From Aureimonas sp. Leaf427 (GTDB lineage: Bacteria; Pseudomonadota; Alphaproteobacteria; Rhizobiales; Rhizobiaceae), in assembly GCF_001425485.1 (NCBI RefSeq), contig NZ_LMQW01000001.1:533016-597015 (forward strand): a stretch of DNA of 64,000 bases, in the 5' to 3' direction. Shown here piece after piece: positions 1 to 64,000 of the stretch (positions are counted from its first letter, which is position 1; every line of letters starts with the position of its first letter). The position numbers and the translations under genes are program-made. The notes under the pieces were generated by a model, which was not told the origin of the DNA, did no database searches, and saw nothing but the letters and a program-made list of their open reading frames with translations.

Positions 1-849
1 GTCGTCTGGACGGAGTTCGGCGCGCGCTACGGCGACGCCTTCTGGCAGTTCGGCGGGTCGCTGCCGATCCTCCTCGTCAGCTTCGCGACCGCCATCGTGC
101 TCGCGCGCAGCAGAGCCTTGAAAGGGCTGCGCTCCCGGCCGCTCGCCATCGCCGTCCATCTCGTCCACGGGCTGTTCTATCTCGGCCGCTTCGCCGTGAT
201 GCCCTTCCTCGCCGAAGCCTTCGGACCGGAAGCGCTCGCGCTCTCGGCCAAGATCACCATGTTCGAGGCGGTGCTCTATTCGGTGGCCATGCCGGCGGCC
301 TTCCTGGCGCTCGTGCGCGAGGAGGCGCAGGACCGGCTTCTCGCGGCCTCGCAGACGGACTACCTGACCGGCCTCGGCAATCGGCACGCCTTCTTCGAAC
401 GCGGCGCCGCGTTGATGCGGGACAAGAACGCGCTGACGCTGCTGGCCTTCGATCTCGACCATTTCAAGAGCATCAACGACCGCCATGGCCATGCCGCCGG
501 CGACGAGGTCCTGAAGCTCTTCGCAGACGTCGCCCGCGCGGGGCTCGGCTCGAACGCCATTCTGGCGCGGCTCGGCGGCGAGGAGTTCGCGGCGCTCCTT
601 CCGGGCATGGGCGCGAACGAGGCACGGCCTCTCGCCGAGGCGCTCTGCCGGTCCTTCGCGATGGAAGCCGCGAAGGCCGAGGGCCTCGCCATCCGCGCCA
701 CCGTCAGCGTCGGGCTGGCCGAACGCGAGCCCGAGAGGCCGGACCTGCAGCGCCTTCTCTCGGCCGCCGATCAGGCGCTCTATCGCGCCAAGTCGCTCGG
801 CCGCGACCGGGTCGAGGCGGCGGCCCCCGCCATCGCAAGGGCCGCCTGA
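1..849 (+). CDS. Membrane-anchored GGDEF diguanylate cyclase (5' end outside window)
   Basis: The reading frame is open to the left edge, so the start lies upstream of the window. The visible N-terminal half contains three hydrophobic stretches likely to be membrane helices. It is followed by a complete GGDEF domain with DYLTGLGNR, the FDLDHFK metal-binding segment and an intact GGEEF signature at 574-588. By family knowledge this makes cyclic di-GMP from two GTP at the inner face of the membrane. No RxxD inhibitory site is seen just before GGEEF, so classical product inhibition may be absent. It converges on glgB with only 15 bases between stops and is functionally unrelated to it. Confidence 0.9.
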   Translation, partial: VVWTEFGARYGDAFWQFGGSLPILLVSFATAIVLARSRALKGLRSRPLAIAVHLVHGLFYLGRFAVMPFLAEAFGPEALALSAKITMFEAVLYSVAMPAAFLALVREEAQDRLLAASQTDYLTGLGNRHAFFERGAALMRDKNALTLLAFDLDHFKSINDRHGHAAGDEVLKLFADVARAGLGSNAILARLGGEEFAALLPGMGANEARPLAEALCRSFAMEAAKAEGLAIRATVSVGLAEREPERPDLQRLLSAADQALYRAKSLGRDRVEAAAPAIARAA

Positions 850-864
850 ACCTCGATCCCGCGA

Positions 865-3092
<2,228 letters not shown>

Positions 3093-3096
<4 letters not shown>

Positions 3097-6000
3097 GAGA
3101 GGACCTGTCGGTTTTCGAGGAGCGTCGTGATGCCGCGAAGAGGAATGGAGAGCCAGGTCGGCCGGTTCGCCGCCTCGTATTTCAGCTCGTAGAACGCCTT
3201 TTGCAGGATGAAGAGGTCGAGAAGCCGGCTGGCGCCCTCCTCCGCAGCGTCGATGCCGGAGGCCTCGCTCCAACTGGCGAGGAAGCTCTTGGTGACGTCG
3301 GCCTTCCAGGACTCGGTGATGCCGACGAGCTTCTCGAGCGTCGCCTCGTTGCCCGGTCCCGCCTTGTCTAAGGCGGCGAAGGCGGCATAGTCGAAGGAGC
3401 GCAGCATGCCGGCGACATCGCGCAGCGGCGAGGATTTCGCCCGGCGCTCCTCCAGCGAGGCCCCCGGCTCGCCCTCGAAGTCGAGGATGACGACGTCGTT
3501 CTTCGACACGAGGACCTGACCCAGGTGATAGTCGCCGTGGATGCGGGTGCGCAGACCCGTGAGCCCGGCGGCCGCGAACCCGTCGAACCAATCGTGGATC
3601 GCCGAGCGCGCTGCGACGAGCCGCGAGGCGTCCGCGGCCAGCTGCTCGGTCCCGTAGGAGCCGAGCCGCGCCAGAACGTCGAGCGCGCTCTCGGCCTCGG
3701 CCCTTGCGGTCTCGACGAACCGGGCGAGCGAGGCTTCGTCGATCGGCTCGGGGTCGAAGTCGGGATCGCCGGTGACGGTGGCGAGCGCACGGTGCATCTC
3801 GCCGGTCCGCCGGCCGATGATGTTGCCGGCGTCGATGCGCGTCTGGAGCGGCACGCCGCCCTCCGCCTCGGCGGCATCGCCCATCTGGTCCGTCAGCGGC
3901 TCCGTCGCATAGGCGTTGTCGCGGAGATAGCGCGCGAGCCCCTCCGTCACGACCGCCCAGGCATCGCCCTGGTTCTCGATCCGCTGGAACAGGGCGGCGA
4001 CCGCCGCGCGCGTTCCGTCCTCCCGCTCCAGCTCCACCGAGCCGAGCAGCGCGGGCGCGGCGGTGAAGTCGGTCTTCTCGGTGAGGAAGCGCGTGACCTC
4101 CAGTTCCGGCTGCTGCCCGTCGCGCAGGCGGCGGTAGAACTTGAGAATGCCCGTCGAGCCGATCGCGACGGAGGTGTTGGACTGCTCGCCGCCGAGCGGA
4201 GCGATTCCTTCCGCCGGCTCGGCCGCGGCCGCCGCCAGCGCTTCGGCGGCGCTCGCGGATGCGTGGACGTGCAGCTTCGAGGTGCCGAGGTCGAGATCGG
4301 CGCCCTTGGCGATCATGTCGACGAAGAGCTTGGAGAGCGCGGCGTCGCGCGTGCCGTCGATGATGACGCCGAGGCGCGGGCCCTGGCGCAGCTTCATCAG
4401 CGTATAGGGAAGGTTCGGCCGGTTGGCCGCCGCCTGCGGCTCGCCCCAGCGCGCCGAGAGCGGCAGGAAGTAGCGTCGCTCGCCGGCCCGCGTCTTCATC
4501 ACCGCCTCGGCCAGGAGATGGCGCGGCTCGCCGGGCGCGGGCGCGCCGAGAACGACGAACTCGGCGGTCGCCTTGCCCTCGTCCTTGCCGGAATACCAGC
4601 GCTGGCCGCCGACGAACTTCGGCAGCACGGTCTCGATCTCGCGCCGGTTCTGCGTGTTCAGCGTGGTCTTCAGATCGCCGAGCACGACGACGGTGGAGAA
4701 TTCCGGCAGCGGCTCGGGGACGGGGCGCACGAGCGGGCCGCCGAGGGCAGCGCCCGACACGTCGAACCAGAAGAAGCCGAAGGCCGGCAGCGTCAGCACG
4801 TAGGGCGCCTCGCCGATCGCCGGGAAGGGCGAGAGGCCCAGCATCTCGACGGGCGCAACGCCGGCGAAGGCCGAAAGGTCCAGCTCGACCGCCTGTGCCG
4901 TTGAGGACAGGTTCGCCACGCAGAGGATCTTCTCCTCCTTGTGCTCGCGCAGGTAGGCCAGCACCTTCCGGTTCGACGGATAGAGGAAGGAGATGGCTCC
5001 GCGTCCGAAGGCCTCGCGGGTGCGGCGCACCTGCACGAGGCGGCGCGTCCAGTTCAGCTGGCTCGCGGGATTGTTCGACTGGGCCTCGACGTTGACGGCC
5101 TGGAATCCGTAGATCGGGTCCTGGATCGGCGGCAGGTAGAGCCGCTGCGGGTCGGCGCGGGAAAAGCCGCCGTTCCGGTCCGCCGACCATTGCATCGGCG
5201 TGCGCACGCCGTCGCGGTCGCCGAGATAGATGTTGTCGCCCATGCCGATCTCGTCGCCGTAATAGAGCGTCGGCGTGCCCGGCATCGACATGAGGAGGGC
5301 GTTCAGGAGCTCGACCTTGCGCCGGTCGTTGCCCATCAGCGGGGCGAGGCGCCGGCGGATGCCGAGGTTGATGCGCGCGCGCGTGTCGGCCGCGTAGGTC
5401 GACCAGAGATAGTCGCGCTCCTCCTGCGTCACCATTTCGAGCGTCAGCTCGTCGTGATTGCGCAGGAAGATCGCCCACTGGCAGTTCTCGGGGATCTCCG
5501 GCGTCTGGCGCATGATGTCGGTGATCGGGTGCCGGTCCTCCTGCGCCAGTGCCATATACATGCGCGGCATCAGCGGGAAGTGGAACGCCATGTGGCATTC
5601 GTCGCCCTCGCCGAAATAGGGGCGCGTGTCCTCGGGCCACTGGTTGGCCTCGGCCAGCAGCATGCGGTCGGGATAGTGCTTGTCGAGATCGGCGCGGATC
5701 GCCTTCAGGACGACGTGCGTCTCGGGCAGGTTCTCGTTGTTCGTGCCCTCGCGCTCCACGAGATAGGGGATCGCGTCGAGGCGCAGGCCGTCGACGCCCT
5801 TGTCCAGCCAGAAGTGCATGACGTCGAGCACCTCCTCCAGAACCTTCGGATTGTCGAAGTTGAGGTCCGGCTGATGCGAGAAGAAGCGGTGCCAGAAATA
5901 CTGACCCGCCACCGGATCGTAGGTCCAGTTGGAGGTCTCGGTGTCGGTGAAGATGATGCGGGTGAGGTCGTAGCCCTTGTCGTCGTCCGCCCAGACGTAG

Positions 6001-6431
6001 AAGTCGCGTTCCGGCGAGCCCTTCGGCGCGTTGCGCGCGGCCTGGAACCAGGGATGCTGGTCCGACGTGTGGTTGATGACGAGTTCGGTGATGACGCGAA
6101 GCCCGCGCTTGTGGGCCTCCTCCACGAAGCGCTCGAAATCCTCCATCGAGCCGTAGGACGGGTTCACCGAGCGGTAGTCGGCGATGTCGTATCCGTCGTC
6201 GCGCAGCGGCGAGGGATAGAAGGGCAGGAGCCAGATCGCGGTGACGCCGAGACCGCTGATATAGTCGAGCTGCGTCAGCAGCCCCCCGAAATCGCCGATC
6301 CCGTCGCCGTTCGAATCGACGAAGGTCTTGACGTGCAGCTGGTAGATGATCGCGTCCTTGTACCAATCCATCGCCGCCGGATTGGGGCCGGCGGTGGGAT
6401 CGGTGGGCGTGAGGGCGACGTGCTCGTTCAT
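3093..6431 (-). CDS. treS: Trehalose synthase/maltokinase fusion (TreS-Mak)
   Basis: A 1112-residue fusion. The N-terminal half is a GH13 trehalose synthase with [11 protein letters not shown] (nucleophile), [11 protein letters not shown] (acid/base) and FLRNHDELT, which interconverts trehalose and maltose. The C-terminal half has aminoglycoside-kinase-like motifs IHGDYHLGQ and [10 protein letters not shown] of maltokinase, which makes maltose-1-phosphate for GlgE. The ATG at 6431 was chosen because the following sequence (MNEHVAL, then [12 protein letters not shown]) begins as in the family; the 54 further codons upstream look non-coding. It lies 64 bases downstream of glgE and overlaps glgB, giving the operon order glgE-treS/mak-glgB. 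Confidence 0.95.
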
Positions 6432-6495
6432 GACGACTCGCTTGTATTCTGAGGACGGCGGCAGGGGATCGAACGCTCGGGCCGGGGCCCTCGCC

Positions 6496-8547
6496 TTAGA
6501 CGGAGAGCCGCAGAACGATGTAGGGCTGGATGGCGGGATCGAGACCCCAGTACTGGATTTTTCCGGTCCAGGAGAACGTCTCGCCGCTGACAAGGTTCTT
6601 CACCTTCACCGTCCCGTCGTCGGGCAGGCCGAACTCCCAGAGCGGGACCTCCAGATGGCCGCCCTGGAACTCGTGCGGGTCGAGCGTCACGATGAAGAGC
6701 AGGAGCTCCGAGCGGTCGGGCGCCCACTTGCCGTAATAGAGAATGTTGTCGTTGTAGAGATTGTAGAAGACGAGGTTGCGGAAGGACCGCATCGCCGGCT
6801 CGGATTGGCGGAGCTTGTTGAAGAAGGCGAAATCGTCGCGGATATGGCCGGGCGCCTTCCAGTCGAAGGCGCGGATCTCGTACTTTTCGGAGTTGAGATA
6901 CTCTTCCTTGCCCTGGACGGGCAGATATTCGCAGAGCTCGAAGCCGGAATAGACGCCGTAATTGCCGGCGAGCGTCGCCGCCAGCGCCGCGCGGATGCGG
7001 AAACCCGGCCGCCCGCTCGTCTGGAGATAGCGCGGGTTGATGTCCGGCGTGTTCACGAAGAAGTTCGGCCGCATGTACTCGACGCATTCGGTTTGCGTCA
7101 GCTCGGTCATGTACTCGGTCAACTCGTACTTCGTGTTGCGCCAGGTGAAGTACGAATAGGACTGGTTGTAGCCGACCTTGGCGAGCCGCTTCATCGGCTT
7201 CGGCCGCGTGAAGGCTTCCGCCAGGAAGATCGCGCCCGGCTCCACCTTGCGGATCTCGTCGATGATCCACTCCCAGAAGGGGAAGGGCTTGGTGTGCGGA
7301 TTGTCCACGCGGAAGATGCGCACGCCCTTGTCCACCCAGAACAGGAAGATGCGCAGGAACTCGAACCAGAGATCGGGAATGGCGTCGCGGTAGAAGTGGA
7401 CGTTGACGATGTCCTCGTACTTCTTCGGCGGGTTCTCCGCGAACTTGATCGTGCCGTCCGGCCGCCAGTCGAACCATTCGGGATGCTGGCGAATCCACGG
7501 ATGGTCGGGCGAGCACTGGATGGCGAAGTCGATCGCGATCTCCATGCCGTGCTCGCGCGCGGCCGCCACGAGCCGGGCGAAGTCCTGGAAATTGCCGAGT
7601 TCGGGATGCAGCGCGTCGTGGCCGCCATCGGCCGAGCCGATCGCATAAGGTGAGCCCGGATCGTCCGGGCCGGGGGTCAGCGTGTTGTTCTTTCCTTTGC
7701 GGTTGGTCTTGCCGATCGGATGGATCGGCGGGAAGTAGAGGACGTCGAAGCCCATCTCCTGGATGTCGGGCAGGCGCTTGATGACGTCGTCGAACGTGCC
7801 GTGGCGATCGACCGAGCCCGACTGCGATCGCGGCATCAGCTCGTACCAGGCCGAGAAGCCGGCGGCCTCGCGGTCCACCCAGACCGGCACGTCAACATGA
7901 TAGCGCGTCAGATGCGTGCGCACGTCCGTCGCCGCGATGGTCGCGATCGTCTCGGGCGCCCGCAGCAGCTCGTACTGCCCGAGCTTGTCGCCCTTGGCGG
8001 CGAGCGCGTCGAGCCTGTCCAGAAGCTTCGCCAAGTCCGCCTGCTCTGCCTTCGTGCCCCGGCCGGACTCGGTGCAGAGCCCGAGCAGCGAGCGCGCCTC
8101 CGACAGTTCCAGCGCGATGTCCTGCCCGGCATCGCGCTTCTTGCGGGACTCGTCGCGCCAGGTCGCCAGGAGATCGCGCCAGGCGATGACCGTGAAACGG
8201 TGATGGCCGGGCTTCTCGAAGGAGAAGCTCGCCCGCCAGCGGTCGTTGACGACGAAGTCCATCAGAACCTCGGTCTCCGCCGAGCCGTCCGCCGGCCCGT
8301 AGAGAACGGCCGCCGCGATCACCTCGTGCCCGTCGGTAAAGATGTCGGCCTCGACCGTCAGCTCCTCGCCTTCCAGCCGCTTGGCGGCAAAGCGTCCCCC
8401 GTCGATCTCGGGCGAGACGCCCTCGATGGCGAGGCGCGAGGCCGCCAGATGGCGCAGCCGCGCCTCGCTGGCCGCTCTCGCATCCGCGGGACCTGCGGTC
8501 GTTTCGGACGGCTTCGCCCTCTGGGGAGCTTCGATGGCATCGGCCAT
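6496..8547 (-). CDS. glgE: Alpha-1,4-glucan:maltose-1-phosphate maltosyltransferase
   Basis: The gene encodes 683 residues, typical of GlgE. The enzyme extends alpha-1,4 glucan by maltosyl units from maltose-1-phosphate, the product of the adjacent TreS-maltokinase. It has an N-terminal beta-rich domain (about residues 1-120), then a GH13_3 barrel with YFPPIHPIGKTNRKGKNN, the nucleophile segment IFRVDNPHTKP and the acid/base segment IFLAEAFTRPK. The start at 8547 (MADAIEAPQ) gives the usual length; in-frame codons upstream lack family similarity. First gene of the glgE-treS-glgB run. Confidence 0.95.
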   Translation of the reverse strand: MADAIEAPQRAKPSETTAGPADARAASEARLRHLAASRLAIEGVSPEIDGGRFAAKRLEGEELTVEADIFTDGHEVIAAAVLYGPADGSAETEVLMDFVVNDRWRASFSFEKPGHHRFTVIAWRDLLATWRDESRKKRDAGQDIALELSEARSLLGLCTESGRGTKAEQADLAKLLDRLDALAAKGDKLGQYELLRAPETIATIAATDVRTHLTRYHVDVPVWVDREAAGFSAWYELMPRSQSGSVDRHGTFDDVIKRLPDIQEMGFDVLYFPPIHPIGKTNRKGKNNTLTPGPDDPGSPYAIGSADGGHDALHPELGNFQDFARLVAAAREHGMEIAIDFAIQCSPDHPWIRQHPEWFDWRPDGTIKFAENPPKKYEDIVNVHFYRDAIPDLWFEFLRIFLFWVDKGVRIFRVDNPHTKPFPFWEWIIDEIRKVEPGAIFLAEAFTRPKPMKRLAKVGYNQSYSYFTWRNTKYELTEYMTELTQTECVEYMRPNFFVNTPDINPRYLQTSGRPGFRIRAALAATLAGNYGVYSGFELCEYLPVQGKEEYLNSEKYEIRAFDWKAPGHIRDDFAFFNKLRQSEPAMRSFRNLVFYNLYNDNILYYGKWAPDRSELLLFIVTLDPHEFQGGHLEVPLWEFGLPDDGTVKVKNLVSGETFSWTGKIQYWGLDPAIQPYIVLRLSV

Positions 8548-8746
8548 GAACGGACCTCTTGGGATCGGACTTCGATGGGAAGAAGGCCGCCGGACGGCGC
8601 CTTCGATGATGGCGTGTGGACGAGGAGCCCGCATCCGAAACCGCCGAGCCATCGGCAGGTTGCGTTTGCGATGCAAAAAGCCTTCCGTGCGGTGCACGGG
8701 GCCGCCCCGGCTGGCCTGCCGCGTCCGCCGGGGCGAGCGCGTCGTC

Positions 8747-9592
8747 TCAGGGCGTCGCGCGAACGGTCTGGCGCTGCTCGCCGAGGCCCGCACCGCCCAG
8801 CGAGACTATGTCGCCCTCTTTCAGGAAGGTCGGCGGCTTCATGCCCATGCCGACGCCGGGCGGGGTGCCCGTCGTGATCACGTCGCCCGGCATCAGGCGC
8901 ATGAAGCCGGAAATATACGAGATCAGCTTGGCGACGCCGAAGATCATGGTGGCGGTCGAGCCGGCCTGCCGCTCGTCCGAGCCGACCTTCAGCCAGAGAT
9001 CGACGGCCTGAATGTCCGCGATCTCGTCCGGCGTCACGAGCCAGGGGCCGAGCGGGCCGAAGGTCGGCGCGCTCTTGCCCTTCACCCACTGGCCGCCGCG
9101 CTCGGTCTGCCAGGCGCGCTCCGACACGTCGTTGCAGAGGCAGAAGCCCGCGACATGGCCGAGCGCCTCGGCCTCCGACACGTTGAACGCGGCCTCGCCG
9201 ATGACGATGGCAAGTTCCACCTCCCAGTCGAGCTTGGTCGAGCCCGGCGGGATGAGGATGTCGTCGCGCGGCCCGACGATGGAGGAGACGGCCTTGGAGA
9301 AGAGGATCGGCTCAGCGGGGATCGGCGCGCCCGTCTCGGCCGCATGGTCGGCATAGTTCAGCCCGACCGCGACGAAGTTCGTTGTGCCCGCGACGGGAGG
9401 CCCGAGGCGCGAGGCGGGATCGGCCTTCGGCAGGCTCTTGGGATCGATCGCCGCGATGCGCGCGAGGCTGGCCCGGGACAGGGTCGAGCCGGAGAGGTCC
9501 TCGATTTCGAGGGACAGATCGCGAAGCACGTTGTCGGCGTCGATCAGCCCGGGCTTCTCGTCGCCCGCGGCGCCGAATCTCACCAGTCGCAT
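8747..9592 (-). CDS. Fumarylacetoacetate hydrolase family enzyme
   Basis: The gene encodes 281 residues of the FAH superfamily. It has the short N-terminal domain (MRLVRFG) and the catalytic fold segments VGLNYADHAAE, PILFSKAVSSIVGP, DWEVELAIVIGEAA and the metal-binding/terminal motif DVITTGTPPGVGMGMKPP. Close family members are annotated as ureidoglycolate lyase, 2,4-diketo-3-deoxyrhamnonate hydrolase or 2-keto-4-pentenoate hydratase; sequence alone does not separate these. A role in purine breakdown is possible because a purine cluster lies 3 kb away, but allA in that cluster already supplies ureidoglycolate lyase. It sits 200 bases before glgE on the same strand. Confidence 0.85.
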   Translation of the reverse strand: MRLVRFGAAGDEKPGLIDADNVLRDLSLEIEDLSGSTLSRASLARIAAIDPKSLPKADPASRLGPPVAGTTNFVAVGLNYADHAAETGAPIPAEPILFSKAVSSIVGPRDDILIPPGSTKLDWEVELAIVIGEAAFNVSEAEALGHVAGFCLCNDVSERAWQTERGGQWVKGKSAPTFGPLGPWLVTPDEIADIQAVDLWLKVGSDERQAGSTATMIFGVAKLISYISGFMRLMPGDVITTGTPPGVGMGMKPPTFLKEGDIVSLGGAGLGEQRQTVRATP

Positions 9593-9931
9593 GCACGTCT
9601 CCTTGGCTTTTTCGCCGCTGCGCCGAAAGGCGCCCGAGCCATGAGATAGCTCACGCGAGGGATTTGTCTCCTCGTTTCGACGCCGCCGAGCCCGGCTCGG
9701 GATGGCGCTAAGCCTTTGTCTCCTCCGCGAAGTTGCGCCCCCGCGCTCTTCGCGGCGCACCGGAAGAGCAGTCACTGAACATCTGGTCAAACGACAAGAA
9801 GCGTCGCGCGAGCAAGGACTTGGCGACAGTTAGACGCAAGGCGTCATGGCTAAGGATTGGACAACGGTTCCGCTCGGTCACGTCCGGCGCGCTTGGAGTC
9901 GGACGGAAAGGGCCTGCATTCGGTGACGACG
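9593..9931. other. Divergent intergenic region, FAH gene / LuxR regulator
   Basis: About 340 bases without a convincing gene. It must hold promoters for both flanking genes. A 7-bp inverted repeat (GCTCTTC at 9745-9751, GAAGAGC at 9763-9769) and a TGGTCA half-site at 9784-9789 are visible. Base composition is less GC-rich around 9775-9860 than in the genes. No clear -35/-10 pair can be assigned with confidence. Confidence 0.5.
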
Positions 9932-10687
9932 ATGACCATGAGATTTTCCTCGACCGAAGCTGCGCCCTTGCCGATGTCGCCACACCAGGCCGCCCCGGAC
10001 ACGATGGACGCACCTTCTCCCGGCCCGCCCCTGCAGGTCGACGACGAGGAGTTTCAACGCCTCTCCGAGGTGCTGACGCTCTACCACGCCAAGCGCGCGC
10101 TTCGCCGCGTCGCCGAGCGCAACGCCTATCCGGCCTTCGCGCTCCTGTCGGTGAAGACCGGCGGCAACGCGATCAGCCTCGACATGGTGACGTCGAACTG
10201 GCCGACGGACCCTTGCGACACGCTGCGCGAGGCGGCCGGGCCGGGCGCGGAGCTGCGCACGAGGCTCGCCGAAGCGATCTCGCCCTTCTACCTGACCCCC
10301 GACCAGGCGGCCCTCATCGCCGCGCCGACGCCCTTCGTCCTCTGCCTTCCCGTCTACAACGATGTCGGACGGGGCGCGCTCTTCTTCGCGTCCGAACGGG
10401 ACGACGGGGACGACGCCCATGCGGCCCTGCACCTCTATGCGATCTACATCTATGCCCGCGTCTGCGCGCTGACGCGCCCTCGCCTTCCCGCCACGGCGCT
10501 CGCCCCGCGCGAGATCGACTGCCTGCGCTGGAGCGCGGCCGGCAAGACCTCCGGCGAGATCGCCGCCATTCTCGGCGTGTCCGAAAACACGGTGAACTCC
10601 TATCTCGCCGCCGCCGCACAGAAGCTGAACGCGGTCAACCGCGTGCAGACCGTGGCCCAGGCCATCCGCCTGGGCCTCCTGCCCTAA
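9932..10687 (+). CDS. LuxR-family transcriptional regulator
   Basis: Reading from ATG 9932 gives 251 residues. The C-terminal 60 residues form a LuxR/GerE helix-turn-helix: LAPREIDCLRW, GKTSGEIAAILGVSENTVNSYL, ending NRVQTVAQAIRLGLL. The N-terminal about 170 residues resemble a small-molecule or autoinducer-type sensing domain only in general outline, and no ligand can be named. No receiver-domain aspartate is seen, so it is not a typical response regulator. The start is uncertain: TTG 9857, GTG 9923 and ATG 9974 are in frame, and none has a strong ribosome-binding site. It stands alone between promoter-bearing spacers. Confidence 0.8.
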   Translation: MTMRFSSTEAAPLPMSPHQAAPDTMDAPSPGPPLQVDDEEFQRLSEVLTLYHAKRALRRVAERNAYPAFALLSVKTGGNAISLDMVTSNWPTDPCDTLREAAGPGAELRTRLAEAISPFYLTPDQAALIAAPTPFVLCLPVYNDVGRGALFFASERDDGDDAHAALHLYAIYIYARVCALTRPRLPATALAPREIDCLRWSAAGKTSGEIAAILGVSENTVNSYLAAAAQKLNAVNRVQTVAQAIRLGLLP

Positions 10688-10696
10688 CAGCAAAAC

Positions 10697-10722
10697 GGCC
10701 TGCAACGCGCCGGGTGCAGGCC
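10697..10722 (+). terminator. Hairpin after the LuxR regulator
   Basis: Perfect 8-bp stem GGCCTGCA / TGCAGGCC around a 10-base loop, starting 10 bases after the stop codon. There is no T-run, so it may be only a weak or Rho-assisted terminator. Confidence 0.4.
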
Positions 10723-10859
10723 CCGCCGCCAATCCTTCAAGATTCCTTCACCGCGTTCACGACTCCTTAAGCACGCGCGGTCGAAAAACGGACGAAGGGC
10801 GGGGGAATCGTCCTTCGCGCGGGCCAAGACCGCGGCTGGACGACATTCCCGGAGGCGGC

Positions 10860-12590
10860 ATGCTGAACCTGAAATCGCTCCCGATCCGTCTTCCCAAGCG
10901 CCTCGGCCGCGCCAAGGCGGCGCCCGAGGCCGCGATCGCGCCGGCGGGCTTCCTGCCGCGCAAGCGCGGCCAGAAGTCCCGCTTCCTGCTCGCCACCGGT
11001 CTCTTCTGCACGATCTACGCCGTGATCGGCGGCCGGCTTCTCTTCTTCGGCGCGACGGAGACGAGTTCGAGCGGCATGCTGGCCTCGATCGCCGGCCCCG
11101 TCACGCGGCCCGACATCGTCGACCGGCACGGCAAGGTCCTCGCGATCGACATCAAGACGGCCTCGCTCTTCGCCGAGCCCAAGCGCATCGTCGACGTCGA
11201 CGAGGCGACCGAACTCCTGCGCACCGTCCTGCCCAATCTCGATCCCGAGACGCTCTACCGCAAGCTCTCCAACTCCAAGCAGGGCTTCGCCTGGCTGGAG
11301 CGCAAGCTCACCCCCCGCCAGCAGCAGCAGATCCTCTCGCTCGGCCTGCCCGGCATCGGCTTTCGCACGGAGAAGCGCCGCTTCTATCCCGGCGGCTCGA
11401 CGGCGGCCCATATTCTGGGCCTCACCAACATCGACAATGCCGGCATCGCCGGCATGGAAAAGTACATCGACGACAGCGGCTTCTCCGATCTCCAGGCGAA
11501 CGGGCTCGCCGGCGGCGACCGGCTGGAGCCGGTCAAGCTCGCCATGGACCTCTCGGTCCAGCACATTCTGAACGACGAGATCGTCGGCGCGATGAAGCGC
11601 TACCGTGCGGTCGCGGCCGGCGCGGTCGTGCTCGACGTCGAGACCGGCGAGATCATCGCCATGGCCTCCGCCCCGACCTTCGATCCCAACGAGCCCGGCG
11701 ACGCGCTGAAGAAGGAAAACCTCAACCGCATCTCGGCCGGCACGTTCGAGATGGGCTCCACGTTCAAGATCTTCACCACCGGCATGGCGCTGGATTCGGG
11801 CAAGGTGAACATGAACAGCCGGATCGACACGACGCCCTTCCGCGTCTCCGGCCACACGATCAAGGAGTTCCACAACAAGGGCTCCTCGCTCACCGTCCCC
11901 GAAATCTTCAAATACTCCTCCAATGTCGGCTCCGCGCGCGAGGCGGACATGGTGGGCGTCGAGGGCCACAAGGAGTTCCTCACTCGCCTCGGCCTCCTCT
12001 CGCGCATCAAGACGGAGCTGCCCGAGACGGCGATGCCGACGCAGCCGAAGACCTGGAAGAAGATCAATTCGATGACGATCTCCTTCGGCCACGGCGTCTC
12101 CACGACGCCGCTGAACACGGCGGTCGCCGCGGCCGCCCTGATCAACGGCGGCTGGTACATCCCGCCGACCTTCCTGCCCCGGACCAAGGCGGAGGCCGAC
12201 GCGGTGAAGACGCGCGTCGTCAGCGAGAAGACCTCGGCCGACATGCGCGAGATCTTCCGCATCAACGGCATCGAGGGCTCGGGCCGGCAGGCCAACGTCC
12301 CCGGCTTCCATGTCGGCGGCAAGACGGGCACCGCCGAGAAGGTCGAGAATGGCCGCTACAACCACTCCAAGCGCTTCAACGCCTTCGTCGGCGCCTTCCC
12401 GATCGAGAAGCCGCGCTATGTGGTGCTCACCATCGTCGACGAGCCGCAGGTCGAGCCCGGCAAGCCCAACGCCCAGGCCGGCTGGAACGCCGCCCCGATG
12501 GTCGGCAACATCGTCCGCCGCTCCGCCGCGCTTCTCGGCGTCAACCCCGACTTCGGCCCGGTCGGCAAGGCGCTGATGGTGAAGTTCTAA
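10860..12590 (+). CDS. ftsI: FtsI/PBP2B-family peptidoglycan transpeptidase
   Basis: The gene encodes 576 residues, standard for the septal class B penicillin-binding protein. A short Arg/Lys-rich cytoplasmic tail precedes one membrane helix (about residues 41-62). The PBP dimerisation domain follows, then the transpeptidase with all three active-site motifs: S300-x-x-K303 (GSTFK), S353-S-N355 and K488-T-G490. By family it cross-links peptidoglycan at the division septum. Unlike canonical alphaproteobacterial ftsI it is not flanked by mraW, ftsL or murE, but by a LuxR gene and a repeat. It may be a relocated ftsI or a second paralogue; the window cannot decide. Confidence 0.92.
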   Translation: MLNLKSLPIRLPKRLGRAKAAPEAAIAPAGFLPRKRGQKSRFLLATGLFCTIYAVIGGRLLFFGATETSSSGMLASIAGPVTRPDIVDRHGKVLAIDIKTASLFAEPKRIVDVDEATELLRTVLPNLDPETLYRKLSNSKQGFAWLERKLTPRQQQQILSLGLPGIGFRTEKRRFYPGGSTAAHILGLTNIDNAGIAGMEKYIDDSGFSDLQANGLAGGDRLEPVKLAMDLSVQHILNDEIVGAMKRYRAVAAGAVVLDVETGEIIAMASAPTFDPNEPGDALKKENLNRISAGTFEMGSTFKIFTTGMALDSGKVNMNSRIDTTPFRVSGHTIKEFHNKGSSLTVPEIFKYSSNVGSAREADMVGVEGHKEFLTRLGLLSRIKTELPETAMPTQPKTWKKINSMTISFGHGVSTTPLNTAVAAAALINGGWYIPPTFLPRTKAEADAVKTRVVSEKTSADMREIFRINGIEGSGRQANVPGFHVGGKTGTAEKVENGRYNHSKRFNAFVGAFPIEKPRYVVLTIVDEPQVEPGKPNAQAGWNAAPMVGNIVRRSAALLGVNPDFGPVGKALMVKF

Positions 12591-12629
12591 AGCGAGGCGG
12601 AGGCGAAGGGTCAAACGGCCGCGCTCCAC

Positions 12630-12771
12630 GGCACCCCCCTCTGCCTGCCGGCATCTCCCCCGCAAGGAGGGAGATCAGGCTTACCTCTGCCGTAACGAGT
12701 TCGATCTGCCGCCAAAGCTGCCGATCTCCCTCCTTGCGGGGGAGATGTCCGGCAGGACAGAGGGGGGTGCC
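12630..12771. repeat. Dispersed inverted-repeat element, copy 1
   Basis: Left arm begins GGCACCCCCCTCTGCCTGCC and runs into CATCTCCCCCGCAAGGAGG. The right arm from about 12722 is its near-perfect reverse complement, ending in GAGGGGGGTGCC. The central loop is about 40 bases. It lies between the convergent ends of ftsI and guaD. The same arms recur at 15632, 21452, 28010 and 42236. Confidence 0.9.
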
Positions 12772-12807
12772 TCCCTCAGACCTCCCCAAGCCCCGATCGA
12801 CCCGCTT

Positions 12808-14202
12808 TTACTGCTGATCCCCCAGCGGATCGAACCCCGGCTCGGCGAGGCTCGGCGCGTCCGGCCGCTCCGGCAGGGACGGCCCGTCGAAGTTCTGCCG
12901 GTCGTGGCGCTTCACGCCGGCCGCATAGGTCGCGACCACCGAGCGGTCGTCGCCCATGGTCAGAAGAACGAAGAGCTCCTCCGCCAGCGTCTCGCAGCGG
13001 CCCATGCGCCGGCGCATGGCCGGCGTCGCGCCGGTGTCGAGCACGACGAGATCGGCCTCCAAGCCGGGCTTCAGCGAGCCGATCCTCGCCCCCAGCCCCA
13101 TCGCCTCGGCATTGCCGGCGGTCATCATGTGGAAGGCCTCGAAGGCCGGCAGTGTCTGCCCCTTCAGCGCCAGGACCTTGTAGGCCTCCGCCCCCGTGCG
13201 CAGCATGGAATAGCTGGTGCCGCCGCCGATATCGGTGGCGAGCCCGATCCGCGCGCCGGCCGCCGCGACCGCCGCCCGGTCGAAGAGGCCGGAGCCGAGG
13301 AAAAGGTTCGAGGTCGGGCAGAAGACCGCCGTCGCCCGCCGCTCGCCGAGCACGGCCAGCTCGCGCGCCGTCAGATGGATGCAGTGCCCGAACAGCGCCT
13401 TCTCGCGAACGAGGCCATGCGCCTCGTAGACGTCGAGATAGTCGCGGGCCCAAGGGAACAGCTCCGCCACGAAGGCGATCTCGGCGAGGTTCTCGGAGAG
13501 ATGCGTCTGAATGTGCATGTCCGGAAACTCGGCGGCCAGCGCCCCCGTCGCCTCCAGCTGCGCCTTCGTCGAGGTCGGCGCGAAGCGCGGCGTGATCGCG
13601 TATTCGAGCCGCCCCTCGCCGTGCCAGCGCTCGATCAGCGCCTTCGACTGGTCGTAGCCGGACTGCGGCGTGTCGAGCAGCGCCGCCGGCGCGTTGCGGT
13701 CCATCATGACCTTGCCCGCGACCATGCGCAGATCGCGGCGCCGAGCCTCCGCGAAGAAGGCGTCGACCGAGACGGGATGGCTCGTGCAGTAGACCGCGGC
13801 CGTCGTCGTGCCCGAGCGCAGGAGTTCGTCGACGAGGAAGACCGCCGCCTCGCCCGCGACCTCGGGATCGCCATAGCGGCTTTCCTCGGGAAACGTATAG
13901 CGCGCCAGCCATTCCATCAGTTCGGCCCCGTAGGAGCCGATCACCTGCGTCTGCGGCATGTGGAGATGGGGATCGACGAAGCCGGGCATCACGAGATGCG
14001 GCCGGTGGTCGATCACGCGCGCGCCCTCGGGCAGGCCGGCCAGCAGCTCGGACGCCGCGCCGATCGCGGTGATCCTGCCGTCCTCCAGGCGAAGAAGCCC
14101 GTCTTCCACAAAGACCGGCGCGCCGCCCTCGGCCACGGGCTCGAACGAGATCAGCCGGCCGCGGATCGCGGTGACGGTGGATGGGGCGGGAAGAATGGTC
14201 AT
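12808..14202 (-). CDS. guaD: Guanine deaminase
   Basis: The gene encodes 464 residues of the amidohydrolase superfamily. It deaminates guanine to xanthine, feeding xanthine dehydrogenase encoded upstream in the same run. Zinc ligands are readable in GFVDPHLHMPQ (HxH), THLSEN, GHCIHLT and ATDIGGG; the PTSNLFLGSG segment is typical of bacterial GuaD. The ATG at 14202 (MTILPAP) fits the family start; 15 further in-frame codons upstream look non-coding. It is the last gene of the minus-strand purine run, 148 bases after puuD. Confidence 0.95.
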   Translation of the reverse strand: MTILPAPSTVTAIRGRLISFEPVAEGGAPVFVEDGLLRLEDGRITAIGAASELLAGLPEGARVIDHRPHLVMPGFVDPHLHMPQTQVIGSYGAELMEWLARYTFPEESRYGDPEVAGEAAVFLVDELLRSGTTTAAVYCTSHPVSVDAFFAEARRRDLRMVAGKVMMDRNAPAALLDTPQSGYDQSKALIERWHGEGRLEYAITPRFAPTSTKAQLEATGALAAEFPDMHIQTHLSENLAEIAFVAELFPWARDYLDVYEAHGLVREKALFGHCIHLTARELAVLGERRATAVFCPTSNLFLGSGLFDRAAVAAAGARIGLATDIGGGTSYSMLRTGAEAYKVLALKGQTLPAFEAFHMMTAGNAEAMGLGARIGSLKPGLEADLVVLDTGATPAMRRRMGRCETLAEELFVLLTMGDDRSVVATYAAGVKRHDRQNFDGPSLPERPDAPSLAEPGFDPLGDQQ

Positions 14203-14350
14203 GATGTCGGCTCCGACGAAATCGCTCTCACGATGGACGGAACTCACCCCATCGACGACGAAGACTCCCGCGGTCGAAACCCGGAAGACGTCCCTCCGGT
14301 CGGCTCGACACCCGTTGGGCGCGAGAGGACGAGGGACGGAGACCCTCTAT

Positions 14351-15580
14351 CTAGCTGATTCCCAACCACTGCGCGAGCACCTCTCGCTCGGCCGGCTCGA
14401 GGCCGGTGATGTTGCCGGGCGGCATGGCATGGCTGCGAACCGCCTGCGCCGAGATGCGGGCGGCGTTGAAGATCATGTCGTCCGGCGTCTCCAGATAGAC
14501 GAGCTTGGGCGCATGCGAGAGGCCCGGCCAGAGCGGCTCGCGCTGGTGGCACATGGAGCAGCGCGACTGCACGATGCCCTGAACCTCTTCGAAATCAGGC
14601 GAGGCCGCGAGCGCGACCTCCGGGTCCTTGCGCCATTCCCGCGCCGCGCCTTCCACCGGCTCCGGCGCGGAACGCCAGCCCGGCGAGCCCGACAGGGTGA
14701 TGACGGCGGCGAAGAGAAGACCCGCCACGACCCAGCACCACCAGAGCTTCTGGTGCGTCTTGTGGAACGTGTTGAAATAGTGCCGGATCACCGCGCCCAT
14801 CAGCAGCACGAGGCCGGCGATCGCCCAGTTCCATTCCGTGGCGAAGGCCAGCGGATAGTGGTTGGAGAGCATGAGGAAGACGACGGGCAGCGTCAGGTAG
14901 TTGTTGTGGAGCGAGCGCTGCTTGGCCTCCGCGCCGAGCCGCGCCTCCGGCACCTTTCCGGCCTTCAGGTCGGCCACCACGATGCGCTGGTTCGGGATGA
15001 TGATCATCGCGACGTTCGCCGTCATGATCGTCGCGATCATCGCGCCGGTGTGGAGCATCGCGCCCCGGCCGGAGAAGAGCTGCGAGAAGATGTAGCTGGC
15101 CAGGACCACGTAGAGGAAGAGCGCGGCGAGCAGCACCGTGTCGTTCTTCTTCAGCGGCGACTTGCAGAGATAGTCGTAGACGACCCAACCGAGCGCGAGG
15201 CCCACGACGCCGATCGCGGTCGCGCTCCAGGGCGAGAGGTCCGCGCGCTCGGGATCGATCAGATAGAGCTCGGCGCCGAGATAGTAGACGAGGAAGAGCA
15301 GCGCGAAGCCCGACAGCCAGGTCGCGTAGCTCTCCCATTTGAACCAGGTCAACTCCTCCGGCATATGCGCCGGCGCGACCATGTATTTCTGGATGTGGTA
15401 GAACCCGCCCCCATGCACCTGCCACGCCTCGCCGCCGACGCCCGGCACCGGCTCGCGCTGCCGGCGCAGGCCGAGATCGAGGGCGATGAAGTAGAAGGAC
15501 GAGCCGATCCAGGCGATGGCGGTCACGACATGCAGCCAGCGCACGGCGAACTGCAGCCATTCGGAAATGTAGGTGCCCAT
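14351..15580 (-). CDS. puuD: Membrane-bound urate oxidase with C-terminal cytochrome c
   Basis: The gene encodes 409 residues. An N-terminal membrane domain with about eight helices (starting EWLQFAVRWLHVVTAIAWIG) carries several conserved His/Trp positions. The C-terminal tail has a haem c motif C341-S-M-C344-H345 with a later Met (SHAMPPG) as likely axial ligand. This is the PuuD urate hydroxylase architecture, oxidising urate to 5-hydroxyisourate and passing electrons to the respiratory chain instead of oxygen. No cytosolic uricase or HpxO is seen, while uraH in the same run handles the product. It sits between the BMP-type binding protein and guaD. Confidence 0.95.
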   Translation of the reverse strand: MGTYISEWLQFAVRWLHVVTAIAWIGSSFYFIALDLGLRRQREPVPGVGGEAWQVHGGGFYHIQKYMVAPAHMPEELTWFKWESYATWLSGFALLFLVYYLGAELYLIDPERADLSPWSATAIGVVGLALGWVVYDYLCKSPLKKNDTVLLAALFLYVVLASYIFSQLFSGRGAMLHTGAMIATIMTANVAMIIIPNQRIVVADLKAGKVPEARLGAEAKQRSLHNNYLTLPVVFLMLSNHYPLAFATEWNWAIAGLVLLMGAVIRHYFNTFHKTHQKLWWCWVVAGLLFAAVITLSGSPGWRSAPEPVEGAAREWRKDPEVALAASPDFEEVQGIVQSRCSMCHQREPLWPGLSHAPKLVYLETPDDMIFNAARISAQAVRSHAMPPGNITGLEPAEREVLAQWLGIS

Positions 15581-15631
15581 GGGCAAGGCCTCGCAGCGGG
15601 TTCGCCATTGAACAGGTAAGCGACGGCGGGA

Positions 15632-15773
15632 GGCACCCCCCTCTGCCTGCCGGCATCTCCCCCGCAAGGAGGGAGATCAGGCTGATCGCAGACGTCGAAA
15701 CTGACGATCTCCGTCTTTGCGGGGGAGATCGCGGCCCCCTCGACAAGGGCTCGGAAGGCCAGAGGGGGGTGCC
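15632..15773. repeat. Dispersed inverted-repeat element, copy 2
   Basis: The left arm is identical to copy 1 for about 50 bases. The right arm is diverged: after GCGGGGGAGATC an unrelated stretch of about 30 bases precedes the conserved AGAGGGGGGTGCC end. It lies between puuD and the binding-protein gene, inside what looks like one transcription unit. Confidence 0.85.
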
Positions 15774-15808
15774 TCGCACCCGCCCCCGAACCCGCTGGGC
15801 GCCGCCCC

Positions 15809-16903
15809 TTACGACGCGACGCCTTCCACGTACCAATCCATCTTCAGCAAATCGGCGTCCGGAACGACCGTGCCCGCCGCGATCTTCTCGGCGCCGGACT
15901 GGTCCTTGATGGGGCCGGTGAAGATGTTGAAGGTCCCCGCCTTCGTGTCGTCCACGACCTTCTGCGCGGCCGCCTTCACGTCCTCCGGCATCTTGGCGTT
16001 GAAGGGGCTCATCTCGACGAAGTCCTCCTTCATGCCGCCCCAGACGTCGCCGGGCTTCCAGCTGCCGTCGAGGATCGCTTGAACGGAGGAGACGTAGTGC
16101 GGCCCCCAATGGTCGACGATCGCCGTCATATGGGCGTTGGGCGCGAAGCTCGTCATGTCCCAGGCCTGACCGAAGGCGATGGCGCCGCGCTTCTCGGCCT
16201 CCTGCAGCGGACCCGGCGAATCCGTGTGCTGCGTGATGGCGTCCGCGCCCTGGTCGATCAGCGCGGAGGCGGCCTGCGCCTCCTTGGCGGGATCGTACCA
16301 GGAGTTCACCCAGACGACCTGCGTGGTGAAGGCCGGGTTGATCTTGCGGGCGGCGAGCGTGAAGGCGTTGATGCCCATCACGACCTCGGGGATCGGGAAG
16401 GAGGCGACGTAGCCGCCCTTGCCCGACTTCGACATCATGCCGGCGATCGTGCCGAGCACGGCGCGGCCTTCGTGGAAGCGCGAATTGTAGATGCCGAGAT
16501 TGGCGCCGGTCATGTAGCCGGTCGCATGCTCGAACTTCACGTCCGGGAACTGCTTGGCGACCTTCACCGTCGGCTGCATGAAGCCGAAGGACGTGGCGAA
16601 GACGATGTCGTTGCCCGCCTGCGCAAGTTGGCGGATGACGCGCTCGGCGTCGGGCCCTTCCGCGACGTTCTCCACGAAGCTCGTCTCGACCTTGTCGCCG
16701 AGCTTCTCGACCAGGAACTTGCGGCCCTGGTCGTGGGCGAACGTGTAGCCGAAGTCGCCGACGGGGCCGACATAGACGAAGGCGGCCTTGACCTTCGCCT
16801 TCGGCTCCTGCGCGAAGACGCGCGTCACCATGCCGGGCATGGCGGAGGCGGCAAGCAGCGTGGCGCCCGTGCCCATCAGGCGGCGGCGTGTCAGATCGAT
16901 CAT
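15809..16903 (-). CDS. BMP-family ABC transporter substrate-binding protein (purine/nucleoside type)
   Basis: The gene encodes 364 residues. It starts with a twin-arginine-like signal (LTRRRLMGTG, ending VFAQ), so export to the periplasm is expected. The body is a BMP/Med-family sugar- or nucleoside-binding fold with VYVGPVGDFGYTFAHDQGR and AGMMSKSGKGGYVASFPIPEVV. Together with the two permeases and the duplicated ATPase upstream it forms a complete importer. Co-location with guanine deaminase, xanthine dehydrogenase and urate oxidase points to purine bases or nucleosides as substrate; this is inferred from context. Confidence 0.9.
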   Translation of the reverse strand: MIDLTRRRLMGTGATLLAASAMPGMVTRVFAQEPKAKVKAAFVYVGPVGDFGYTFAHDQGRKFLVEKLGDKVETSFVENVAEGPDAERVIRQLAQAGNDIVFATSFGFMQPTVKVAKQFPDVKFEHATGYMTGANLGIYNSRFHEGRAVLGTIAGMMSKSGKGGYVASFPIPEVVMGINAFTLAARKINPAFTTQVVWVNSWYDPAKEAQAASALIDQGADAITQHTDSPGPLQEAEKRGAIAFGQAWDMTSFAPNAHMTAIVDHWGPHYVSSVQAILDGSWKPGDVWGGMKEDFVEMSPFNAKMPEDVKAAAQKVVDDTKAGTFNIFTGPIKDQSGAEKIAAGTVVPDADLLKMDWYVEGVAS

Positions 16904-16938
16904 GGAAGTCTCCTCTCGAAAGGCGGGATCGTGAAGCG

Positions 16939-17865
16939 TCAGGCGCTCGCCCGGAAGGGCTGGCCGAGGCAGGCGGGGGCCGCCGTCGCCCGTCCCTTGC
17001 GCCCGATCGAGATCAGGGCGAGGACGAGGATGGTGGCGAGATAGGGAAGGCTGGACAGGAATTCGGGCGCCAGCATGGAGAAGCCCGCGGCCTTGGCCTG
17101 CAGCTCCAGCGTCAGCACCGCGCCGAAGAGATAGGCGCCCAGAAGCAGCCGCGCCGGACGCCAGGAGGCGAAGACGACGAGCGCGATGGCGATCCAGCCG
17201 CGCCCCGCCGTCAGCCGCTCCGCCCACATGGGCGTCAGCACCAGCGAATAGTAGGAGCCCGCAAGCCCCGCCATGGCCCCGCCGAAGAGCACCGCGAGAT
17301 AGCGCACCTTCAGGACGGGATAGCCGATCGAATGAGCGGCGCTGTCGGATTCGCCGATCGCCCGCAGCACCAGCCCGGCGCGCGAATGCTTGAGGAACCA
17401 CCAGACCGCGACGGTGAGGACGAGCGCCAGATAGACCAGCGGCGAATGGCCGAAGACGAGGCGCAGAACGGGATCGGCAGCGAGCTCCGGCGGAAAGAGC
17501 AGCCCGAGCGTTCCGGTCGTGATGCCGACGAAGGGCGCTCCCGCGAGCGCCGAGACGCCGGTGCCGAAGATCGTCAGAGCCAGCCCGGTCGCGACCTGAT
17601 TGGCCGTCAGCGTCAGCGTCAGATAGGCGAAGATCAGCGAGGCCGCCGCGGACGCCCCCATGGCCGCGACGGCGCCGAGCGCGGGCACGCCGGTCGTCAC
17701 CGAGACGGCGAAACCCGTCACCGCGCCGATCAGCATCATGCCTTCGACGCCGAGATTGAGAACGCCCGACTTCTCGACCACCAGCTCGCCGAGCGCCGCG
17801 ATCAGGATCGGCGTCGCGGCGGCCGCGACCGTCATCAGGATGGAGACGAGAAGCGCGGTCGTCAT
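16939..17865 (-). CDS. ABC transporter permease, nucleoside/purine type (second permease)
   Basis: The gene encodes 308 residues and is almost entirely hydrophobic, with about eight to nine membrane segments. It has the family segment VVEKSGVLNLGVEGMMLIGA near the N terminus and the coupling-region sequence RAIGESDSAAHSIGYPVLKVRYLAVLFGGAMAGLAG. This is the NupQ/YufQ-like branch of BPD_transp_2. The ATG at 17865 overlaps the stop of the other permease as ATGA. It is followed after 35 bases by the binding-protein gene. Confidence 0.92.
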   Translation of the reverse strand: MTTALLVSILMTVAAAATPILIAALGELVVEKSGVLNLGVEGMMLIGAVTGFAVSVTTGVPALGAVAAMGASAAASLIFAYLTLTLTANQVATGLALTIFGTGVSALAGAPFVGITTGTLGLLFPPELAADPVLRLVFGHSPLVYLALVLTVAVWWFLKHSRAGLVLRAIGESDSAAHSIGYPVLKVRYLAVLFGGAMAGLAGSYYSLVLTPMWAERLTAGRGWIAIALVVFASWRPARLLLGAYLFGAVLTLELQAKAAGFSMLAPEFLSSLPYLATILVLALISIGRKGRATAAPACLGQPFRASA

Positions 17866-18989
17866 GCGGCGGCTCCCTCGCCGGCGGATGCGTTGGCGGA
17901 CGATGCCGGTGCGGCGGCGACGGGCGCGGACGGGCGATCCGTCGTGATCCGGTAGCGCACCAGGATATCGGCCGCGAGTAGGAAGAAGAGCATCATAGCC
18001 TGGAAGACGCCGGCGGCCGCCGCTGGCAGGCCGATGGTCGTCTGCGCGGTCTCGCCGCCGACATAGGTCAGCGCCAGAACCAGCGCGGCGAGAAGAATGC
18101 CGCCCGGATGCAGCCGCCCGAGAAAGGCGACGATGATCGCGGTATAGCCGTAGCCCGTCGGAAAGGCCGGCACCATCTGCCCGAAGGGCCCGGCGACCTC
18201 GAGCACGCCGGCCAGCCCCGCGGCCGCCCCGCCGAGCGCGAGCGCCAGCCAGACCGTGCGCTTCTCGTAGAATCCGCCATAGCGCGCCGCATCCGGCGCC
18301 AGGCCGACGACGCGGAGCTGAAAGCCCGTGACCGTGCGCGCGATGAAGAACCAGACGGCGAGCCCGAGCGCGGCGGCGATCGGAATGCCGATATGGATCA
18401 GCGTTCCCGGGATCGCGATCGGCAGCGTCTGCCATTCGGAAAAGAGCACCGTCTGCGGGAAGTTGAACCCCATCGGGTCCTTCCAGGGCCCGCGCATCAG
18501 ATAGTAGAGAAGCTGGATCGCGACGTAGTTCAGCATGAGGCTGGACAGGATCTCGTTCACGCCGAGCTTCGTCTTGAGAAAGGCGGGGACCGCCGACCAG
18601 ACGATGCCGCCCAGGACACCGCAGACGATCATGGCCGGCAGAATCCAGGCGCCCGTCATCTCGTGCGTGGCGAGCGCGAGGCCGGTGCCGGCGAGACCGC
18701 CCAGCACATACTGCCCCTCCGCCCCGATGTTCCAGACATTGGCCCGAAAGCCGACCGACAGCCCGATGGCGATGATCGCGAGGGGCGCTGCCTTCACCAG
18801 GAGGTCCTGCCAGCGATAGGCCGAGAGGAGCGGCGAGACGAAGATCTGCCAGATCGCGCCGAGCCCGTCATAGCCGAGCGCCGTGAAGACGACCGCGCCC
18901 GCGACGACGGTCGCCAGAACCGCGATGACCGGCGAGGCCAGCATCATCGCGCGGCTCGGCACGAGCCGCTTCTGCAGCTTAAGCCCCAT
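17862..18989 (-). CDS. ABC transporter permease, nucleoside/purine type (first permease)
   Basis: The gene encodes 375 residues, with about nine hydrophobic segments and an Ala-rich hydrophilic C-terminal tail. It contains VGFRANVWNIGAEGQYVLGGLAG and LKTKLGVNEILSSLMLNYVA, typical of the NupP/YufP-like permease that pairs with the shorter permease downstream. Its start overlaps the end of the ATPase gene by 11 bases and its stop overlaps the next permease, so the transporter genes are translationally linked. Confidence 0.92.
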   Translation of the reverse strand: MGLKLQKRLVPSRAMMLASPVIAVLATVVAGAVVFTALGYDGLGAIWQIFVSPLLSAYRWQDLLVKAAPLAIIAIGLSVGFRANVWNIGAEGQYVLGGLAGTGLALATHEMTGAWILPAMIVCGVLGGIVWSAVPAFLKTKLGVNEILSSLMLNYVAIQLLYYLMRGPWKDPMGFNFPQTVLFSEWQTLPIAIPGTLIHIGIPIAAALGLAVWFFIARTVTGFQLRVVGLAPDAARYGGFYEKRTVWLALALGGAAAGLAGVLEVAGPFGQMVPAFPTGYGYTAIIVAFLGRLHPGGILLAALVLALTYVGGETAQTTIGLPAAAAGVFQAMMLFFLLAADILVRYRITTDRPSAPVAAAPASSANASAGEGAAA

Positions 18990-20520
18990 GCGGCACCGCC
19001 TCCGGCAGGACGGCGCCCGGAGCGGGCTCGGCGCCGTGCACTCCGCCCATCAGGAGCCCGATCTCCTCGATCGAAACGCCCTTCACGTCCATCACGCGCG
19101 ACAGGCGCCCCTCGTTGATCACCGCGATCCGATCGGAGAGTTCCAGAAGCTCGTCGAGATCCTGGCTGATGACGACGATCGCGGCACCTTTGGCGACGAG
19201 GTCGATCATGGCTTGGCGGATGAAGCCGGCGGCGCCGGCATCGACGCCCCAGGTCGGCTGGGAGACGACGAGCACGGTCGGCGCCTGCCCGATCTCGCGA
19301 CCCATGATGAACTTCTGCAGATTGCCGCCGGAGAGGCTGGAGGCCAGCGCCTTGGGCCCCGTCGTGCGCACGCCGAAGGCCTCGATCACGGAACTGGCAT
19401 AGGCGGTCGCGGCGCCCGGCTTCAGGAAGCCGCGCGAGCTGAGCGAACGCCGCGTGCGGGCCGAGAGGATGGCGTTTTCCATGAGCGACATGCCGGGCAC
19501 GGCGGCATGGCCGTTGCGCTCCTCCGGCACGGTGGAAAGTCCGCGCCGGCGCCGCGCGGTGACGCCGAGATGGCCGATGGGGGCACCGTCGATCGCGATC
19601 GTGCCCGACGACGGCTTCTCGCCGGCGAGCACAGCCACCAGCTCGTTCTGCCCGTTGCCCGCGACCCCGGCGATGCCAAGGATCTCGCCCCCGCGCACGC
19701 TGAACGCGATGTCCTTCAGCGCCGTGCCGAAGGGCTCCGCGCCCGGCGCGGACAGGCCGGAGACGGCGAAGCGCTCGGGCCCGTAGACGCGGGCCTCCTT
19801 CGAGGACAGGTCCTTCAGCGCCCCGCCGATCATCATCTCGGCCATGGAGCGCGTCGTCTCCTCGCGCGGATCGCAGGTGGCGACGACCTTGCCGAAGCGA
19901 AGGATCGTCGCGCTCTCGCAAAGGGCTTTGATCTCGCCGAGCTTGTGGGAAATGTAGAGAATCGAGCAGCCGCCGGAGCTCAGCTTTCTCAGCGTCTCGA
20001 AGAGCTTCTCCACCTCCTGCGGCGTCAGGACCGAGGTCGGCTCGTCCATGATGAGGAGCTTGGGATCGGTCAGCAGCGCGCGCACGATCTCGATGCGCTG
20101 GCGCTCGCCGACGGAGAGCGTGTGCACGTCGCGATGGGGATCGAGCGCGAGGTCGTATTGCGCCAGCACCGAGCGGATGCGCGCTTCGAGCTCCCGGCGC
20201 GGGGGCGGATTGTCCATGCCGAGCGCGATGTTCTCCAGAACCGTCATCGCCTCGAAGAGCGAGAAGTGCTGGAACACCATGCCGATGCCGAGCCGGCGCG
20301 CCTCGCGCGGGCTGTCGATGACGACCTGCTTGCCGTCCCAGAGGATGGCGCCCTCGTCGGCGCGCTGCACGCCGTAGATGATCTTGACCAGCGTCGACTT
20401 GCCCGCCCCGTTCTCGCCGAGCAGCGCATGGATCTTGCCGGGAGCGACGGAGAAGGACACGTCGGAATTGGCGACGACGCCCGGGAAGCGCTTGGTAATA
20501 TGGGCGAGTTCAAGTCGCAT
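18979..20520 (-). CDS. ABC transporter ATP-binding protein with two nucleotide-binding domains (purine/nucleoside type)
   Basis: The gene encodes 513 residues: two fused ATPase domains as in the RbsA/YufO group. Domain 1 has Walker A GENGAGKST, a signature TLSVGERQRIEI and Walker B LLIMDEPTSVLT. Domain 2 has a degenerate Walker A (GVAGNGQNEL), signature SLSGGNLQK and a Walker B-like VLVVSQPTWGVD where Glu is replaced by Gln. Asymmetric ATP sites of this kind are normal in the family. The ATG at 20520 (MRLELAHITKRFPG) is the family start. It overlaps the end of xdhC by 11 bases, tying transport to xanthine dehydrogenase maturation. Confidence 0.93.
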   Translation of the reverse strand: MRLELAHITKRFPGVVANSDVSFSVAPGKIHALLGENGAGKSTLVKIIYGVQRADEGAILWDGKQVVIDSPREARRLGIGMVFQHFSLFEAMTVLENIALGMDNPPPRRELEARIRSVLAQYDLALDPHRDVHTLSVGERQRIEIVRALLTDPKLLIMDEPTSVLTPQEVEKLFETLRKLSSGGCSILYISHKLGEIKALCESATILRFGKVVATCDPREETTRSMAEMMIGGALKDLSSKEARVYGPERFAVSGLSAPGAEPFGTALKDIAFSVRGGEILGIAGVAGNGQNELVAVLAGEKPSSGTIAIDGAPIGHLGVTARRRRGLSTVPEERNGHAAVPGMSLMENAILSARTRRSLSSRGFLKPGAATAYASSVIEAFGVRTTGPKALASSLSGGNLQKFIMGREIGQAPTVLVVSQPTWGVDAGAAGFIRQAMIDLVAKGAAIVVISQDLDELLELSDRIAVINEGRLSRVMDVKGVSIEEIGLLMGGVHGAEPAPGAVLPEAVPHGA

Positions 20521-21415
20521 GGGGCGCCGCTGATGCTGAAATGGTCGAACCCTCCGTCTGCCCACTATTGCATCGGCGTTTCGACTTCGCCAAGGGCGCC
20601 CCGACATTTTCCTCGCGTTTCGCGAGCAGAACCTGCGCCAGTTCCGCGACCGTCAGCGCGGCGATGACCTCGGGCCGCTTGTCGCGCAGGGCCGACCCGC
20701 CGATCGGCAGCGTCAGCCCGGCGATCAGGCTCTCCCGACCCGCCTCGCGCAAGCGCCGCAGAAAGGTCGCGCGCTTCGTCGCCGAGCCGATCATGCCGAC
20801 ATAGGCCGCGTCGCCCCGCGCCAGAGCCGCCTCGGCGATCAGGAAATCCAGCGCGTGATCGTGCGTGACGACGACATAGGCCGTGCCGGGCTCGGCCTTC
20901 GCGACGGCCTCCTCCGGGACCGCGAGCGCCCGCGCGTCGAGCCCCTGCGGCAGGTCCGCCAGCCGCTCCGGCCGCGTGTCGACGACTCCCGTTCGAAACG
21001 GCAGCAGCATCAGCGCCCGCGCCAGCGCCTGCCCCGTATGCCCCGCCCCGAAGACGAGCACCGCCGGCAACCGCTTCAGCCGCTCCGCCTCCCGCGCCTC
21101 CTCGGCCGCGAGCAGCGCTCCGTCGGCGCGGGCAAGCTCCAGCCGCACCCGCCCGCCGCAGCACTGGCCGATCGCCGGCCCGAGCGGCACGTCGAGCCGG
21201 GCCGCCCCGCGCCCCTCTGCCACCATCGCCCGCGCCTCGTCGATCGCCATCAGCTCCAGCCGCCCGCCCCCGACCGTCCCGACCGCCGCGTTCGCCGTCA
21301 CCAGCATCGCCGCGTCGGTCTCCCGCGGCGTCGAACCGAGCGCCTCGGCGACGCGGACGAGAACCGCAGGGGTGCCGGCGGCGACGGCCGAACGGAGGGC
21401 GGGGAGGACGGTCAT
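20510..21415 (-). CDS. xdhC: Xanthine dehydrogenase accessory protein XdhC
   Basis: The gene encodes 301 residues. The N-terminal XdhC/CoxI domain has GSTPRETDAAMLVT, VGGGRLE and GQCCGGRVRLEL; a Rossmann-type domain follows with VLVFGAGHTGQAL. XdhC binds molybdenum cofactor, promotes its sulfuration and inserts it into XdhB. The C-terminal about 30 residues run past the usual family end. It follows xdhB after 70 bases that contain a half-copy of the dispersed repeat. Confidence 0.93.
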   Translation of the reverse strand: MTVLPALRSAVAAGTPAVLVRVAEALGSTPRETDAAMLVTANAAVGTVGGGRLELMAIDEARAMVAEGRGAARLDVPLGPAIGQCCGGRVRLELARADGALLAAEEAREAERLKRLPAVLVFGAGHTGQALARALMLLPFRTGVVDTRPERLADLPQGLDARALAVPEEAVAKAEPGTAYVVVTHDHALDFLIAEAALARGDAAYVGMIGSATKRATFLRRLREAGRESLIAGLTLPIGGSALRDKRPEVIAALTVAELAQVLLAKREENVGAPLAKSKRRCNSGQTEGSTISASAAPHAT

Positions 21416-21451
21416 CGGATAGCGGAACGGTCGGAGGGGCCGTCGGCGGGA

Positions 21452-21484
21452 GGCACCCCCCTCTGCCTGCCGGCATCTCCCCCC
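21452..21484. repeat. Half-copy of the dispersed inverted-repeat element
   Basis: Only the outer part of the left arm is present, matching copies 1 and 2 for 33 bases, including the GGCGGGA lead-in just before it. The match stops one base before the xdhB stop codon at 21486-21488. Confidence 0.8.
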
Positions 21485-21485
21485 A

Positions 21486-23888
21486 TCACCGCCCCCGCAC
21501 CGCCTCGACGGCGGCGAGAATGCGCTCCGGCGTCGCGGGCGCGTCGAGATCGGGGAACGCCCGGCCCTCGCCGGCCGCCAGAACCGCGTCCGTCAGCGCC
21601 GAGAAGACCGAGATCGCCAGCATGAAGGGCGGCTCGCCCACCGCCTTCGAGCGGTAGATCGTCTCGGCGCGGTTGCAGCCCTTGTCCCAGAGGGCGATGC
21701 GCAGGTCGTCCGGGCGGTCGTTGGCGGTGGGGATCTTGTAGGTGGAGGGCGCGTGGGTGCGAAGGCGGCCGGCTTTGTCCCACCAGAGCTCCTCCGTCGT
21801 CAGCCAGCCCATGCCCTGGATGAAGCCGCCCTCGATCTGGCCGAGGTCGAGCGCGGGATTCAGCGAGCGGCCGCAATCGTGGAGGATGTCGGCGCGCAGA
21901 AGCCGGTTCTCGCCGGTCGCCGTGTCGATCGCGACCTCCGCGCAGGCGGCGCCATAGGCGAAGTAGTAGAAGGGCTTGCCGCTCGCGGTCTCGCGGTCGT
22001 AGCTGATGCCGGGCGTCGCGTAGAAGCCCGTGGAGGACAGCGACACGCGCGCCAGATAGGCCTCGCCGACGAGGTCGGAGAAACTCTTTTCCTCGTTGCC
22101 GATGCGCACCCGGTTCGGCAGGAAGACGACCTGATCGGCCGGCACATGGTAGCGCTCGACGGCATAGGCGACGAGCCGGTCCTTGATCGTGCGGCTCGCG
22201 GCCTGCGCGGCCATGCCGTTGAGGTCCGAGCCGGAGGAGGCCGCCGTCGCGGACGTGTTCGGCACCTTGGCCGTCGTCGTGCCGGTGATGCGGATGCGAT
22301 CGACGTCGATCTGGAACTCCTCGGCGACGACCTGCGCGACCTTGGTGAAGAGCCCCTGCCCCATCTCCGTGCCGCCATGGTTCAGCGCGACGGAGCCGTC
22401 CTTGTAGACATGGACGAGCGCCCCGGCCTGGTTGAGGTGGCTCGTCGTGAAGGAGATGCCGAACTTGACGGGCGTCAGCGCCAGGCCCTTCTTCAGGACG
22501 CGGTTCTCGGCATTGAACGCCGCGACCGCCGCGCGCCGCGCCCGGTAGTCCGACGAGGCCTCCAACTCCTCCACCATCTCGGCGATGACGCTGTCCGTCA
22601 CCTCCATGTGGTAGGGCGTCAGCGCGCCGCCCTCGGCCGGATAGAAATTGCGCTTTCTCAGATCCAGCGGATCGAGCCCCAGCTCGAAGGCCGCCTTGTC
22701 CATGGCCCGCTCGATGCCGACCATGCCCTGCGGCCCGCCGAAGCCGCGAAAGGCGGTGTTGGAGACCGTGTGCGTCTTCAGCCGCCGCGAATGGATGCGC
22801 GCGGCCGGCAGCGCATAGGCGTTGTCGGCGTGGAACATGGCGCGGTCCGCGATGGCGCCGGAAAGGTCCTTGGAATAGCCGCAGCGGATGAGATGCCCGA
22901 CATCGGCGCCGACGATCCGCCCTTCTTCGTCGAAGCCGAGATCGTAGCGGATGCGCGCCTCGTGGCGCTTGCCCGTCATCTCCATGTCGTCGTCGCGGTC
23001 GAGCCGGCACTTCGCCGCCCGCCCGGTCCTTGCCGCCGTCAGCGCGGCGACGGCGGCGAAGAGCGCCGGCTGGCTCTCCTTGCCCCCGAAGCCGCCGCCC
23101 ATGCGCCGGATCTCCACCGTCACCGCATGGTCGCTGAGGCCGAGGGCCTTGGCCACGTTGTGCTGCACCTCGGACGGATGCTGCGTCGAGGAGCGCACGG
23201 TGACGTCCCCGTCCTCGCCGGGAATGGCGACGGCGATCTGCCCTTCCAGATAGAAGTGGTCCTGCCCGCCGAGCTCGAGCGTGCCGGACACGCGCTTCGC
23301 CGCCCCCGCCAGCGCCGCTCCGACATCTCCGAGCCGCATCTCGTGCGCCGGAAGAAGATCGGCGCCCGCCGCATCCGCCAGCCGCTCCGCCTCGTCGATC
23401 GTGATCGCGGCGGGCAGATCCTCGTATTCGACCCTGGCGAGCTTCGCCGCCCGGCGCGCCAGATCCAGCGTCTCGGCCGCCACCGCGAAGATCGACTGGC
23501 CGACATATTCGACATGGCTTTCGGCGAAGATCGGATCGTCGCCGAAGACCGGGGAATAGTCGTTCTTGCCGGGAATGTCGGCCGCCGTCAGCACCAGGGC
23601 CACGCCCGGCGCGGCGCGCACGGCGGCAAGGTCCATCGAGACGATCCGCGCATGGGCCCGCGCGGACATGGCGATGTAGCACTGCAGCGTGCCCGGCAGT
23701 TCCGGGTCGTCGTCGATGTAGCGGGCCGCCCCCGAGACGTGCTTGGCCGCGCTGTCATGGGCGAGCCGCGCCGCCACGCCCCCGGCGATCGCCTCCTTGA
23801 TCGGCGGCAGTCCATGGTCGAGATCGGGCACGATCGTGCCGGCCTCACCGCGATCCTGGATGCGGGTCTCGCCCAGCTCTTCGCTCAT
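21486..23888 (-). CDS. xdhB: Xanthine dehydrogenase, molybdopterin-binding subunit
   Basis: The gene encodes 800 residues, full length for XdhB. It binds the molybdenum cofactor and hydroxylates hypoxanthine and xanthine to urate. Readable family motifs are GQDHFYLEGQ, MGGGFGGKE, AFRGFGGPQG (the Arg-containing substrate pocket), NHGGTEMGQGL and, near the C terminus, QIEGGFIQGMGW with the catalytic-type Glu. The start at 23888 (MSEELGETR) gives a short polar N-terminal tail before the fold. It lies 43 bases after xdhA and before xdhC. Confidence 0.96.
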   Translation of the reverse strand: MSEELGETRIQDRGEAGTIVPDLDHGLPPIKEAIAGGVAARLAHDSAAKHVSGAARYIDDDPELPGTLQCYIAMSARAHARIVSMDLAAVRAAPGVALVLTAADIPGKNDYSPVFGDDPIFAESHVEYVGQSIFAVAAETLDLARRAAKLARVEYEDLPAAITIDEAERLADAAGADLLPAHEMRLGDVGAALAGAAKRVSGTLELGGQDHFYLEGQIAVAIPGEDGDVTVRSSTQHPSEVQHNVAKALGLSDHAVTVEIRRMGGGFGGKESQPALFAAVAALTAARTGRAAKCRLDRDDDMEMTGKRHEARIRYDLGFDEEGRIVGADVGHLIRCGYSKDLSGAIADRAMFHADNAYALPAARIHSRRLKTHTVSNTAFRGFGGPQGMVGIERAMDKAAFELGLDPLDLRKRNFYPAEGGALTPYHMEVTDSVIAEMVEELEASSDYRARRAAVAAFNAENRVLKKGLALTPVKFGISFTTSHLNQAGALVHVYKDGSVALNHGGTEMGQGLFTKVAQVVAEEFQIDVDRIRITGTTTAKVPNTSATAASSGSDLNGMAAQAASRTIKDRLVAYAVERYHVPADQVVFLPNRVRIGNEEKSFSDLVGEAYLARVSLSSTGFYATPGISYDRETASGKPFYYFAYGAACAEVAIDTATGENRLLRADILHDCGRSLNPALDLGQIEGGFIQGMGWLTTEELWWDKAGRLRTHAPSTYKIPTANDRPDDLRIALWDKGCNRAETIYRSKAVGEPPFMLAISVFSALTDAVLAAGEGRAFPDLDAPATPERILAAVEAVRGR

Positions 23889-23931
23889 CGCCCCCCTCCG
23901 CTCAACCGACCTTCGTTCGATGCACCATCGC

Positions 23932-25400
<1,469 letters not shown>

Positions 25401-25401
<1 letters not shown>

Positions 25402-25781
25402 CAGCTGCCTCGATAGGTGGAGAAGCCGAAGGGCGAGAGAAGCAGCGGCACATGGTAATGCGCGGCCTCCGACATGCCGAAGCGGATCGGGATCTCGTCG
25501 AGGAAGAGCGGCTCGGCGAGCGCCGCGCCCTGCGTCGCGCGCAGATAGGCGCCGGCCTCGAACACGATCTCGTAGGTGCCGGGCCGGAAGGCCTCGCCCG
25601 CCAGAAGCGGCTCGTCGCAGCGCCCGTCCGCATTGGTCCGCGCGGTCAGGATCTCCCGGCGCCTCGCCCCCTCGCCACTGCCCTCGATCGCGTAGAGACG
25701 CAAGGTCATCGCCGCCGCGGGCCTGCCGAGGCCGGTGTCGAGAACATGGGTGGTGAGCCGTCCGGCCGCTGCGTCCGCCAT
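25401..25781 (-). CDS. uraH: 5-Hydroxyisourate hydrolase (transthyretin-like)
   Basis: The gene encodes 126 residues. It hydrolyses 5-hydroxyisourate, the product of PuuD, to OHCU. The family signature is clear: [15 protein letters not shown] at the N terminus and the diagnostic C-terminal YRGS (residues 123-126). The ATG at 25781 (MADAAAG) was chosen; the longer in-frame extension crosses the operator palindrome at 25800 and is unlikely to be coding. First gene of the minus-strand purine run and divergent from puuE. Confidence 0.96.
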
Positions 25782-25799
25782 GCCTCTCCTTCGAAGATT

Positions 25800-25813
25800 T
25801 GACCAAGTGGTCA
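25800..25813. promoter_or_regulatory. Palindromic operator candidate between uraH and puuE
   Basis: A perfect TGACCA-AG-TGGTCA palindrome lies 18 bases upstream of the uraH ATG, in the only shared control region of the two purine arms (25782-25987). TGGTCA-type half-sites are typical of GntR/FadR-like repressors, but no such regulator is encoded next to it. Confidence 0.6.
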
Positions 25814-25987
25814 GGAGAGGATGCACCGCCGGAGCGACTCTCGTAAAGTGGAAAGGTTCTGGAAAGCGCGGCTTGCTCCTCAACCGTGCCTTGCCTAGCG
25901 TGGCGACCGCCGAGCCGCCGCGACGATCCGCCTCTCCGGCCGCGCGCGACGCTCCGGCCGCTCGATACGCCGTTCAAGGATGCCCGC

Positions 25988-27457
25988 ATGACCGCCCCGT
26001 CCACCCGCTATCCCCGTGACCTCAGAGGCTACGGACGCCATGCGCCGGACCCGCAATGGCCCCTTCCCGGCGGCGAGGGCTCGGCGAAGATCTGCGTGCA
26101 GTTCGTGGTGAACTACGAGGAGGGCGGCGAGAACGCGATCCTCCATGGCGACGCCGCCTCCGAGGCCTTCCTGTCGGAGATCGTCGGCGCCGCGCCCTGG
26201 CCGGGCATGCGCCACATGAACATGGAATCCATCTACGAATACGGCGCGCGCGCGGGCTTCTGGCGGCTCTGGCGCATGTTCACCGAGCGGAACCTGCCCG
26301 TCACCGTCTACGGCGTCGCGACCGCCATGGAGCGCGCCCCGGAGATCGTCGCCGCCATGCAGGAGGCGGACTGGGAGATCGCCTCGCACGGGCTGAAATG
26401 GGTGGAGTACAAGGACGCCACGGCCGAGCACGAGCGCGCCCATATGAGCGAGGCCATCGCGCTCCACACCGCCATCACGGGGGAGCGCCCGCTCGGCTGG
26501 TACACCGGCCGATCCTCGCAGCACACGCTCGATCTCGTCGCGGAGGAGGGTGGCTTCCTCTATGCCTCCGACGCCTATGCCGACGACCTGCCCTATTGGC
26601 AGGATACGGCCCACGGCCCGCTCCTGATCCTGCCCTACACGCTGGATTCCAACGACATGCGCTTCGCGACCGCCGGCGGCTTCAACTCGGGCGACCAGTT
26701 CTTCGCCTATCTGCGCGACGCCTTCGACGTGCTCTATGCGGAGGGCGAGGCGGGATCGGCCAAGATGCTGAACATCGGCCTCCACTGCCGCCTCGTCGGC
26801 CGCCCCGGCCGGGCCGCGGCGCTCGCCCGCTTCCTCGACCACATCGCGGAAAAGCCCGGCGTCTGGGTCGCCCGGCGCATCGACATCGCCAGGCACTGGC
26901 GCGAGCGCTTCCCCTATGCCCCCGGCCTTCGCCCGAGCCGGATGGACCGCGGAAGCTTCCTCGCCCGCTTCGGCGGCGTCTTCGAACACTCGCCTTTCCC
27001 AGCCGAGCGGGCCTTCGACAAGGGCCTGCACGACGCCCATGACAGCCCGGCCGGCCTGTCCGGCGCGCTGACCACGGCCTTCCGGCAGGCGAGCGAGGCG
27101 GAGCGGCTCGGCGTCCTGAAAGCCCATCCCGATCTCGCGGGCCGGCTGGCGCTCGCCGGCGACCTCACGCCGGATTCGCTCTCCGAACAGGCCTCCGCCG
27201 GTCTCGACCGCCTGACGCCGGACGAACTCGCGCGCTTCACCCAGCTGAACGAGGCTTACGTCGCGCGCTTCGGCTTCCCCTTCATCATCGCGGTCAAGGC
27301 GATCCGGCCGGCCGGCGCCGGCAAGGCAGAGATCCTGAAGGCGTTCGAGACCCGCATCGGCAACACGCGCGACGCGGAAATCGCCACCGCGACGCGCGAG
27401 GTCGAGAAGATCGCGCGCCTGCGCATCGAGGCCCTTTTCGAGAAGGGCGCGGCATGA
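25988..27457 (+). CDS. puuE: Allantoinase PuuE fused to OHCU decarboxylase UraD
   Basis: The gene encodes 489 residues in two parts. Residues about 1-310 are a polysaccharide-deacetylase-like allantoinase ([48 protein letters not shown]), which opens allantoin to allantoate. Residues about 325-489 are a UraD domain ([21 protein letters not shown], the Ser/Glu-rich [23 protein letters not shown]), which decarboxylates OHCU to S-allantoin. The fusion joins two consecutive steps after UraH. The ATG at 25988 is preferred over an upstream frame extension that runs into the control region. allA follows with an ATGA overlap. Confidence 0.95.
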
Positions 27458-27945
27458 GCCGCATCCTCACCGTCGAGCCGCTCACGATCGAGGCCTTCGA
27501 GCCCTTCGGCGACGTGATCGAGCCCGACAATGCCCGCGAGATCCGCCTCATCAACGGCGGCACGACGACTCGCTTCCACGACCTCGCCCCCGTCGACGTG
27601 TCCGCCGAGGGCGGCCGGCCGCTGATCTCGATCTTTCGCGGCAAGCCTTTCGCCTTTCCGCTCGCGATCTCGATGATGGAGCGCCATCCCCTCGGCAGCC
27701 AGGCCTTCATGCCGCTCTCCCCCCGCCCCTTCCTCATCGCCGTCGCCCCCGACGAGGCCGGCCGCCCCGGCCCGCCGCGCATCTTCCTCGGCCAAGGCCG
27801 CGGCATCGCCTACGCCCGCAACACCTGGCACCACCCGCTGATCGCGCTGGAGGACGTGTCGGACTTCCTCGTGGTCGATCGCGGGGGCGATGGGATCAAT
27901 CTGGAGGAGGCGGATTACGCCGAGGCGTTTCGGGTGGAGGGGTAG
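27454..27945 (+). CDS. allA: Ureidoglycolate lyase
   Basis: The gene encodes 163 residues, the usual size for AllA. It splits ureidoglycolate into glyoxylate and urea, so it supplies substrate for the urease cluster farther along the window. Family motifs are [37 protein letters not shown] and the cupin-like [12 protein letters not shown]. The start overlaps the puuE-uraD stop as ATGA. A dedicated allantoate amidohydrolase is not seen in the window. Confidence 0.95.
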
Positions 27946-28009
27946 GAGCCGCCAGAACTTGGAAGACGGTCGAGGTCGGCGGGAGGCACTGCGTCCGATG
28001 TTGGCGGGA

Positions 28010-28154
28010 GGCACCCCCCTCTGGCCTGCCGGCCATCTCCCCCGCAAGGGGGGAGATAAAGCAGCTTTTAGGGCGGATCGAACTCGCGGAGGCCGACGCT
28101 AGGCCGATCTCCCTCCTTGCGGGGGAGATGTCCGGTAGGACAGAGGGGGGTGCC
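28010..28154. repeat. Dispersed inverted-repeat element, copy 3
   Basis: The left arm begins GGCACCCCCCTCTGGCCTGCC and the right arm ends CAGAGGGGGGTGCC at 28154, around a loop of about 45 bases. The lead-in GGCGGGAGGCAC also occurs once alone about 30 bases earlier, at 27978-27989, suggesting a partial duplication of the boundary. It lies between the convergent ends of allA and the DeoR gene. Confidence 0.88.
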
Positions 28155-28199
28155 TCGCACCGCCCTCACCTCAGATCGAGGCTAACGCCCACCCTTCGA

Positions 28200-28940
28200 T
28201 CACGCCTCCACCACCGTCACCCCCACCGACCGCAACCCCGGCGTCCCCCGCTCCACGATCACCGCGTCCACCGCTTCCCATCCGACGACCTTGTGCGCCG
28301 AGACCGCGCCGATCTTCTCGCGGGAGCCGAGAACCACCGTTTCCGCGGCTTGAGTGGAGAGCAGGCGCTTGATCGCGGCCTCCTCGGCGTCGCCCGTCGT
28401 CAGGCCGATCTCGGGATGGATGCCCGTGACGCCCATGAAGTAGAGGTCCGCGCGCACCCGGCCGATCGCCTCGGCGGCGGCCGCGCCGACCGCCACCATC
28501 GAATGGCGGAAGAGCCGGCCGCCGATCGTCTCGACCACGAGCCGGGGGTGGCGCGCGAGCTCCAACGCGACGGCGGGGCTGTGCGTGACGACGGTCGCCT
28601 CGAGGTCGGGCGGCAGATGACGCGCGATCTGGATCGCCGTCGTTCCACCGTCGAGAAATACGACCTGTCCCGGCCGCACCATCTCGGCCGCCGCCCGGCC
28701 GATCGCGATCTTGCCCGCCGGGGAAACGCTCTCTCGGATGTCGAGCGGCGCCAAAGCCGGCGAGGCCGGCAGCGCGCCGCCATGCACCCGCTGCAGCAGC
28801 CCCTCGCCGGCCAGCTCGCGCAGATCGCGTCGGATCGTGTCCTCGGAAAGCCCGAGCTCCTCGCTCAAAGGCTTGGCGAGCACCCGCCCCTCCCGCCGCA
28901 GACGGTCGAGGATCAGGGCCTTGCGCTCTCCCGTCAGCAT
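28200..28940 (-). CDS. DeoR-family transcriptional regulator
   Basis: The gene encodes 246 residues. The N-terminal DeoR helix-turn-helix (MLTGERKALILDRLRREGRV, LSEELGLSEDTIRRDLREL, LQRVHGGALP) precedes a DeoR-C sugar-phosphate sensor domain with FLDGGTTAIQIA and LGSREKIGA. The ATG at 28940 was chosen because AGGAGGG lies just before it; that same sequence would fall inside codons of the longer frame starting at 28958. It is divergent from the Nudix gene and probably controls it, itself, or both. Confidence 0.92.
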   Translation of the reverse strand: MLTGERKALILDRLRREGRVLAKPLSEELGLSEDTIRRDLRELAGEGLLQRVHGGALPASPALAPLDIRESVSPAGKIAIGRAAAEMVRPGQVVFLDGGTTAIQIARHLPPDLEATVVTHSPAVALELARHPRLVVETIGGRLFRHSMVAVGAAAAEAIGRVRADLYFMGVTGIHPEIGLTTGDAEEAAIKRLLSTQAAETVVLGSREKIGAVSAHKVVGWEAVDAVIVERGTPGLRSVGVTVVEA

Positions 28941-29042
28941 GTCATCACCCTCCTGCACGAATTTTCTTGACTCTGCATGTTATTGCACGAGACTATACGA
29001 GTATCAAGATTTCAGGCGTGATCGTGCAAGAGAGGAAACGGG
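28941..29042. promoter_or_regulatory. DeoR/Nudix divergent control region with repeated TGCACGA
   Basis: Three copies of a heptamer: TGCACGA at 28954-28960 and 28984-28990, and its inverse TCGTGCA at 29022-29028. A TTGACT -35-like box sits at 28967-28972. This stretch is clearly AT-richer than the flanking genes. The repeats are candidates for DeoR operators. Confidence 0.55.
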
Positions 29043-29630
29043 ATGGGCATCGCGGATCGCGTCGAGGTGGAGAGGGTCGAGACTCTGTCGGACGACTGGT
29101 ACGTCCTGAAGAAGACGACCTTCCGCTACCGGCGAAACGACGGCACTTGGCAGCGCCAAAGCCGCGAGACCTACGACAGGGGCAACGGCGCGACGATCCT
29201 TCTCTACGATTCCACGAGGCGCACCGTCGTCCTCACCCGCCAGTTCCGCTATCCCGCCTTCGTCAACGGCCATGACGGTCTTCTGGTCGAGACGCCGGCC
29301 GGCCTTCTCGACGATGCGAGCCCGGAGGACCGCATTCGCGCGGAGACGGAGGAGGAGACCGGCTTTCGCGTCGGCCCTGTCAGTTGCATCTTCGACGCCT
29401 TCATGAGCCCCGGCTCCGTCACCGAGCGCCTCTACTTCTTCGTCGCGCCCTACGAGTCGAAGGACCGCGTCGGCGCGGGCGGCGGGCAGGCGGAGGAAGG
29501 CGAGGACATCGATCTCCTCGAGCCGACGATCGACGAGGCCCTCGCCATGATCGACGCCGGCACCATCCGCGACGGCAAGACGATCATGCTCCTCCAATAC
29601 GCGGCGCTGCATCTCTTCGCCCGATCGTGA
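29043..29630 (+). CDS. Nudix hydrolase, NudK-like
   Basis: The gene encodes 195 residues resembling the NudK/ADP-ribose pyrophosphatase group: VLKKTTFRYRRNDG, ATILLYDSTRRTVVLTRQFRYP, and a Nudix box that starts AGLLDDASPEDRIR and ends ETEEETGF. The box departs from the consensus G-x5-E-x7-REUxEExGU at the first Glu (Ser) and the Arg (Ala); NudK-type proteins are also relaxed at the Arg. Substrate cannot be assigned beyond a nucleoside diphosphate linked to another moiety. The start has AGAGAGGAAACGGG upstream. Its 3' end overlaps the parE remnant on the other strand. Confidence 0.88.
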   Translation: MGIADRVEVERVETLSDDWYVLKKTTFRYRRNDGTWQRQSRETYDRGNGATILLYDSTRRTVVLTRQFRYPAFVNGHDGLLVETPAGLLDDASPEDRIRAETEEETGFRVGPVSCIFDAFMSPGSVTERLYFFVAPYESKDRVGAGGGQAEEGEDIDLLEPTIDEALAMIDAGTIRDGKTIMLLQYAALHLFARS

Positions 29631-29931
29631 GATCGCATCCCGTCGGGGCGAAGCTCTCCGGCCCGTCGCGGGCGGTATGAACGACGGCGAGGATTTCGAC
29701 CACGGTCGTGACCCGATAGACGACGATGGAGGGCGTTCCCGCCACGACGAGTTCGCGCGCCGCCTCCGCGCGGCCCCGGCGGCCGGCCATTGGATTGTCC
29801 GCAAGCAGCCGGTCGGTGCGACCGATCACGAGGTCCGCCAATTTGTAGGCTGCGAGCGGCCGATCCCGCGCGATGAAATTCTGGATGCGGTCGAGATCGG
29901 CAAGCGCCGGCCTCGTTCAGAAAACCCGCAT
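29584..29931 (-). pseudogene. parE: ParE/RelE-type toxin with early in-frame stop
   Basis: From ATG 29931 the frame reads MRVF, then TGA at 29917-29919, then continues TRPALADLDRIQNFIARD and on through LVIGRTDRLLADNPMAGR and IVVYRVTTVVEILAVVHTARD, a full ParE-like body. The family usually has Trp at the stop position, so a TGG to TGA change at codon 5 would explain it. The start overlaps the antitoxin stop as TAATG, the usual toxin-antitoxin arrangement. The only in-frame alternative start noted, TTG 29841, removes about 30 conserved residues. The C terminus runs about 26 residues beyond the usual end, into the Nudix gene. A sequencing error at one base is the alternative. Confidence 0.8.
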
Positions 29932-30167
29932 TAGCCCGGCCGGTATTTGTGGAGGACGCGCTCCACCTCGCTAGGGCTCGCGAAATCACCCCGGTCGGCA
30001 GCGGCGATGCCTTCGGCGACCTTGTCGAGAAACCGCTCCTGCCATTCCAGCGAATGACCATGCTCCAGCGCGTCCGCCACGATCTCCGCAGCCGAAAGGC
30101 TCGATCGAGCGGCGATCGCATCGACCCGGGCTTTCAGCGCGGAAGCAATCTTCACGTCGGAGTCCAT
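29931..30167 (-). CDS. parD: ParD-like antitoxin
   Basis: The gene encodes 78 residues, with a ribbon-helix-helix-like N-terminal region (MDSDVKIASALKARVDAIAAR, SLSAAEIVADALEHG) and a charged C-terminal tail that in this family wraps the toxin. It is placed directly before the parE frame with a TAATG overlap. It appears intact while the toxin frame is interrupted, as expected when a toxin is lost and its antitoxin remains. Confidence 0.8.
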   Translation of the reverse strand: MDSDVKIASALKARVDAIAARSSLSAAEIVADALEHGHSLEWQERFLDKVAEGIAAADRGDFASPSEVERVLHKYRPG

Positions 30168-30229
30168 CGCAAAAGGATGGCACGCTCGCCCCGACCGAGC
30201 AAGACAGGCCAAGACCCGGTCGGCCGACC

Positions 30230-30745
30230 TCACGAATCTTTCGCCCGCTCCATCATCTCGAACGGCACGTCTCGATAGATCGTCGACCCGAAACGGCGAT
30301 AGCCGAGCTTTTCGGCGACGCGCAGCGAGGACGCGTTGTCCGGCCGGATGATGCAGACGGTCCGCGCGGCGCCATGCGTCTCGGCGAACCAGCGATGGGC
30401 CACCGCCGCCGCCTCGCCGGCATAGCCCTGTCCGTGATGCGCCCCGGCGAAGACCCAGGCCGCTTCCGGATCGGGATCGAAGCTCGGGCCGAGCCCGCGG
30501 TGGAAATCGGCAAGGCCGGTCTCGCCGACATGCCGCCCGCTCTCCCGCTCGAAGACCGCAAAGAGCCCGTAGCCGAACAGCGCCCAATGGCCGGCATAGC
30601 GCAGGAGCCGGTTCCAGGCGTCTTCTCGCGACATCGGCTGGTTGCCGAACAGCGGCACGACGGCGGGATCGGTCGTCAGCGCCACGTAGGCGTCGTAGTC
30701 GCCGAGCGAATAGGGGCGCAGAAGCAGGCGCGGGGTCTCGATCAT
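30230..30745 (-). CDS. GNAT-family N-acetyltransferase (RimJ/RimL type)
   Basis: The gene encodes 171 residues. It begins METPRLLLRPYS-like (here MIETPRLLLRPYSLGDYDAY) and has the acetyl-CoA loop region HHGQGYAGEAAAVAHRWF followed by RPDNASSLRVAEKLGYRRFG. These are the standard RimJ/RimL-like GNAT features. The acceptor substrate is unknown. It follows the 8-oxoguanine deaminase gene after 63 bases on the same strand and may be read through from it. Confidence 0.9.
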   Translation of the reverse strand: MIETPRLLLRPYSLGDYDAYVALTTDPAVVPLFGNQPMSREDAWNRLLRYAGHWALFGYGLFAVFERESGRHVGETGLADFHRGLGPSFDPDPEAAWVFAGAHHGQGYAGEAAAVAHRWFAETHGAARTVCIIRPDNASSLRVAEKLGYRRFGSTIYRDVPFEMMERAKDS

Positions 30746-30808
30746 CAGGTGGGAACACCAAAGGTTGCGCTCATCGGATTACACGCCTTCGATCGCCGGC
30801 CGTCGACC

Positions 30809-32146
30809 TCACGCGAACCTCTTCGCCGCCGCCCCGTGCTCCGCGCGCAGCCGCGCCACGTCCACTCCGACCGGCATCCCGTCCACCACGCGCCAATCGC
30901 CCTTGACCATCACCCGGTCCGCCCGCGTGGCGCCGCAGAGGACGAGAGCGGCGATCGGGTCGTGGGCGCCGGAGAAGCGCAGTTCGTCGAGGGTGAAGAG
31001 GGCAAGGTCCGCCTGCAGCCCCGGCGCGATGCGGCCGATGTCGGCCCGCCCGAGGCAGGCGGCCGAGCCTTCCGTGGCAAGGCGCAGGACGGAGCGCTCG
31101 GTCACGGTCTCGGCCGACGTCGTGCGCAGACGCCCGACCATCAGCGCGTGTCGCGCGGCCTCCATCAGGTTGGAACTGTCGTTCGAGGCGGAGCCGTCCA
31201 CGCCGAGCCCGACCGGGCTGCCCGCCGCCTCGAGGCTCTCCACCGGGCAGAAGCCGGAGGCGAGCACGGCGTTGGAGGTCGGGCAATGGCAGACGCCGAC
31301 GCGGTGCCGCCCGAGCCGGGCGCATTCCTCCGTCGTGAAGTGGATGCCGTGCGCGAGCCATGTCCGGGGGCCGAGCCAGCCGACCTCTTCCAGATAGTCC
31401 ACCGGCCGGCAGCCGAAGGTCTCCTCGCAGAAGCGGTTCTCGTCCTCGGTCTCGCCGAGATGGGTGTGGAGCCGGCAGTCGTGCCGCTCGGCGAGATCCG
31501 CGCTCGCCCGCATCAGGCTCTTCGTCACCGAGAAGGGCGAACAGGGCGCGAGCGCGATCTGGATCATCGCCCCGTCCGAGCGGTCGTGATAGCGCCCGAT
31601 CAGCCGTTCGGAATCGGCGAGGATCTCGTCCTCGTCCTGCACCACGCTATCGGGCGGCAGGCCACCGTCCTTATGGCTCAGATTCATCGAGCCGCGCGTC
31701 AGCGTCACGCGGATGCCAAGGGCGCGGGCCTCTTCCGCCTCGATGTCGATGCCGCTCTCCAGCCCGTTCGGGAAGAGATAGTGATGGTCGGCCGCCGTCG
31801 TGCAGCCGGACATGAGGAGTTCGGTCAGAGCCAGCCGCACGGAGAGGCGGAAGCTGTCCGGATCGAGCCGCGCCCAGATCGGGTAGAGGCTCTGGAGCCA
31901 GGGAAAGAGCTCCCTGTCGATGGCGGCGGGATGGGCGCGCGTCAGCGTCTGGTAGAAATGATGATGCGTGTTGACGAGGCCGGGCAAAACGACATGGCGC
32001 GAGGCGTCGAAGGTCTCGTCCACCGGCCGGCTTGGCCCGGCGCCGGCGGCGACGAGTTCCGCGATCCGCCCGTTTTCCACGACGATGCCGCCCTCCGCGC
32101 CCTCGGCGAGAACGGCGAGCGGGGCTTTGATGAAGAGGCGCGCCAT
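30809..32146 (-). CDS. 8-Oxoguanine deaminase (amidohydrolase)
   Basis: The gene encodes 445 residues of the AtzB/SsnA-like branch of amidohydrolases. Metal ligands are visible in LVNTHHHFYQ, HTHLGETEDE, LAHGIHF and GLGVDGSASNDSSN. The TLTRAHP and ASNDSSNLMEAAR segments match bacterial 8-oxoguanine deaminase, which makes urate from oxidised guanine. Related enzymes act on other aromatic amines, so the substrate is likely but not proven. The ATG at 32146 is 4 bases after the ureG stop, so it is expressed with the urease accessory genes. Confidence 0.85.
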   Translation of the reverse strand: MARLFIKAPLAVLAEGAEGGIVVENGRIAELVAAGAGPSRPVDETFDASRHVVLPGLVNTHHHFYQTLTRAHPAAIDRELFPWLQSLYPIWARLDPDSFRLSVRLALTELLMSGCTTAADHHYLFPNGLESGIDIEAEEARALGIRVTLTRGSMNLSHKDGGLPPDSVVQDEDEILADSERLIGRYHDRSDGAMIQIALAPCSPFSVTKSLMRASADLAERHDCRLHTHLGETEDENRFCEETFGCRPVDYLEEVGWLGPRTWLAHGIHFTTEECARLGRHRVGVCHCPTSNAVLASGFCPVESLEAAGSPVGLGVDGSASNDSSNLMEAARHALMVGRLRTTSAETVTERSVLRLATEGSAACLGRADIGRIAPGLQADLALFTLDELRFSGAHDPIAALVLCGATRADRVMVKGDWRVVDGMPVGVDVARLRAEHGAAAKRFA

Positions 32147-32150
32147 CCCG

Positions 32151-32791
<641 letters not shown>

Positions 32792-32795
<4 letters not shown>

Positions 32796-33469
32796 GAGCG
32801 GAACAGCCTCGTGGAGAGCGTTTCGTGCCGCATGGCGGCGATGTCGGAGAGGATGGCGGACGAGCCGAGATCGTCGGGCGTCGATGCCGCCGCCCGCTCG
32901 GCAGCGGAAAGGATGACCGGCTCCAGCCGGTGGAGCGCGCGCATCGCCGCGCTCTGCCCGAGCGGCACGAGCCGCGTCGCGGCGGAGACGAGATTGGCCG
33001 CGAACCCATGCGCGAAGGCGCCGAGCGCCTGCGGCAGCGCGATGCCGCTCCGCGCCGCGAGCTGCGCCACCGCCAGCGGATAGGCCAGGCCCTCGACTGC
33101 ATCTGCCGGGGCCGAGGCCCAGGGCGCCGAGCTGCGCTGGAACGCATCGCCGAGCGACAGCGTCTCGTCGCGGCGCTCGGCCGAGCCGCCGAGCGCGCGG
33201 GCGAGTTCCGCAAGGTCCCGAAGCCTCGGCGCATCCCCCGCCGAGGCGGCCTGATGGGCTTGCGCAAAGAGCACGAGATCGTTCCAGCCGGACCCCTCGG
33301 TCAGGAGCAGCGCGATCCAGTCCGCGACCCCCTCGCCATCCGTGATCCGCCGCTCGGCGATCGCCGATTCCAGCCCGTGGGAAAAGGCGAAGGCGCCAAT
33401 GGGAAAGGCCGGCGAGAGCCAGGTCATCAGGCGCAGGAGCGAAAGATCGCCCGCCGCCTCAGTGGTCAT
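32792..33469 (-). CDS. ureF: Urease accessory protein UreF
   Basis: The gene encodes 225 residues, all-helical in family structures. It has the family start [27 protein letters not shown] and the later [18 protein letters not shown]. UreF bridges UreD and UreG during apo-urease activation. The ATG at 33469 lies 11 bases inside the end of ureE; longer in-frame starts upstream would lie within the ureE frame. Confidence 0.95.
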
Positions 33470-33944
33470 GGCCGCCATGGGTTTCCGGGCCGCCATGCGC
33501 ATGGCCGTGGCTCGCCCCGCCGCCATAGGCGCCGCCCTCCGGATCGAAGGCCGCGTCGATCTCCTCGACCAGCGCGCCGAGCCCTTCCAGCATGGTGCGA
33601 AGCACGGGCTCGCGGCGGATGAGAAGGTGGTCGGCGAAGATCTGCGCGGCATGGTGGCGATTGCCGAGATGCCAGGCGAGCGTCAGGAGATGCGTCGCGT
33701 TCTGCCCGCGCACGACATAGAGCGGCTCGGGCCTCGCCACGACGCGCAGGACGCGGCCGTCGTCGAGCACCAGCCCGTCGCCCTCGCCGAGCCGCAGGGT
33801 TTCCGGCAGGTCGAGGAGGAAGGCGATCCCGCCGTCGGAGACCATCGCCATGCGCCGGCGATGACGCTGCGTCTCGTCCAGCGTGATCGTGTCGGCGGCC
33901 TCGAACCCTTCCGCCTTCGAGCGGACGTGCGTCGCGTGGATCAT
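33459..33944 (-). CDS. ureE: Urease nickel chaperone UreE
   Basis: The gene encodes 161 residues: UreE N-terminal fold (ITLDETQRHRRRMAMVSDGG, FLLDLPETLRLGEGDGLVLDDG), then LTLAWHLGNRHHAAQI with the nickel-site His. It ends in a His/Gly-rich tail ([17 protein letters not shown]) that binds extra nickel. It overlaps the MliC-like gene upstream as ATGA and ureF downstream by 11 bases. Confidence 0.96.
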   Translation of the reverse strand: MIHATHVRSKAEGFEAADTITLDETQRHRRRMAMVSDGGIAFLLDLPETLRLGEGDGLVLDDGRVLRVVARPEPLYVVRGQNATHLLTLAWHLGNRHHAAQIFADHLLIRREPVLRTMLEGLGALVEEIDAAFDPEGGAYGGGASHGHAHGGPETHGGHDH

Positions 33945-34318
33945 CTCGCCACCTTGCAGGTCACGGCCGGTGCGTCGGCCTTGCGTTCGTCGAGAATGTC
34001 GGCCCGGCTGCCACGCGTCCAGAAGACGGACGACCCCGACACGTATTTGGCGCCGGATGCCGAGAGCACGGACACGTAGACCCGCGGCTTCCCCGCCGCG
34101 ATCTCCACCACCGCCAGCGACTGGTCGGGCAGGTTGTAATAGACGACCTTCGGCGCCGAGCCGTCGCTGCACGCATAGGAAACGCTCTGACGATCGAGCG
34201 TCCCCGGCAGGTCGAGCGTGATCTCGGCGGCGGAGGCGGGGAAGGGCACGGTGCCGAGAACCCATGCGAGCGTTGCAATCCGAACCCAGGCTGCGGGCCA
34301 CCGCAAAGCCGGCCTCAC
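33941..34318 (-). CDS. MliC-family (C-type lysozyme inhibitor-like) exported protein
   Basis: The gene encodes 125 residues from GTG 34318. An N-terminal signal peptide (RIATLAWVLGTVPFPASAA) is followed by an MliC-like domain: VSYACSDGSAPKVVYYN, a conserved SASGAKYVSGSSVFWTRG and a final Cys (TCKVAR) that would pair with the first. MliC/PliC proteins inhibit C-type lysozyme in the cell envelope. The GTG was chosen because it overlaps the preceding DUF29 stop as GTGA and starts just before the signal sequence. No lipobox is seen, so it is probably periplasmic. Its place inside the urease accessory run is unusual. Confidence 0.8.
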   Translation of the reverse strand: MRPALRWPAAWVRIATLAWVLGTVPFPASAAEITLDLPGTLDRQSVSYACSDGSAPKVVYYNLPDQSLAVVEIAAGKPRVYVSVLSASGAKYVSGSSVFWTRGSRADILDERKADAPAVTCKVAR

Positions 34319-34773
34319 GCCATGGCCTCCGGATAGAACTCGATATCGAGAATGTCCTCGATCGTGAACGGACAGTCCGCCGGGAAACTTCCTTCGACGA
34401 GGCCGGTATCGCCGGAAGCCGTCAGCCGGGCCAAAGCATACTCGTCCAGATAGACTTCCGATGGGTAGGACTTGAGGCTCGGGCTCTGCCGAAGACGTTT
34501 GGCAATGCGGGTCCGCTGTTCGAGGATCGTCGCCTTCCAATTGTTGCTGCGCCGCTCCGGTTGGAACTGCCATTTCAGGAGATGGGCGATCAGAACCGCA
34601 AGGCGGCCTTCGATCTCGTTGCGGACCGCATCACCCAAGCCTTCGATCTCCTCGGCTGTTCCGTCCCAATCGATCCCGTTATGAGCCCGCGCCCGCAGCT
34701 TCCCCGCCTGATCCTGCGTCCAGGCGTAGAAGTCGGAGGTATAGAGGAGCTGCTGCTTGAGCATTTGCGTCAC
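34315..34773 (-). CDS. DUF29-family protein (second copy)
   Basis: The gene encodes 152 residues from GTG 34773. It shares LKxxxLYxxDFxAWTQDQAGKLRARA, the DWDGTAEEIEGLGDAVRNEIEGRL helix, HLLKWQFQPERRSNNW and the terminal CPFTIEDILDIEFYPE with the gene before it, so the pair is a tandem duplication. DUF29 has no established function; members are common in Cyanobacteria and Proteobacteria. GTG was chosen because the N termini of the two copies then align exactly and it gives a GTGA overlap. Codon usage looks less GC-biased than in the ure genes. Confidence 0.85.
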   Translation of the reverse strand: MTQMLKQQLLYTSDFYAWTQDQAGKLRARAHNGIDWDGTAEEIEGLGDAVRNEIEGRLAVLIAHLLKWQFQPERRSNNWKATILEQRTRIAKRLRQSPSLKSYPSEVYLDEYALARLTASGDTGLVEGSFPADCPFTIEDILDIEFYPEAMA

Positions 34774-35243
34774 GACAATGGGCCTTCCGGAAAGAACTCG
34801 GGGTCGAGAATCTCGCCGATCGTGAAAGGGCATTCCTGAGGAAAGCTCGAAGCCGGCAGCCGCGTCTCCTGAAGGGCCTTGGCTACGGCCAATCGATACG
34901 CACCCGCCAGCACCTCCTGCGGAAAGACGGCAAGGCTCGGACTATCCTCCAAGACCATGGCCAGCCGATCGCGCTGCTCGTCGATCGTGGACCGCCAGCC
35001 GCTCTTGCGCTTCGCTGTCTGGTACTTCCACTTCAACAGATGCAGAATGAGAGCACGCAGCCGGCTCCGGATTTCGCGCTTCTCGCTGGCGCCCACGCTC
35101 TCGATCTCCTCGGCGGCGTGCTCCCAGTCGACATCGCCGCGATTGTCGAAAGAGGCCCGCGCCCGCAGCTTCCCCGCCTGATCCTGCGTCCAGGCGAAGA
35201 AGTCGCGCTCGTAGAGACTGTCGGTCTTCAGGGAAGGTGCCAT
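34770..35243 (-). CDS. DUF29-family protein (first copy)
   Basis: The gene encodes 157 residues starting MAPSLKTDSLYERDF. The DUF29 pattern is clear: DFFAWTQDQAGKLRARA, DWEHAAEEIESVGASEKREIRSRL, LHLLKWKYQTAKRKSGW, CPFTIGEILDPEFFPEG. It is soluble and helical by composition, with no signal or membrane segment. It begins 9 bases after ureC and overlaps the second DUF29 gene, so it is almost certainly on the ureC transcript. No function is assigned. Confidence 0.88.
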   Translation of the reverse strand: MAPSLKTDSLYERDFFAWTQDQAGKLRARASFDNRGDVDWEHAAEEIESVGASEKREIRSRLRALILHLLKWKYQTAKRKSGWRSTIDEQRDRLAMVLEDSPSLAVFPQEVLAGAYRLAVAKALQETRLPASSFPQECPFTIGEILDPEFFPEGPLS

Positions 35244-35252
35244 GGGGCGAGT

Positions 35253-36965
35253 TTAGAACAGGAAATAGCGCTGCGCCATCGGCAGGATCTCGGCGGGTTC
35301 GCAGGTGAGAAGCTCGCCGTCGGCGCGCACCTCGTAGGTCTCGGGATCGACCTCCACCGTCGGCATCGCGTCGTTCAGCTTCATCGAGGCCTTGGAAATG
35401 CCGCCGCGCGTGTTCTCGACGGGCAGGAAGGTCTTCTCGCAGCCGAGCCGCGCGCGAAGGTCGGTGCCGAGCGCGGCCTTGGAGACGAAGGTCGCGCCGA
35501 TCGCGCCGATCGCCTTGCCGAAGGCGCCGAACATCGGCCGGTAGTGCACGGGCTGCGGCGTCGGGATGGAGGCGTTGGGATCGCCCATGGGGGCCGCCGC
35601 GATCATGCCGCCGAGCAGCACCATGGCCGGCTTCACGCCGAAGAAGGCGGGGTCCCAGACCACGAGATCGGCGCGCTTGCCGACCTCCACCGAGCCGATC
35701 TCCTTCGACAGCCCTTGAGCGATCGCCGGATTGATCGTGTATTTGGCGACGTAGCGCCGGGCGCGCAGATTGTCGTTGTCGCCGGTCTCGCCGGCCAGAC
35801 GCCCGCGCTGGCGCTTCATCTTGTCGGCGGTCTGCCAGGTGCGGATCACCACCTCGCCGACGCGGCCCATGGCCTGGCTGTCCGAGGAGATCATCGAGAA
35901 GGCGCCGATATCGTGGAGGATGTCCTCGGCCGCGATCGTCTCGCGCCGGATGCGGCTTTCGGCAAAGGCGATGTCCTCGGGGATCGAGGCGTCGAGGTGG
36001 TGGCAGACCATCAGCATGTCGAGATGCTCTTCGAGCGTGTTCTTCGTGTAGGGCCGCGTCGGGTTGGTCGAAGAGGGCAGGACGTTCGGCAGCCCGCAGA
36101 CGCGGATGATGTCCGGCGCATGTCCGCCGCCCGCCCCTTCCGTGTGGAAGGCGTGGATCGTGCGGCCCTTCAGCGCCGCGATCGTGTGCTCCACGAAGCC
36201 CGATTCGTTCAGCGTGTCCGTGTGGATCATCACCTGCACGTCGTGCTCGTCGGCGACCGAGAGGCAGCAGTCGATCGCGGCCGGCGTCGTGCCCCAGTCC
36301 TCGTGCAGCTTCAGCGCGGCCGCGCCCGCCAGCACCATTTCCTCCAGCGCGGCGGGCCGCGAGGCATTGCCCTTGCCCGACAGCGCGAAGTTCATGGGAA
36401 AGGCGTCGAGCGACTGGAGCATGCGCGCCAGATGCCAAGGGCCGGGCGTGCAGGTCGTCGCCAGCGTTCCGTGCGCCGGGCCCGTGCCGCCGCCGACCAT
36501 GGTGGTGACGCCCGAATAGAGCGCCTCGTCGATCTGCTGGGGGGCGATGAAGTGGATATGCGCGTCGATGCCGCCGGCGGTGACGATCTTGCCCTCGCCC
36601 GCGATCACCTCCGTGCCGGGGCCGACCACGACCGTGACGCCGGGCTGCGTGTCGGGATTGCCGGCCTTGCCGATGACCGCGATCCGCCCGTCGCGCAGGC
36701 CGATATCGGCCTTGTAGATGCCGGTATGGTCGAGGATCAGCGCGTTCGTGATGACGGTATCGACCGCACCCTCGGCCCGGCTCGCCTGGCTCTGGCCCAT
36801 GCCGTCGCGAATGACCTTGCCGCCGCCGAACTTCACCTCCTCGCCATAGGTGGTGAGATCCTTTTCCACCTCGATGAAGAGCTCGGTATCGGCCAAACGC
36901 ACCCGGTCGCCGGTCGTCGGGCCGAACATGGCGGCATAGGAGGAGCGGGCGATACGGGCGGCCAT
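35253..36965 (-). CDS. ureC: Urease alpha (catalytic) subunit
   Basis: The gene encodes 570 residues, the canonical UreC length. It hydrolyses urea to ammonia and carbamate at a di-nickel site. The ligands are visible: HxH in [12 protein letters not shown], the carbamylated Lys in [11 protein letters not shown], His residues in [10 protein letters not shown] and [14 protein letters not shown], and the mobile-flap MVCHHLD. The ATG at 36965 ([26 protein letters not shown]) is the family start. It is separated from ureB by two plus-strand genes and a cyclase gene, and is followed by DUF29 genes. Confidence 0.97.
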
Positions 36966-37053
36966 GGCATCTCTCTTACGGTGGAAGGGCGAGGGCCGCA
37001 CGAGCTTCGAAAAAGCCGCGCGACACCCGTCGCCCTCTGCTGCAACGCGGCGG

Positions 37054-37082
37054 ATCGGACCGCAAAGCGCCGGGTTTGTCAA
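37054..37082 (-). promoter_or_regulatory. Candidate ureC promoter
   Basis: On the minus strand TTGACA (37082-37077) and TCCGAT (37059-37054) are 17 bases apart, about 90 bases before the ureC ATG. The -35 lies in the 11-mer CGCTTTGACAA, which recurs upstream of ureJ. The -10 is weak. Confidence 0.45.
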
Positions 37083-37169
37083 AGCGATAAGAAGGCCCAT
37101 CTGAAGAGAATGACCATGGATATCGCGATCGGCCCCGCGGGAGGCCGGACCGACACAGGAGAGCCTCCC

Positions 37170-37619
37170 TTGCGCCACCGATCCTCCACCGCCGCGCGCG
37201 CCGCGGCGACGCTTCTCGTCCTCGCCGGCTTCTCGGCCGAGGCCGGCGCCCAGGCCTTCGGCCCCGGCCCGCCCGGCATCGCGGTCGGCAGTTCCATGTC
37301 GGGCAAGCGCATCGTCGGCGCGCCGCGCGCGACCGGCGGCCCGCGCATTCCCAATGCCGACGTCTTCGGCGACGAAGTGGAGGAGCGCCGGTTCGGCCGG
37401 GACTACGACGACAGCTATCTGCGGCCGGAAATCCGCACCTTCGAGCGCGATTCCTCCACCGAGCGGCGCGCCATCGAGGGCCGCTCCTCGCTCGGCGGCG
37501 TCGGTGCCGGCGTCTTCGCGCGCGACGGCGCGACGGGGATCGGACGAAGCGCGGTGACGCGCCCCTCGTCCAGCGGGCGGGCGAAGATCGTCTTCACCAA
37601 GCCGCGGACGACACGCTGA
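37170..37619 (+). CDS. Hypothetical secreted protein
   Basis: TTG 37170 gives 149 residues with a signal peptide ([24 protein letters not shown]) and an Arg/Gly/Ser-rich mature part containing [22 protein letters not shown]. The TTG is preceded by AGGAGA at a suitable distance. An in-frame ATG at 37110 would add 20 polar residues before the signal, which fits export less well. No family is recognised. It is divergent from ureC and interrupts the urease gene order. Confidence 0.65.
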
Positions 37620-37754
37620 CCTGCAGGCGGTAAAAGGGGGAACGTCTCGCGCGTGCTGGGAGTTGGATGAGACGGGAGGCGGAGCTTGAGGCTTTGCTTC
37701 GATCCATTTTTACGAAGGGCCGGCATCCAACGTTCGGCCGAAGGGACGATCACC

Positions 37755-38447
37755 ATGAGCCGGACCATCGCAACCCTCGCACTTTCCCTCGCCCTCGCGG
37801 CCAGCCCGGCCTTCGCCCAATCGTCGGGCGGCGGCGGCGGCTCCTCGGGCGGTAGTTCCAGCACGGGCGGCGGCGCGTCGGGCTCGGGTTCGTCCTCGGG
37901 CATTTCCAGCGGCTCCAGCGCCGTGGGCGGCTCGGGCAGCGGCCTCGGCGGAACCTCCACGACGGGCTCCTCGGCCACCACGCTCCCGCTGTCGCCCTCC
38001 ACGTCCGGCGTGTCGTCGGGCTCCGGCGTCACGTCCGGCACCGGGATTTCAGGCTCGGGCAGCGTCGGCACGGGCTCGGCGGGCGTCGGCTCGACCGGCA
38101 TCGGCGGGGCCGGAAGCTCCAATATCGGCATCTCGACCAGCGCCCCGGCGACGATCGGCGGCACGGTCGGCTCCTCCGACACCCAGGCGCGCGCCAACGA
38201 AGGCTCCAGCGGCATCAATTCCACGAATGTCGACGGGATCGCGCGAAGCGGCAATCCCGGCGCCGCGACGACGCTCGGCGGGGCCGGCTCGGCGACGACC
38301 GGCAGCGCCTCGCCCGGCGGCCTTTCCGGCGCCGGAACGGAAGCCGAGTACAACATTCCCCGGCCGCGCATCGCCGTCGACGTGCAAGGCATCCGCAATG
38401 CGCTGGGCGCGGATTCGTCGGCCACGCCTAAGCGCAACGGCGACTGA
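37755..38447 (+). CDS. Gly/Ser-rich low-complexity secreted protein
   Basis: The gene encodes 230 residues. A clear signal peptide (TIATLALSLALAASPAFA) is followed by about 180 residues made almost wholly of Gly, Ser, Thr and Ala, with repeats such as GSGSVGTGSAGVGSTGIGG. The tail is more ordinary (EYNIPRPRIAVDVQGIRNALG). There is no enzyme motif. Such compositions occur in flexible surface or matrix proteins, but no function can be claimed. It is followed by a strong terminator. Confidence 0.75.
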   Translation: MSRTIATLALSLALAASPAFAQSSGGGGGSSGGSSSTGGGASGSGSSSGISSGSSAVGGSGSGLGGTSTTGSSATTLPLSPSTSGVSSGSGVTSGTGISGSGSVGTGSAGVGSTGIGGAGSSNIGISTSAPATIGGTVGSSDTQARANEGSSGINSTNVDGIARSGNPGAATTLGGAGSATTGSASPGGLSGAGTEAEYNIPRPRIAVDVQGIRNALGADSSATPKRNGD

Positions 38448-38477
38448 GGCTTTAGCCTCTCACGGCCAACCCAGACG

Positions 38478-38503
38478 AAGTCCGGGCCATCGGCCCGGGC
38501 TTT
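38478..38503. terminator. Rho-independent terminator candidate between convergent genes
   Basis: Stem AAGTCCGGGCC / GGCCCGGGCTT (one T-G wobble) around loop ATC, followed by T. It lies between the Gly/Ser-rich gene and the cyclase-family gene and could serve both strands. Confidence 0.6.
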
Positions 38504-38542
38504 ACGCTTTGATGGAGAGGCGTTGCGAGCGCCCGGCCTTTC

Positions 38543-39379
38543 TCAGGTCAGCGCGAAGACGCGCGCCGGGCCACCCGTCCCACCCCGATGCTTCGGCGCT
38601 CCGACGACGATCGTCGCGCCCTTGGCAGGCAGGGCGTCGAGGCCCGCGAGGCATTCCAGTCCCCAGCGCCCGGACGGCAGCCAGGTCTTGTGGCCGATGA
38701 AGTCGGGCGAGGCGCCGAAGTCGAGCGAGAGCGTATCGACGCCGATGCCGACCGCCGTCGAGTCCTCGATCAGCATGGTCAGGGCCTCGACGTGGAAGCC
38801 CGGGAAATGCATGACCTTGGCCTCGTCCGCATTGCGGAACTTCGGCGTCGCCACATGCTGCGACCAGCCCGATTTCATGGCGACGCAGCAATGGGCGGGA
38901 AGCTCGCCATTCGCCGAGATCCAGGCCTTGATATCGTCCGGCGTCACCTGCGCATCGGGATTGGCGGACGCCTTTTCCCGGATGTCGATCACCGCGAGCG
39001 GAGCCATGAGCTTCTCGACCGGAATTTCCGCGACCGACAGGCCGTCGGCGCTGAAATGCAGCGGCGCGTCCATATGCGTTCCCGTGTGCTCGTCGATCGT
39101 CAGGACGAAGAGATTGAAGCCGTCCTTCTCCAGCCCGAACTTGCGCTCCATCGCAAAGCCCGGCTCGCCCGGAAAGGTCGGAAACTCGGAAGAGAGTTCA
39201 TGGGTGAGGTCCGAAATGGTCGAGACCGTCACGGGCTCCGCCGCCGGTGCGGCCGCCGCCGCCGGCCGCGCGCCCATTCCCAGAAGCCCGGCCGCCCCCA
39301 CCGCGGCGCCGAGGCCGAACAGCGAGCGCCGGCTCAGCATCGAGGCCTTGACCTCCTCCATCACGCAGGCACCGCACAT
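38543..39379 (-). CDS. Cyclase-family (kynurenine formamidase-like) exported hydrolase
   Basis: The gene encodes 278 residues of the PF04199 cyclase fold. The metal-binding motif is HTGTHMDAPLHF, with later GHKTWLPSGRWGLECLAGLDALPAKG. The N terminus has a twin-arginine signal (LSRRSLFGLGAAVGAAGLLG), preceded by 14 residues that include CGAC. Known relatives include kynurenine formamidase and isatin hydrolase; the substrate here is unknown. It sits between ureB and ureC in the same direction, 76 bases after ureB, so it may act on an amide in the same nitrogen regime; that is inferred. Confidence 0.85.
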   Translation of the reverse strand: MCGACVMEEVKASMLSRRSLFGLGAAVGAAGLLGMGARPAAAAAPAAEPVTVSTISDLTHELSSEFPTFPGEPGFAMERKFGLEKDGFNLFVLTIDEHTGTHMDAPLHFSADGLSVAEIPVEKLMAPLAVIDIREKASANPDAQVTPDDIKAWISANGELPAHCCVAMKSGWSQHVATPKFRNADEAKVMHFPGFHVEALTMLIEDSTAVGIGVDTLSLDFGASPDFIGHKTWLPSGRWGLECLAGLDALPAKGATIVVGAPKHRGGTGGPARVFALT

Positions 39380-39455
39380 GTCTCTCTCCCTTTTCCGATG
39401 ATCGTCGAGGCCGAGAAGGCCGCCGCCCGCCCCGGCGCCTTGGCTCGCGCGCCTG

Positions 39456-39761
39456 CTACAGCGCGCCCATCACCTGTCCGTTGAAACCGTAGACCTTCCG
39501 CTCGCCGCGAAAGGGCACGAGCGTGACCTCCCGCGTCTGGCCGGGCTCGAAGCGCACGGCGGTGCCGGCGGCGATGTCCAGCCGGTGGCCGCGCGCGGCG
39601 GCGCGGTCGAAGGTCAGCGCCGGGTTGGTTTCGGCGAAGTGGTAGTGCGAGCCGACCTGCACCGGCCGGTCGCCCGTGTTGGAGACTTCGAGCACGAGGG
39701 TGAGAAGACCCTCGTTCAGGACGATCTCGCCCGCTTTCGTGATCACTTCGCCGGGGATCAT
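39456..39761 (-). CDS. ureB: Urease beta subunit
   Basis: The gene encodes 101 residues with the UreB pattern: MIPGEVI at the start, [47 protein letters not shown] and [10 protein letters not shown]. It is a structural subunit surrounding UreC. The start is 5 bases after the ureJ stop, indicating coupling. Confidence 0.97.
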
Positions 39762-39766
39762 GGAGC

Positions 39767-40363
39767 TCAGCCCGCCATGAGGGCGAGGCCGGCGATCGCC
39801 GTGCCGGCGCCGAGAATGCGCGCCAGCGCCCCGCCGACCGAGCGACCGAAGCCGGCGCCCGAGGAAAGCGCCAGACCGATGCCGATGCCGGCGAGATGCA
39901 GGAGCGCGGTCGCGGCGAGGAAGCCCGCGGCGAAGGAAAGCGCGCCGGCCGAGCCGAGTTCGCTCGCATGCGCATAGCCGTGGAAGAGCGCGAAGGCCCC
40001 GACGAGCGCGGCGCCGGCGGCGACCGGCAGGCGCACGGCGGCCGCGACGAGAAGGCCGAGAACGACGACGGAGGCGGCGATCATCGGCTCGACGAAGGGC
40101 AGCGAAAGCCCGGTCTGGCCGAGGAGGAAGCCGAGCGACATGACGCCGACGAAGGCGGCCGGAACGGCATAGGTGCCGCGCCCGCCGATCTGCGAGGCCC
40201 AGAGGCCGACCGCGACCATGGCGAGGATGTGATCGGCGCCGAAGAGCGGATGCGACAGGCCCGCCATCACGGACCCGTGCTCGGCGGGATCGAGATGGGC
40301 GAAGGCGGGCGCCGATGCGGCAAGAAGCGTCACGGCGGCAAGGGAAAGGCGTCTGATCATCAT
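39767..40363 (-). CDS. ureJ: HupE/UreJ nickel-transport-like membrane protein
   Basis: The gene encodes 198 residues. A signal peptide ([18 protein letters not shown]) is followed by a His-containing loop ([27 protein letters not shown]) and about six membrane helices, including [12 protein letters not shown]. These His/Asp motifs are typical of HupE/UreJ proteins, thought to bring nickel into the cell for urease or hydrogenase. With urease around it, nickel supply to urease is the likely role. Two start ATGs are adjacent (40363 and 40360). Confidence 0.93.
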
Positions 40364-40677
40364 GTCCTCGTTTCGAAAGACGGCGGCGTCCCGGATGGGG
40401 TCACGCCGGCGGCGGGGAATCGCTTCCGTTCGGAGCAGCCTTCTCCCGCGACGCTGCTTATAGTGAAAGCCCCGTTCGCCCTTGTCAAAGCGCTTAACGG
40501 CCGGGAAGGGCTGCGGCGAACTTATGGCGCGATGTCTCGAACTCGACATGCCGGGGAAACAATCCGGACACCCTGATCTGGCATCGTCTTCTCACGAACC
40601 CGAAACCGCCGCGAATCATCCGACCCACGACGGCCCCGGCCTTACGAAGACGTCCCACGGACACCACGGGCACTACG
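40364..40677. other. Divergent intergenic region, ureJ / small secreted protein
   Basis: About 314 bases. It carries the ureJ promoter candidate at 40460-40488. The part from 40550 to 40677 is AT-richer and likely holds the promoter of the plus-strand small gene. No RNA gene or further coding region is evident. Confidence 0.5.
40460..40488 (-). promoter_or_regulatory. Candidate ureJ-ureB promoter
   Basis: On the minus strand TTGACA (40488-40483) is followed after 17 bases by CACTAT (40465-40460). The -35 is embedded in CGCTTTGACAA, the same 11-mer found before ureC. Confidence 0.5.
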
Positions 40678-40920
40678 ATGTCACAGACGAAGCTCGCCCT
40701 TCTCGCCTCCTCGATCGCCGCAACGCTGGTGCTGGCCTTGGCCGCGCCCGCCGGCACGGCGACGCCGAGCCTGATCCGGCACGTCCATCTCAACGGCGTC
40801 TCCGGCCCCGCCTATTACTCCGTCGTCGAAGGCGGCTATCGCCCGGTCGTGGTTCGCGCGGCGAGCGCCGAACCGAAGACCGAGCAGGTCGCCGAGATCA
40901 CGCCCGCCGCCGCCGACTGA
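40678..40920 (+). CDS. Small hypothetical secreted protein
   Basis: The gene encodes 80 residues. The N-terminal third is a signal peptide (LALLASSIAATLVLALAAPAGTA). The mature part is short, with HVHLNGVSGPAYYSVVEGGYRPVVV and an acidic/Ala C terminus. No family is recognised. It lies on the opposite strand between ureA and ureJ and its stop is 52 bases from the ureA stop. Confidence 0.6.
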   Translation: MSQTKLALLASSIAATLVLALAAPAGTATPSLIRHVHLNGVSGPAYYSVVEGGYRPVVVRAASAEPKTEQVAEITPAAAD

Positions 40921-40972
40921 CGGACGTTCACGCCGGAAGACGCCCGCCAGGAAGCCGAGGCGCCCCGAAAGA

Positions 40973-41275
40973 TCAGCGGATCGGCTCGTGCACCGTCACG
41001 AGCTTGGTGCCGTCCGGAAACGTCGCCTCGACCTGGATGTCGTGGATCATCTCGGCAATGCCCTCCATCACCTGACCACGCCCGACGACATGCGCCCCCG
41101 CCTCCATGAGGTCGGCCACCGAGCGCCCGTCCCGCGCTCCTTCCACGACGAAATCGGTGATGAGGGCGATCGCCTCGGGATGGTTCAGCTTCACGCCGCG
41201 CGCGAGGCGCTTGCGCGCGACCTCCGCGGCCATGGCGACGAGAAGCTTGTCCTTTTCGCGCGGCGTCAACTGCAT
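40973..41275 (-). CDS. ureA: Urease gamma subunit
   Basis: The gene encodes 100 residues with the UreA pattern: [36 protein letters not shown], the [11 protein letters not shown] segment and the C-terminal [18 protein letters not shown]. It is a structural subunit of the urease trimer. It follows ureD by 40 bases on the minus strand but is cut off from ureB and ureJ by an opposing small gene. Confidence 0.97.
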
Positions 41276-41315
41276 GAACGGGCCTTTCGGATCGTGAATC
41301 TGAACCAGTGATCTC

Positions 41316-42164
41316 TCAGGTCGACCATATGCGGGGAAGCGGGCCGTCCGCCAGAGCGGCGAGCACGGGAACGAGCCGGCGTCGCAGCGCGAGGCCGCCG
41401 GATGCGACCAGCCGGACGAGGATCAGCCCGTCCACGAGGCTCGCCCCGCCGGCATCGCCGACGATCGCGCGCAAGGCGGCCAGCCGCGCTTCGGGCGCAG
41501 CGCCCTGGAAGAGAATGGTGGAAAAGGCGCGCGCCCCGCAGAGCGAAGCCGCCCGGGCCGCGACCTGCGACACGGGCCCGGAGAGCCGCAGATCGTCGGC
41601 GAAGACGAGCCGCCCCTCCCGCCGGATGCGCCAGCGGTCGCGGATCTCGCCCGTCACCACGCTCTCGCCCATCGTCTCGCGTCCCAGAATCACGCTTTCG
41701 CAGAGGATCACGGTGCTCGACGCCGCCATGTCCACCTCCAGCCGCCGCCTGAGCGCCCCGCCGTCGAAGAGGATCGTTTCCTGCGGTACGAAGAGAAACC
41801 GGGCATCGGCGCCGACATGCGCCTGCGTTTCCACCGAAGCCGCATCGCCGAGCGTGCGATAGACCCGCTCGCAGGCCTGCGTCGTCACGGTCAGGCTGGA
41901 GGCCTCGGCGAGCGTGAAGCCCTGCGACAGCCGATCGCCGCCCGCGAGCCCCCCGCAGGAATTGATGAGGATCGCCTCCGCGCCGAGACCCTCGTGAACC
42001 GTCGGAAAGCGCAGCTTCAAGGCTCCCGCCTGATGCAGCCGCCGCAGCCGCGTGCGCCCCGCCACCACCGCCACCTCCGCCCGCGCCGCGCCGACGGCAC
42101 GCTGCATGCGAATGGGGGCGGCGTTGGCCGGAGAGACGGCGTCCGACGAGAGCGGGGCGTTCAC
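41316..42164 (-). CDS. ureD: Urease accessory protein UreD
   Basis: The gene encodes 282 residues. Family motifs are [16 protein letters not shown]-like (here [19 protein letters not shown]), [34 protein letters not shown] and the [18 protein letters not shown] strand. UreD forms the scaffold of the UreD-UreF-UreG nickel-insertion complex. It is the first gene of the urease set, about 290 bases after urtE. Confidence 0.95.
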
Positions 42165-42235
42165 GGGGCGATCGAGCGTTGGAGCGGGGATCGAGAGCGA
42201 CCGTGAGGTGCGCTGCGCGGAGGTCTGCGCTCGAC

Positions 42236-42380
42236 GGCGCCCCCCTCTGGTCTGCCGACCATCTCCCCCTCAGGTGGGGAGATCAGGCTTGTCGCGACCC
42301 TTTGCGATTTCGATCTCCCTCCAAAGCTGCCGATCTCCCCCCTTGAGGGGGAGATGGTCGGCAGACCAGAGGGGGGCGCC
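42236..42380. repeat. Dispersed inverted-repeat element, copy 4 (variant)
   Basis: Same architecture as the other copies but with changes kept complementary in both arms: GGCGCCCCCCTCTGGTCTGCCGACC on the left and GGTCGGCAGACCAGAGGGGGGCGCC on the right, split here as two arms around about 90 bases. CATCTCCCCCT replaces CATCTCCCCCG. Paired changes suggest selection on stem pairing. It lies between ureD and urtE. Confidence 0.85.
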
Positions 42381-42456
42381 TCGAACCGCCCTGCGAACAG
42401 ACCCCGCAATCCCGACACAACCATCACCGACACACCCAACGCATCGGCCCCGCCTA

Positions 42457-43152
42457 TCACACCGTAAGATGCTTGCGCACCTCGGGATCGTCCAGCCCTT
42501 CCGCCGGGCCGTCGAAGACGATCTCGCCGCGGTCCATGATGTAGACCTTGTCCGCCAGCTCGCGGCAGAAATCGAGATACTGCTCGACGAGCAGGATCGC
42601 GAGCCCCGTGTTCTCCTTCAGATAGCGGATCGCCCGGCCGATATCCTTGATGATCGACGGCTGGATGCCCTCCGTCGGCTCGTCCAGGACGAGAAGGCGC
42701 GGCCGCGTCACCAGAGCCCGGCCGATCGCCAGCTGCTGCTGCTGCCCGCCCGACAAATCGCCCCCGCGCCGCCCCAGCATCGTCTTCAGCACCGGAAACA
42801 TCTCGAACACATGAGGCGGGATCGTCCGATCGCTGCGCTTCAGCGGCGAAAACCCCGTCTGCAGATTCTCCTTCACCGTCAGAAGCGGGAACACCTCCCG
42901 CCCCTGCGGCACGAAGCCGATGCCCTTCCGCGCCCGCGCATACGGCGCGTCCCGCCCCAGAACCTCGCCCCCCAGCGAAATCGTCCCCGACCGGATCGGC
43001 TGCTGCCCCACGACCGCCCGCATCAGGCTGGTCTTCCCCACCCCGTTCCGCCCGAGAACGCAGGTGATCTGAGCCTCCTTCGCCTCGATCGAAACACCCC
43101 GCAACGCCTGCGCGGCCCCGTAGTAGAGATCGACATTGGACACGGTCAGCAT
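42457..43152 (-). CDS. urtE: Urea ABC transporter ATP-binding protein UrtE
   Basis: The gene encodes 231 residues: a LivF-like ATPase. Walker A GRNGVGKTS, Q-loop VPQGREVFP, signature DLSGGQQQQLAIGRAL and Walker B LLVLDEPTEGIQPS are intact, and DLYYGAAQALRGVS at the N terminus is typical of UrtE. With UrtD it powers high-affinity urea uptake. It is separated from urtD by a 210-base spacer full of hairpins. Confidence 0.95.
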   Translation of the reverse strand: MLTVSNVDLYYGAAQALRGVSIEAKEAQITCVLGRNGVGKTSLMRAVVGQQPIRSGTISLGGEVLGRDAPYARARKGIGFVPQGREVFPLLTVKENLQTGFSPLKRSDRTIPPHVFEMFPVLKTMLGRRGGDLSGGQQQQLAIGRALVTRPRLLVLDEPTEGIQPSIIKDIGRAIRYLKENTGLAILLVEQYLDFCRELADKVYIMDRGEIVFDGPAEGLDDPEVRKHLTV

Positions 43153-43201
43153 GGCTCGGCCTTCGGTTGCGGGATGGCGGGGCTGCCGCCCCGGGCCCGG
43201 C

Positions 43202-43336
43202 CCGGGACGGAAGTCCCGGACCCTACTTTCTTTTTGTCTCTCAAGAGGGGCCGACGGCCCCTTTTGAGAGACAACACGAGAATGGGTTCCAAGGGACGAC
43301 CGTCCCTTGGCAGGGGTCAGGGGACGGCGTCCCCTG
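43202..43336. repeat. Array of four consecutive hairpins between urtD and urtE
   Basis: Stem 1 at 43202-43219: CCGGGAC/GTCCCGG, loop GGAA. Stem 2 at 43236-43272: 17 bp GTCTCTCAAGAGGGGCC with one wobble pair, loop GAC. Stem 3 at 43289-43310: CCAAGGGACG/CGTCCCTTGG, loop AC. Stem 4 at 43318-43336: CAGGGGAC/GTCCCCTG, loop GGC. It occupies most of the urtD-urtE spacer and may attenuate or stabilise the transcript. Confidence 0.85.
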
Positions 43337-43362
43337 TCTCCCACGGCGAAACCGCGCCATGC

Positions 43363-44229
43363 CTACCGTCCGAGGTAGACCTCGACGACGCGGGGGTCGG
43401 CGCTGACGGCGTCGAGGGTGCCTTCGGCGAGGACCGAGCCTTCGTGGAGGCAGGTGACCTTGACGTCGAGGGCCCGGACGAAGTGCATGTCGTGTTCGAC
43501 GACGACGACGGAGCGGGTTCGGGCGATGTCCTTGAGGAGGCGCGCGGTTTCCTCGGTTTCGGCGTCGGTCATGCCGGCGACGGGTTCGTCGACCAGCAAG
43601 AGCTCGGGGTCCTGGGCGAGGAGCATGCCGATTTCGAGCCACTGCTTCTGGCCGTGGGAGAGGTCGGCGGCGAGGCGGTCGCGATGCTGGCCGAGGCGGG
43701 TGAGGCCGAAGATCTCGTCGATCTTGTCGGCCTCGCCTCTGGTGTTCCGATGAAGGAGCGCGGAGAAGACGCCGCGCGAGCCGGCCATGGCGAGGCGCAG
43801 GTTGTCCTCCACGGTGTGGCTGTCGAAGACGGTCGGCTTCTGGAACTTGCGACCGATGCCCATGGAGGCGATCGCGGCCTCGTCGTGGCGGGTGAGATCG
43901 ACGTCGCCGCGGAAGTAGACCTCGCCGGTGTCGGGGCGGGTCTTGCCGGTGATGATGTCCATCATCGTCGTCTTGCCGGCCCCGTTCGGCCCGATGATCG
44001 CGCGCATCTCGCCCTTCTGGATGACGAGGGAGAGGCCGTTGATCGCCTTGAACCCGTCGAAGGCCTTGGTGACGCCGTCGAGATAGAGGAGGGTTTCGCG
44101 GCGGGCGCTGCCTTCGGCCTCGATGCGGGCGCGTTCGAGGGCGCGCTGGGTGGCGTAGGGATGCGGCGAGACGAAGGGCTCGGCGCGTTCGGGAACGTAG
44201 GCGGCGGTGAGTTCGGCCATGTCGGTCAC
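43363..44229 (-). CDS. urtD: Urea ABC transporter ATP-binding protein UrtD
   Basis: The gene encodes 288 residues: a LivG-like ATPase with Walker A GPNGAGKTT, GRKFQKPTVFDSHTVEDNL (characteristic of UrtD), signature DLSHGQKQWLEIGMLL and Walker B LLLVDEPVAGM. It has about 45 extra N-terminal residues before the domain. The start overlaps the urtC stop as ATGA. Confidence 0.95.
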   Translation of the reverse strand: MTDMAELTAAYVPERAEPFVSPHPYATQRALERARIEAEGSARRETLLYLDGVTKAFDGFKAINGLSLVIQKGEMRAIIGPNGAGKTTMMDIITGKTRPDTGEVYFRGDVDLTRHDEAAIASMGIGRKFQKPTVFDSHTVEDNLRLAMAGSRGVFSALLHRNTRGEADKIDEIFGLTRLGQHRDRLAADLSHGQKQWLEIGMLLAQDPELLLVDEPVAGMTDAETEETARLLKDIARTRSVVVVEHDMHFVRALDVKVTCLHEGSVLAEGTLDAVSADPRVVEVYLGR

Positions 44230-45398
44230 TCCGCGGCGCTGGGGGCGGCATCGCCCGGCATGGTGGAGGCCGGCGAGGTGCCGATCCCGCGCTCGGCCTG
44301 CCGGGCTTTCAGGCGCTCGCGGCCGGAGGTCCAGCCGTGATCGATCGTGCCGACGATGCCGCGCGGCAGGAAGATCGTGACGAAGACGAAGAGCCCGCCG
44401 AGGACGAAGAGCCAGTAGTCGGGCGCGGCGGCGGTGAAGACGCTCTTGCCGGTGTTGACCAGCAGCGCGCCGAGGATGGGGCCGAGGATCGTGCCGCGCC
44501 CGCCCACCGCCGTCCAGACGACGACCTCGATCGAGTTCACCGGCGCGAACTCGCCGGGATTGATGATGCCGACCTGCGGCACGTAGAGCGCGCCGGCGAT
44601 GCCCGCCATGACGGCCGAAAGCGTGAAGGCGAAGAGCTTCACATGGTCGGCGCGCCAGCCGAGAAAGCGCGTGCGGCTTTCCGCGTCGCGCACCGCGATC
44701 ATCAGCTTGCCGAGCTTGGAGCGCGTGACGACGCCGGTGACGACGACGCCGAGCGCCAGAGCGAGGCAGGAGGCGACGAAGAGGCCGAGGCGGGTCGAAG
44801 GCGCCTGCAGGGAATAGCCGAGCAGTTCCTTGAAGTCGGTGAGGCCGTTATTGCCGCCGAAGCCCATGTCGTTCTGGAAGAAGGCGAGGAGCAGCGCGTA
44901 GGTCAGCGCCTGCGTGATGATCGACAGATAGACGCCGGTGACGCGGGAGCGGAAGGCGAAGTAGCCGAAGACGAAGGCGAGGAGGCCGGGCACGAGGACG
45001 ACCATCAGCGCCGCGAACCAGAACTGGTCGAAGCCCTGCCAGAACCAGGGCAGTTCCTTCCAGTTGAGGAAGACCATGAAGTCGGGCAGCTCGGCATTGC
45101 CGTACTGACCCCGGCTGCCGATCTGGCGCATGAGATACATGCCCATCGCATAGCCGCCGAGCGCGAAGAAGGCGCCGTGGCCGAGCGAGAGGATGCCGAC
45201 ATAGCCCCAGACGAGATCGAGCGCGAGCGCCAGGAGCGCGTAAGTGAGATACTTGCCGATCAGCGGCACGGCATAGGGCGGGATGTGGAAGAGGCTGGTC
45301 TCGGGCAGGCCGGCGGCCAGCGGCACGAGGATGGCGGCAGCGAGCAGCGCGGCCACGACGAACCAGACGCGGGGCCCGAGAAACTTGGCGAAGAGCAC
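44226..45398 (-). CDS. urtC: Urea ABC transporter permease UrtC
   Basis: The gene encodes 390 residues with about ten hydrophobic segments. It belongs to the LivM-like permease family: LDLVWGYVGILSLGHGAFFALGGYAMGMYLMR, FGYFAFRSRVTGVYLSIITQALTYALLLAFFQNDMGFGGNNGLTDF and the EAA-like RFLGWRADHVKLFAF. The GHG and GGNNGLT motifs are those of UrtC. It follows urtB by 56 bases. Confidence 0.95.
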   Translation of the reverse strand: MLFAKFLGPRVWFVVAALLAAAILVPLAAGLPETSLFHIPPYAVPLIGKYLTYALLALALDLVWGYVGILSLGHGAFFALGGYAMGMYLMRQIGSRGQYGNAELPDFMVFLNWKELPWFWQGFDQFWFAALMVVLVPGLLAFVFGYFAFRSRVTGVYLSIITQALTYALLLAFFQNDMGFGGNNGLTDFKELLGYSLQAPSTRLGLFVASCLALALGVVVTGVVTRSKLGKLMIAVRDAESRTRFLGWRADHVKLFAFTLSAVMAGIAGALYVPQVGIINPGEFAPVNSIEVVVWTAVGGRGTILGPILGALLVNTGKSVFTAAAPDYWLFVLGGLFVFVTIFLPRGIVGTIDHGWTSGRERLKARQAERGIGTSPASTMPGDAAPSAAE

Positions 45399-45454
45399 CT
45401 ATCGGCTCCTTGTCCTGGAGGAACGGCGGGCGAAGCGGTCGAGGGAGAGGCCGG

Positions 45455-47077
45455 TCATGCGTCCACGAACCTCCCCTTCTGGGCGAAGAGACCGCGCGGG
45501 CGCTTCTGGATGAAGAGGATGATGAGGACGAGCACCACGATCTTGCCGACGACGGCGCCGGCATAGGGTTCGAGGAACTTGTTGAGGATGCCGAGCGACA
45601 TGGCGCCGACGAGCGTGCCCCAGAGGTTTCCGACGCCGCCGAAGACCACGACCATGAAACTGTCGATGATGTAGCCCTGCCCGAGATCGGGCGAGACGTT
45701 GTCGATCTGGCTGAGCGCGACGCCGGCGATGCCCGCGATGCCGGACCCGAGCGCGAAGGTCATGGCGTCGACGAAGGGAGTGCGGATGCCCATGGCGGAG
45801 GCCATCTTCCGGTTCTGCGTGACGGCGCGCATCTTGAGGCCGGCCGAGGTGCGGTTCAGCGCGAAGAGAAGAGCTGCGAAGACGGCGAGCGCGAAGAGGA
45901 TGATCCACATCCGGTTCCAGGTGACGGCCATCAGCCCGACCTGGAAGGAGCCCGACATCCAGGACGGGTTGCCGACCTCCTGGTTCGTCGCGCCGAAGTA
46001 GAGGCGCACGGCCTGCTGCAGGATCAGCGAGACGCCGTAGGTCGCGAGCAGCGTCTCCAGCGGGCGCCCGTAGAGGAAGCGGATGAGGCAGCGCTCCATC
46101 AGGAGCCCGACGCTTCCGGCGACGAGGAAGGCGAGCGGCAGCGCGATGGCGAGCGAGTAGTCGAAGAGGAAGGGCGCATGGCTGCGGATCGCCTCCTGCA
46201 CGACGAAGGTCGTGTAGGCGCCGAGCATGATCATCTCGCCATGGGCCATGTTGATGACGCCCATCACGCCGAAGGTGATGGCAAGACCGATGGCGGCCAG
46301 CAGCAGGACCGAGCCGAGCGAGATGCCGTACCAGATGTTCTGCGCCTGGCTCCAGGCCGCGATCCGGCCCTCGATCGCCTCGGCGGCGCGGGTCGCGGTC
46401 GCGGTCAGCGTCGCGTCGCCGCCGGCGCGGATGCCGGAGAGGACGGCGAGCGCCTGACGGTCGCCCCGGGCCGAGACGGTCTCGATGGCGGCGAGCTTCT
46501 CCTCGGTGGAGAGGTCGGATTTCAAGACGGCGGCCGCGCGCGCCTCGGCGAGCTTGGCCTTGATGTCGGGCACCGTCTCCTCGGCGAGCGCGGCGTCGAG
46601 GATGCCGACCTGCTCGGCGCTGGCGGAGGTGAAGAGGTTCAGCGCGGCGGAGCGGCGCACGCCCTCGTCCGGCGAGCGCAGCGTCAGGGAGCCCATGGCA
46701 TCGGCGACGACGTTGCGGGTGGAGTTCTTGACCTTGACCTTTTCGAGGTCGCCCTTGGGAGCGGTGCCGGCCGGCTCGCCGGTCAGCGCGTCGAAGATCG
46801 AGAGCGGATCGCCGCCCCGGGCGATCACGACGGAATTGTCGGCCTTGCGATAGTAGAGCTCGCCCGCGGCCAGCGCGTTCAGCGCGTTCGCGACCTGAAG
46901 GTCGCCGGTCGCGGCGAGCTTCTTCACGGTCGCCTCGGTCTCGGAAAAGCTCCGCTTGCCCGCGAACTCCGCGATGATGGCGGCGGCCCCGCTCTCCTGC
47001 GCCGCGGCCGGACGGCCGGGCAGCGAGAGGAGGACGAGGGCGAGAAGGAGGAGGAGCCGCTTGACGGTCAAGGTCAT
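45455..47077 (-). CDS. urtB: Urea ABC transporter permease UrtB
   Basis: The gene encodes 540 residues. Unusually for LivH-like permeases but normal for UrtB, a signal peptide (LLLLLALVLLSLPGRPAAA) and about 200 extracytoplasmic residues precede the membrane domain (from about WYGISLGSVLLLAAIGLAITFGVMGVINMAHGEMIMLGAYTTFVVQ). Later segments include RAVTQNRKMASAMGI and GFVDA-type C terminus. It forms the urea channel with UrtC. The ATG at 47077 gives the exported N terminus. Confidence 0.95.
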   Translation of the reverse strand: MTLTVKRLLLLLALVLLSLPGRPAAAQESGAAAIIAEFAGKRSFSETEATVKKLAATGDLQVANALNALAAGELYYRKADNSVVIARGGDPLSIFDALTGEPAGTAPKGDLEKVKVKNSTRNVVADAMGSLTLRSPDEGVRRSAALNLFTSASAEQVGILDAALAEETVPDIKAKLAEARAAAVLKSDLSTEEKLAAIETVSARGDRQALAVLSGIRAGGDATLTATATRAAEAIEGRIAAWSQAQNIWYGISLGSVLLLAAIGLAITFGVMGVINMAHGEMIMLGAYTTFVVQEAIRSHAPFLFDYSLAIALPLAFLVAGSVGLLMERCLIRFLYGRPLETLLATYGVSLILQQAVRLYFGATNQEVGNPSWMSGSFQVGLMAVTWNRMWIILFALAVFAALLFALNRTSAGLKMRAVTQNRKMASAMGIRTPFVDAMTFALGSGIAGIAGVALSQIDNVSPDLGQGYIIDSFMVVVFGGVGNLWGTLVGAMSLGILNKFLEPYAGAVVGKIVVLVLIILFIQKRPRGLFAQKGRFVDA

Positions 47078-47278
47078 GGAAAAGCGCCGATCCGCGAGGG
47101 AGTGCCGCCCGAGGGAGGCATCTTTGGAAAAACGGGGCGACGCCGAAGAAAGCGCCGCCCCGAAGGGACGATCCGGAGGTTTGGGAGCCCGGACGGATCG
47201 CCTGGGAGAAGGGGTGGTTCGGCCGTTGAAGAGACCGGGATTTGGAAGTCGGCGCCTTACGGCGCCCGCAAGCTTCAT

Positions 47279-47300
47279 CCCGCCGCCGCTCGGCGGCGGG
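47279..47300 (-). terminator. GC-rich hairpin after urtA
   Basis: A near-perfect palindrome CCCGCCGCCG-CT-CGGCGGCGGG lies 14 bases past the urtA stop. There is no T-run, so it may reduce rather than stop transcription into urtB, or protect the urtA mRNA end, as is usual for highly expressed binding-protein genes. Confidence 0.5.
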
Positions 47301-47314
47301 ACCGATGAGCCGGC

Positions 47315-48634
47315 TTACTTCGCCGCGACCGCGCCCGCGCCGCCGCACTTGCCGGTGGCGGTGTTGAAGTTGCCGCAGGACATCGGAGCGCGCCAGTCGG
47401 AGATGAGGGGCTTGGATTCCGGCAGGTAGTCGGACCACTCGTCGCCGAGCACGAGGCCGGGCGTCTCGTAGACGACCTCGAACTGGCCGTCTTCCTGGAT
47501 CTCGCCGATGAGAACGGGCTTGGTGATGTGGTGGTTGGCGCCCATGGAGGAGAGGCCGCCCGTGAGGTTCGGCACGGAGACGCCGACCATCGCGTCGATG
47601 ACCTTGTCGCTATCGGTCGTGCCGGCGGCCTCGACGGCCTTCACCCACATCTGGAAGCCGATGTAATGGGCCTCCATCGGGTCGTTGGTCACGCGCTTGT
47701 CGTTCTTGGTGAAGGCCTTCCACTTGGCGATGAACTCGGCATTGGCCGGGTTGTCGACGGACTGGAAGTAGTTCCAGGCGGCGAGGTGGCCGACGAGCGG
47801 CTTGGTGTCGATGCCGGCGAGTTCCTCTTCGCCCACCGAGAAGGCCATGACCGGAATGTCCTCGGCCGTGATGCCCTGGTTGGCGAGTTCCTTGTAGAAG
47901 GGCACGTTCGCATCGCCGTTGACGGTCGAGACGACGCCGGTCTTCTTGCCCGAGGAGCCGAACTCCTTGATGGCCGCGACCTCGGTCTGCCAGTCGGAGA
48001 AGCCGAAGGGCGTGTAGTTGACCTTGATGTCCTCGGCGGCGACGCCCTTGGACTTCAGGTAGGCTTCGAGGATCTTGTTGGTCGTGCGGGGATAGACGTA
48101 GTCGGTGCCTTCCAGCACCCAACGCTCGACGCCTTCCTCCATCATGTAGTCGACGGCCGGGATCGCCTGCTGGTTCGGGGCGGCGCCGGTGTAGAAGATG
48201 TTGCGCGAGGATTCCTCGCCCTCGTACTGCACGGGATAGAACACGACGGTGTTCAGTTCCTCGGCAACCGGCAGGATGGATTTGCGCGAGACCGAGGTCC
48301 AGCAGCAGAACACGGCCGCGACCTTCTGCGCGGAGACCAGATCACGCATCTTCTCGGCGAAGAGCGGCCAGTCGGAAGCGGGATCGACGACGACGGCTTC
48401 GAGCGGCCGGCCGAGGAGACCGCCCTTGGCGTTCTGCTCGTCGATCATCATGAGCATCGCGTCCTTCAGCGTCGTCTCCGAGATCGCCATCGTGCCCGAC
48501 AGCGAATGGAGGACGCCGACCTTGATCGGCTCGCCCGAGGGCTTGGTCTGCGCCATCGTGCCCGTGACGGAAGCCGAGATCATCGCGCCGGCGGCGAGAC
48601 CCTTCAGCCAGTGCTTGCCCGAGAAGAAACCCAT
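47315..48634 (-). CDS. urtA: Urea ABC transporter substrate-binding protein UrtA
   Basis: The gene encodes 439 residues. Signal peptide (KGLAAGAMISASVTGTMAQ) and a periplasmic type I binding fold with GVLHSLSGTMAISETTLKDAMLMMIDEQNAKGG, CCWTSVSRKSILPVAEEL, FYPVQYEGEESSRNIFYTGAAPNQQ and SWQTE-like FSDWQTEVAAIKEF. These are diagnostic of UrtA over the related amide-binding FmdD and amino-acid receptors. It is the first gene of the urt operon and divergent from the hybrid kinase gene. Confidence 0.96.
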   Translation of the reverse strand: MGFFSGKHWLKGLAAGAMISASVTGTMAQTKPSGEPIKVGVLHSLSGTMAISETTLKDAMLMMIDEQNAKGGLLGRPLEAVVVDPASDWPLFAEKMRDLVSAQKVAAVFCCWTSVSRKSILPVAEELNTVVFYPVQYEGEESSRNIFYTGAAPNQQAIPAVDYMMEEGVERWVLEGTDYVYPRTTNKILEAYLKSKGVAAEDIKVNYTPFGFSDWQTEVAAIKEFGSSGKKTGVVSTVNGDANVPFYKELANQGITAEDIPVMAFSVGEEELAGIDTKPLVGHLAAWNYFQSVDNPANAEFIAKWKAFTKNDKRVTNDPMEAHYIGFQMWVKAVEAAGTTDSDKVIDAMVGVSVPNLTGGLSSMGANHHITKPVLIGEIQEDGQFEVVYETPGLVLGDEWSDYLPESKPLISDWRAPMSCGNFNTATGKCGGAGAVAAK

Positions 48635-48722
48635 ATGTCGAAACCCCCTGCCGTGATCCGGTTGGCGGCGCCATGCTGCACCGCCGTAGCCGGACCTTCG
48701 GCCAGAGGGTTGACGAGTGGTA

Positions 48723-48738
48723 TACGTCGATTGACGTA
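48723..48738. promoter_or_regulatory. Inverted repeat between urtA and the hybrid kinase gene
   Basis: A perfect TACGTC-GATT-GACGTA repeat is centred in the 235-base divergent spacer (48635-48869). It is well placed to control both urtA and the kinase operon and is a candidate site for the LuxR-type response regulator encoded at 52246. Confidence 0.55.
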
Positions 48739-48869
48739 GCTGACCCGAAGCTTGCCGGAAAAGCTCCGGCGAGCGGCGCGTGCCCCGGCCCTTCCTCGCG
48801 CACCGGGACGGTCGCGCCGCACGGAATGATTCTTGCTTCTTTCCGGGAAGGATAGGCAAGAAAGGTCCC

Positions 48870-51800
48870 ATGGCAGGACGGCAGCGCATCCTTCCCGTTC
48901 GGCGGGACTACAATCGCTGGGTCGCGAACCAGACGCTGGAGGACTACGCCCTCCGCTTCACCGCCAAGAGCGCCCGCCGCTGGACCGCCCAGCGCGTCTC
49001 GCAGACCGCGATCGGCGCGATCTCCTTCCTGGCGCTGGAGGCGGTGGGCGGCGCGATCACGCTGTCCTTCGGCTTCGTCAATGCCGCGTGCGCCATCGTC
49101 GTCGTCTCCGCGATCCTGCTCCTCACCGGCATTCCGATCAGCCGCTATGCCGCCAAATACGGCGTCGACATCGATCTCCTCACGCGCGGCGCGGGCTTCG
49201 GCTATATCGGCTCCACCGTCACCTCGCTGATCTATGCGAGCTTCACCTTCATCCTCTTCGCGGTGGAGGCCTCGATCATGACGGCCGCGCTGGAGCTGGC
49301 CTTCGGCGTGCCGCTCTGGCTCGGCTACATCGTCTCCGCGCTCGCCGTGATCCCGCTCGTCACCCACGGCGTCTCCTGGATCAGCCGCTTCCAGCTCCTG
49401 ACGCAGCCGCTCTGGATCGTCCTGAACGTCCTGCCGGTCGGCTTCATCCTCTGGAAGGACGCGGGCTCGCTCGCCGCCTGGACGGCCTTTCCCGGGCTGG
49501 AAGCCGCCGGTCTCGGCCTGCCCGACGGGTTCGACCTCCTGAAGTTCGGCGCGGCCTCCGCCGTCATCCTCGCGCTCATGCCGCAGATCGGGGAGCAGGT
49601 GGACATCCTGCGCTTCCTGCCCGCGCGCAAGGGAAAGCCCGAAGCCTCCTGGCGCTTCGCCCTCTTCGCCGCCGGCCCCGGCTGGATCGTGCTCGGTGCG
49701 CCGAAACTCTTCTTCGGCTCCTTCCTGGCGGTGCTCGCGCTGCGCGCGGGCCTTTCGCCGGAACACGCGGTCGAGCCCGCCTATATGTACGACGTCGCCT
49801 TCTCCTACGTTCTGCCCTCGCCGGGCGCGGCGGCCGTGCTCACCGCCGCCTTCGTCGTGGTAAGCCAGCTGAAGATCAACGTGATGAACGCCTATGCGGG
49901 CTCGCTCGCCTGGTCGAACTTCTTCTCCCGCCTGACGCACAGCCATCCCGGCCGCGTCGTCTGGCTGGTCTTCAACGTCGCGATCGCGCTTCTCCTGATG
50001 GAGCTCGGCATCTACGGCGCGCTGGAGGTGACGTTCGGCCTCTTCGCCAATGTGGCCGTCGCCTGGCTCGGCACGCTCGTCGCCGATCTCGCCATCAACA
50101 AGCCGCTCGGCCTCTCCCCGCCCGGCATCGAATTCAAGCGCGCTCATCTCTACGACGTGAACCCGGTCGGGCTCGGCTCGATGGGGCTCGCCGCCCTCGT
50201 CTCGCTCACCGCCTTTTCCGGCGCCTTCGGCGCGGCGGCGGCCGCGCTCTCGCCCTTCCTGGCGCTGGCCGTCGCGCTCCTCGCCGCGCCCGCCATCGCC
50301 TATGCCACCGGTGGCCGCTACTACCTCGCCCGCCGCCCCCGCGCCGAATGGGCGAACCGGATCGAGATCGACTGCTCCATCTGCGAGCACGCCTTCGAGC
50401 CGGAGGACATGGCCTATTGCCCCGCCTATGCCGGGCCCATCTGCTCGCTCTGCTGCTCGCTGGATGCGCGCTGCGGCGATCTCTGCAAGCCCCATGCGCG
50501 GCTGGAGGCGCAGGTCGCCGGCGCCGCACACGCCATCCTGCCCGCGCGCGCCGCCCGGCGCATCGACAGCCGGCTCGGCCACTATCTCGGCAGCTTCGCG
50601 CTTCTCGCCGGCATCATCTCCATCGTCCTCGGCCTCATCTACTATCAGGCGATCACGGCCAGCCCGAACGACCGCGAGATCATCGCCAAGGCGCTCTGGG
50701 CGGCCTTCTTCATCCTCCTCATCGTCGCCGGCATCGGCACCTGGTTCGTGACGCTCGCACGCGAGAGCCGGCGCGTGGCGCAGGAGGAATCGGCGCGCCA
50801 GACGGTGCTCCTCCTGAAGGAGATCGAGGCGCACCGGCGCACGGACGCCGCGCTCCAGAAGGCCAAGGAGACCGCCGAAGCCGCCTCGCTGGCGAAAAGC
50901 CGCTACGTCGTCGGCATGAGCCACGAGCTGCGCACGCCGCTGAACGCGGTCCTCGGCTATGCCCAGCTTCTGGAACGCGACGAGGCGATCCCTCTTGAGC
51001 GCCGGCGCGGCGTGAAGGTCATCCGCCGCTCGGCCGAGCATCTCTCCGGCCTGATCGACGGGCTTCTCGACATTTCGCGCATCGAGACCGGCCGGCTCCA
51101 GCTGCAGCGCGGCGAGGTTCGGCTCGCCGACTTCCTCAGCCAGATCGTCGACATGTTCCGTCTCCAGGCCGAGGCGCGGGGCCTTGCCTTCACCTATGTC
51201 CGGCCGGACGTCCTGCCCGAGACCGTGCGCACCGACGAGAAGCGCCTGCGCCAGATCCTGATCAACCTCCTCTCCAACGCCGTGAAATACACCGAGACCG
51301 GCACGGTCGGGCTGGAGGTGAGCTATCGCAGCCAGATCGCGACGCTCGCCGTCACCGACACCGGACCCGGCATCGCGCCGGACGAGATCGGCCGCATCTT
51401 CGATCCGTTCGAGCGCGGCTCGGCGACGCTCGGCGCCACGTCCGGCCTCGGCCTCGGCCTCACCATCACGCGCCTTCTCGCCAATCTCATGGGCGGCGAC
51501 GTCAACGTGCGCTCGGTGCCCGGCGAGGGCAGCCGCTTCGAGGTCCGCGTCATGCTCTCCTCCGTCGCCGGCCCCGCCAAGCCGCGCCCCGGCACGGCGC
51601 TGCCGCGCGGCTACGAGGGACGGCGGCGCACGATCTTCGTCGTCGATGACGACGAGGTGCATCGCGAACTGATGCTGGAGGTCCTGCGCCCGCTCGGCTT
51701 CATCGTCCTCACCGCCGCAGACGGCCCTTCCGCGCTCGACCTCGTCTCCGGCCTTGCACCCGACCTCTTCCTCCTCGACATACAGATGCCCGGCATGAAC

Positions 51801-52259
51801 GGCTGGACGCTGGCGCGCGCCTTGCGCGAAGCCGGGCAGGACGGGGCGATCCTGATGCTGTCGGCGACGCTCGGCGAACCGCCCGTCTCCGCCGTCGGCG
51901 AGCCACCGGCCCATCCCGCCGCGCAGGGCGCGCTGTCGAAGCCCGTGGACCTTCGCGAGCTCGTCACGCGGCTCGGCGATCTCCTGGCGCTCGACTGGAC
52001 GCAGGAGCCGCAGGCCGCAGAGGAGGCCGAGCCCGCCGCCCTGTCCGGTCCCGTCGCGCCGCCCCCGCCGGCCGATCTCGCCGAGCTTCTGCGCCTCGGC
52101 CGCATCGGCTATGTCCGCGGCATCGAGGTGAAGCTCGCAGCCCTCGAGGCGGACGCGGCGCTGGCGCCCTTCGTGGAGGCCATGCGCGTCCACGTCCGGG
52201 GCTTCGATCTCAAGCGCTACGTGGCGGAGCTGGAGGCCATGGCGAATGTCCGATCCTGA
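48870..52259 (+). CDS. NCS1-type permease / hybrid histidine kinase / receiver fusion
   Basis: The gene encodes 1129 residues. Residues about 1-490 are an NCS1-like (cytosine/purine/hydantoin) permease of about twelve helices (RDYNRWVANQTLEDYALRFT, FGYIGSTVTSLIYASFTFILF, KINVMNAYAGSLAWSNFFSR). Residues 502-542 are Cys-rich (C502, C505, C517, C525, C528, C529, C535, C539, H542). Two more helices follow (about 570-625), then a HisKA domain with H685 (GMSHELRTPLNAVLGY), an HATPase (ILINLLSNAVKYTE, DTGPGIAP, GLGLGLTI) and a receiver with D970 (LLDIQMPGMNG). The likely role is sensing a transported or bound N-compound and phosphorylating the next gene's product. ATG 48870 is preferred over an upstream frame extension. 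Ligand unknown. Confidence 0.92.
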   Translation: MAGRQRILPVRRDYNRWVANQTLEDYALRFTAKSARRWTAQRVSQTAIGAISFLALEAVGGAITLSFGFVNAACAIVVVSAILLLTGIPISRYAAKYGVDIDLLTRGAGFGYIGSTVTSLIYASFTFILFAVEASIMTAALELAFGVPLWLGYIVSALAVIPLVTHGVSWISRFQLLTQPLWIVLNVLPVGFILWKDAGSLAAWTAFPGLEAAGLGLPDGFDLLKFGAASAVILALMPQIGEQVDILRFLPARKGKPEASWRFALFAAGPGWIVLGAPKLFFGSFLAVLALRAGLSPEHAVEPAYMYDVAFSYVLPSPGAAAVLTAAFVVVSQLKINVMNAYAGSLAWSNFFSRLTHSHPGRVVWLVFNVAIALLLMELGIYGALEVTFGLFANVAVAWLGTLVADLAINKPLGLSPPGIEFKRAHLYDVNPVGLGSMGLAALVSLTAFSGAFGAAAAALSPFLALAVALLAAPAIAYATGGRYYLARRPRAEWANRIEIDCSICEHAFEPEDMAYCPAYAGPICSLCCSLDARCGDLCKPHARLEAQVAGAAHAILPARAARRIDSRLGHYLGSFALLAGIISIVLGLIYYQAITASPNDREIIAKALWAAFFILLIVAGIGTWFVTLARESRRVAQEESARQTVLLLKEIEAHRRTDAALQKAKETAEAASLAKSRYVVGMSHELRTPLNAVLGYAQLLERDEAIPLERRRGVKVIRRSAEHLSGLIDGLLDISRIETGRLQLQRGEVRLADFLSQIVDMFRLQAEARGLAFTYVRPDVLPETVRTDEKRLRQILINLLSNAVKYTETGTVGLEVSYRSQIATLAVTDTGPGIAPDEIGRIFDPFERGSATLGATSGLGLGLTITRLLANLMGGDVNVRSVPGEGSRFEVRVMLSSVAGPAKPRPGTALPRGYEGRRRTIFVVDDDEVHRELMLEVLRPLGFIVLTAADGPSALDLVSGLAPDLFLLDIQMPGMNGWTLARALREAGQDGAILMLSATLGEPPVSAVGEPPAHPAAQGALSKPVDLRELVTRLGDLLALDWTQEPQAAEEAEPAALSGPVAPPPPADLAELLRLGRIGYVRGIEVKLAALEADAALAPFVEAMRVHVRGFDLKRYVAELEAMANVRS

Positions 52260-53178
52260 CCGTCCCCTTCGCATGGCGCGCGACATCGTCCTCGTGGTCG
52301 AGGACAGCGCCGATACGCTGCGCATGCTGACCGAGGCGCTGGAGGGCGCGGGCGCGACCGTGCTCGTCGCGCTCGAAGGCGCGCAGGCGCTCTCCATCGC
52401 CGCCGAGATCACGCCCGACATCGTGCTGATGGACGCGATGATGCCCGGCATGGACGGCTTCGAGACGACGCGGCGGCTGAAGGCCGATGCGGGCCTCGCC
52501 CATGTGCCCGTCATCTTCATGACAGGCCTCTCCGAGACCGAGCATGTGGTGAAGGGCCTGGAGGCCGGCGGCGTCGACTACGTGACGAAGCCCATCGTGC
52601 CCGACGAGCTTCTCGCCCGCATCCGCGTCCATCTCGCCAATGCGCGGGCCGCCCAGAGCGCCAGAGCCGCCCTCGACACGGCCGGCCGCTTCCTCCTCGC
52701 CGCCGACCGTGACGGCCATGTCCTCTGGTCGACGCCCCAGGCGATCCGCCTGCTCAACGCCGCGCTCGCCACGACCGAGGAGAGCTTCGTCCTGCCGCAA
52801 TCCCTGATCGCCTTCCTGCGGTCCGGCGCCGATGCCGGTCCCGCGCCGGCCTCCGCGACGATCGAGGGCGGCGAGGGCCGCCGCCTCGTCTTCTCCTTCC
52901 TCGGCAAGGTCGGCGAGAACGAGCACCTCTTCCGCCTGACCACCGAGGAAGAGGGCGGCGAGACGGCGAAGCTGCGGCTGAAATTCCAGCTGACGGCCCG
53001 AGAGGCCGAGGTCCTCCTCTGGATCGCCCGCGGCAAGCCCAACCGCGACATCGCCGAGATCCTGTCGCTGAGCCCCCGCACGGTGAACAAGCACCTCGAA
53101 ACGGTCTTCTCCAAGCTCGGCGTCGAGAACCGCGCCTCGGCCGCGATCCTCGCGATCCGGACGCTGGGGGAGGCGTGA
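52246..53178 (+). CDS. Response regulator with LuxR-type output domain
   Basis: The gene encodes 310 residues. The receiver domain has VLVVEDSADTLRML, the phospho-acceptor in IVLMDAMMPGMDGFE and the conserved Lys in YVTKPI. A middle region of about 80 residues (RFLLAADRDGHVLWSTPQAIRLLN) resembles a PAS-like sensor only loosely. The C-terminal LuxR helix-turn-helix reads FQLTAREAEVLLWIARGKPNRDIAEILSLSPRTVNKHLETVFSKLGVENR. It overlaps the hybrid kinase by 14 bases, so it is its probable partner. The nearest targets are urtA and the kinase operon. Confidence 0.94.
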   Translation: MSDPDRPLRMARDIVLVVEDSADTLRMLTEALEGAGATVLVALEGAQALSIAAEITPDIVLMDAMMPGMDGFETTRRLKADAGLAHVPVIFMTGLSETEHVVKGLEAGGVDYVTKPIVPDELLARIRVHLANARAAQSARAALDTAGRFLLAADRDGHVLWSTPQAIRLLNAALATTEESFVLPQSLIAFLRSGADAGPAPASATIEGGEGRRLVFSFLGKVGENEHLFRLTTEEEGGETAKLRLKFQLTAREAEVLLWIARGKPNRDIAEILSLSPRTVNKHLETVFSKLGVENRASAAILAIRTLGEA

Positions 53179-53265
53179 GGGCGGGGGAGGCGTGAGGGGG
53201 CCGTAAGCTCGCAGAAGGGGCGCGGGCTTGCTATGTTGAGGCGGAACGAAGGCTGGAGAGCCGCC

Positions 53266-53505
53266 ATGCGAATGCACATCGACAGCACAGGCAAGACGAC
53301 GTTGCCTCAGCGCATTTTGGACCATCTCGGCTTAAAGGCAGGCGACGATATCGAGTTCAAAGTCGATGCGGAGGGGCGCATCTATCTTCAGCGCGCCGAT
53401 CTCGATCCTCCTGCGGCAAGAGATGGTCTCGATCGCATTCGTGGAATCATGAAAAACGGTTTGAGCACGGACGACATCATGAAGATGACGCGTGGTGAGG
53501 AGTGA
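53266..53505 (+). CDS. vapB: AbrB-type antitoxin (VapB)
   Basis: The gene encodes 79 residues with an AbrB/SpoVT swapped-hairpin DNA-binding domain: STGKTTLPQRILDHLGLKAGDDIEFKVDAEGRIYLQR. The acidic/helical tail would neutralise the toxin. Composition is visibly less GC-rich than the flanking genes, consistent with acquisition by transfer. The toxin start overlaps its stop as GTGA. Confidence 0.9.
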   Translation: MRMHIDSTGKTTLPQRILDHLGLKAGDDIEFKVDAEGRIYLQRADLDPPAARDGLDRIRGIMKNGLSTDDIMKMTRGEE

Positions 53506-53909
53506 CGGTCCTCGTCGACACGAACGTTCTTCTCGACATCGTATCCAGCGATCCGATCTGGTTGGAATGGTCCATCACGCGCGTCCGCGAAGCGCTTGGG
53601 AGCGGCGCCGTCGTGATCGATTCGGTCATCTACGCTGAACTTTCCGTCGGACTCGACAGCGTCGAAGCTGTCGACGCGGTGCTTTCGGAAACCGGTGTCA
53701 CCATGGTCGAAACGCCTCGTTTCGCTCTCTTCCTCGCCGGCAAGACCTTCCATGAGTACAAGAAAAGAGGTGGCCCGCGAACCGGCGTCCTGCCCGACCT
53801 CTTTATTGGTGCACATGCCAGCGCGGCCCGCATCCCTCTGATCACACGGGACGCGAGGCGCTACCGTTCTTACTTTCCGGATCTAAAATTGATCACGCCC
53901 CACCAGTAG
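53502..53909 (+). CDS. vapC: PIN-domain toxin (VapC)
   Basis: The gene encodes 135 residues from GTG 53502. PIN-domain acidic residues are present: the first Asp in VLVDTNVLLDI, Glu in IYAELSVGL, Asp in VLPDLFIGAHA and Asp in LITRDARRYRSYFPDLKLI. VapC toxins are site-specific RNases acting on tRNA or rRNA. The frame is intact, unlike the ParE frame at 29584. The GTGA overlap with vapB supports the start. Confidence 0.93.
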   Translation: MTVLVDTNVLLDIVSSDPIWLEWSITRVREALGSGAVVIDSVIYAELSVGLDSVEAVDAVLSETGVTMVETPRFALFLAGKTFHEYKKRGGPRTGVLPDLFIGAHASAARIPLITRDARRYRSYFPDLKLITPHQ

Positions 53910-53916
53910 GCGTCCC

Positions 53917-54135
53917 TCAAATCCCCTGCTTGCGGTCCTCCGGCCAGGCGCATGTCCAGCTCTTCACCGTCCAGTCCTGATGGTTGCCGGCCCATTCCGC
54001 GACATAGGGGCTGGAGAGCATCATGCATTGGGCGAGCGTGCCGCGGCTCTCGTAGTAGAGATGCTCTTCCTTGCAGGTTGTGGGGCTGGCGGCCATGCAC
54101 ACCGACAGGACGAGATCGATCATCGCGCCTTCCAT
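53917..54135 (-). CDS. Small conserved hypothetical protein with four cysteines
   Basis: The gene encodes 72 residues: VLSVCMAASPTTCKEEHL, LAQCMMLSSPYVAEWAGNHQDWTVKSWTCAW. The Cys spacing and the QCM...PYVAEW...W pattern look like a small family I have seen in alphaproteobacterial genomes, but its function is not known. A GGGAGAAGG ribosome-binding site precedes ATG 54135; ATG 54123 is an alternative. It converges on vapC with 7 bases between stops. Confidence 0.65.
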   Translation of the reverse strand: MEGAMIDLVLSVCMAASPTTCKEEHLYYESRGTLAQCMMLSSPYVAEWAGNHQDWTVKSWTCAWPEDRKQGI

Positions 54136-54317
54136 ATCCTTCTCCCAAAGGTCAGGTCGTGAACGGTGCCCACCGCGCCCGCCGATCGCCCGGCGGATGT
54201 CCTTTCATGATAGCGCCGGGCCGCCGGAGCGCCCATCACAAAGCCGGGACCGCGGCGCCATGGCGCGGCCGTCAGTCCTCCACCGGAGGCGCAAGGGCCC
54301 CGGCCTTGCCCCGGCCG

Positions 54318-55109
54318 TCAGGCCGGCACGAAGACCTCGCCCATCGACGACACCGCCGTATCGCCGGCCAGACGCCGCATCGGGCGGCCGTCGAAAATGT
54401 CGGGAAAGGCCCGCGTCAGAAGCCGGAGCACAATGAAGTCCTGCGGGCCGTTGTCGAGGAAGGTCGGCCCGAGCGGCTCCGCGCCGCCGGTGAAGACCAG
54501 CGTCCCCCGCTTCATCAAGGCGCCCGCGCCCCGGCCGGCCCGGCCCTTGCAGAGAAGGCTTCCCGCGATCATCCGGCAGCCGGCATTCGGGCCGCAATCG
54601 CCGGTGATAAGGATTGTGCCCCGCCGCATCCGGTCGCCCGCCCGCGCACCGGCCGAGCCGGAGACGCGGATCGTGCCGCCCGCTAGGCCCGCCGCCTCGC
54701 CGAAGCCGGGTCCGCCGAGATCGTCGCCGGCATCGCCCGAGATCGACAACACGCCGCCGCGAAGGCCCGATCCCGCGAACGCGCCGACCGAGCCGCGAAT
54801 CTCGAGAAGGCCGTCCGCCATGCGCCGCCCGACATGGATGCCGGCATCGCCCTCGACGAGGATCGCGCCCCCGTCCAGCGCCTCGCCCAGCCGGTCGAAG
54901 CGCTCCGAGCCGCCGTCGAAGCGGATGTCCGCCGCATCGTCGCCGGTGACGGCAAAGACGTCGCCGACATGGAGCGGATGGCGCGTCGTGCCGATGGCGA
55001 GCCTCTCGATCCCGCGCGCGCCCAGCCCCGCGAGCTTGGACGGCACGAGGCCGGAGAGGTCGAGCCGCTCGGCCGGCTCGGCTTTCAGCGTGAAGGTGAG
55101 CCCGCTCAT
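54318..55109 (-). CDS. fhcC: Formyltransferase/hydrolase complex subunit C
   Basis: The gene encodes 263 residues homologous to FmdC/FwdC: glutamate-synthase-alpha-like beta-helix repeats with recurring G-rich turns (GDAGIHVGRRMADGLLEIRGSVG, GARAGDRMRRGTILITGDCGPNAGCRM). In methylotrophs FhcABCD moves the formyl group from tetrahydromethanopterin to a methanofuran analogue and hydrolyses it to formate. It overlaps fhcD as ATGA and is the last gene of the fhcBADC run. Confidence 0.94.
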   Translation of the reverse strand: MSGLTFTLKAEPAERLDLSGLVPSKLAGLGARGIERLAIGTTRHPLHVGDVFAVTGDDAADIRFDGGSERFDRLGEALDGGAILVEGDAGIHVGRRMADGLLEIRGSVGAFAGSGLRGGVLSISGDAGDDLGGPGFGEAAGLAGGTIRVSGSAGARAGDRMRRGTILITGDCGPNAGCRMIAGSLLCKGRAGRGAGALMKRGTLVFTGGAEPLGPTFLDNGPQDFIVLRLLTRAFPDIFDGRPMRRLAGDTAVSSMGEVFVPA

Positions 55110-56035
55110 GGGAGGAGATCCTTCAGGTGGAAGTGGTGCGGCCCGAGATTGCCGCCATAATTGCCGGCCCCGACCCGAAGACACCCGTCCTCCGGCCCGA
55201 GATTGATCACGGCCTTCAGCCCCGCGCGCATGGCGTCGGCGACGATGCCGGCGGTCAGCCCGTCGATCACGATCTCCAGGACCGAGCCGATCTCTTCCGT
55301 CAGCTGGCTGTTCGTCACGCCCTTCAGCGTCGGGCAATAGGCGTCGTTGGTGGAGGCCATCATGCCCTTGTACTTGCCGCCGACCTTGGAGCCCGAGCGC
55401 ACCACGCCGCCGGGAAAGGGCATGATCGCGCCGGACACGGCGTGGATCGCCTCGACGGCGGCCTCGGCCGCGCGCAGCGCGCGGGCCGCATCGCGCGCCA
55501 GGAAGAGGAGATTGCCGCCGCCGACGGCCTCCTCGGTCATGCCCGTCTTCGCCTCGCAGAGGAACTCGCCCTCCATCACCGGCATCCGCCAGTAATGTTT
55601 GCCGGCGAACTTCTTGGAGATCTGCCAGCCGTCCGCGAAGTAGCGGATGGCATTGCCGAGATCGATCTCGCGCGATCCCTCCAAGCCCCGGTAGCAGGCC
55701 GAGGAGGGGCTGGTCAGAATGCACTGGCCAAGGCGGGTCACGAGTTGCTTTTCCAGCATGTCCGGCGACATGCCGAAGATGAGGATCATCGCGCCCGGCC
55801 GCCCGTCCGGCGTCTCCTCCGGCGTCAGCAGCCGGTCGATGCCGGCCTCGCAGCCGCAGGCGATGACGGAGGTCGCAAAGCCCGTCATCGAGCGCGCGGC
55901 CTCCAGCACCCATTTCTCGTTCGCCGCCGTCACGACGATGCCCGATCCCGCCATGGGAAAGGCCTCGGCGAACGTGTCGTCGATCGCAACGCCGTTGCGC
56001 ACCATTGCCGGCGCCATCGTGCTCACCTGCGCCAT
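55106..56035 (-). CDS. fhcD: Formylmethanofuran:tetrahydromethanopterin formyltransferase
   Basis: The gene encodes 309 residues, typical for Ftr/FhcD. Family segments are VRNGVAIDDTFAEAFPM, AANEKWVLEAARSMTGFATSVIACGCEAGID, GRPGAMILIFG, LGQCILTSPSSACYRGL and the C-terminal GNYGGNLGPHHFHLKDLL. It is the formyl-transfer subunit of the Fhc complex. ATG 56035 overlaps the end of fhcA by 13 bases; a second in-frame ATG lies six codons in. Confidence 0.96.
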   Translation of the reverse strand: MAQVSTMAPAMVRNGVAIDDTFAEAFPMAGSGIVVTAANEKWVLEAARSMTGFATSVIACGCEAGIDRLLTPEETPDGRPGAMILIFGMSPDMLEKQLVTRLGQCILTSPSSACYRGLEGSREIDLGNAIRYFADGWQISKKFAGKHYWRMPVMEGEFLCEAKTGMTEEAVGGGNLLFLARDAARALRAAEAAVEAIHAVSGAIMPFPGGVVRSGSKVGGKYKGMMASTNDAYCPTLKGVTNSQLTEEIGSVLEIVIDGLTAGIVADAMRAGLKAVINLGPEDGCLRVGAGNYGGNLGPHHFHLKDLLP

Positions 56036-57660
56036 GCCACCTCCCCGAACGGATGCGCCGCGCCGACGGCCGCTTCGGACACGCCGAAGAAGCGCGAGGG
56101 CAGGCCGAAGCGGTCCTCGTAGAACCGGTCGAGCCGCTTGCTCATCGAAGCCTCCGTGCGCGTTTCCAGGGAGAGCGTGCGTCCCATCCGGCGGTTCACG
56201 ACGATGCCGTCCTCCACGACCTTCACGCCGTCCTTGAAGAGAAGCGCTGCCCGGCCGAACTGTGCCGCCTTGTCGTCCGATGCCGCATAGACCGCGACGT
56301 CGGCGACCTGACCCGGCGCGAGCCCTCCGCGGTCGGACAGGCCGAGAAGCTTGGCGGGCGCGGCGCGCGTCATGATCGCGATCTCCCGCAACGTGTATTC
56401 CCGGTCGAGTTCGGCAAGGCGCGTCGCCTTGACCACGGCTTTGGGCAGCGCATCCAACCATCGGCGGCGCACCTCGCGGTCCATCAGCAGCGCGAAGAGG
56501 TCGGGATAGGCCGTGAAAGGCGCGCCGTTCGGGTGGTCGGTGGTAAAGAAGACGCGCCAGGGGTCCTCGATCAGGAGGAACAGCTCCAGCCCGATCGCCC
56601 ATTGCAGCGCGTTGTAGAAGCTCTTCGCCTTGTAATCGATCGGCACGACGCCGCCGCCATTGCCCTCGCCGTCGACGATGACGCTCTTCTTCGGGCTCGC
56701 CGTCGCACGCCCGGCGAACTGGCGCAGCGCGTCGGAGGAAACGGTGACGGTCTGGCCGAACATGACCTGACCGATATCGACCGTCACCTCGGGCCGCGCA
56801 TTGACGATCTCGGCGAGCCGCGTGCCCTCCGAGGAGAAGCCGCGCTTGCCGCCCGCGCCATAGCCGTAGAACTGGATATGGGCGAAGTGCAGCGGGAGGC
56901 CTTCGGCCGCCTCCATCGTGGCGACGACCGAGTCCGAGCCTGTACCGGGCACGCCGAGATTGTTGCAGTGGACATGCAGCGGATGCGGCACGCCGAGGCG
57001 CGTTACCGAGGCCTGCAGGCCCTTCACGATGGCGCGCGAGGAAACGCCGTAATCGGGCACCACGTCGTCGAAGGAGAAGGTGCGCACGTTCTCCTTGAAG
57101 GCCGCCGAGCCCCCGGCATTGATCGTCTTCACGCCGAGCGCCCGCGTCGCCGAGACGACGCTCGCCACATAGTCGTCGATCGCCTGCTCGCTCTCCCCGT
57201 CGCGCAGCATGGAGAGGAGCATGTCGTCATTGCCGAGAACGACGAGCGTGCCCTTGTCGATGATGGGAATATCGGCAAGCTCGAGATGGGCGTGGAGCGC
57301 CGAGGACGGGCTCATCGCCGGCTCGACGACGGTCGTGAAGCCCATTTCGGCATAGCGAAGGCCGGTCTCCTCGGTCGTCCAGCCGACCTTGGAAAGCTTG
57401 GTGTCGGACGGCCGCGCCAGATGCGCCTTGTGGAACTCCGGCAGGAGCAGGCGCGCGGTGTTCACATGCCCGCCCGCGATGTGGGAATGGATGTCGATTG
57501 CCCCCGCCATCACGATGCGGCCGGTGCAGTCGATGACCTCCTCGGCCGTGCCCTCCGCCGACGCCTCGGCGATCCGCCCGTCCTCGATATGGAGATCGCG
57601 GATCTCGTCGATGCCCTGCACGGGATCGACGACATGGCCGCCTGTCAGTCGAATGCGCAT
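56023..57660 (-). CDS. fhcA: Formyltransferase/hydrolase complex subunit A
   Basis: The gene encodes 545 residues, FmdA-like amidohydrolase. The di-metal site is indicated by AIDIHSHIAGGHVN (HxH), HPLHVHCNNLGVPGTG and FFTTDHPNGAPFTAYP. It hydrolyses the formylated methanofuran analogue to formate. Its ATG overlaps the fhcB stop by one base. Length and motifs agree with methylotroph FhcA. Confidence 0.96.
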   Translation of the reverse strand: MRIRLTGGHVVDPVQGIDEIRDLHIEDGRIAEASAEGTAEEVIDCTGRIVMAGAIDIHSHIAGGHVNTARLLLPEFHKAHLARPSDTKLSKVGWTTEETGLRYAEMGFTTVVEPAMSPSSALHAHLELADIPIIDKGTLVVLGNDDMLLSMLRDGESEQAIDDYVASVVSATRALGVKTINAGGSAAFKENVRTFSFDDVVPDYGVSSRAIVKGLQASVTRLGVPHPLHVHCNNLGVPGTGSDSVVATMEAAEGLPLHFAHIQFYGYGAGGKRGFSSEGTRLAEIVNARPEVTVDIGQVMFGQTVTVSSDALRQFAGRATASPKKSVIVDGEGNGGGVVPIDYKAKSFYNALQWAIGLELFLLIEDPWRVFFTTDHPNGAPFTAYPDLFALLMDREVRRRWLDALPKAVVKATRLAELDREYTLREIAIMTRAAPAKLLGLSDRGGLAPGQVADVAVYAASDDKAAQFGRAALLFKDGVKVVEDGIVVNRRMGRTLSLETRTEASMSKRLDRFYEDRFGLPSRFFGVSEAAVGAAHPFGEVAWRR

Positions 57661-58766
57661 CAGGCGGCCCTCCCGGCGGCGAGAAGAGGTTCGAGCGCGT
57701 CCGCGAGAGCGGCGAGAACCTCCCCCGCGCTCTTTCGGTCTGAGGTCTCGGTCGCGCCGGGCGTCGAGGCGAAGCTCGCCAGCCGCTCGTCCCAGAGAGC
57801 GCCGGTGCCCTCCCCGGCCGGCGCCACCTCGAAGGCGATCGCGGCCCCGTTCGGCGGCTCCGAGGCGATGGAGATCACCGGCACGCCCCCGCCGGGCAGG
57901 CCGAGCGAGACGCCCGCCCGCGCATCGACATGGACGGCGAGATCGCATTCGCCGGAGGCCAGAAGCCGTCCCGTCTCGAAGAGAAGCGGATCGTGGACGG
58001 CCTCGCCGCGCGCGAAGCTCACCCGAAGCGGATAGCCGGAGAGCCAGGTCGCGACCTCCGCCGCGCCATGCGCCTCGCCGGCCTCGCCGAGCGGCACGGC
58101 GCTCGCGCGGGTCGTGGCGTTCAGCTCGGAGACGAGCGCGGTCAGCGATTCGATGGCGATTGGATCGAGCGCCCCCGCCGACCAGACGACGGTCGCGAAC
58201 TGCGCTCCCGCGAGCCACGCGCCGAGCTCGACGACCCTCTCGGCGCCGGGCGCCGCCCGATCGAACCGGCGGCCGGCCAGGCTGGCGCGCACCATGCCGA
58301 CGAAGCCGGCGATCTCGCCCGCCGCCACCGGCAAGGGATCGACCGACACGCCCGAAAGGCTGGAGCCCTCGCCCCCGCCGAGCCACACGACCTGCCGGAC
58401 CGCGCCCGCCGCCCGGCCGAGATCGGGCGCGCCTTCCAGGAGAAAGGCGAGCAGCTCCGGCGCCGTCTCGGCGGCATCGGCGCCGACGAGGAGCACGCGG
58501 TCCGCGCGGCGCCGGAGTTCGGCGGGCACGCCGCGAAAGAGCCCGGCTCGCCGGAGGATGTCGAGATTGCGGTAGAGCACCGTCGAGCGCGCATGGTCGA
58601 GCACGCCGCCGGCCGTCTCGGCCAGCCGGACGGCGGCGCGAACGCCTGCGACGTCGGTGGCGAGCCCCGTGATCAATGGAAGGCGGCTCGATGCGAGCCG
58701 GAGCGCGGCGGCCGAGACGGCCTCCGCGAAGGGGGCCGGAGCCCCGTCGATCCATGCCTTGCCCAA
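57660..58766 (-). CDS. fhcB: Formyltransferase/hydrolase complex subunit B
   Basis: TTG 58766 gives 368 residues related to FmdB/FwdB of the molybdopterin-oxidoreductase type but without its cofactor-binding Cys, as in methylotroph FhcB. Readable segments: AWIDGAPAPFAEAV, LPLITGLATDVAGVRAAVRLAETAGGVLDHA, VWLGGGEGS. An ATG at 58883 is in frame, but the 39 codons it adds are rich in A/T third positions, unlike the gene, and contain a 10-bp inverted repeat and a TTTAAC -10-like box, so I treat them as leader. First gene of fhcBADC. Confidence 0.85.
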   Translation of the reverse strand: MGKAWIDGAPAPFAEAVSAAALRLASSRLPLITGLATDVAGVRAAVRLAETAGGVLDHARSTVLYRNLDILRRAGLFRGVPAELRRRADRVLLVGADAAETAPELLAFLLEGAPDLGRAAGAVRQVVWLGGGEGSSLSGVSVDPLPVAAGEIAGFVGMVRASLAGRRFDRAAPGAERVVELGAWLAGAQFATVVWSAGALDPIAIESLTALVSELNATTRASAVPLGEAGEAHGAAEVATWLSGYPLRVSFARGEAVHDPLLFETGRLLASGECDLAVHVDARAGVSLGLPGGGVPVISIASEPPNGAAIAFEVAPAGEGTGALWDERLASFASTPGATETSDRKSAGEVLAALADALEPLLAAGRAA

Positions 58767-58817
58767 AACGAAATCGCTTTCTGGCGCCCGCGGCCAGTTA
58801 AATGGAATGCGCGCGCC

Positions 58818-58846
58818 GCGCAAACCCCGTCGGCGAGGGTTTGCGC
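58818..58846 (-). promoter_or_regulatory. Inverted repeat upstream of fhcB
   Basis: A perfect 10-bp inverted repeat GCGCAAACCC-N9-GGGTTTGCGC lies about 50 bases before the TTG start of fhcB, just upstream of a TTTAAC box. It is a likely operator for the fhc operon. Confidence 0.6.
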
Positions 58847-58903
58847 AGGAAATCGATCGCCCGGCCGGTCGCGGGGCATCCATCTGAGGCCCGAGGGCGC
58901 CCC

Positions 58904-59281
58904 CTACTTGTCGTGCTTGATATAGGCGAAGCGCGGATCGTCCGGCGTTCCCGTTAGCGCGCCGCCCTCCTGGCCCGGCTGCCAGCCGACGACTTCCTCG
59001 ATCTTCCGGGCCAGCTCGAAATCCTTGTCGGTCACGCCCTTGGCCGCGTGGTTCATCAGCCGGACCTCCACCCAGGCATAGGAGGCGGTGAGGTCGGGAT
59101 GGTGGAAGGCGGCCTCGGCGAGATGGCCGATCGTGTTGATCACCATCAGCGTCCCCTTCCAGGAATGGGTCTTGTAGGTCCGCCGTATCCAGCCGTCCTC
59201 CAGGCGCCAGGCCGGCAGCTCGGCCTCCAGGCGCTTGAGGATTTCGGAGGGCTCGTAGGTTGTTTCCTTAAGGGCCGCCAT
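58904..59281 (-). CDS. Pterin-4a-carbinolamine dehydratase-like protein
   Basis: The gene encodes 125 residues. The family motif E-x3-H-H-P is present (EAAFHHPDL, H60 H61 P62), with a later His (LMNHAAKGVTDKD, H78) and Asp. Dehydratase-like genes are often found with tetrahydromethanopterin genes in methylotrophs, where they are thought to serve pterin cofactor synthesis rather than phenylalanine hydroxylation. It is divergent from mptG and 137 bases before fhcB in the same direction. A GGGAGAAG ribosome-binding site precedes ATG 59281. Confidence 0.9.
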   Translation of the reverse strand: MAALKETTYEPSEILKRLEAELPAWRLEDGWIRRTYKTHSWKGTLMVINTIGHLAEAAFHHPDLTASYAWVEVRLMNHAAKGVTDKDFELARKIEEVVGWQPGQEGGALTGTPDDPRFAYIKHDK

Positions 59282-59357
59282 GGTTCTTCTCTTCTCCCTT
59301 GCCGGTTCGCATTCGATCGGAATAATAGGCAATAGGGCACAGGAAGGCAGGCATTTC

Positions 59358-60335
59358 TTGGCAGCGAACGTCATCAGCGTCTCCGCACCGGCCCGGTTGC
59401 ATCTCGGCTTCCTCGATATGCATGGCGGCCTCGGCCGCCTCTTCGGCGGAATCGGCATGGCGCTCTCGGCGCCGGCGACCCGGATCAGCATCTCTCCCTC
59501 CGACCAGACGATCGTCGAGGGCCCCGACCGCACGCGCGCCCGCTGGCATCTGGAAGCCATGCGCTCGCGGCTCGGTATCGACCAGCTTCATCATCACCTC
59601 GTCATCGAGGAGACGATCCCCCATCATTGCGGCCTCGGCTCGGGCACGCAGCTCGCGCTTGCCGTCGCCGCCGCCCTTCGCACGCTGGAGGGGATCGACC
59701 TCGATCCCGAAGGCGACGCGGCCTATCTCGGCCGGGGCGCGCGCTCGGGCGTCGGCGCCGGCTTCTTCCTCGAAGGCGGCGTGCTCGTCGACGGCGGCAA
59801 GGGCCGGGGCGACAGCCCGCCGCCCGTCATCGCCCGGCTGCCCTTCCCGGCCGCCTGGCGCGTGATCCTCGCCTTCGATCCGGCCAGCCAGGGCATGCAC
59901 GGCGGAGCCGAGACGGATGCGTTCAAGGCGCTCCCCCTCTTCCCCGAGCGCGATGCGGCCGATATCTGCCGCCTCGTTCTCATGCAGGCGCTACCGGGAC
60001 TGGCGGAAAGCGACATCACCGCCTTCGGCAGGGCCATCGCCGAGATCCAGATCCGCGTCGGCCGCCATTTCCAGCCGGCCCAGGGCGGCATCTACTCCTC
60101 GCCGCGCGTCGCGGCCGCCATGCAGCGCCTCACGGTGGCCGGCGCGCACGGCGCCGGGCAAAGCTCCTGGGGCCCGACCGGCTTCGCCTTCGCGGCGAGC
60201 CAGGCCGAGGCCGAGGCGCTGGTCGCCCAGCTGGACGGGGACCGCGAGGGCGCCGGGCTCGACATCCGCATCGTCGAGGGCCGCAACACCGGCGCCACCG
60301 TCGAGCGCCATGCGGAGCTGGCGAACGCCCGCTGA
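59358..60335 (+). CDS. mptG: Beta-ribofuranosylaminobenzene 5'-phosphate synthase
   Basis: TTG 59358 gives 325 residues of the GHMP-kinase-like beta-RFAP synthase family: SAPARLHLGFLDMHGGLGRLFGGIGMAL, ETIPHHCGLGSGTQLALAVAAAL, GRGARSGVGAGFFLEGGVLVDGG. It condenses 4-hydroxybenzoate or aminobenzoate with PRPP in the first committed step of methanopterin synthesis. The TTG is preceded by AGGAAGG; a longer frame upstream reaches into the pterin dehydratase promoter. Confidence 0.93.
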   Translation: MAANVISVSAPARLHLGFLDMHGGLGRLFGGIGMALSAPATRISISPSDQTIVEGPDRTRARWHLEAMRSRLGIDQLHHHLVIEETIPHHCGLGSGTQLALAVAAALRTLEGIDLDPEGDAAYLGRGARSGVGAGFFLEGGVLVDGGKGRGDSPPPVIARLPFPAAWRVILAFDPASQGMHGGAETDAFKALPLFPERDAADICRLVLMQALPGLAESDITAFGRAIAEIQIRVGRHFQPAQGGIYSSPRVAAAMQRLTVAGAHGAGQSSWGPTGFAFAASQAEAEALVAQLDGDREGAGLDIRIVEGRNTGATVERHAELANAR

Positions 60336-60720
60336 GCGCTTCGAAAAAACGGGGCGCCATGGCACCGCCCGAGACCGATCGCCCGGATACGGGAGCGGCA
60401 TGGCGGGCGCGGCCGGGGTCCGCGAAACTCTCGGATCGCGCGGCCCGAACATTCGCCCTAAGATCGATTCCGATCGCGGGGACGATGCTGTAGAAGGTCG
60501 GCGTCGCCGAGCGATCGGCAGACGGGGAGGCGCCGAGAACCGGCGCTTCGACGGACCGCCCGGGCGGTCCAGACCACGCCCTCGAAGGGCCAAGCGCCGG
60601 GCCAGCCGCGCGCCACCGCCGGCATGTCAGCCGGCGGATCGGAGGGAGATCACGAAAAAGGACGACAGGCGTTCCGCGAGGCCTCGAACGGTCCGGGGCC
60701 CGCGTCAGGGGAGAACGAGC
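60336..60720. other. Leader region of mtdB with two hairpins
   Basis: 385 bases without a supported gene. It contains a perfect 18-bp palindrome GGACCGCCCGGGCGGTCC at 60553-60570 and a second stem CCGCCGGC-ATGTCA-GCCGGCGG at 60616-60637, then a GGGGAGA ribosome-binding site before mtdB. The palindromes could be a terminator for mptG, an operator, or a structured leader. Confidence 0.6.
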
Positions 60721-61623
60721 ATGCCCAAGAAGATTCTTCATATGCTGACGCCGCACAAGCATGTCAGTCCCTTCGACGTGAACATGGCGGCCGATGCCGG
60801 CTACGAGCTGATTCTGCCCTACGAGTCCATCGAGCTGACCGAAGTCGCCGATCTCGTGCAGGACGCGATCTTCTCCCGCCCGCCGGCTTCGGGCACCTCC
60901 ACCACCATCTTCTTCGGCGGCGACGACGCGATTCTCGCGCTCGACATGATGGAAGCGGCCAAGAACGCGCTCGTCGCGCCCTTCGGCGTCCATGTCTTCG
61001 CCGATCCGCAGGGCTCCTTCACGACGGCGGCGGCCATGGTCGCCTATGTCGAGAAGCTTCTCGTCGCCAAGAAGGGTGGCGGCCTCGCCGGCCGTCGCGT
61101 CGCGGTCTTCGGCGCGACCGGCGTCGTCGGCTACTGCTCGGCGGTGATCGCCGCGCTCGAAGGGGCCGAGGTCACGCTCGTCGGCCATAGCGGCGTCCAG
61201 CGCGTGCGCGAACGCGCCGCCCAGATGAAGGTCCGCTTCGGCGTCGAGGTCGGCTCCGTCAACGGCAAGAGCGACGCGGAGAAGGCGGCCGTGCTCGCCA
61301 ACACCGATATCGTCCTCAGCGCCGCCAAGGCGGGCGTGCGCGTGCTCGGCGCCAAGCTGATCGCGGACGCGCCCCATCTTCTCGTCGCCGCCGACGTCAA
61401 CGCCGTTCCGCCCGCCGGCATCGAGGGCGTCGGCGTCTTCGACAACGGCGTGCCGATCCCGGGCAGCCAGACGCTCGGCCTCGGCGCGCTCGCCATCGGC
61501 AACGTCAAGTACCAGACCGAAGCCGGCCTCTTCCGCCGCATGCTGGCCTCGGAGGACGAGGTCCTGGCGCTCGACTTCCGCGACGCCTTCAAGCTCGCCC
61601 AGACGCTCGTTCCCGACCTGTGA
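60721..61623 (+). CDS. mtdB: NAD(P)-dependent methylenetetrahydromethanopterin dehydrogenase
   Basis: The gene encodes 300 residues. It starts KKILHMLTPHKHVSPFDVNMAADAGYE and has a Rossmann segment RRVAVFGATGVVGYCSAVIAALEGAEVTLVGHS, as in MtdB of methylotrophs. It oxidises methylene-H4MPT formed from formaldehyde to methenyl-H4MPT. Good ribosome-binding site (GGGGAGAACGAGC). The next gene starts at GTG overlapping its stop. Confidence 0.96.
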   Translation: MPKKILHMLTPHKHVSPFDVNMAADAGYELILPYESIELTEVADLVQDAIFSRPPASGTSTTIFFGGDDAILALDMMEAAKNALVAPFGVHVFADPQGSFTTAAAMVAYVEKLLVAKKGGGLAGRRVAVFGATGVVGYCSAVIAALEGAEVTLVGHSGVQRVRERAAQMKVRFGVEVGSVNGKSDAEKAAVLANTDIVLSAAKAGVRVLGAKLIADAPHLLVAADVNAVPPAGIEGVGVFDNGVPIPGSQTLGLGALAIGNVKYQTEAGLFRRMLASEDEVLALDFRDAFKLAQTLVPDL

Positions 61624-62780
61624 GCACCGCCCTCGCGTCGAAGGAGACGCCCGCCGGCGATCTCCTCATCGCCACCTTTTCCGGCCGCTCGCTCGCCGCC
61701 TCCGCGCGGCGCGCGGGCTATCGCCCGCTCGTCGCCGACCTCTTCGCCGACAACGACCTTCGCGACGTCGCGGCGGATCTGCGGATCGTGCATGGCGACT
61801 TCGTCAGCGGCTTCGACGGCGGCGACCTCCTCGCCGCGCTGGCGGAACTCGCGCACGGTCGAAGCCCGGTCGGCGTCCTCTGCGGCCCCGGCTTCGAGGA
61901 CCGCCCGGACCTTCTGGACGCCATCGCCGCCCGCTGGCGCCTTCTCGGCAACACCGGCGAGACCGTCCGCCGGCTGAAGGACCCCCGGCGCTTCGCCGAC
62001 CTCTGCGGAAGGCTCGGCATCGCCCATCCCGAAATCCGCATGGAGCCCCCGCCGGCGGACGATGATCCGAAGGTCTGGCTGATGAAGCGCGTCGGCGCGG
62101 CCGGAGGCCTTCACATCGGCTATCTCGGCACCCGCGAGCCCGCGCCGGACCGCTACTACCAGCGCTTCGTCGAGGGGAGCCGGCGCTCCGCGCTCTTCGT
62201 CGCGAGCGGCGGCCGAGCCCGCGTCCTCGGCTTTTCCGAGCAATGGCCGAGCCCGAGCGAGACCGAGCCCTTCCGCTATGGCGGCGCCTGCGGGCCGATC
62301 GAGCTTGCCCCCCGCGTCTCCGCCGCCATGGCCCGGGCGATCGAGGGCATCGCGGCCGAGCTGCCGGCGCTGGTCGGGCTCGGCAGCGCCGATTTCATCG
62401 TGCCGGACGAGGGCGAGCCTTTCCTCCTGGAGATCAATCCCCGCCCCGGCGCGACGATGGACGTGTTCGAGCGCGAGGGCACGCCGGCGCTGGTCGAGCT
62501 GCATCTCTCCGCCTGCGAGGGGCGCCTGCCCGACGCGCCGCTCCGCCCCGAGACCGTTCGCGCCGCGGGCTTTGCCTATTGCGACGCGGACGAGGTGACG
62601 ATCGGCACCGTGGACTGGCCGGACTTCGTGTCCGACCGCCCGGTGCCGGGCACGGTGATCCGGCGGGGCGAGCCGCTCTTCACCCTCAAGGCCGAGGGCG
62701 CCGGTGCCGACGATGCCATCACGCTCTTTAGCGCGCGCCTGTCCCAGTTAAAGACGATGATCGAGGAGCCCGTCCTATGA
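61620..62780 (+). CDS. ATP-grasp domain protein of the H4MPT gene cluster
   Basis: The gene encodes 386 residues from GTG 61620 (GTGA overlap with mtdB). An N-terminal preATP-grasp-like region (LLIATFSGRSLAASARRAGYRPLVADLFAD) precedes ATP-grasp motifs VWLMKRVGAAGG, RYYQRFVEGSRRSALFVA and the metal-binding LEINPRPGATMDVFE. It is one of the conserved ATP-grasp genes found next to mtdB/mch in methylotrophs, presumed to act in cofactor (methanopterin or methanofuran) synthesis; the ligation reaction is not established. It overlaps mch as ATGA. Confidence 0.85.
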   Translation: MSTALASKETPAGDLLIATFSGRSLAASARRAGYRPLVADLFADNDLRDVAADLRIVHGDFVSGFDGGDLLAALAELAHGRSPVGVLCGPGFEDRPDLLDAIAARWRLLGNTGETVRRLKDPRRFADLCGRLGIAHPEIRMEPPPADDDPKVWLMKRVGAAGGLHIGYLGTREPAPDRYYQRFVEGSRRSALFVASGGRARVLGFSEQWPSPSETEPFRYGGACGPIELAPRVSAAMARAIEGIAAELPALVGLGSADFIVPDEGEPFLLEINPRPGATMDVFEREGTPALVELHLSACEGRLPDAPLRPETVRAAGFAYCDADEVTIGTVDWPDFVSDRPVPGTVIRRGEPLFTLKAEGAGADDAITLFSARLSQLKTMIEEPVL

Positions 62781-63772
62781 CCACTGAGCCGACGCCCCGC
62801 CGCAGGGCATCCGCGCATCGTCTCTCCGTCAACCGCAGCGCCGAGCCGCTGGTCGAGCAGATGGCCTACGATGCCGACCGGCTCGGCTGCGCCGTCTCCA
62901 CGGGCGCGGCCGGCGAGCGGCTGATCGATGCCGGCGCGAGCGTGCCGGGAAGCCTGGAGGCCGGCCGGCTCCTCACCGAGATCTGCATGGGCGGGCTCGG
63001 CGACGTCGCGATCGAGGCGGGCGGGCGGCTGCGCTATCACCCGTTCCAGCTGAGCGTGCGCACCTCCCAGCCCGTCATCGCCTGCCTCGGCAGCCAATAT
63101 GCCGGCTGGCAGCTGACCAGCGAGGATGGCGGCGGCTACTTCTCCATGGGATCGGGCCCCGCCCGCGCGCTCGCCGGCAAGGAGACCGTGCTCGACGACA
63201 TCGCCTATGCCGACCGCTGCGGACAGGCCTTTCTCGTGCTGGAGACCGGCAGCCCGCCGCCCGAAGAGCTGGTGCGCCGCATCGCGGGCGACTGCGGCGT
63301 CGCGCCGAGCGACCTCACCATCCTCTATGCCCCGACGCAGAGCCTTGCCGGATCGGTGCAGATCGTCGGCCGCGTCGTCGAGGTGGCGCTCCACAAGGCT
63401 CACGTCCTCCATTTCGACATGACGCGCATCGTGTCCGGCCTCGGCTCCGCGCCCCTGCCGCCGCCCCATCCCGACTTCGTCACCGCCATGGGCCGGACCA
63501 ACGACGCCGTGATCTACGGCGGGCGCATCCTCCTCCACGTCACGGGGCCCGCGAGCGACGCGCGCGATCTCGCCGAAGCGCTGCCGAGCCGCAATTCCAA
63601 GGACTACGGCACGCCCTTCGCGGACATCTTCCGCGCCTACGAGGGCGACTTCTACAAGATCGACCCGAACCTCTTCAGCCCCGCCGAGGTCGCGGTCGTG
63701 GCGCTGGAGACGGGCGAGACCTTCCGCGCAGGCGGCATCGCTGAGTCCCTCGTCGATGCCTCCTTCGGCTGA
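62777..63772 (+). CDS. mch: Methenyltetrahydromethanopterin cyclohydrolase
   Basis: The gene encodes 331 residues, slightly longer than usual at the N terminus. Family motifs are LSVNRSAEPLVEQMAYDADRLGCAV, EICMGGLGDVAI, RTSQPVIACLGSQYAGW, FSMGSGPARALAGKE, GRTNDAVIYGGRI and the C-terminal PSRNSKDYGTPFADIFRAYEGDFYKIDPNLFSPAEV. It converts methenyl- to formyl-H4MPT, between MtdB and the Fhc complex. Confidence 0.97.
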   Translation: MTTEPTPRRRASAHRLSVNRSAEPLVEQMAYDADRLGCAVSTGAAGERLIDAGASVPGSLEAGRLLTEICMGGLGDVAIEAGGRLRYHPFQLSVRTSQPVIACLGSQYAGWQLTSEDGGGYFSMGSGPARALAGKETVLDDIAYADRCGQAFLVLETGSPPPEELVRRIAGDCGVAPSDLTILYAPTQSLAGSVQIVGRVVEVALHKAHVLHFDMTRIVSGLGSAPLPPPHPDFVTAMGRTNDAVIYGGRILLHVTGPASDARDLAEALPSRNSKDYGTPFADIFRAYEGDFYKIDPNLFSPAEVAVVALETGETFRAGGIAESLVDASFG

Positions 63773-64000
63773 TCGCGCGGCCGGCCCCCCGGCCCCGCGC
63801 ATCGCCCTCGTCACCGCGGCGATGGACCGCCACGCGCGCGACATGCTGAAGGCCCTTCGCGCCGCGGGGGCGGAGGCGTCGGCCGTGAAGCTCTCCGACG
63901 TCGCCTATGACAGCGAGGCCCCGTCCGGCCTCCTCGTTCCCGGCTTCGGCACGGACCTGCCCGACGCCGTCTGCGTGCGCACGATGGACGGCGGCAGCTT
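63756..64000 (+). CDS. Start of a RimK-like ATP-grasp gene (3' end outside window)
   Basis: From ATG 63756, overlapping the mch end by 17 bases, 81 residues are visible: a Pro/Ala-rich lead, then RIALVTAAMDRHARDMLKALRAAGAEASAVKLSDV and VCVRTMDGGS. This matches the N-terminal region of the ATP-grasp protein that commonly follows mch in methylotrophs. The catalytic part is not in the window, so the family call rests on the N terminus and context. Confidence 0.7.
   Translation, partial: MPPSADRAAGPPAPRIALVTAAMDRHARDMLKALRAAGAEASAVKLSDVAYDSEAPSGLLVPGFGTDLPDAVCVRTMDGGS

Follow-up and report, generated by a model that had tools for sequence, protein, structure and literature searches.

A hybrid histidine kinase with an NCS1-related transporter domain, encoded beside urea uptake genes, as a probable sensor of urea or short amides

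In the window (the whole stretch of 64,000 nucleotides of Aureimonas sp. Leaf427 DNA analyzed here), the gene divergent from urtA encodes a hybrid histidine kinase with an N-terminal domain related to the NCS1 transporters. We consider it quite probable that this protein senses urea (here) or short amides (in many relatives) at the membrane and controls the urt or fmd genes. The features discussed below are the following:

32175–42059, minus strand: urease genes ureD, A, B, C, E, F and G, with other frames interspersed (spans of tblastn matches)
42478–43152, minus strand: second ATPase, in the urtE position (coordinates from aligning the urtD product)
43363–44229, minus strand: ABC ATPase in the urtD position (Pfam)
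44226–45398, minus strand: permease in the urtC position, BPD_transp_2 (Pfam)
45455–47278, minus strand: urtB, with TIGR03409 on ORF residues 313–603 (NCBIfam)
47315–48634, minus strand: urtA, urea-binding protein (NCBIfam model match)
48635–48869, no strand: divergent promoter region between urtA and the kinase gene (from the placement of the urtA start)
48723–48738, no strand: palindrome TACGTCGATTGACGTA, candidate operator (pattern counts across loci)
48870–52259, plus strand: hybrid sensor kinase with an NCS1-related transporter domain, 1129 aa (frame and domain search)
48870–50330, plus strand: transporter-like domain, about residues 1–487, predicted LeuT/NCS1 fold (predicted model, profile comparison)
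50373–50486, plus strand: eight-cysteine cluster, residues 502–539 (alignment, model)
50574–50765, plus strand: two further hydrophobic helices, about residues 569–632, running into a long helix
50895–51554, plus strand: HisKA and HATPase_c, residues 676–895, phospho-acceptor H685 (Pfam, alignment)
51633–51974, plus strand: receiver domain, residues 922–1035, D970 and K1024 (Pfam, alignment)
52246–53178, plus strand: LuxR/NarL-type response regulator, 310 aa, REC and GerE (Pfam)

The original prediction had described one unbroken frame of 1129 residues with this order of domains, overlapping a LuxR-type regulator gene and divergent from urtA, and it proved exact in all these respects. The single frame runs from the ATG at 48870 to the stop codon at 52257–52259; an alternative in-frame GTG start lies upstream at 48780, and the N-termini of the relatives' kinase frames are similar from the ATG at 48870 on, although starts closest to this position had been selected. 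Pfam identified HisKA (aa 676–741), HATPase_c (aa 788–895) and Response_reg (aa 922–1035), with no match to a PAS domain in the kinase, while the hydrophobic segments following the cysteine cluster span about aa 569–598 and 601–632. H685, D970 and K1024 are retained in 85/85 rows taken as full-length, as befits a hybrid histidine kinase. The regulator gene starts at 52246 and so shares 14 nt with the end of the kinase gene, and its product possesses both a REC domain and a GerE helix-turn-helix, which assigns it to the NarL/LuxR response regulators. The urtA ORF as called extends to 48889, and its signal-peptide-like N-terminus starts at 48634, leaving 235 bp to the kinase gene; the urease gene matches lie farther along on the same strand as the urt genes.

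Database searches with residues 1–517 were blank: no match was found in Pfam up to E 10 (PF02133 and the SLC5 family SSF included), in NCBIfam up to E 1, or among PDB sequences up to E 10, and the kinship with NCS1 was therefore traced through intermediates and the fold. The profile of the fusion family (A1) retrieved from the PDB nothing better than ATP synthase b (E 0.26), and a scan of the Aureimonas genome with PF02133 gave a single match, below threshold and on a different contig, and none at the kinase locus. Among six stand-alone relatives scanned, L187, L190 and L115 exceeded the PF02133 cut-off, L188 and L192 fell below it and L193 gave no match; a search among ten sequences matched L118 to the stand-alone L187 at 1.1e-42, the ten including L189, a protein that is not the permease and was excluded from the stand-alone set (A2). 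The hhalign comparison of profile A1 with eight stand-alone relatives scored 99.8% (E 2.5e-29), and the profile of the stand-alone relatives retrieved CodB and Mhp1 from the PDB. With the predicted model as a query, Foldseek placed Mhp1 at the top (1.6e-8) and also found CodB, and the structural Z-scores were 33.0 for CodB, 27.0–30.3 for Mhp1 and 23.7 for the next family; SLC5 structures scored below NCS1 structures by both measures. Thus, intermediates, profile comparison and the model fold support a relationship of the domain to NCS1, and the permease type named in the original prediction holds on these grounds, though not by any direct Pfam, NCBIfam or PDB match.

The domain shares its fold and remote homology with the NCS1 carriers Mhp1 and CodB (PF02133), but differs from them in the fused kinase and in two functional positions. 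In CodB, according to the accessible part of PMC9379551, a Trp in TM3 stacks on cytosine and T278/T279 form the Na2 pair; in our alignment the Trp corresponds to position 129, occupied by Leu in most urea rows and by the aromatic Phe in amide rows, and the Thr pair of TM8 corresponds to K335/I336. Because both features are absent, we classify the domain as NCS1-related rather than as a canonical NCS1 carrier, and the Lys-Ile pair would make sodium coupling unlikely. Compared with the stand-alone L187, the domain also carries a 5-residue insertion, PQIGE. These observations bear on a rival reading, to which we give appreciable but distinctly lower credence: that the domain works as a permease for urea or amides, driven by protons or uncoupled, with the kinase monitoring its transport cycle or flux, so that the protein would be a true transceptor, as has been argued for CbrA. 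The substitution of the Na2 pair speaks against it, but CbrA has a Lys, K196, in the Na2 site and imports histidine (accessible parts of PMC13022988 and PMC7918813), so transport may survive a Lys at this site. Nine positions of the aligned pocket region (T126, E133, Q239, E242, Q243, D245, K335, N337 and N340) do not vary among 47 amide and 100 urea rows, and a stand-alone relative (40%, without a kinase) precedes a urease cluster in Acinetobacter, both of which would suit a permease; on the other hand, import of the substrate is already served by Urt. KsAmt5, as far as the available text of PMC5764959 describes it, is a similar case of a nitrogen-compound transporter recruited as a histidine kinase sensor, albeit with an Amt domain, for ammonium and in an anammox bacterium, and it shows that binding by a fused transporter can occur without efficient translocation, which also speaks against a transceptor.

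The eight cysteines (502, 505, 517, 525, 528, 529, 535 and 539; C-x2-C-x11-C-x7-C-x2-CC-x5-C-x3-C) are invariant in 85/85 rows taken as full-length and form a small strand-hairpin-helix unit in the predicted model. Residues 478–653 have no Pfam match, although Pfam may hold no STAC model, and a single Foldseek search with residues 482–680 gave nothing under E 0.001, with a RING finger at rank 42 (E 3.2), which does not by itself establish a new fold. The cluster was also considered as a module common to other kinases, and rejected: a match is present in 27 of 385 class genomes, and 25 of these belong to the same family while two are weak. Its invariance would agree with control of urt or fmd by a general signal (nitrogen status, membrane energization, or metal/redox state via the cysteines), the permease being a structural relic. 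We regard this explanation as rather unlikely; all 47 amide rows agree in 108 of the first 560 columns, a degree of conservation hardly to be expected of a relic.

The original prediction would have been undermined by a fusion that is not conserved in relatives, but all 57 matches with E < 1e-90, from 398 genomes of the phylum, sit in frames no shorter than 894 aa, and the permease-kinase fusion is present in Alpha-, Beta- and Gammaproteobacteria; in the Aureimonas genome the permease occurs once. The open-access literature searched yielded no description of an NCS1-kinase fusion. A review cites a Leeds thesis of 2010 by Ma P. whose title mentions both NCS1 transporters and sensor kinases. One apparently relevant article (PMC4364456) proved to be otherwise.

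Among 165 kinase loci, an uneven sample in which 80 are the best matches of one scan, urt, urease or formamidase genes are within reach at 151, and a related response regulator is found at 156 (none at ≥40% at the other 9). The loci comprise 91 with true UrtA, 47 with the formamidase FmdA, 9 with urease but without Urt, 4 with a UrtA-like protein alone or with urease, and 14 with no urea or amide gene within about 9.5 kb. Five of these 14 come from short contigs or the ends of contigs; the other 9, uncut by contig ends, count in favor of a general signal. The recurring neighbors are genes for urea (urt, ure) or for formamide and acetamide (fmdA, amiE). One locus (L149) lies on pSymB of Sinorhizobium meliloti 1021, where true UrtA and a regulator are encoded close by and a palindrome of the type described below stands beside urtA. 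On the permease tree (111 rows, 100 of them labeled urea or amide) the label changes 6 times, or 5 without four long rows, whereas 200 shuffles gave 33.5 changes on average and never fewer than 26; this suggests about six switches between urea and amides in the family, and such tracking of the tree by gene context argues against a relic. The context fits equally well whether urea, a product or nitrogen status is sensed.

The breakdown of purines and allantoin can end in urea. Together with the NCS1 kinship and the model fold, this would allow the ligand to be a nucleobase, allantoin or hydantoin, as in the classic NCS1 carriers, with the urea genes acting in downstream catabolism; we consider this very improbable. 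It is urt, ure, fmdA and amiE that recur nearby, and purines would leave the formamidase unexplained; the position of the stacking Trp holds Phe or Leu, and the candidate operator sits at urtA and fmdA. Among the products annotated in 11 kinase regions, none bears the name of an enzyme for purines, allantoin or hydantoin. Thus, of the neighbors and ligands envisaged in the original prediction, Urt, urease and urea gained support from the recurring genes, while purine, allantoin and hydantoin are less well supported.

The palindrome at 48723–48738 (TACGT-N6-ACGTA, spacer-exact) lies between the two divergent genes, 88 bp from the urtA start and 131 bp from the kinase start. Of 156 kinases (the 165 loci minus 9 discovery loci), 63 have its strict form in the 500 bp upstream, while each of 12 control patterns scored 0/156. 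These counts rest on pattern matches; a weight matrix was set aside, as it had been built from the sites it scored. Where urtA is more than 800 bp away from the kinase gene (n=30), TACGY-N6-RCGTA is found by urtA in 21 cases, by the kinase in 4 and at neither in 5, and a second site lies 73–115 bp from fmdA in 7 amide loci. In class genomes that lack the kinase but have true UrtA, the regions upstream of urtA (n=64) contain none of the three forms. The strict palindrome occurs twice in the 5.43-Mb Aureimonas genome, at the urtA/kinase site and once on another contig; sites with two mismatches are fewer there (70 per strand) than those of the reversed control (120) and thus carry no signal. No site was found near the kinase or urtA in 38/164 loci, at urease-only loci (0/9), at formamidase loci without UrtA (0/3) or at the unlinked urtA of genome G051; Fisher p values for such locus counts take no account of relatedness. 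In an even draw of the class, the loose site is present in 10/13 loci with a UrtA-like protein and in only 3/7 with true UrtA next to the kinase, so the high rate among true-UrtA loci is owed mainly to the window's own clade. The shared palindrome suggests that the kinase governs urea or small-amide uptake, and the link between uptake and regulation put forward in the original prediction gains support insofar as position and a conserved candidate operator tie the Urt genes to the kinase.

Residue 129 is Phe in 47/47 amide rows and Leu in 54/54 loci with true UrtA only and in 32/37 with true UrtA and urease, while Phe is retained in 8/9 urease-only rows. Of the 108 amide-invariant columns it is the only one altered in three urea clades, always to Leu (L230 counted separately from its clade); columns separating urea from amide rows in at least 4/6 urea clades number only two, both weak (326 and 273). 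That the column aligned with the substrate-stacking residue is the one changing in most urea clades is at odds with a relic. The residue changes three times on the tree, a paired sign test is unable to reach 0.05 (p 0.5–1), and its role as a determinant of urea/amide specificity is suggestive only.

According to the sensor-kinase model that we prefer, urea would be bound by the NCS1-related domain, whose conformational state would set the activity of the attached hybrid kinase. The phosphoryl group would pass from H685 to D970 and, via an HPt protein or from the kinase directly, to the regulator encoded at 52246–53178, which may bind the palindrome at 48723–48738 and alter transcription of urtABCDE, activation being likelier than repression; in amide-type relatives fmdA would be controlled likewise. 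Tentatively, and with less confidence than in the model itself, we propose that the family may be a widespread, as yet unnamed class of urea and short-amide sensors, with an NCS1-related kinase input, an operator code of its own (TACG-N8-CGTA), several switches between amide and urea aided by Phe129Leu and a metal or redox input through the cysteines.

If the model is true, one more transporter family joins the few known to drive histidine kinases. In the literature searched, as far as the sources were accessible, urea sensing appears only as Helicobacter chemotaxis (PMC5245789). The family supplies a candidate urea/small-amide sensor, its regulator, a DNA site and a possible specificity residue, and hence every link from ligand to promoter is testable. 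It also bears on the 'urea transport system' annotated on Klebsiella plasmids (PMC5506382, PMC13060141), which in the two plasmids compared is of the formamidase-linked UrtA-like type, with a member of the kinase family adjacent; the main text of these two articles does not contain the term 'histidine kinase'.

Among the closest known architectures is that of the SLC5/STAC kinases CbrA, CrbS/MxtR and RpuS (for the last, PMC9100948), which likewise carry an N-terminal LeuT-fold transporter domain on a histidine kinase controlling nutrient genes. They differ in that their domain belongs to SLC5, while CodB and Mhp1 outscore SLC5 structures here; CbrA has STAC where the present kinase has the cysteine cluster and two extra helices; and here Pfam finds no PAS and the ligand would be of the urea/amide class. 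In BceS-BceAB (accessible text of PMC8534201) a transporter also provides the signal input of a kinase, but it is a separate ABC transporter without fusion. AmiC/AmiR, as presented in the accessible part of PMC13209695, is similar in its amide-responsive control of amidase and transport genes, but employs a soluble amide sensor and an antiterminator. On one Paraburkholderia plasmid, genes annotated as encoding a substrate-binding protein and an ANTAR protein are located near the kinase gene.

The kinase gene of the window and its immediate surroundings comprise the following features:
47315–48634 (-): urtA
48723–48738: candidate operator, TACGT-N6-ACGTA
48870–52259 (+): hybrid sensor kinase with NCS1-related permease domain, 1129 aa
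52246–53178 (+): LuxR/NarL-type response regulator, 310 aa

The kinase is encoded by a single uninterrupted frame (residues 1–1129), overlapped by the regulator gene by 14 nt; if the urtA start with the signal-peptide-like N-terminus is chosen (48634, minus strand), the gap between urtA and the kinase gene is 235 bp. Pfam identified HisKA, HATPase_c and receiver domains in the C-terminal half, while residues 1–517 gave no match with E-values up to 10, and when only the window protein was used as the query, Pfam, NCBIfam and PDB sequence searches failed to name the permease. A search of 398 phylum genomes with an Acinetobacter relative as the query revealed matches in 61 (E-value up to 0.001), with stand-alone carriers among the weaker ones. 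We aligned eight such carriers, seven from this search and one from a draw of 385 class genomes; among the six scanned with Pfam, three scored above the PF02133 cut-off, two under it and one had no match. Their profile retrieved CodB (1.1e-22) and Mhp1 (2.7e-12) from the PDB and matched the profile of the window family with 99.8% probability. The AlphaFold model of residues 1–680 (pLDDT 77, pTM 0.73, 61 sequences) yielded Mhp1 and CodB as the top Foldseek matches (structural Z: CodB 33.0, Mhp1 27.0–30.3, next family 23.7). Because stand-alone intermediates, profile match and predicted fold all point to CodB/Mhp1, the NCS1-type permease of the original prediction is borne out as a divergent NCS1-related domain. 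The Cys cluster, predicted as a small hairpin and a helix (block pLDDT about 63–84), may hold a metal.

The permease-kinase fusion is real and conserved, and represents a new variant of transporter-kinase fusion. All 57 strongest phylum matches (E < 1e-90) belong to frames no shorter than 894 aa. In the bacterial and archaeal genome collection, permease relatives are encoded by at least 556 of 592 pattern-matched stretches, of which the best 80 were kept for comparison. The even class draw gave a permease match in 27 of 385 genomes: 25 frames of at least 1124 aa, one partial copy with stops and one distant stand-alone carrier. Among plasmids, 532 of 72,556 records match the permease, 342 of them from Klebsiella. 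The protein is 1100–1300 aa long in 158 of the 165 loci examined together. A deep branch (L152, L239, L246) has kinases of only 874–885 aa, which adjoin formamidase genes with no UrtA match; in L152, Pfam found no receiver in the kinase, and an AmiS/UreI channel gene adjoins fmdA.

The nearest functional parallels of the fusion are the SLC5/STAC kinases and KsAmt5. An NCS1-kinase fusion was described in none of the papers listed by full-text searches of mainly open-access literature. In extracts of a Dechloromonas genome paper (PMC2907700), the table entries next to UrtA include a "histidine kinase, 1131" aa and a receiver of 308 aa. These extracts carry no comment on that kinase, which is very probably a member of this family.

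Neighboring genes were called in the 165 loci using window proteins and annotated plasmid proteins as references. True UrtA (at least 60.7% identity to window UrtA) occurs in 91 loci, 37 of them with urease in reach, and formamidase FmdA in 47, of which 44 also have a UrtA-like protein (37–42% identity). Nine loci have urease without Urt, four have UrtA-like alone or with urease, and 14 have no urt, urease or formamidase genes within reach. Urt clusters linked to formamidase have been interpreted, in extracts of published work, as amide importers (PMC3098086, PMC13209695). A permease tree of 111 rows was built by a quick search; 34 of its 108 inner branches are left open because support is weak, and long branches are flagged. 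On this tree, the labels of the 53 urea rows and 47 amide rows change 6 times (5 without four long rows) versus a shuffled mean of 33.5, and four genomes (G725, G584, G605, G520) contain loci of both kinds. Gene context thus tracks the permease and has switched repeatedly. The list of ligands initially proposed (urea, purine, allantoin or hydantoin) can be narrowed, on the basis of context, to urea and short amides.

The "urea transport system" of Klebsiella plasmids (L116, NZ_CP100522.1, 7909–17381; L155, NZ_CP029442.1) combines formamidase with a UrtA-like protein (39.9–42.2% identity to window UrtA), with the kinase divergent from the cluster and a site upstream; its substrate may more plausibly be an amide. 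In L187 (7949–12370), the genes after a stand-alone NCS1 relative encode a carbon-nitrogen hydrolase and a binding protein of the Peripla_BP_5 family, an amide-like setting. Another stand-alone relative, on the Acinetobacter plasmid NZ_CP051209.1 (L118, 11950–13554), lacks the kinase and adjoins a urease cluster; its C-terminus retains half of the Cys cluster in truncated form, so that it may have arisen from the fusion by reduction.

Nine aligned promoter regions (the window and its eight nearest relatives) share the block TACGT-N6-ACGTA. This strict palindrome occurs 100 times in 3.3 Mb (165 loci), 73 times within 500 bp upstream of the kinase. With the nine discovery loci left out, it precedes the kinase (500 bp) in 63 of 156 loci, and the looser forms TACGY-N6-RCGTA and TACG-N8-CGTA in 88 and 90, respectively; four altered spacers and eight other palindromes each gave 0/156. 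In 30 loci, urtA and the kinase are over 800 bp apart; of these, 21 have the site near urtA, 4 near the kinase and 5 near neither. A second site lies 73–115 bp from fmdA in seven amide loci.

Loose site by kinase or urtA (126 of 164 loci), by context
True UrtA: 84/91
Formamidase and UrtA-like: 35/44
Other UrtA-like: 2/4
No known neighbor: 5/13
Urease only: 0/9
Formamidase without UrtA: 0/3

The nine urease-only loci (L200, L201, L202, L230, L244, L247, L249, L263 and L118), devoid of the palindrome in the forms tested, may use another site. The high rate at true UrtA stems mainly from the window's own clade, because the class draw gives the loose form in only 3/7 (16 of 24 kinase loci overall; UrtA-like with or without formamidase 10/13, no known neighbor 3/4). 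None of the three site forms was found upstream of urtA (regions of ~1 kb, shortened in three cases by the end of the contig) in 64 class-draw genomes with true UrtA and no kinase match, counted by hand, some of which are incomplete (down to 81%), so that a few may hide a kinase. The site is also absent from ten separate urt loci (L362–L371) of genomes with the kinase beside a UrtA-like gene, and from the unlinked urtA of G051. Three genomes with an unlinked kinase have the loose site at one UrtA-like gene each (L353–L355) and not at the other two copies (L356–L361). Judging from these comparisons, the palindrome tracks the kinase-regulator system and the adjoining transporter genes, and we infer that the neighboring regulator would bind it.

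Ligand binding would most likely shift the LeuT-type bundle, and the two extra helices with the long helix before HisKA would relay this shift to the kinase, which would then phosphorylate its own receiver; the phosphoryl group would reach the regulator via a putative HPt or directly. The 47 amide rows and 100 urea rows all carry the same nine residues (T126, E133, Q239, E242, Q243, D245, K335, N337, N340), consistent with a carboxamide group common to the ligands; at residue 129, the amino acid depends on context in most rows. According to extracts of PMC9379551, the TM3 tryptophan of CodB, W108, stacks on cytosine. In remote alignments read by eye, W108 corresponds to kinase residue 129, and the CodB Na2 threonines T278/T279 to K335/I336. 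The Mhp1 equivalent of W108 is W117.

A MazE-like antitoxin and PIN-domain toxin pair directly follows the regulator (53266–53906), and a VapC/AbrB pair is likewise close to the Methylosinus homolog (L153). Shortly past the kinase locus, the window encodes the C1-pathway enzyme formylmethanofuran-tetrahydromethanopterin formyltransferase (55109–56602).
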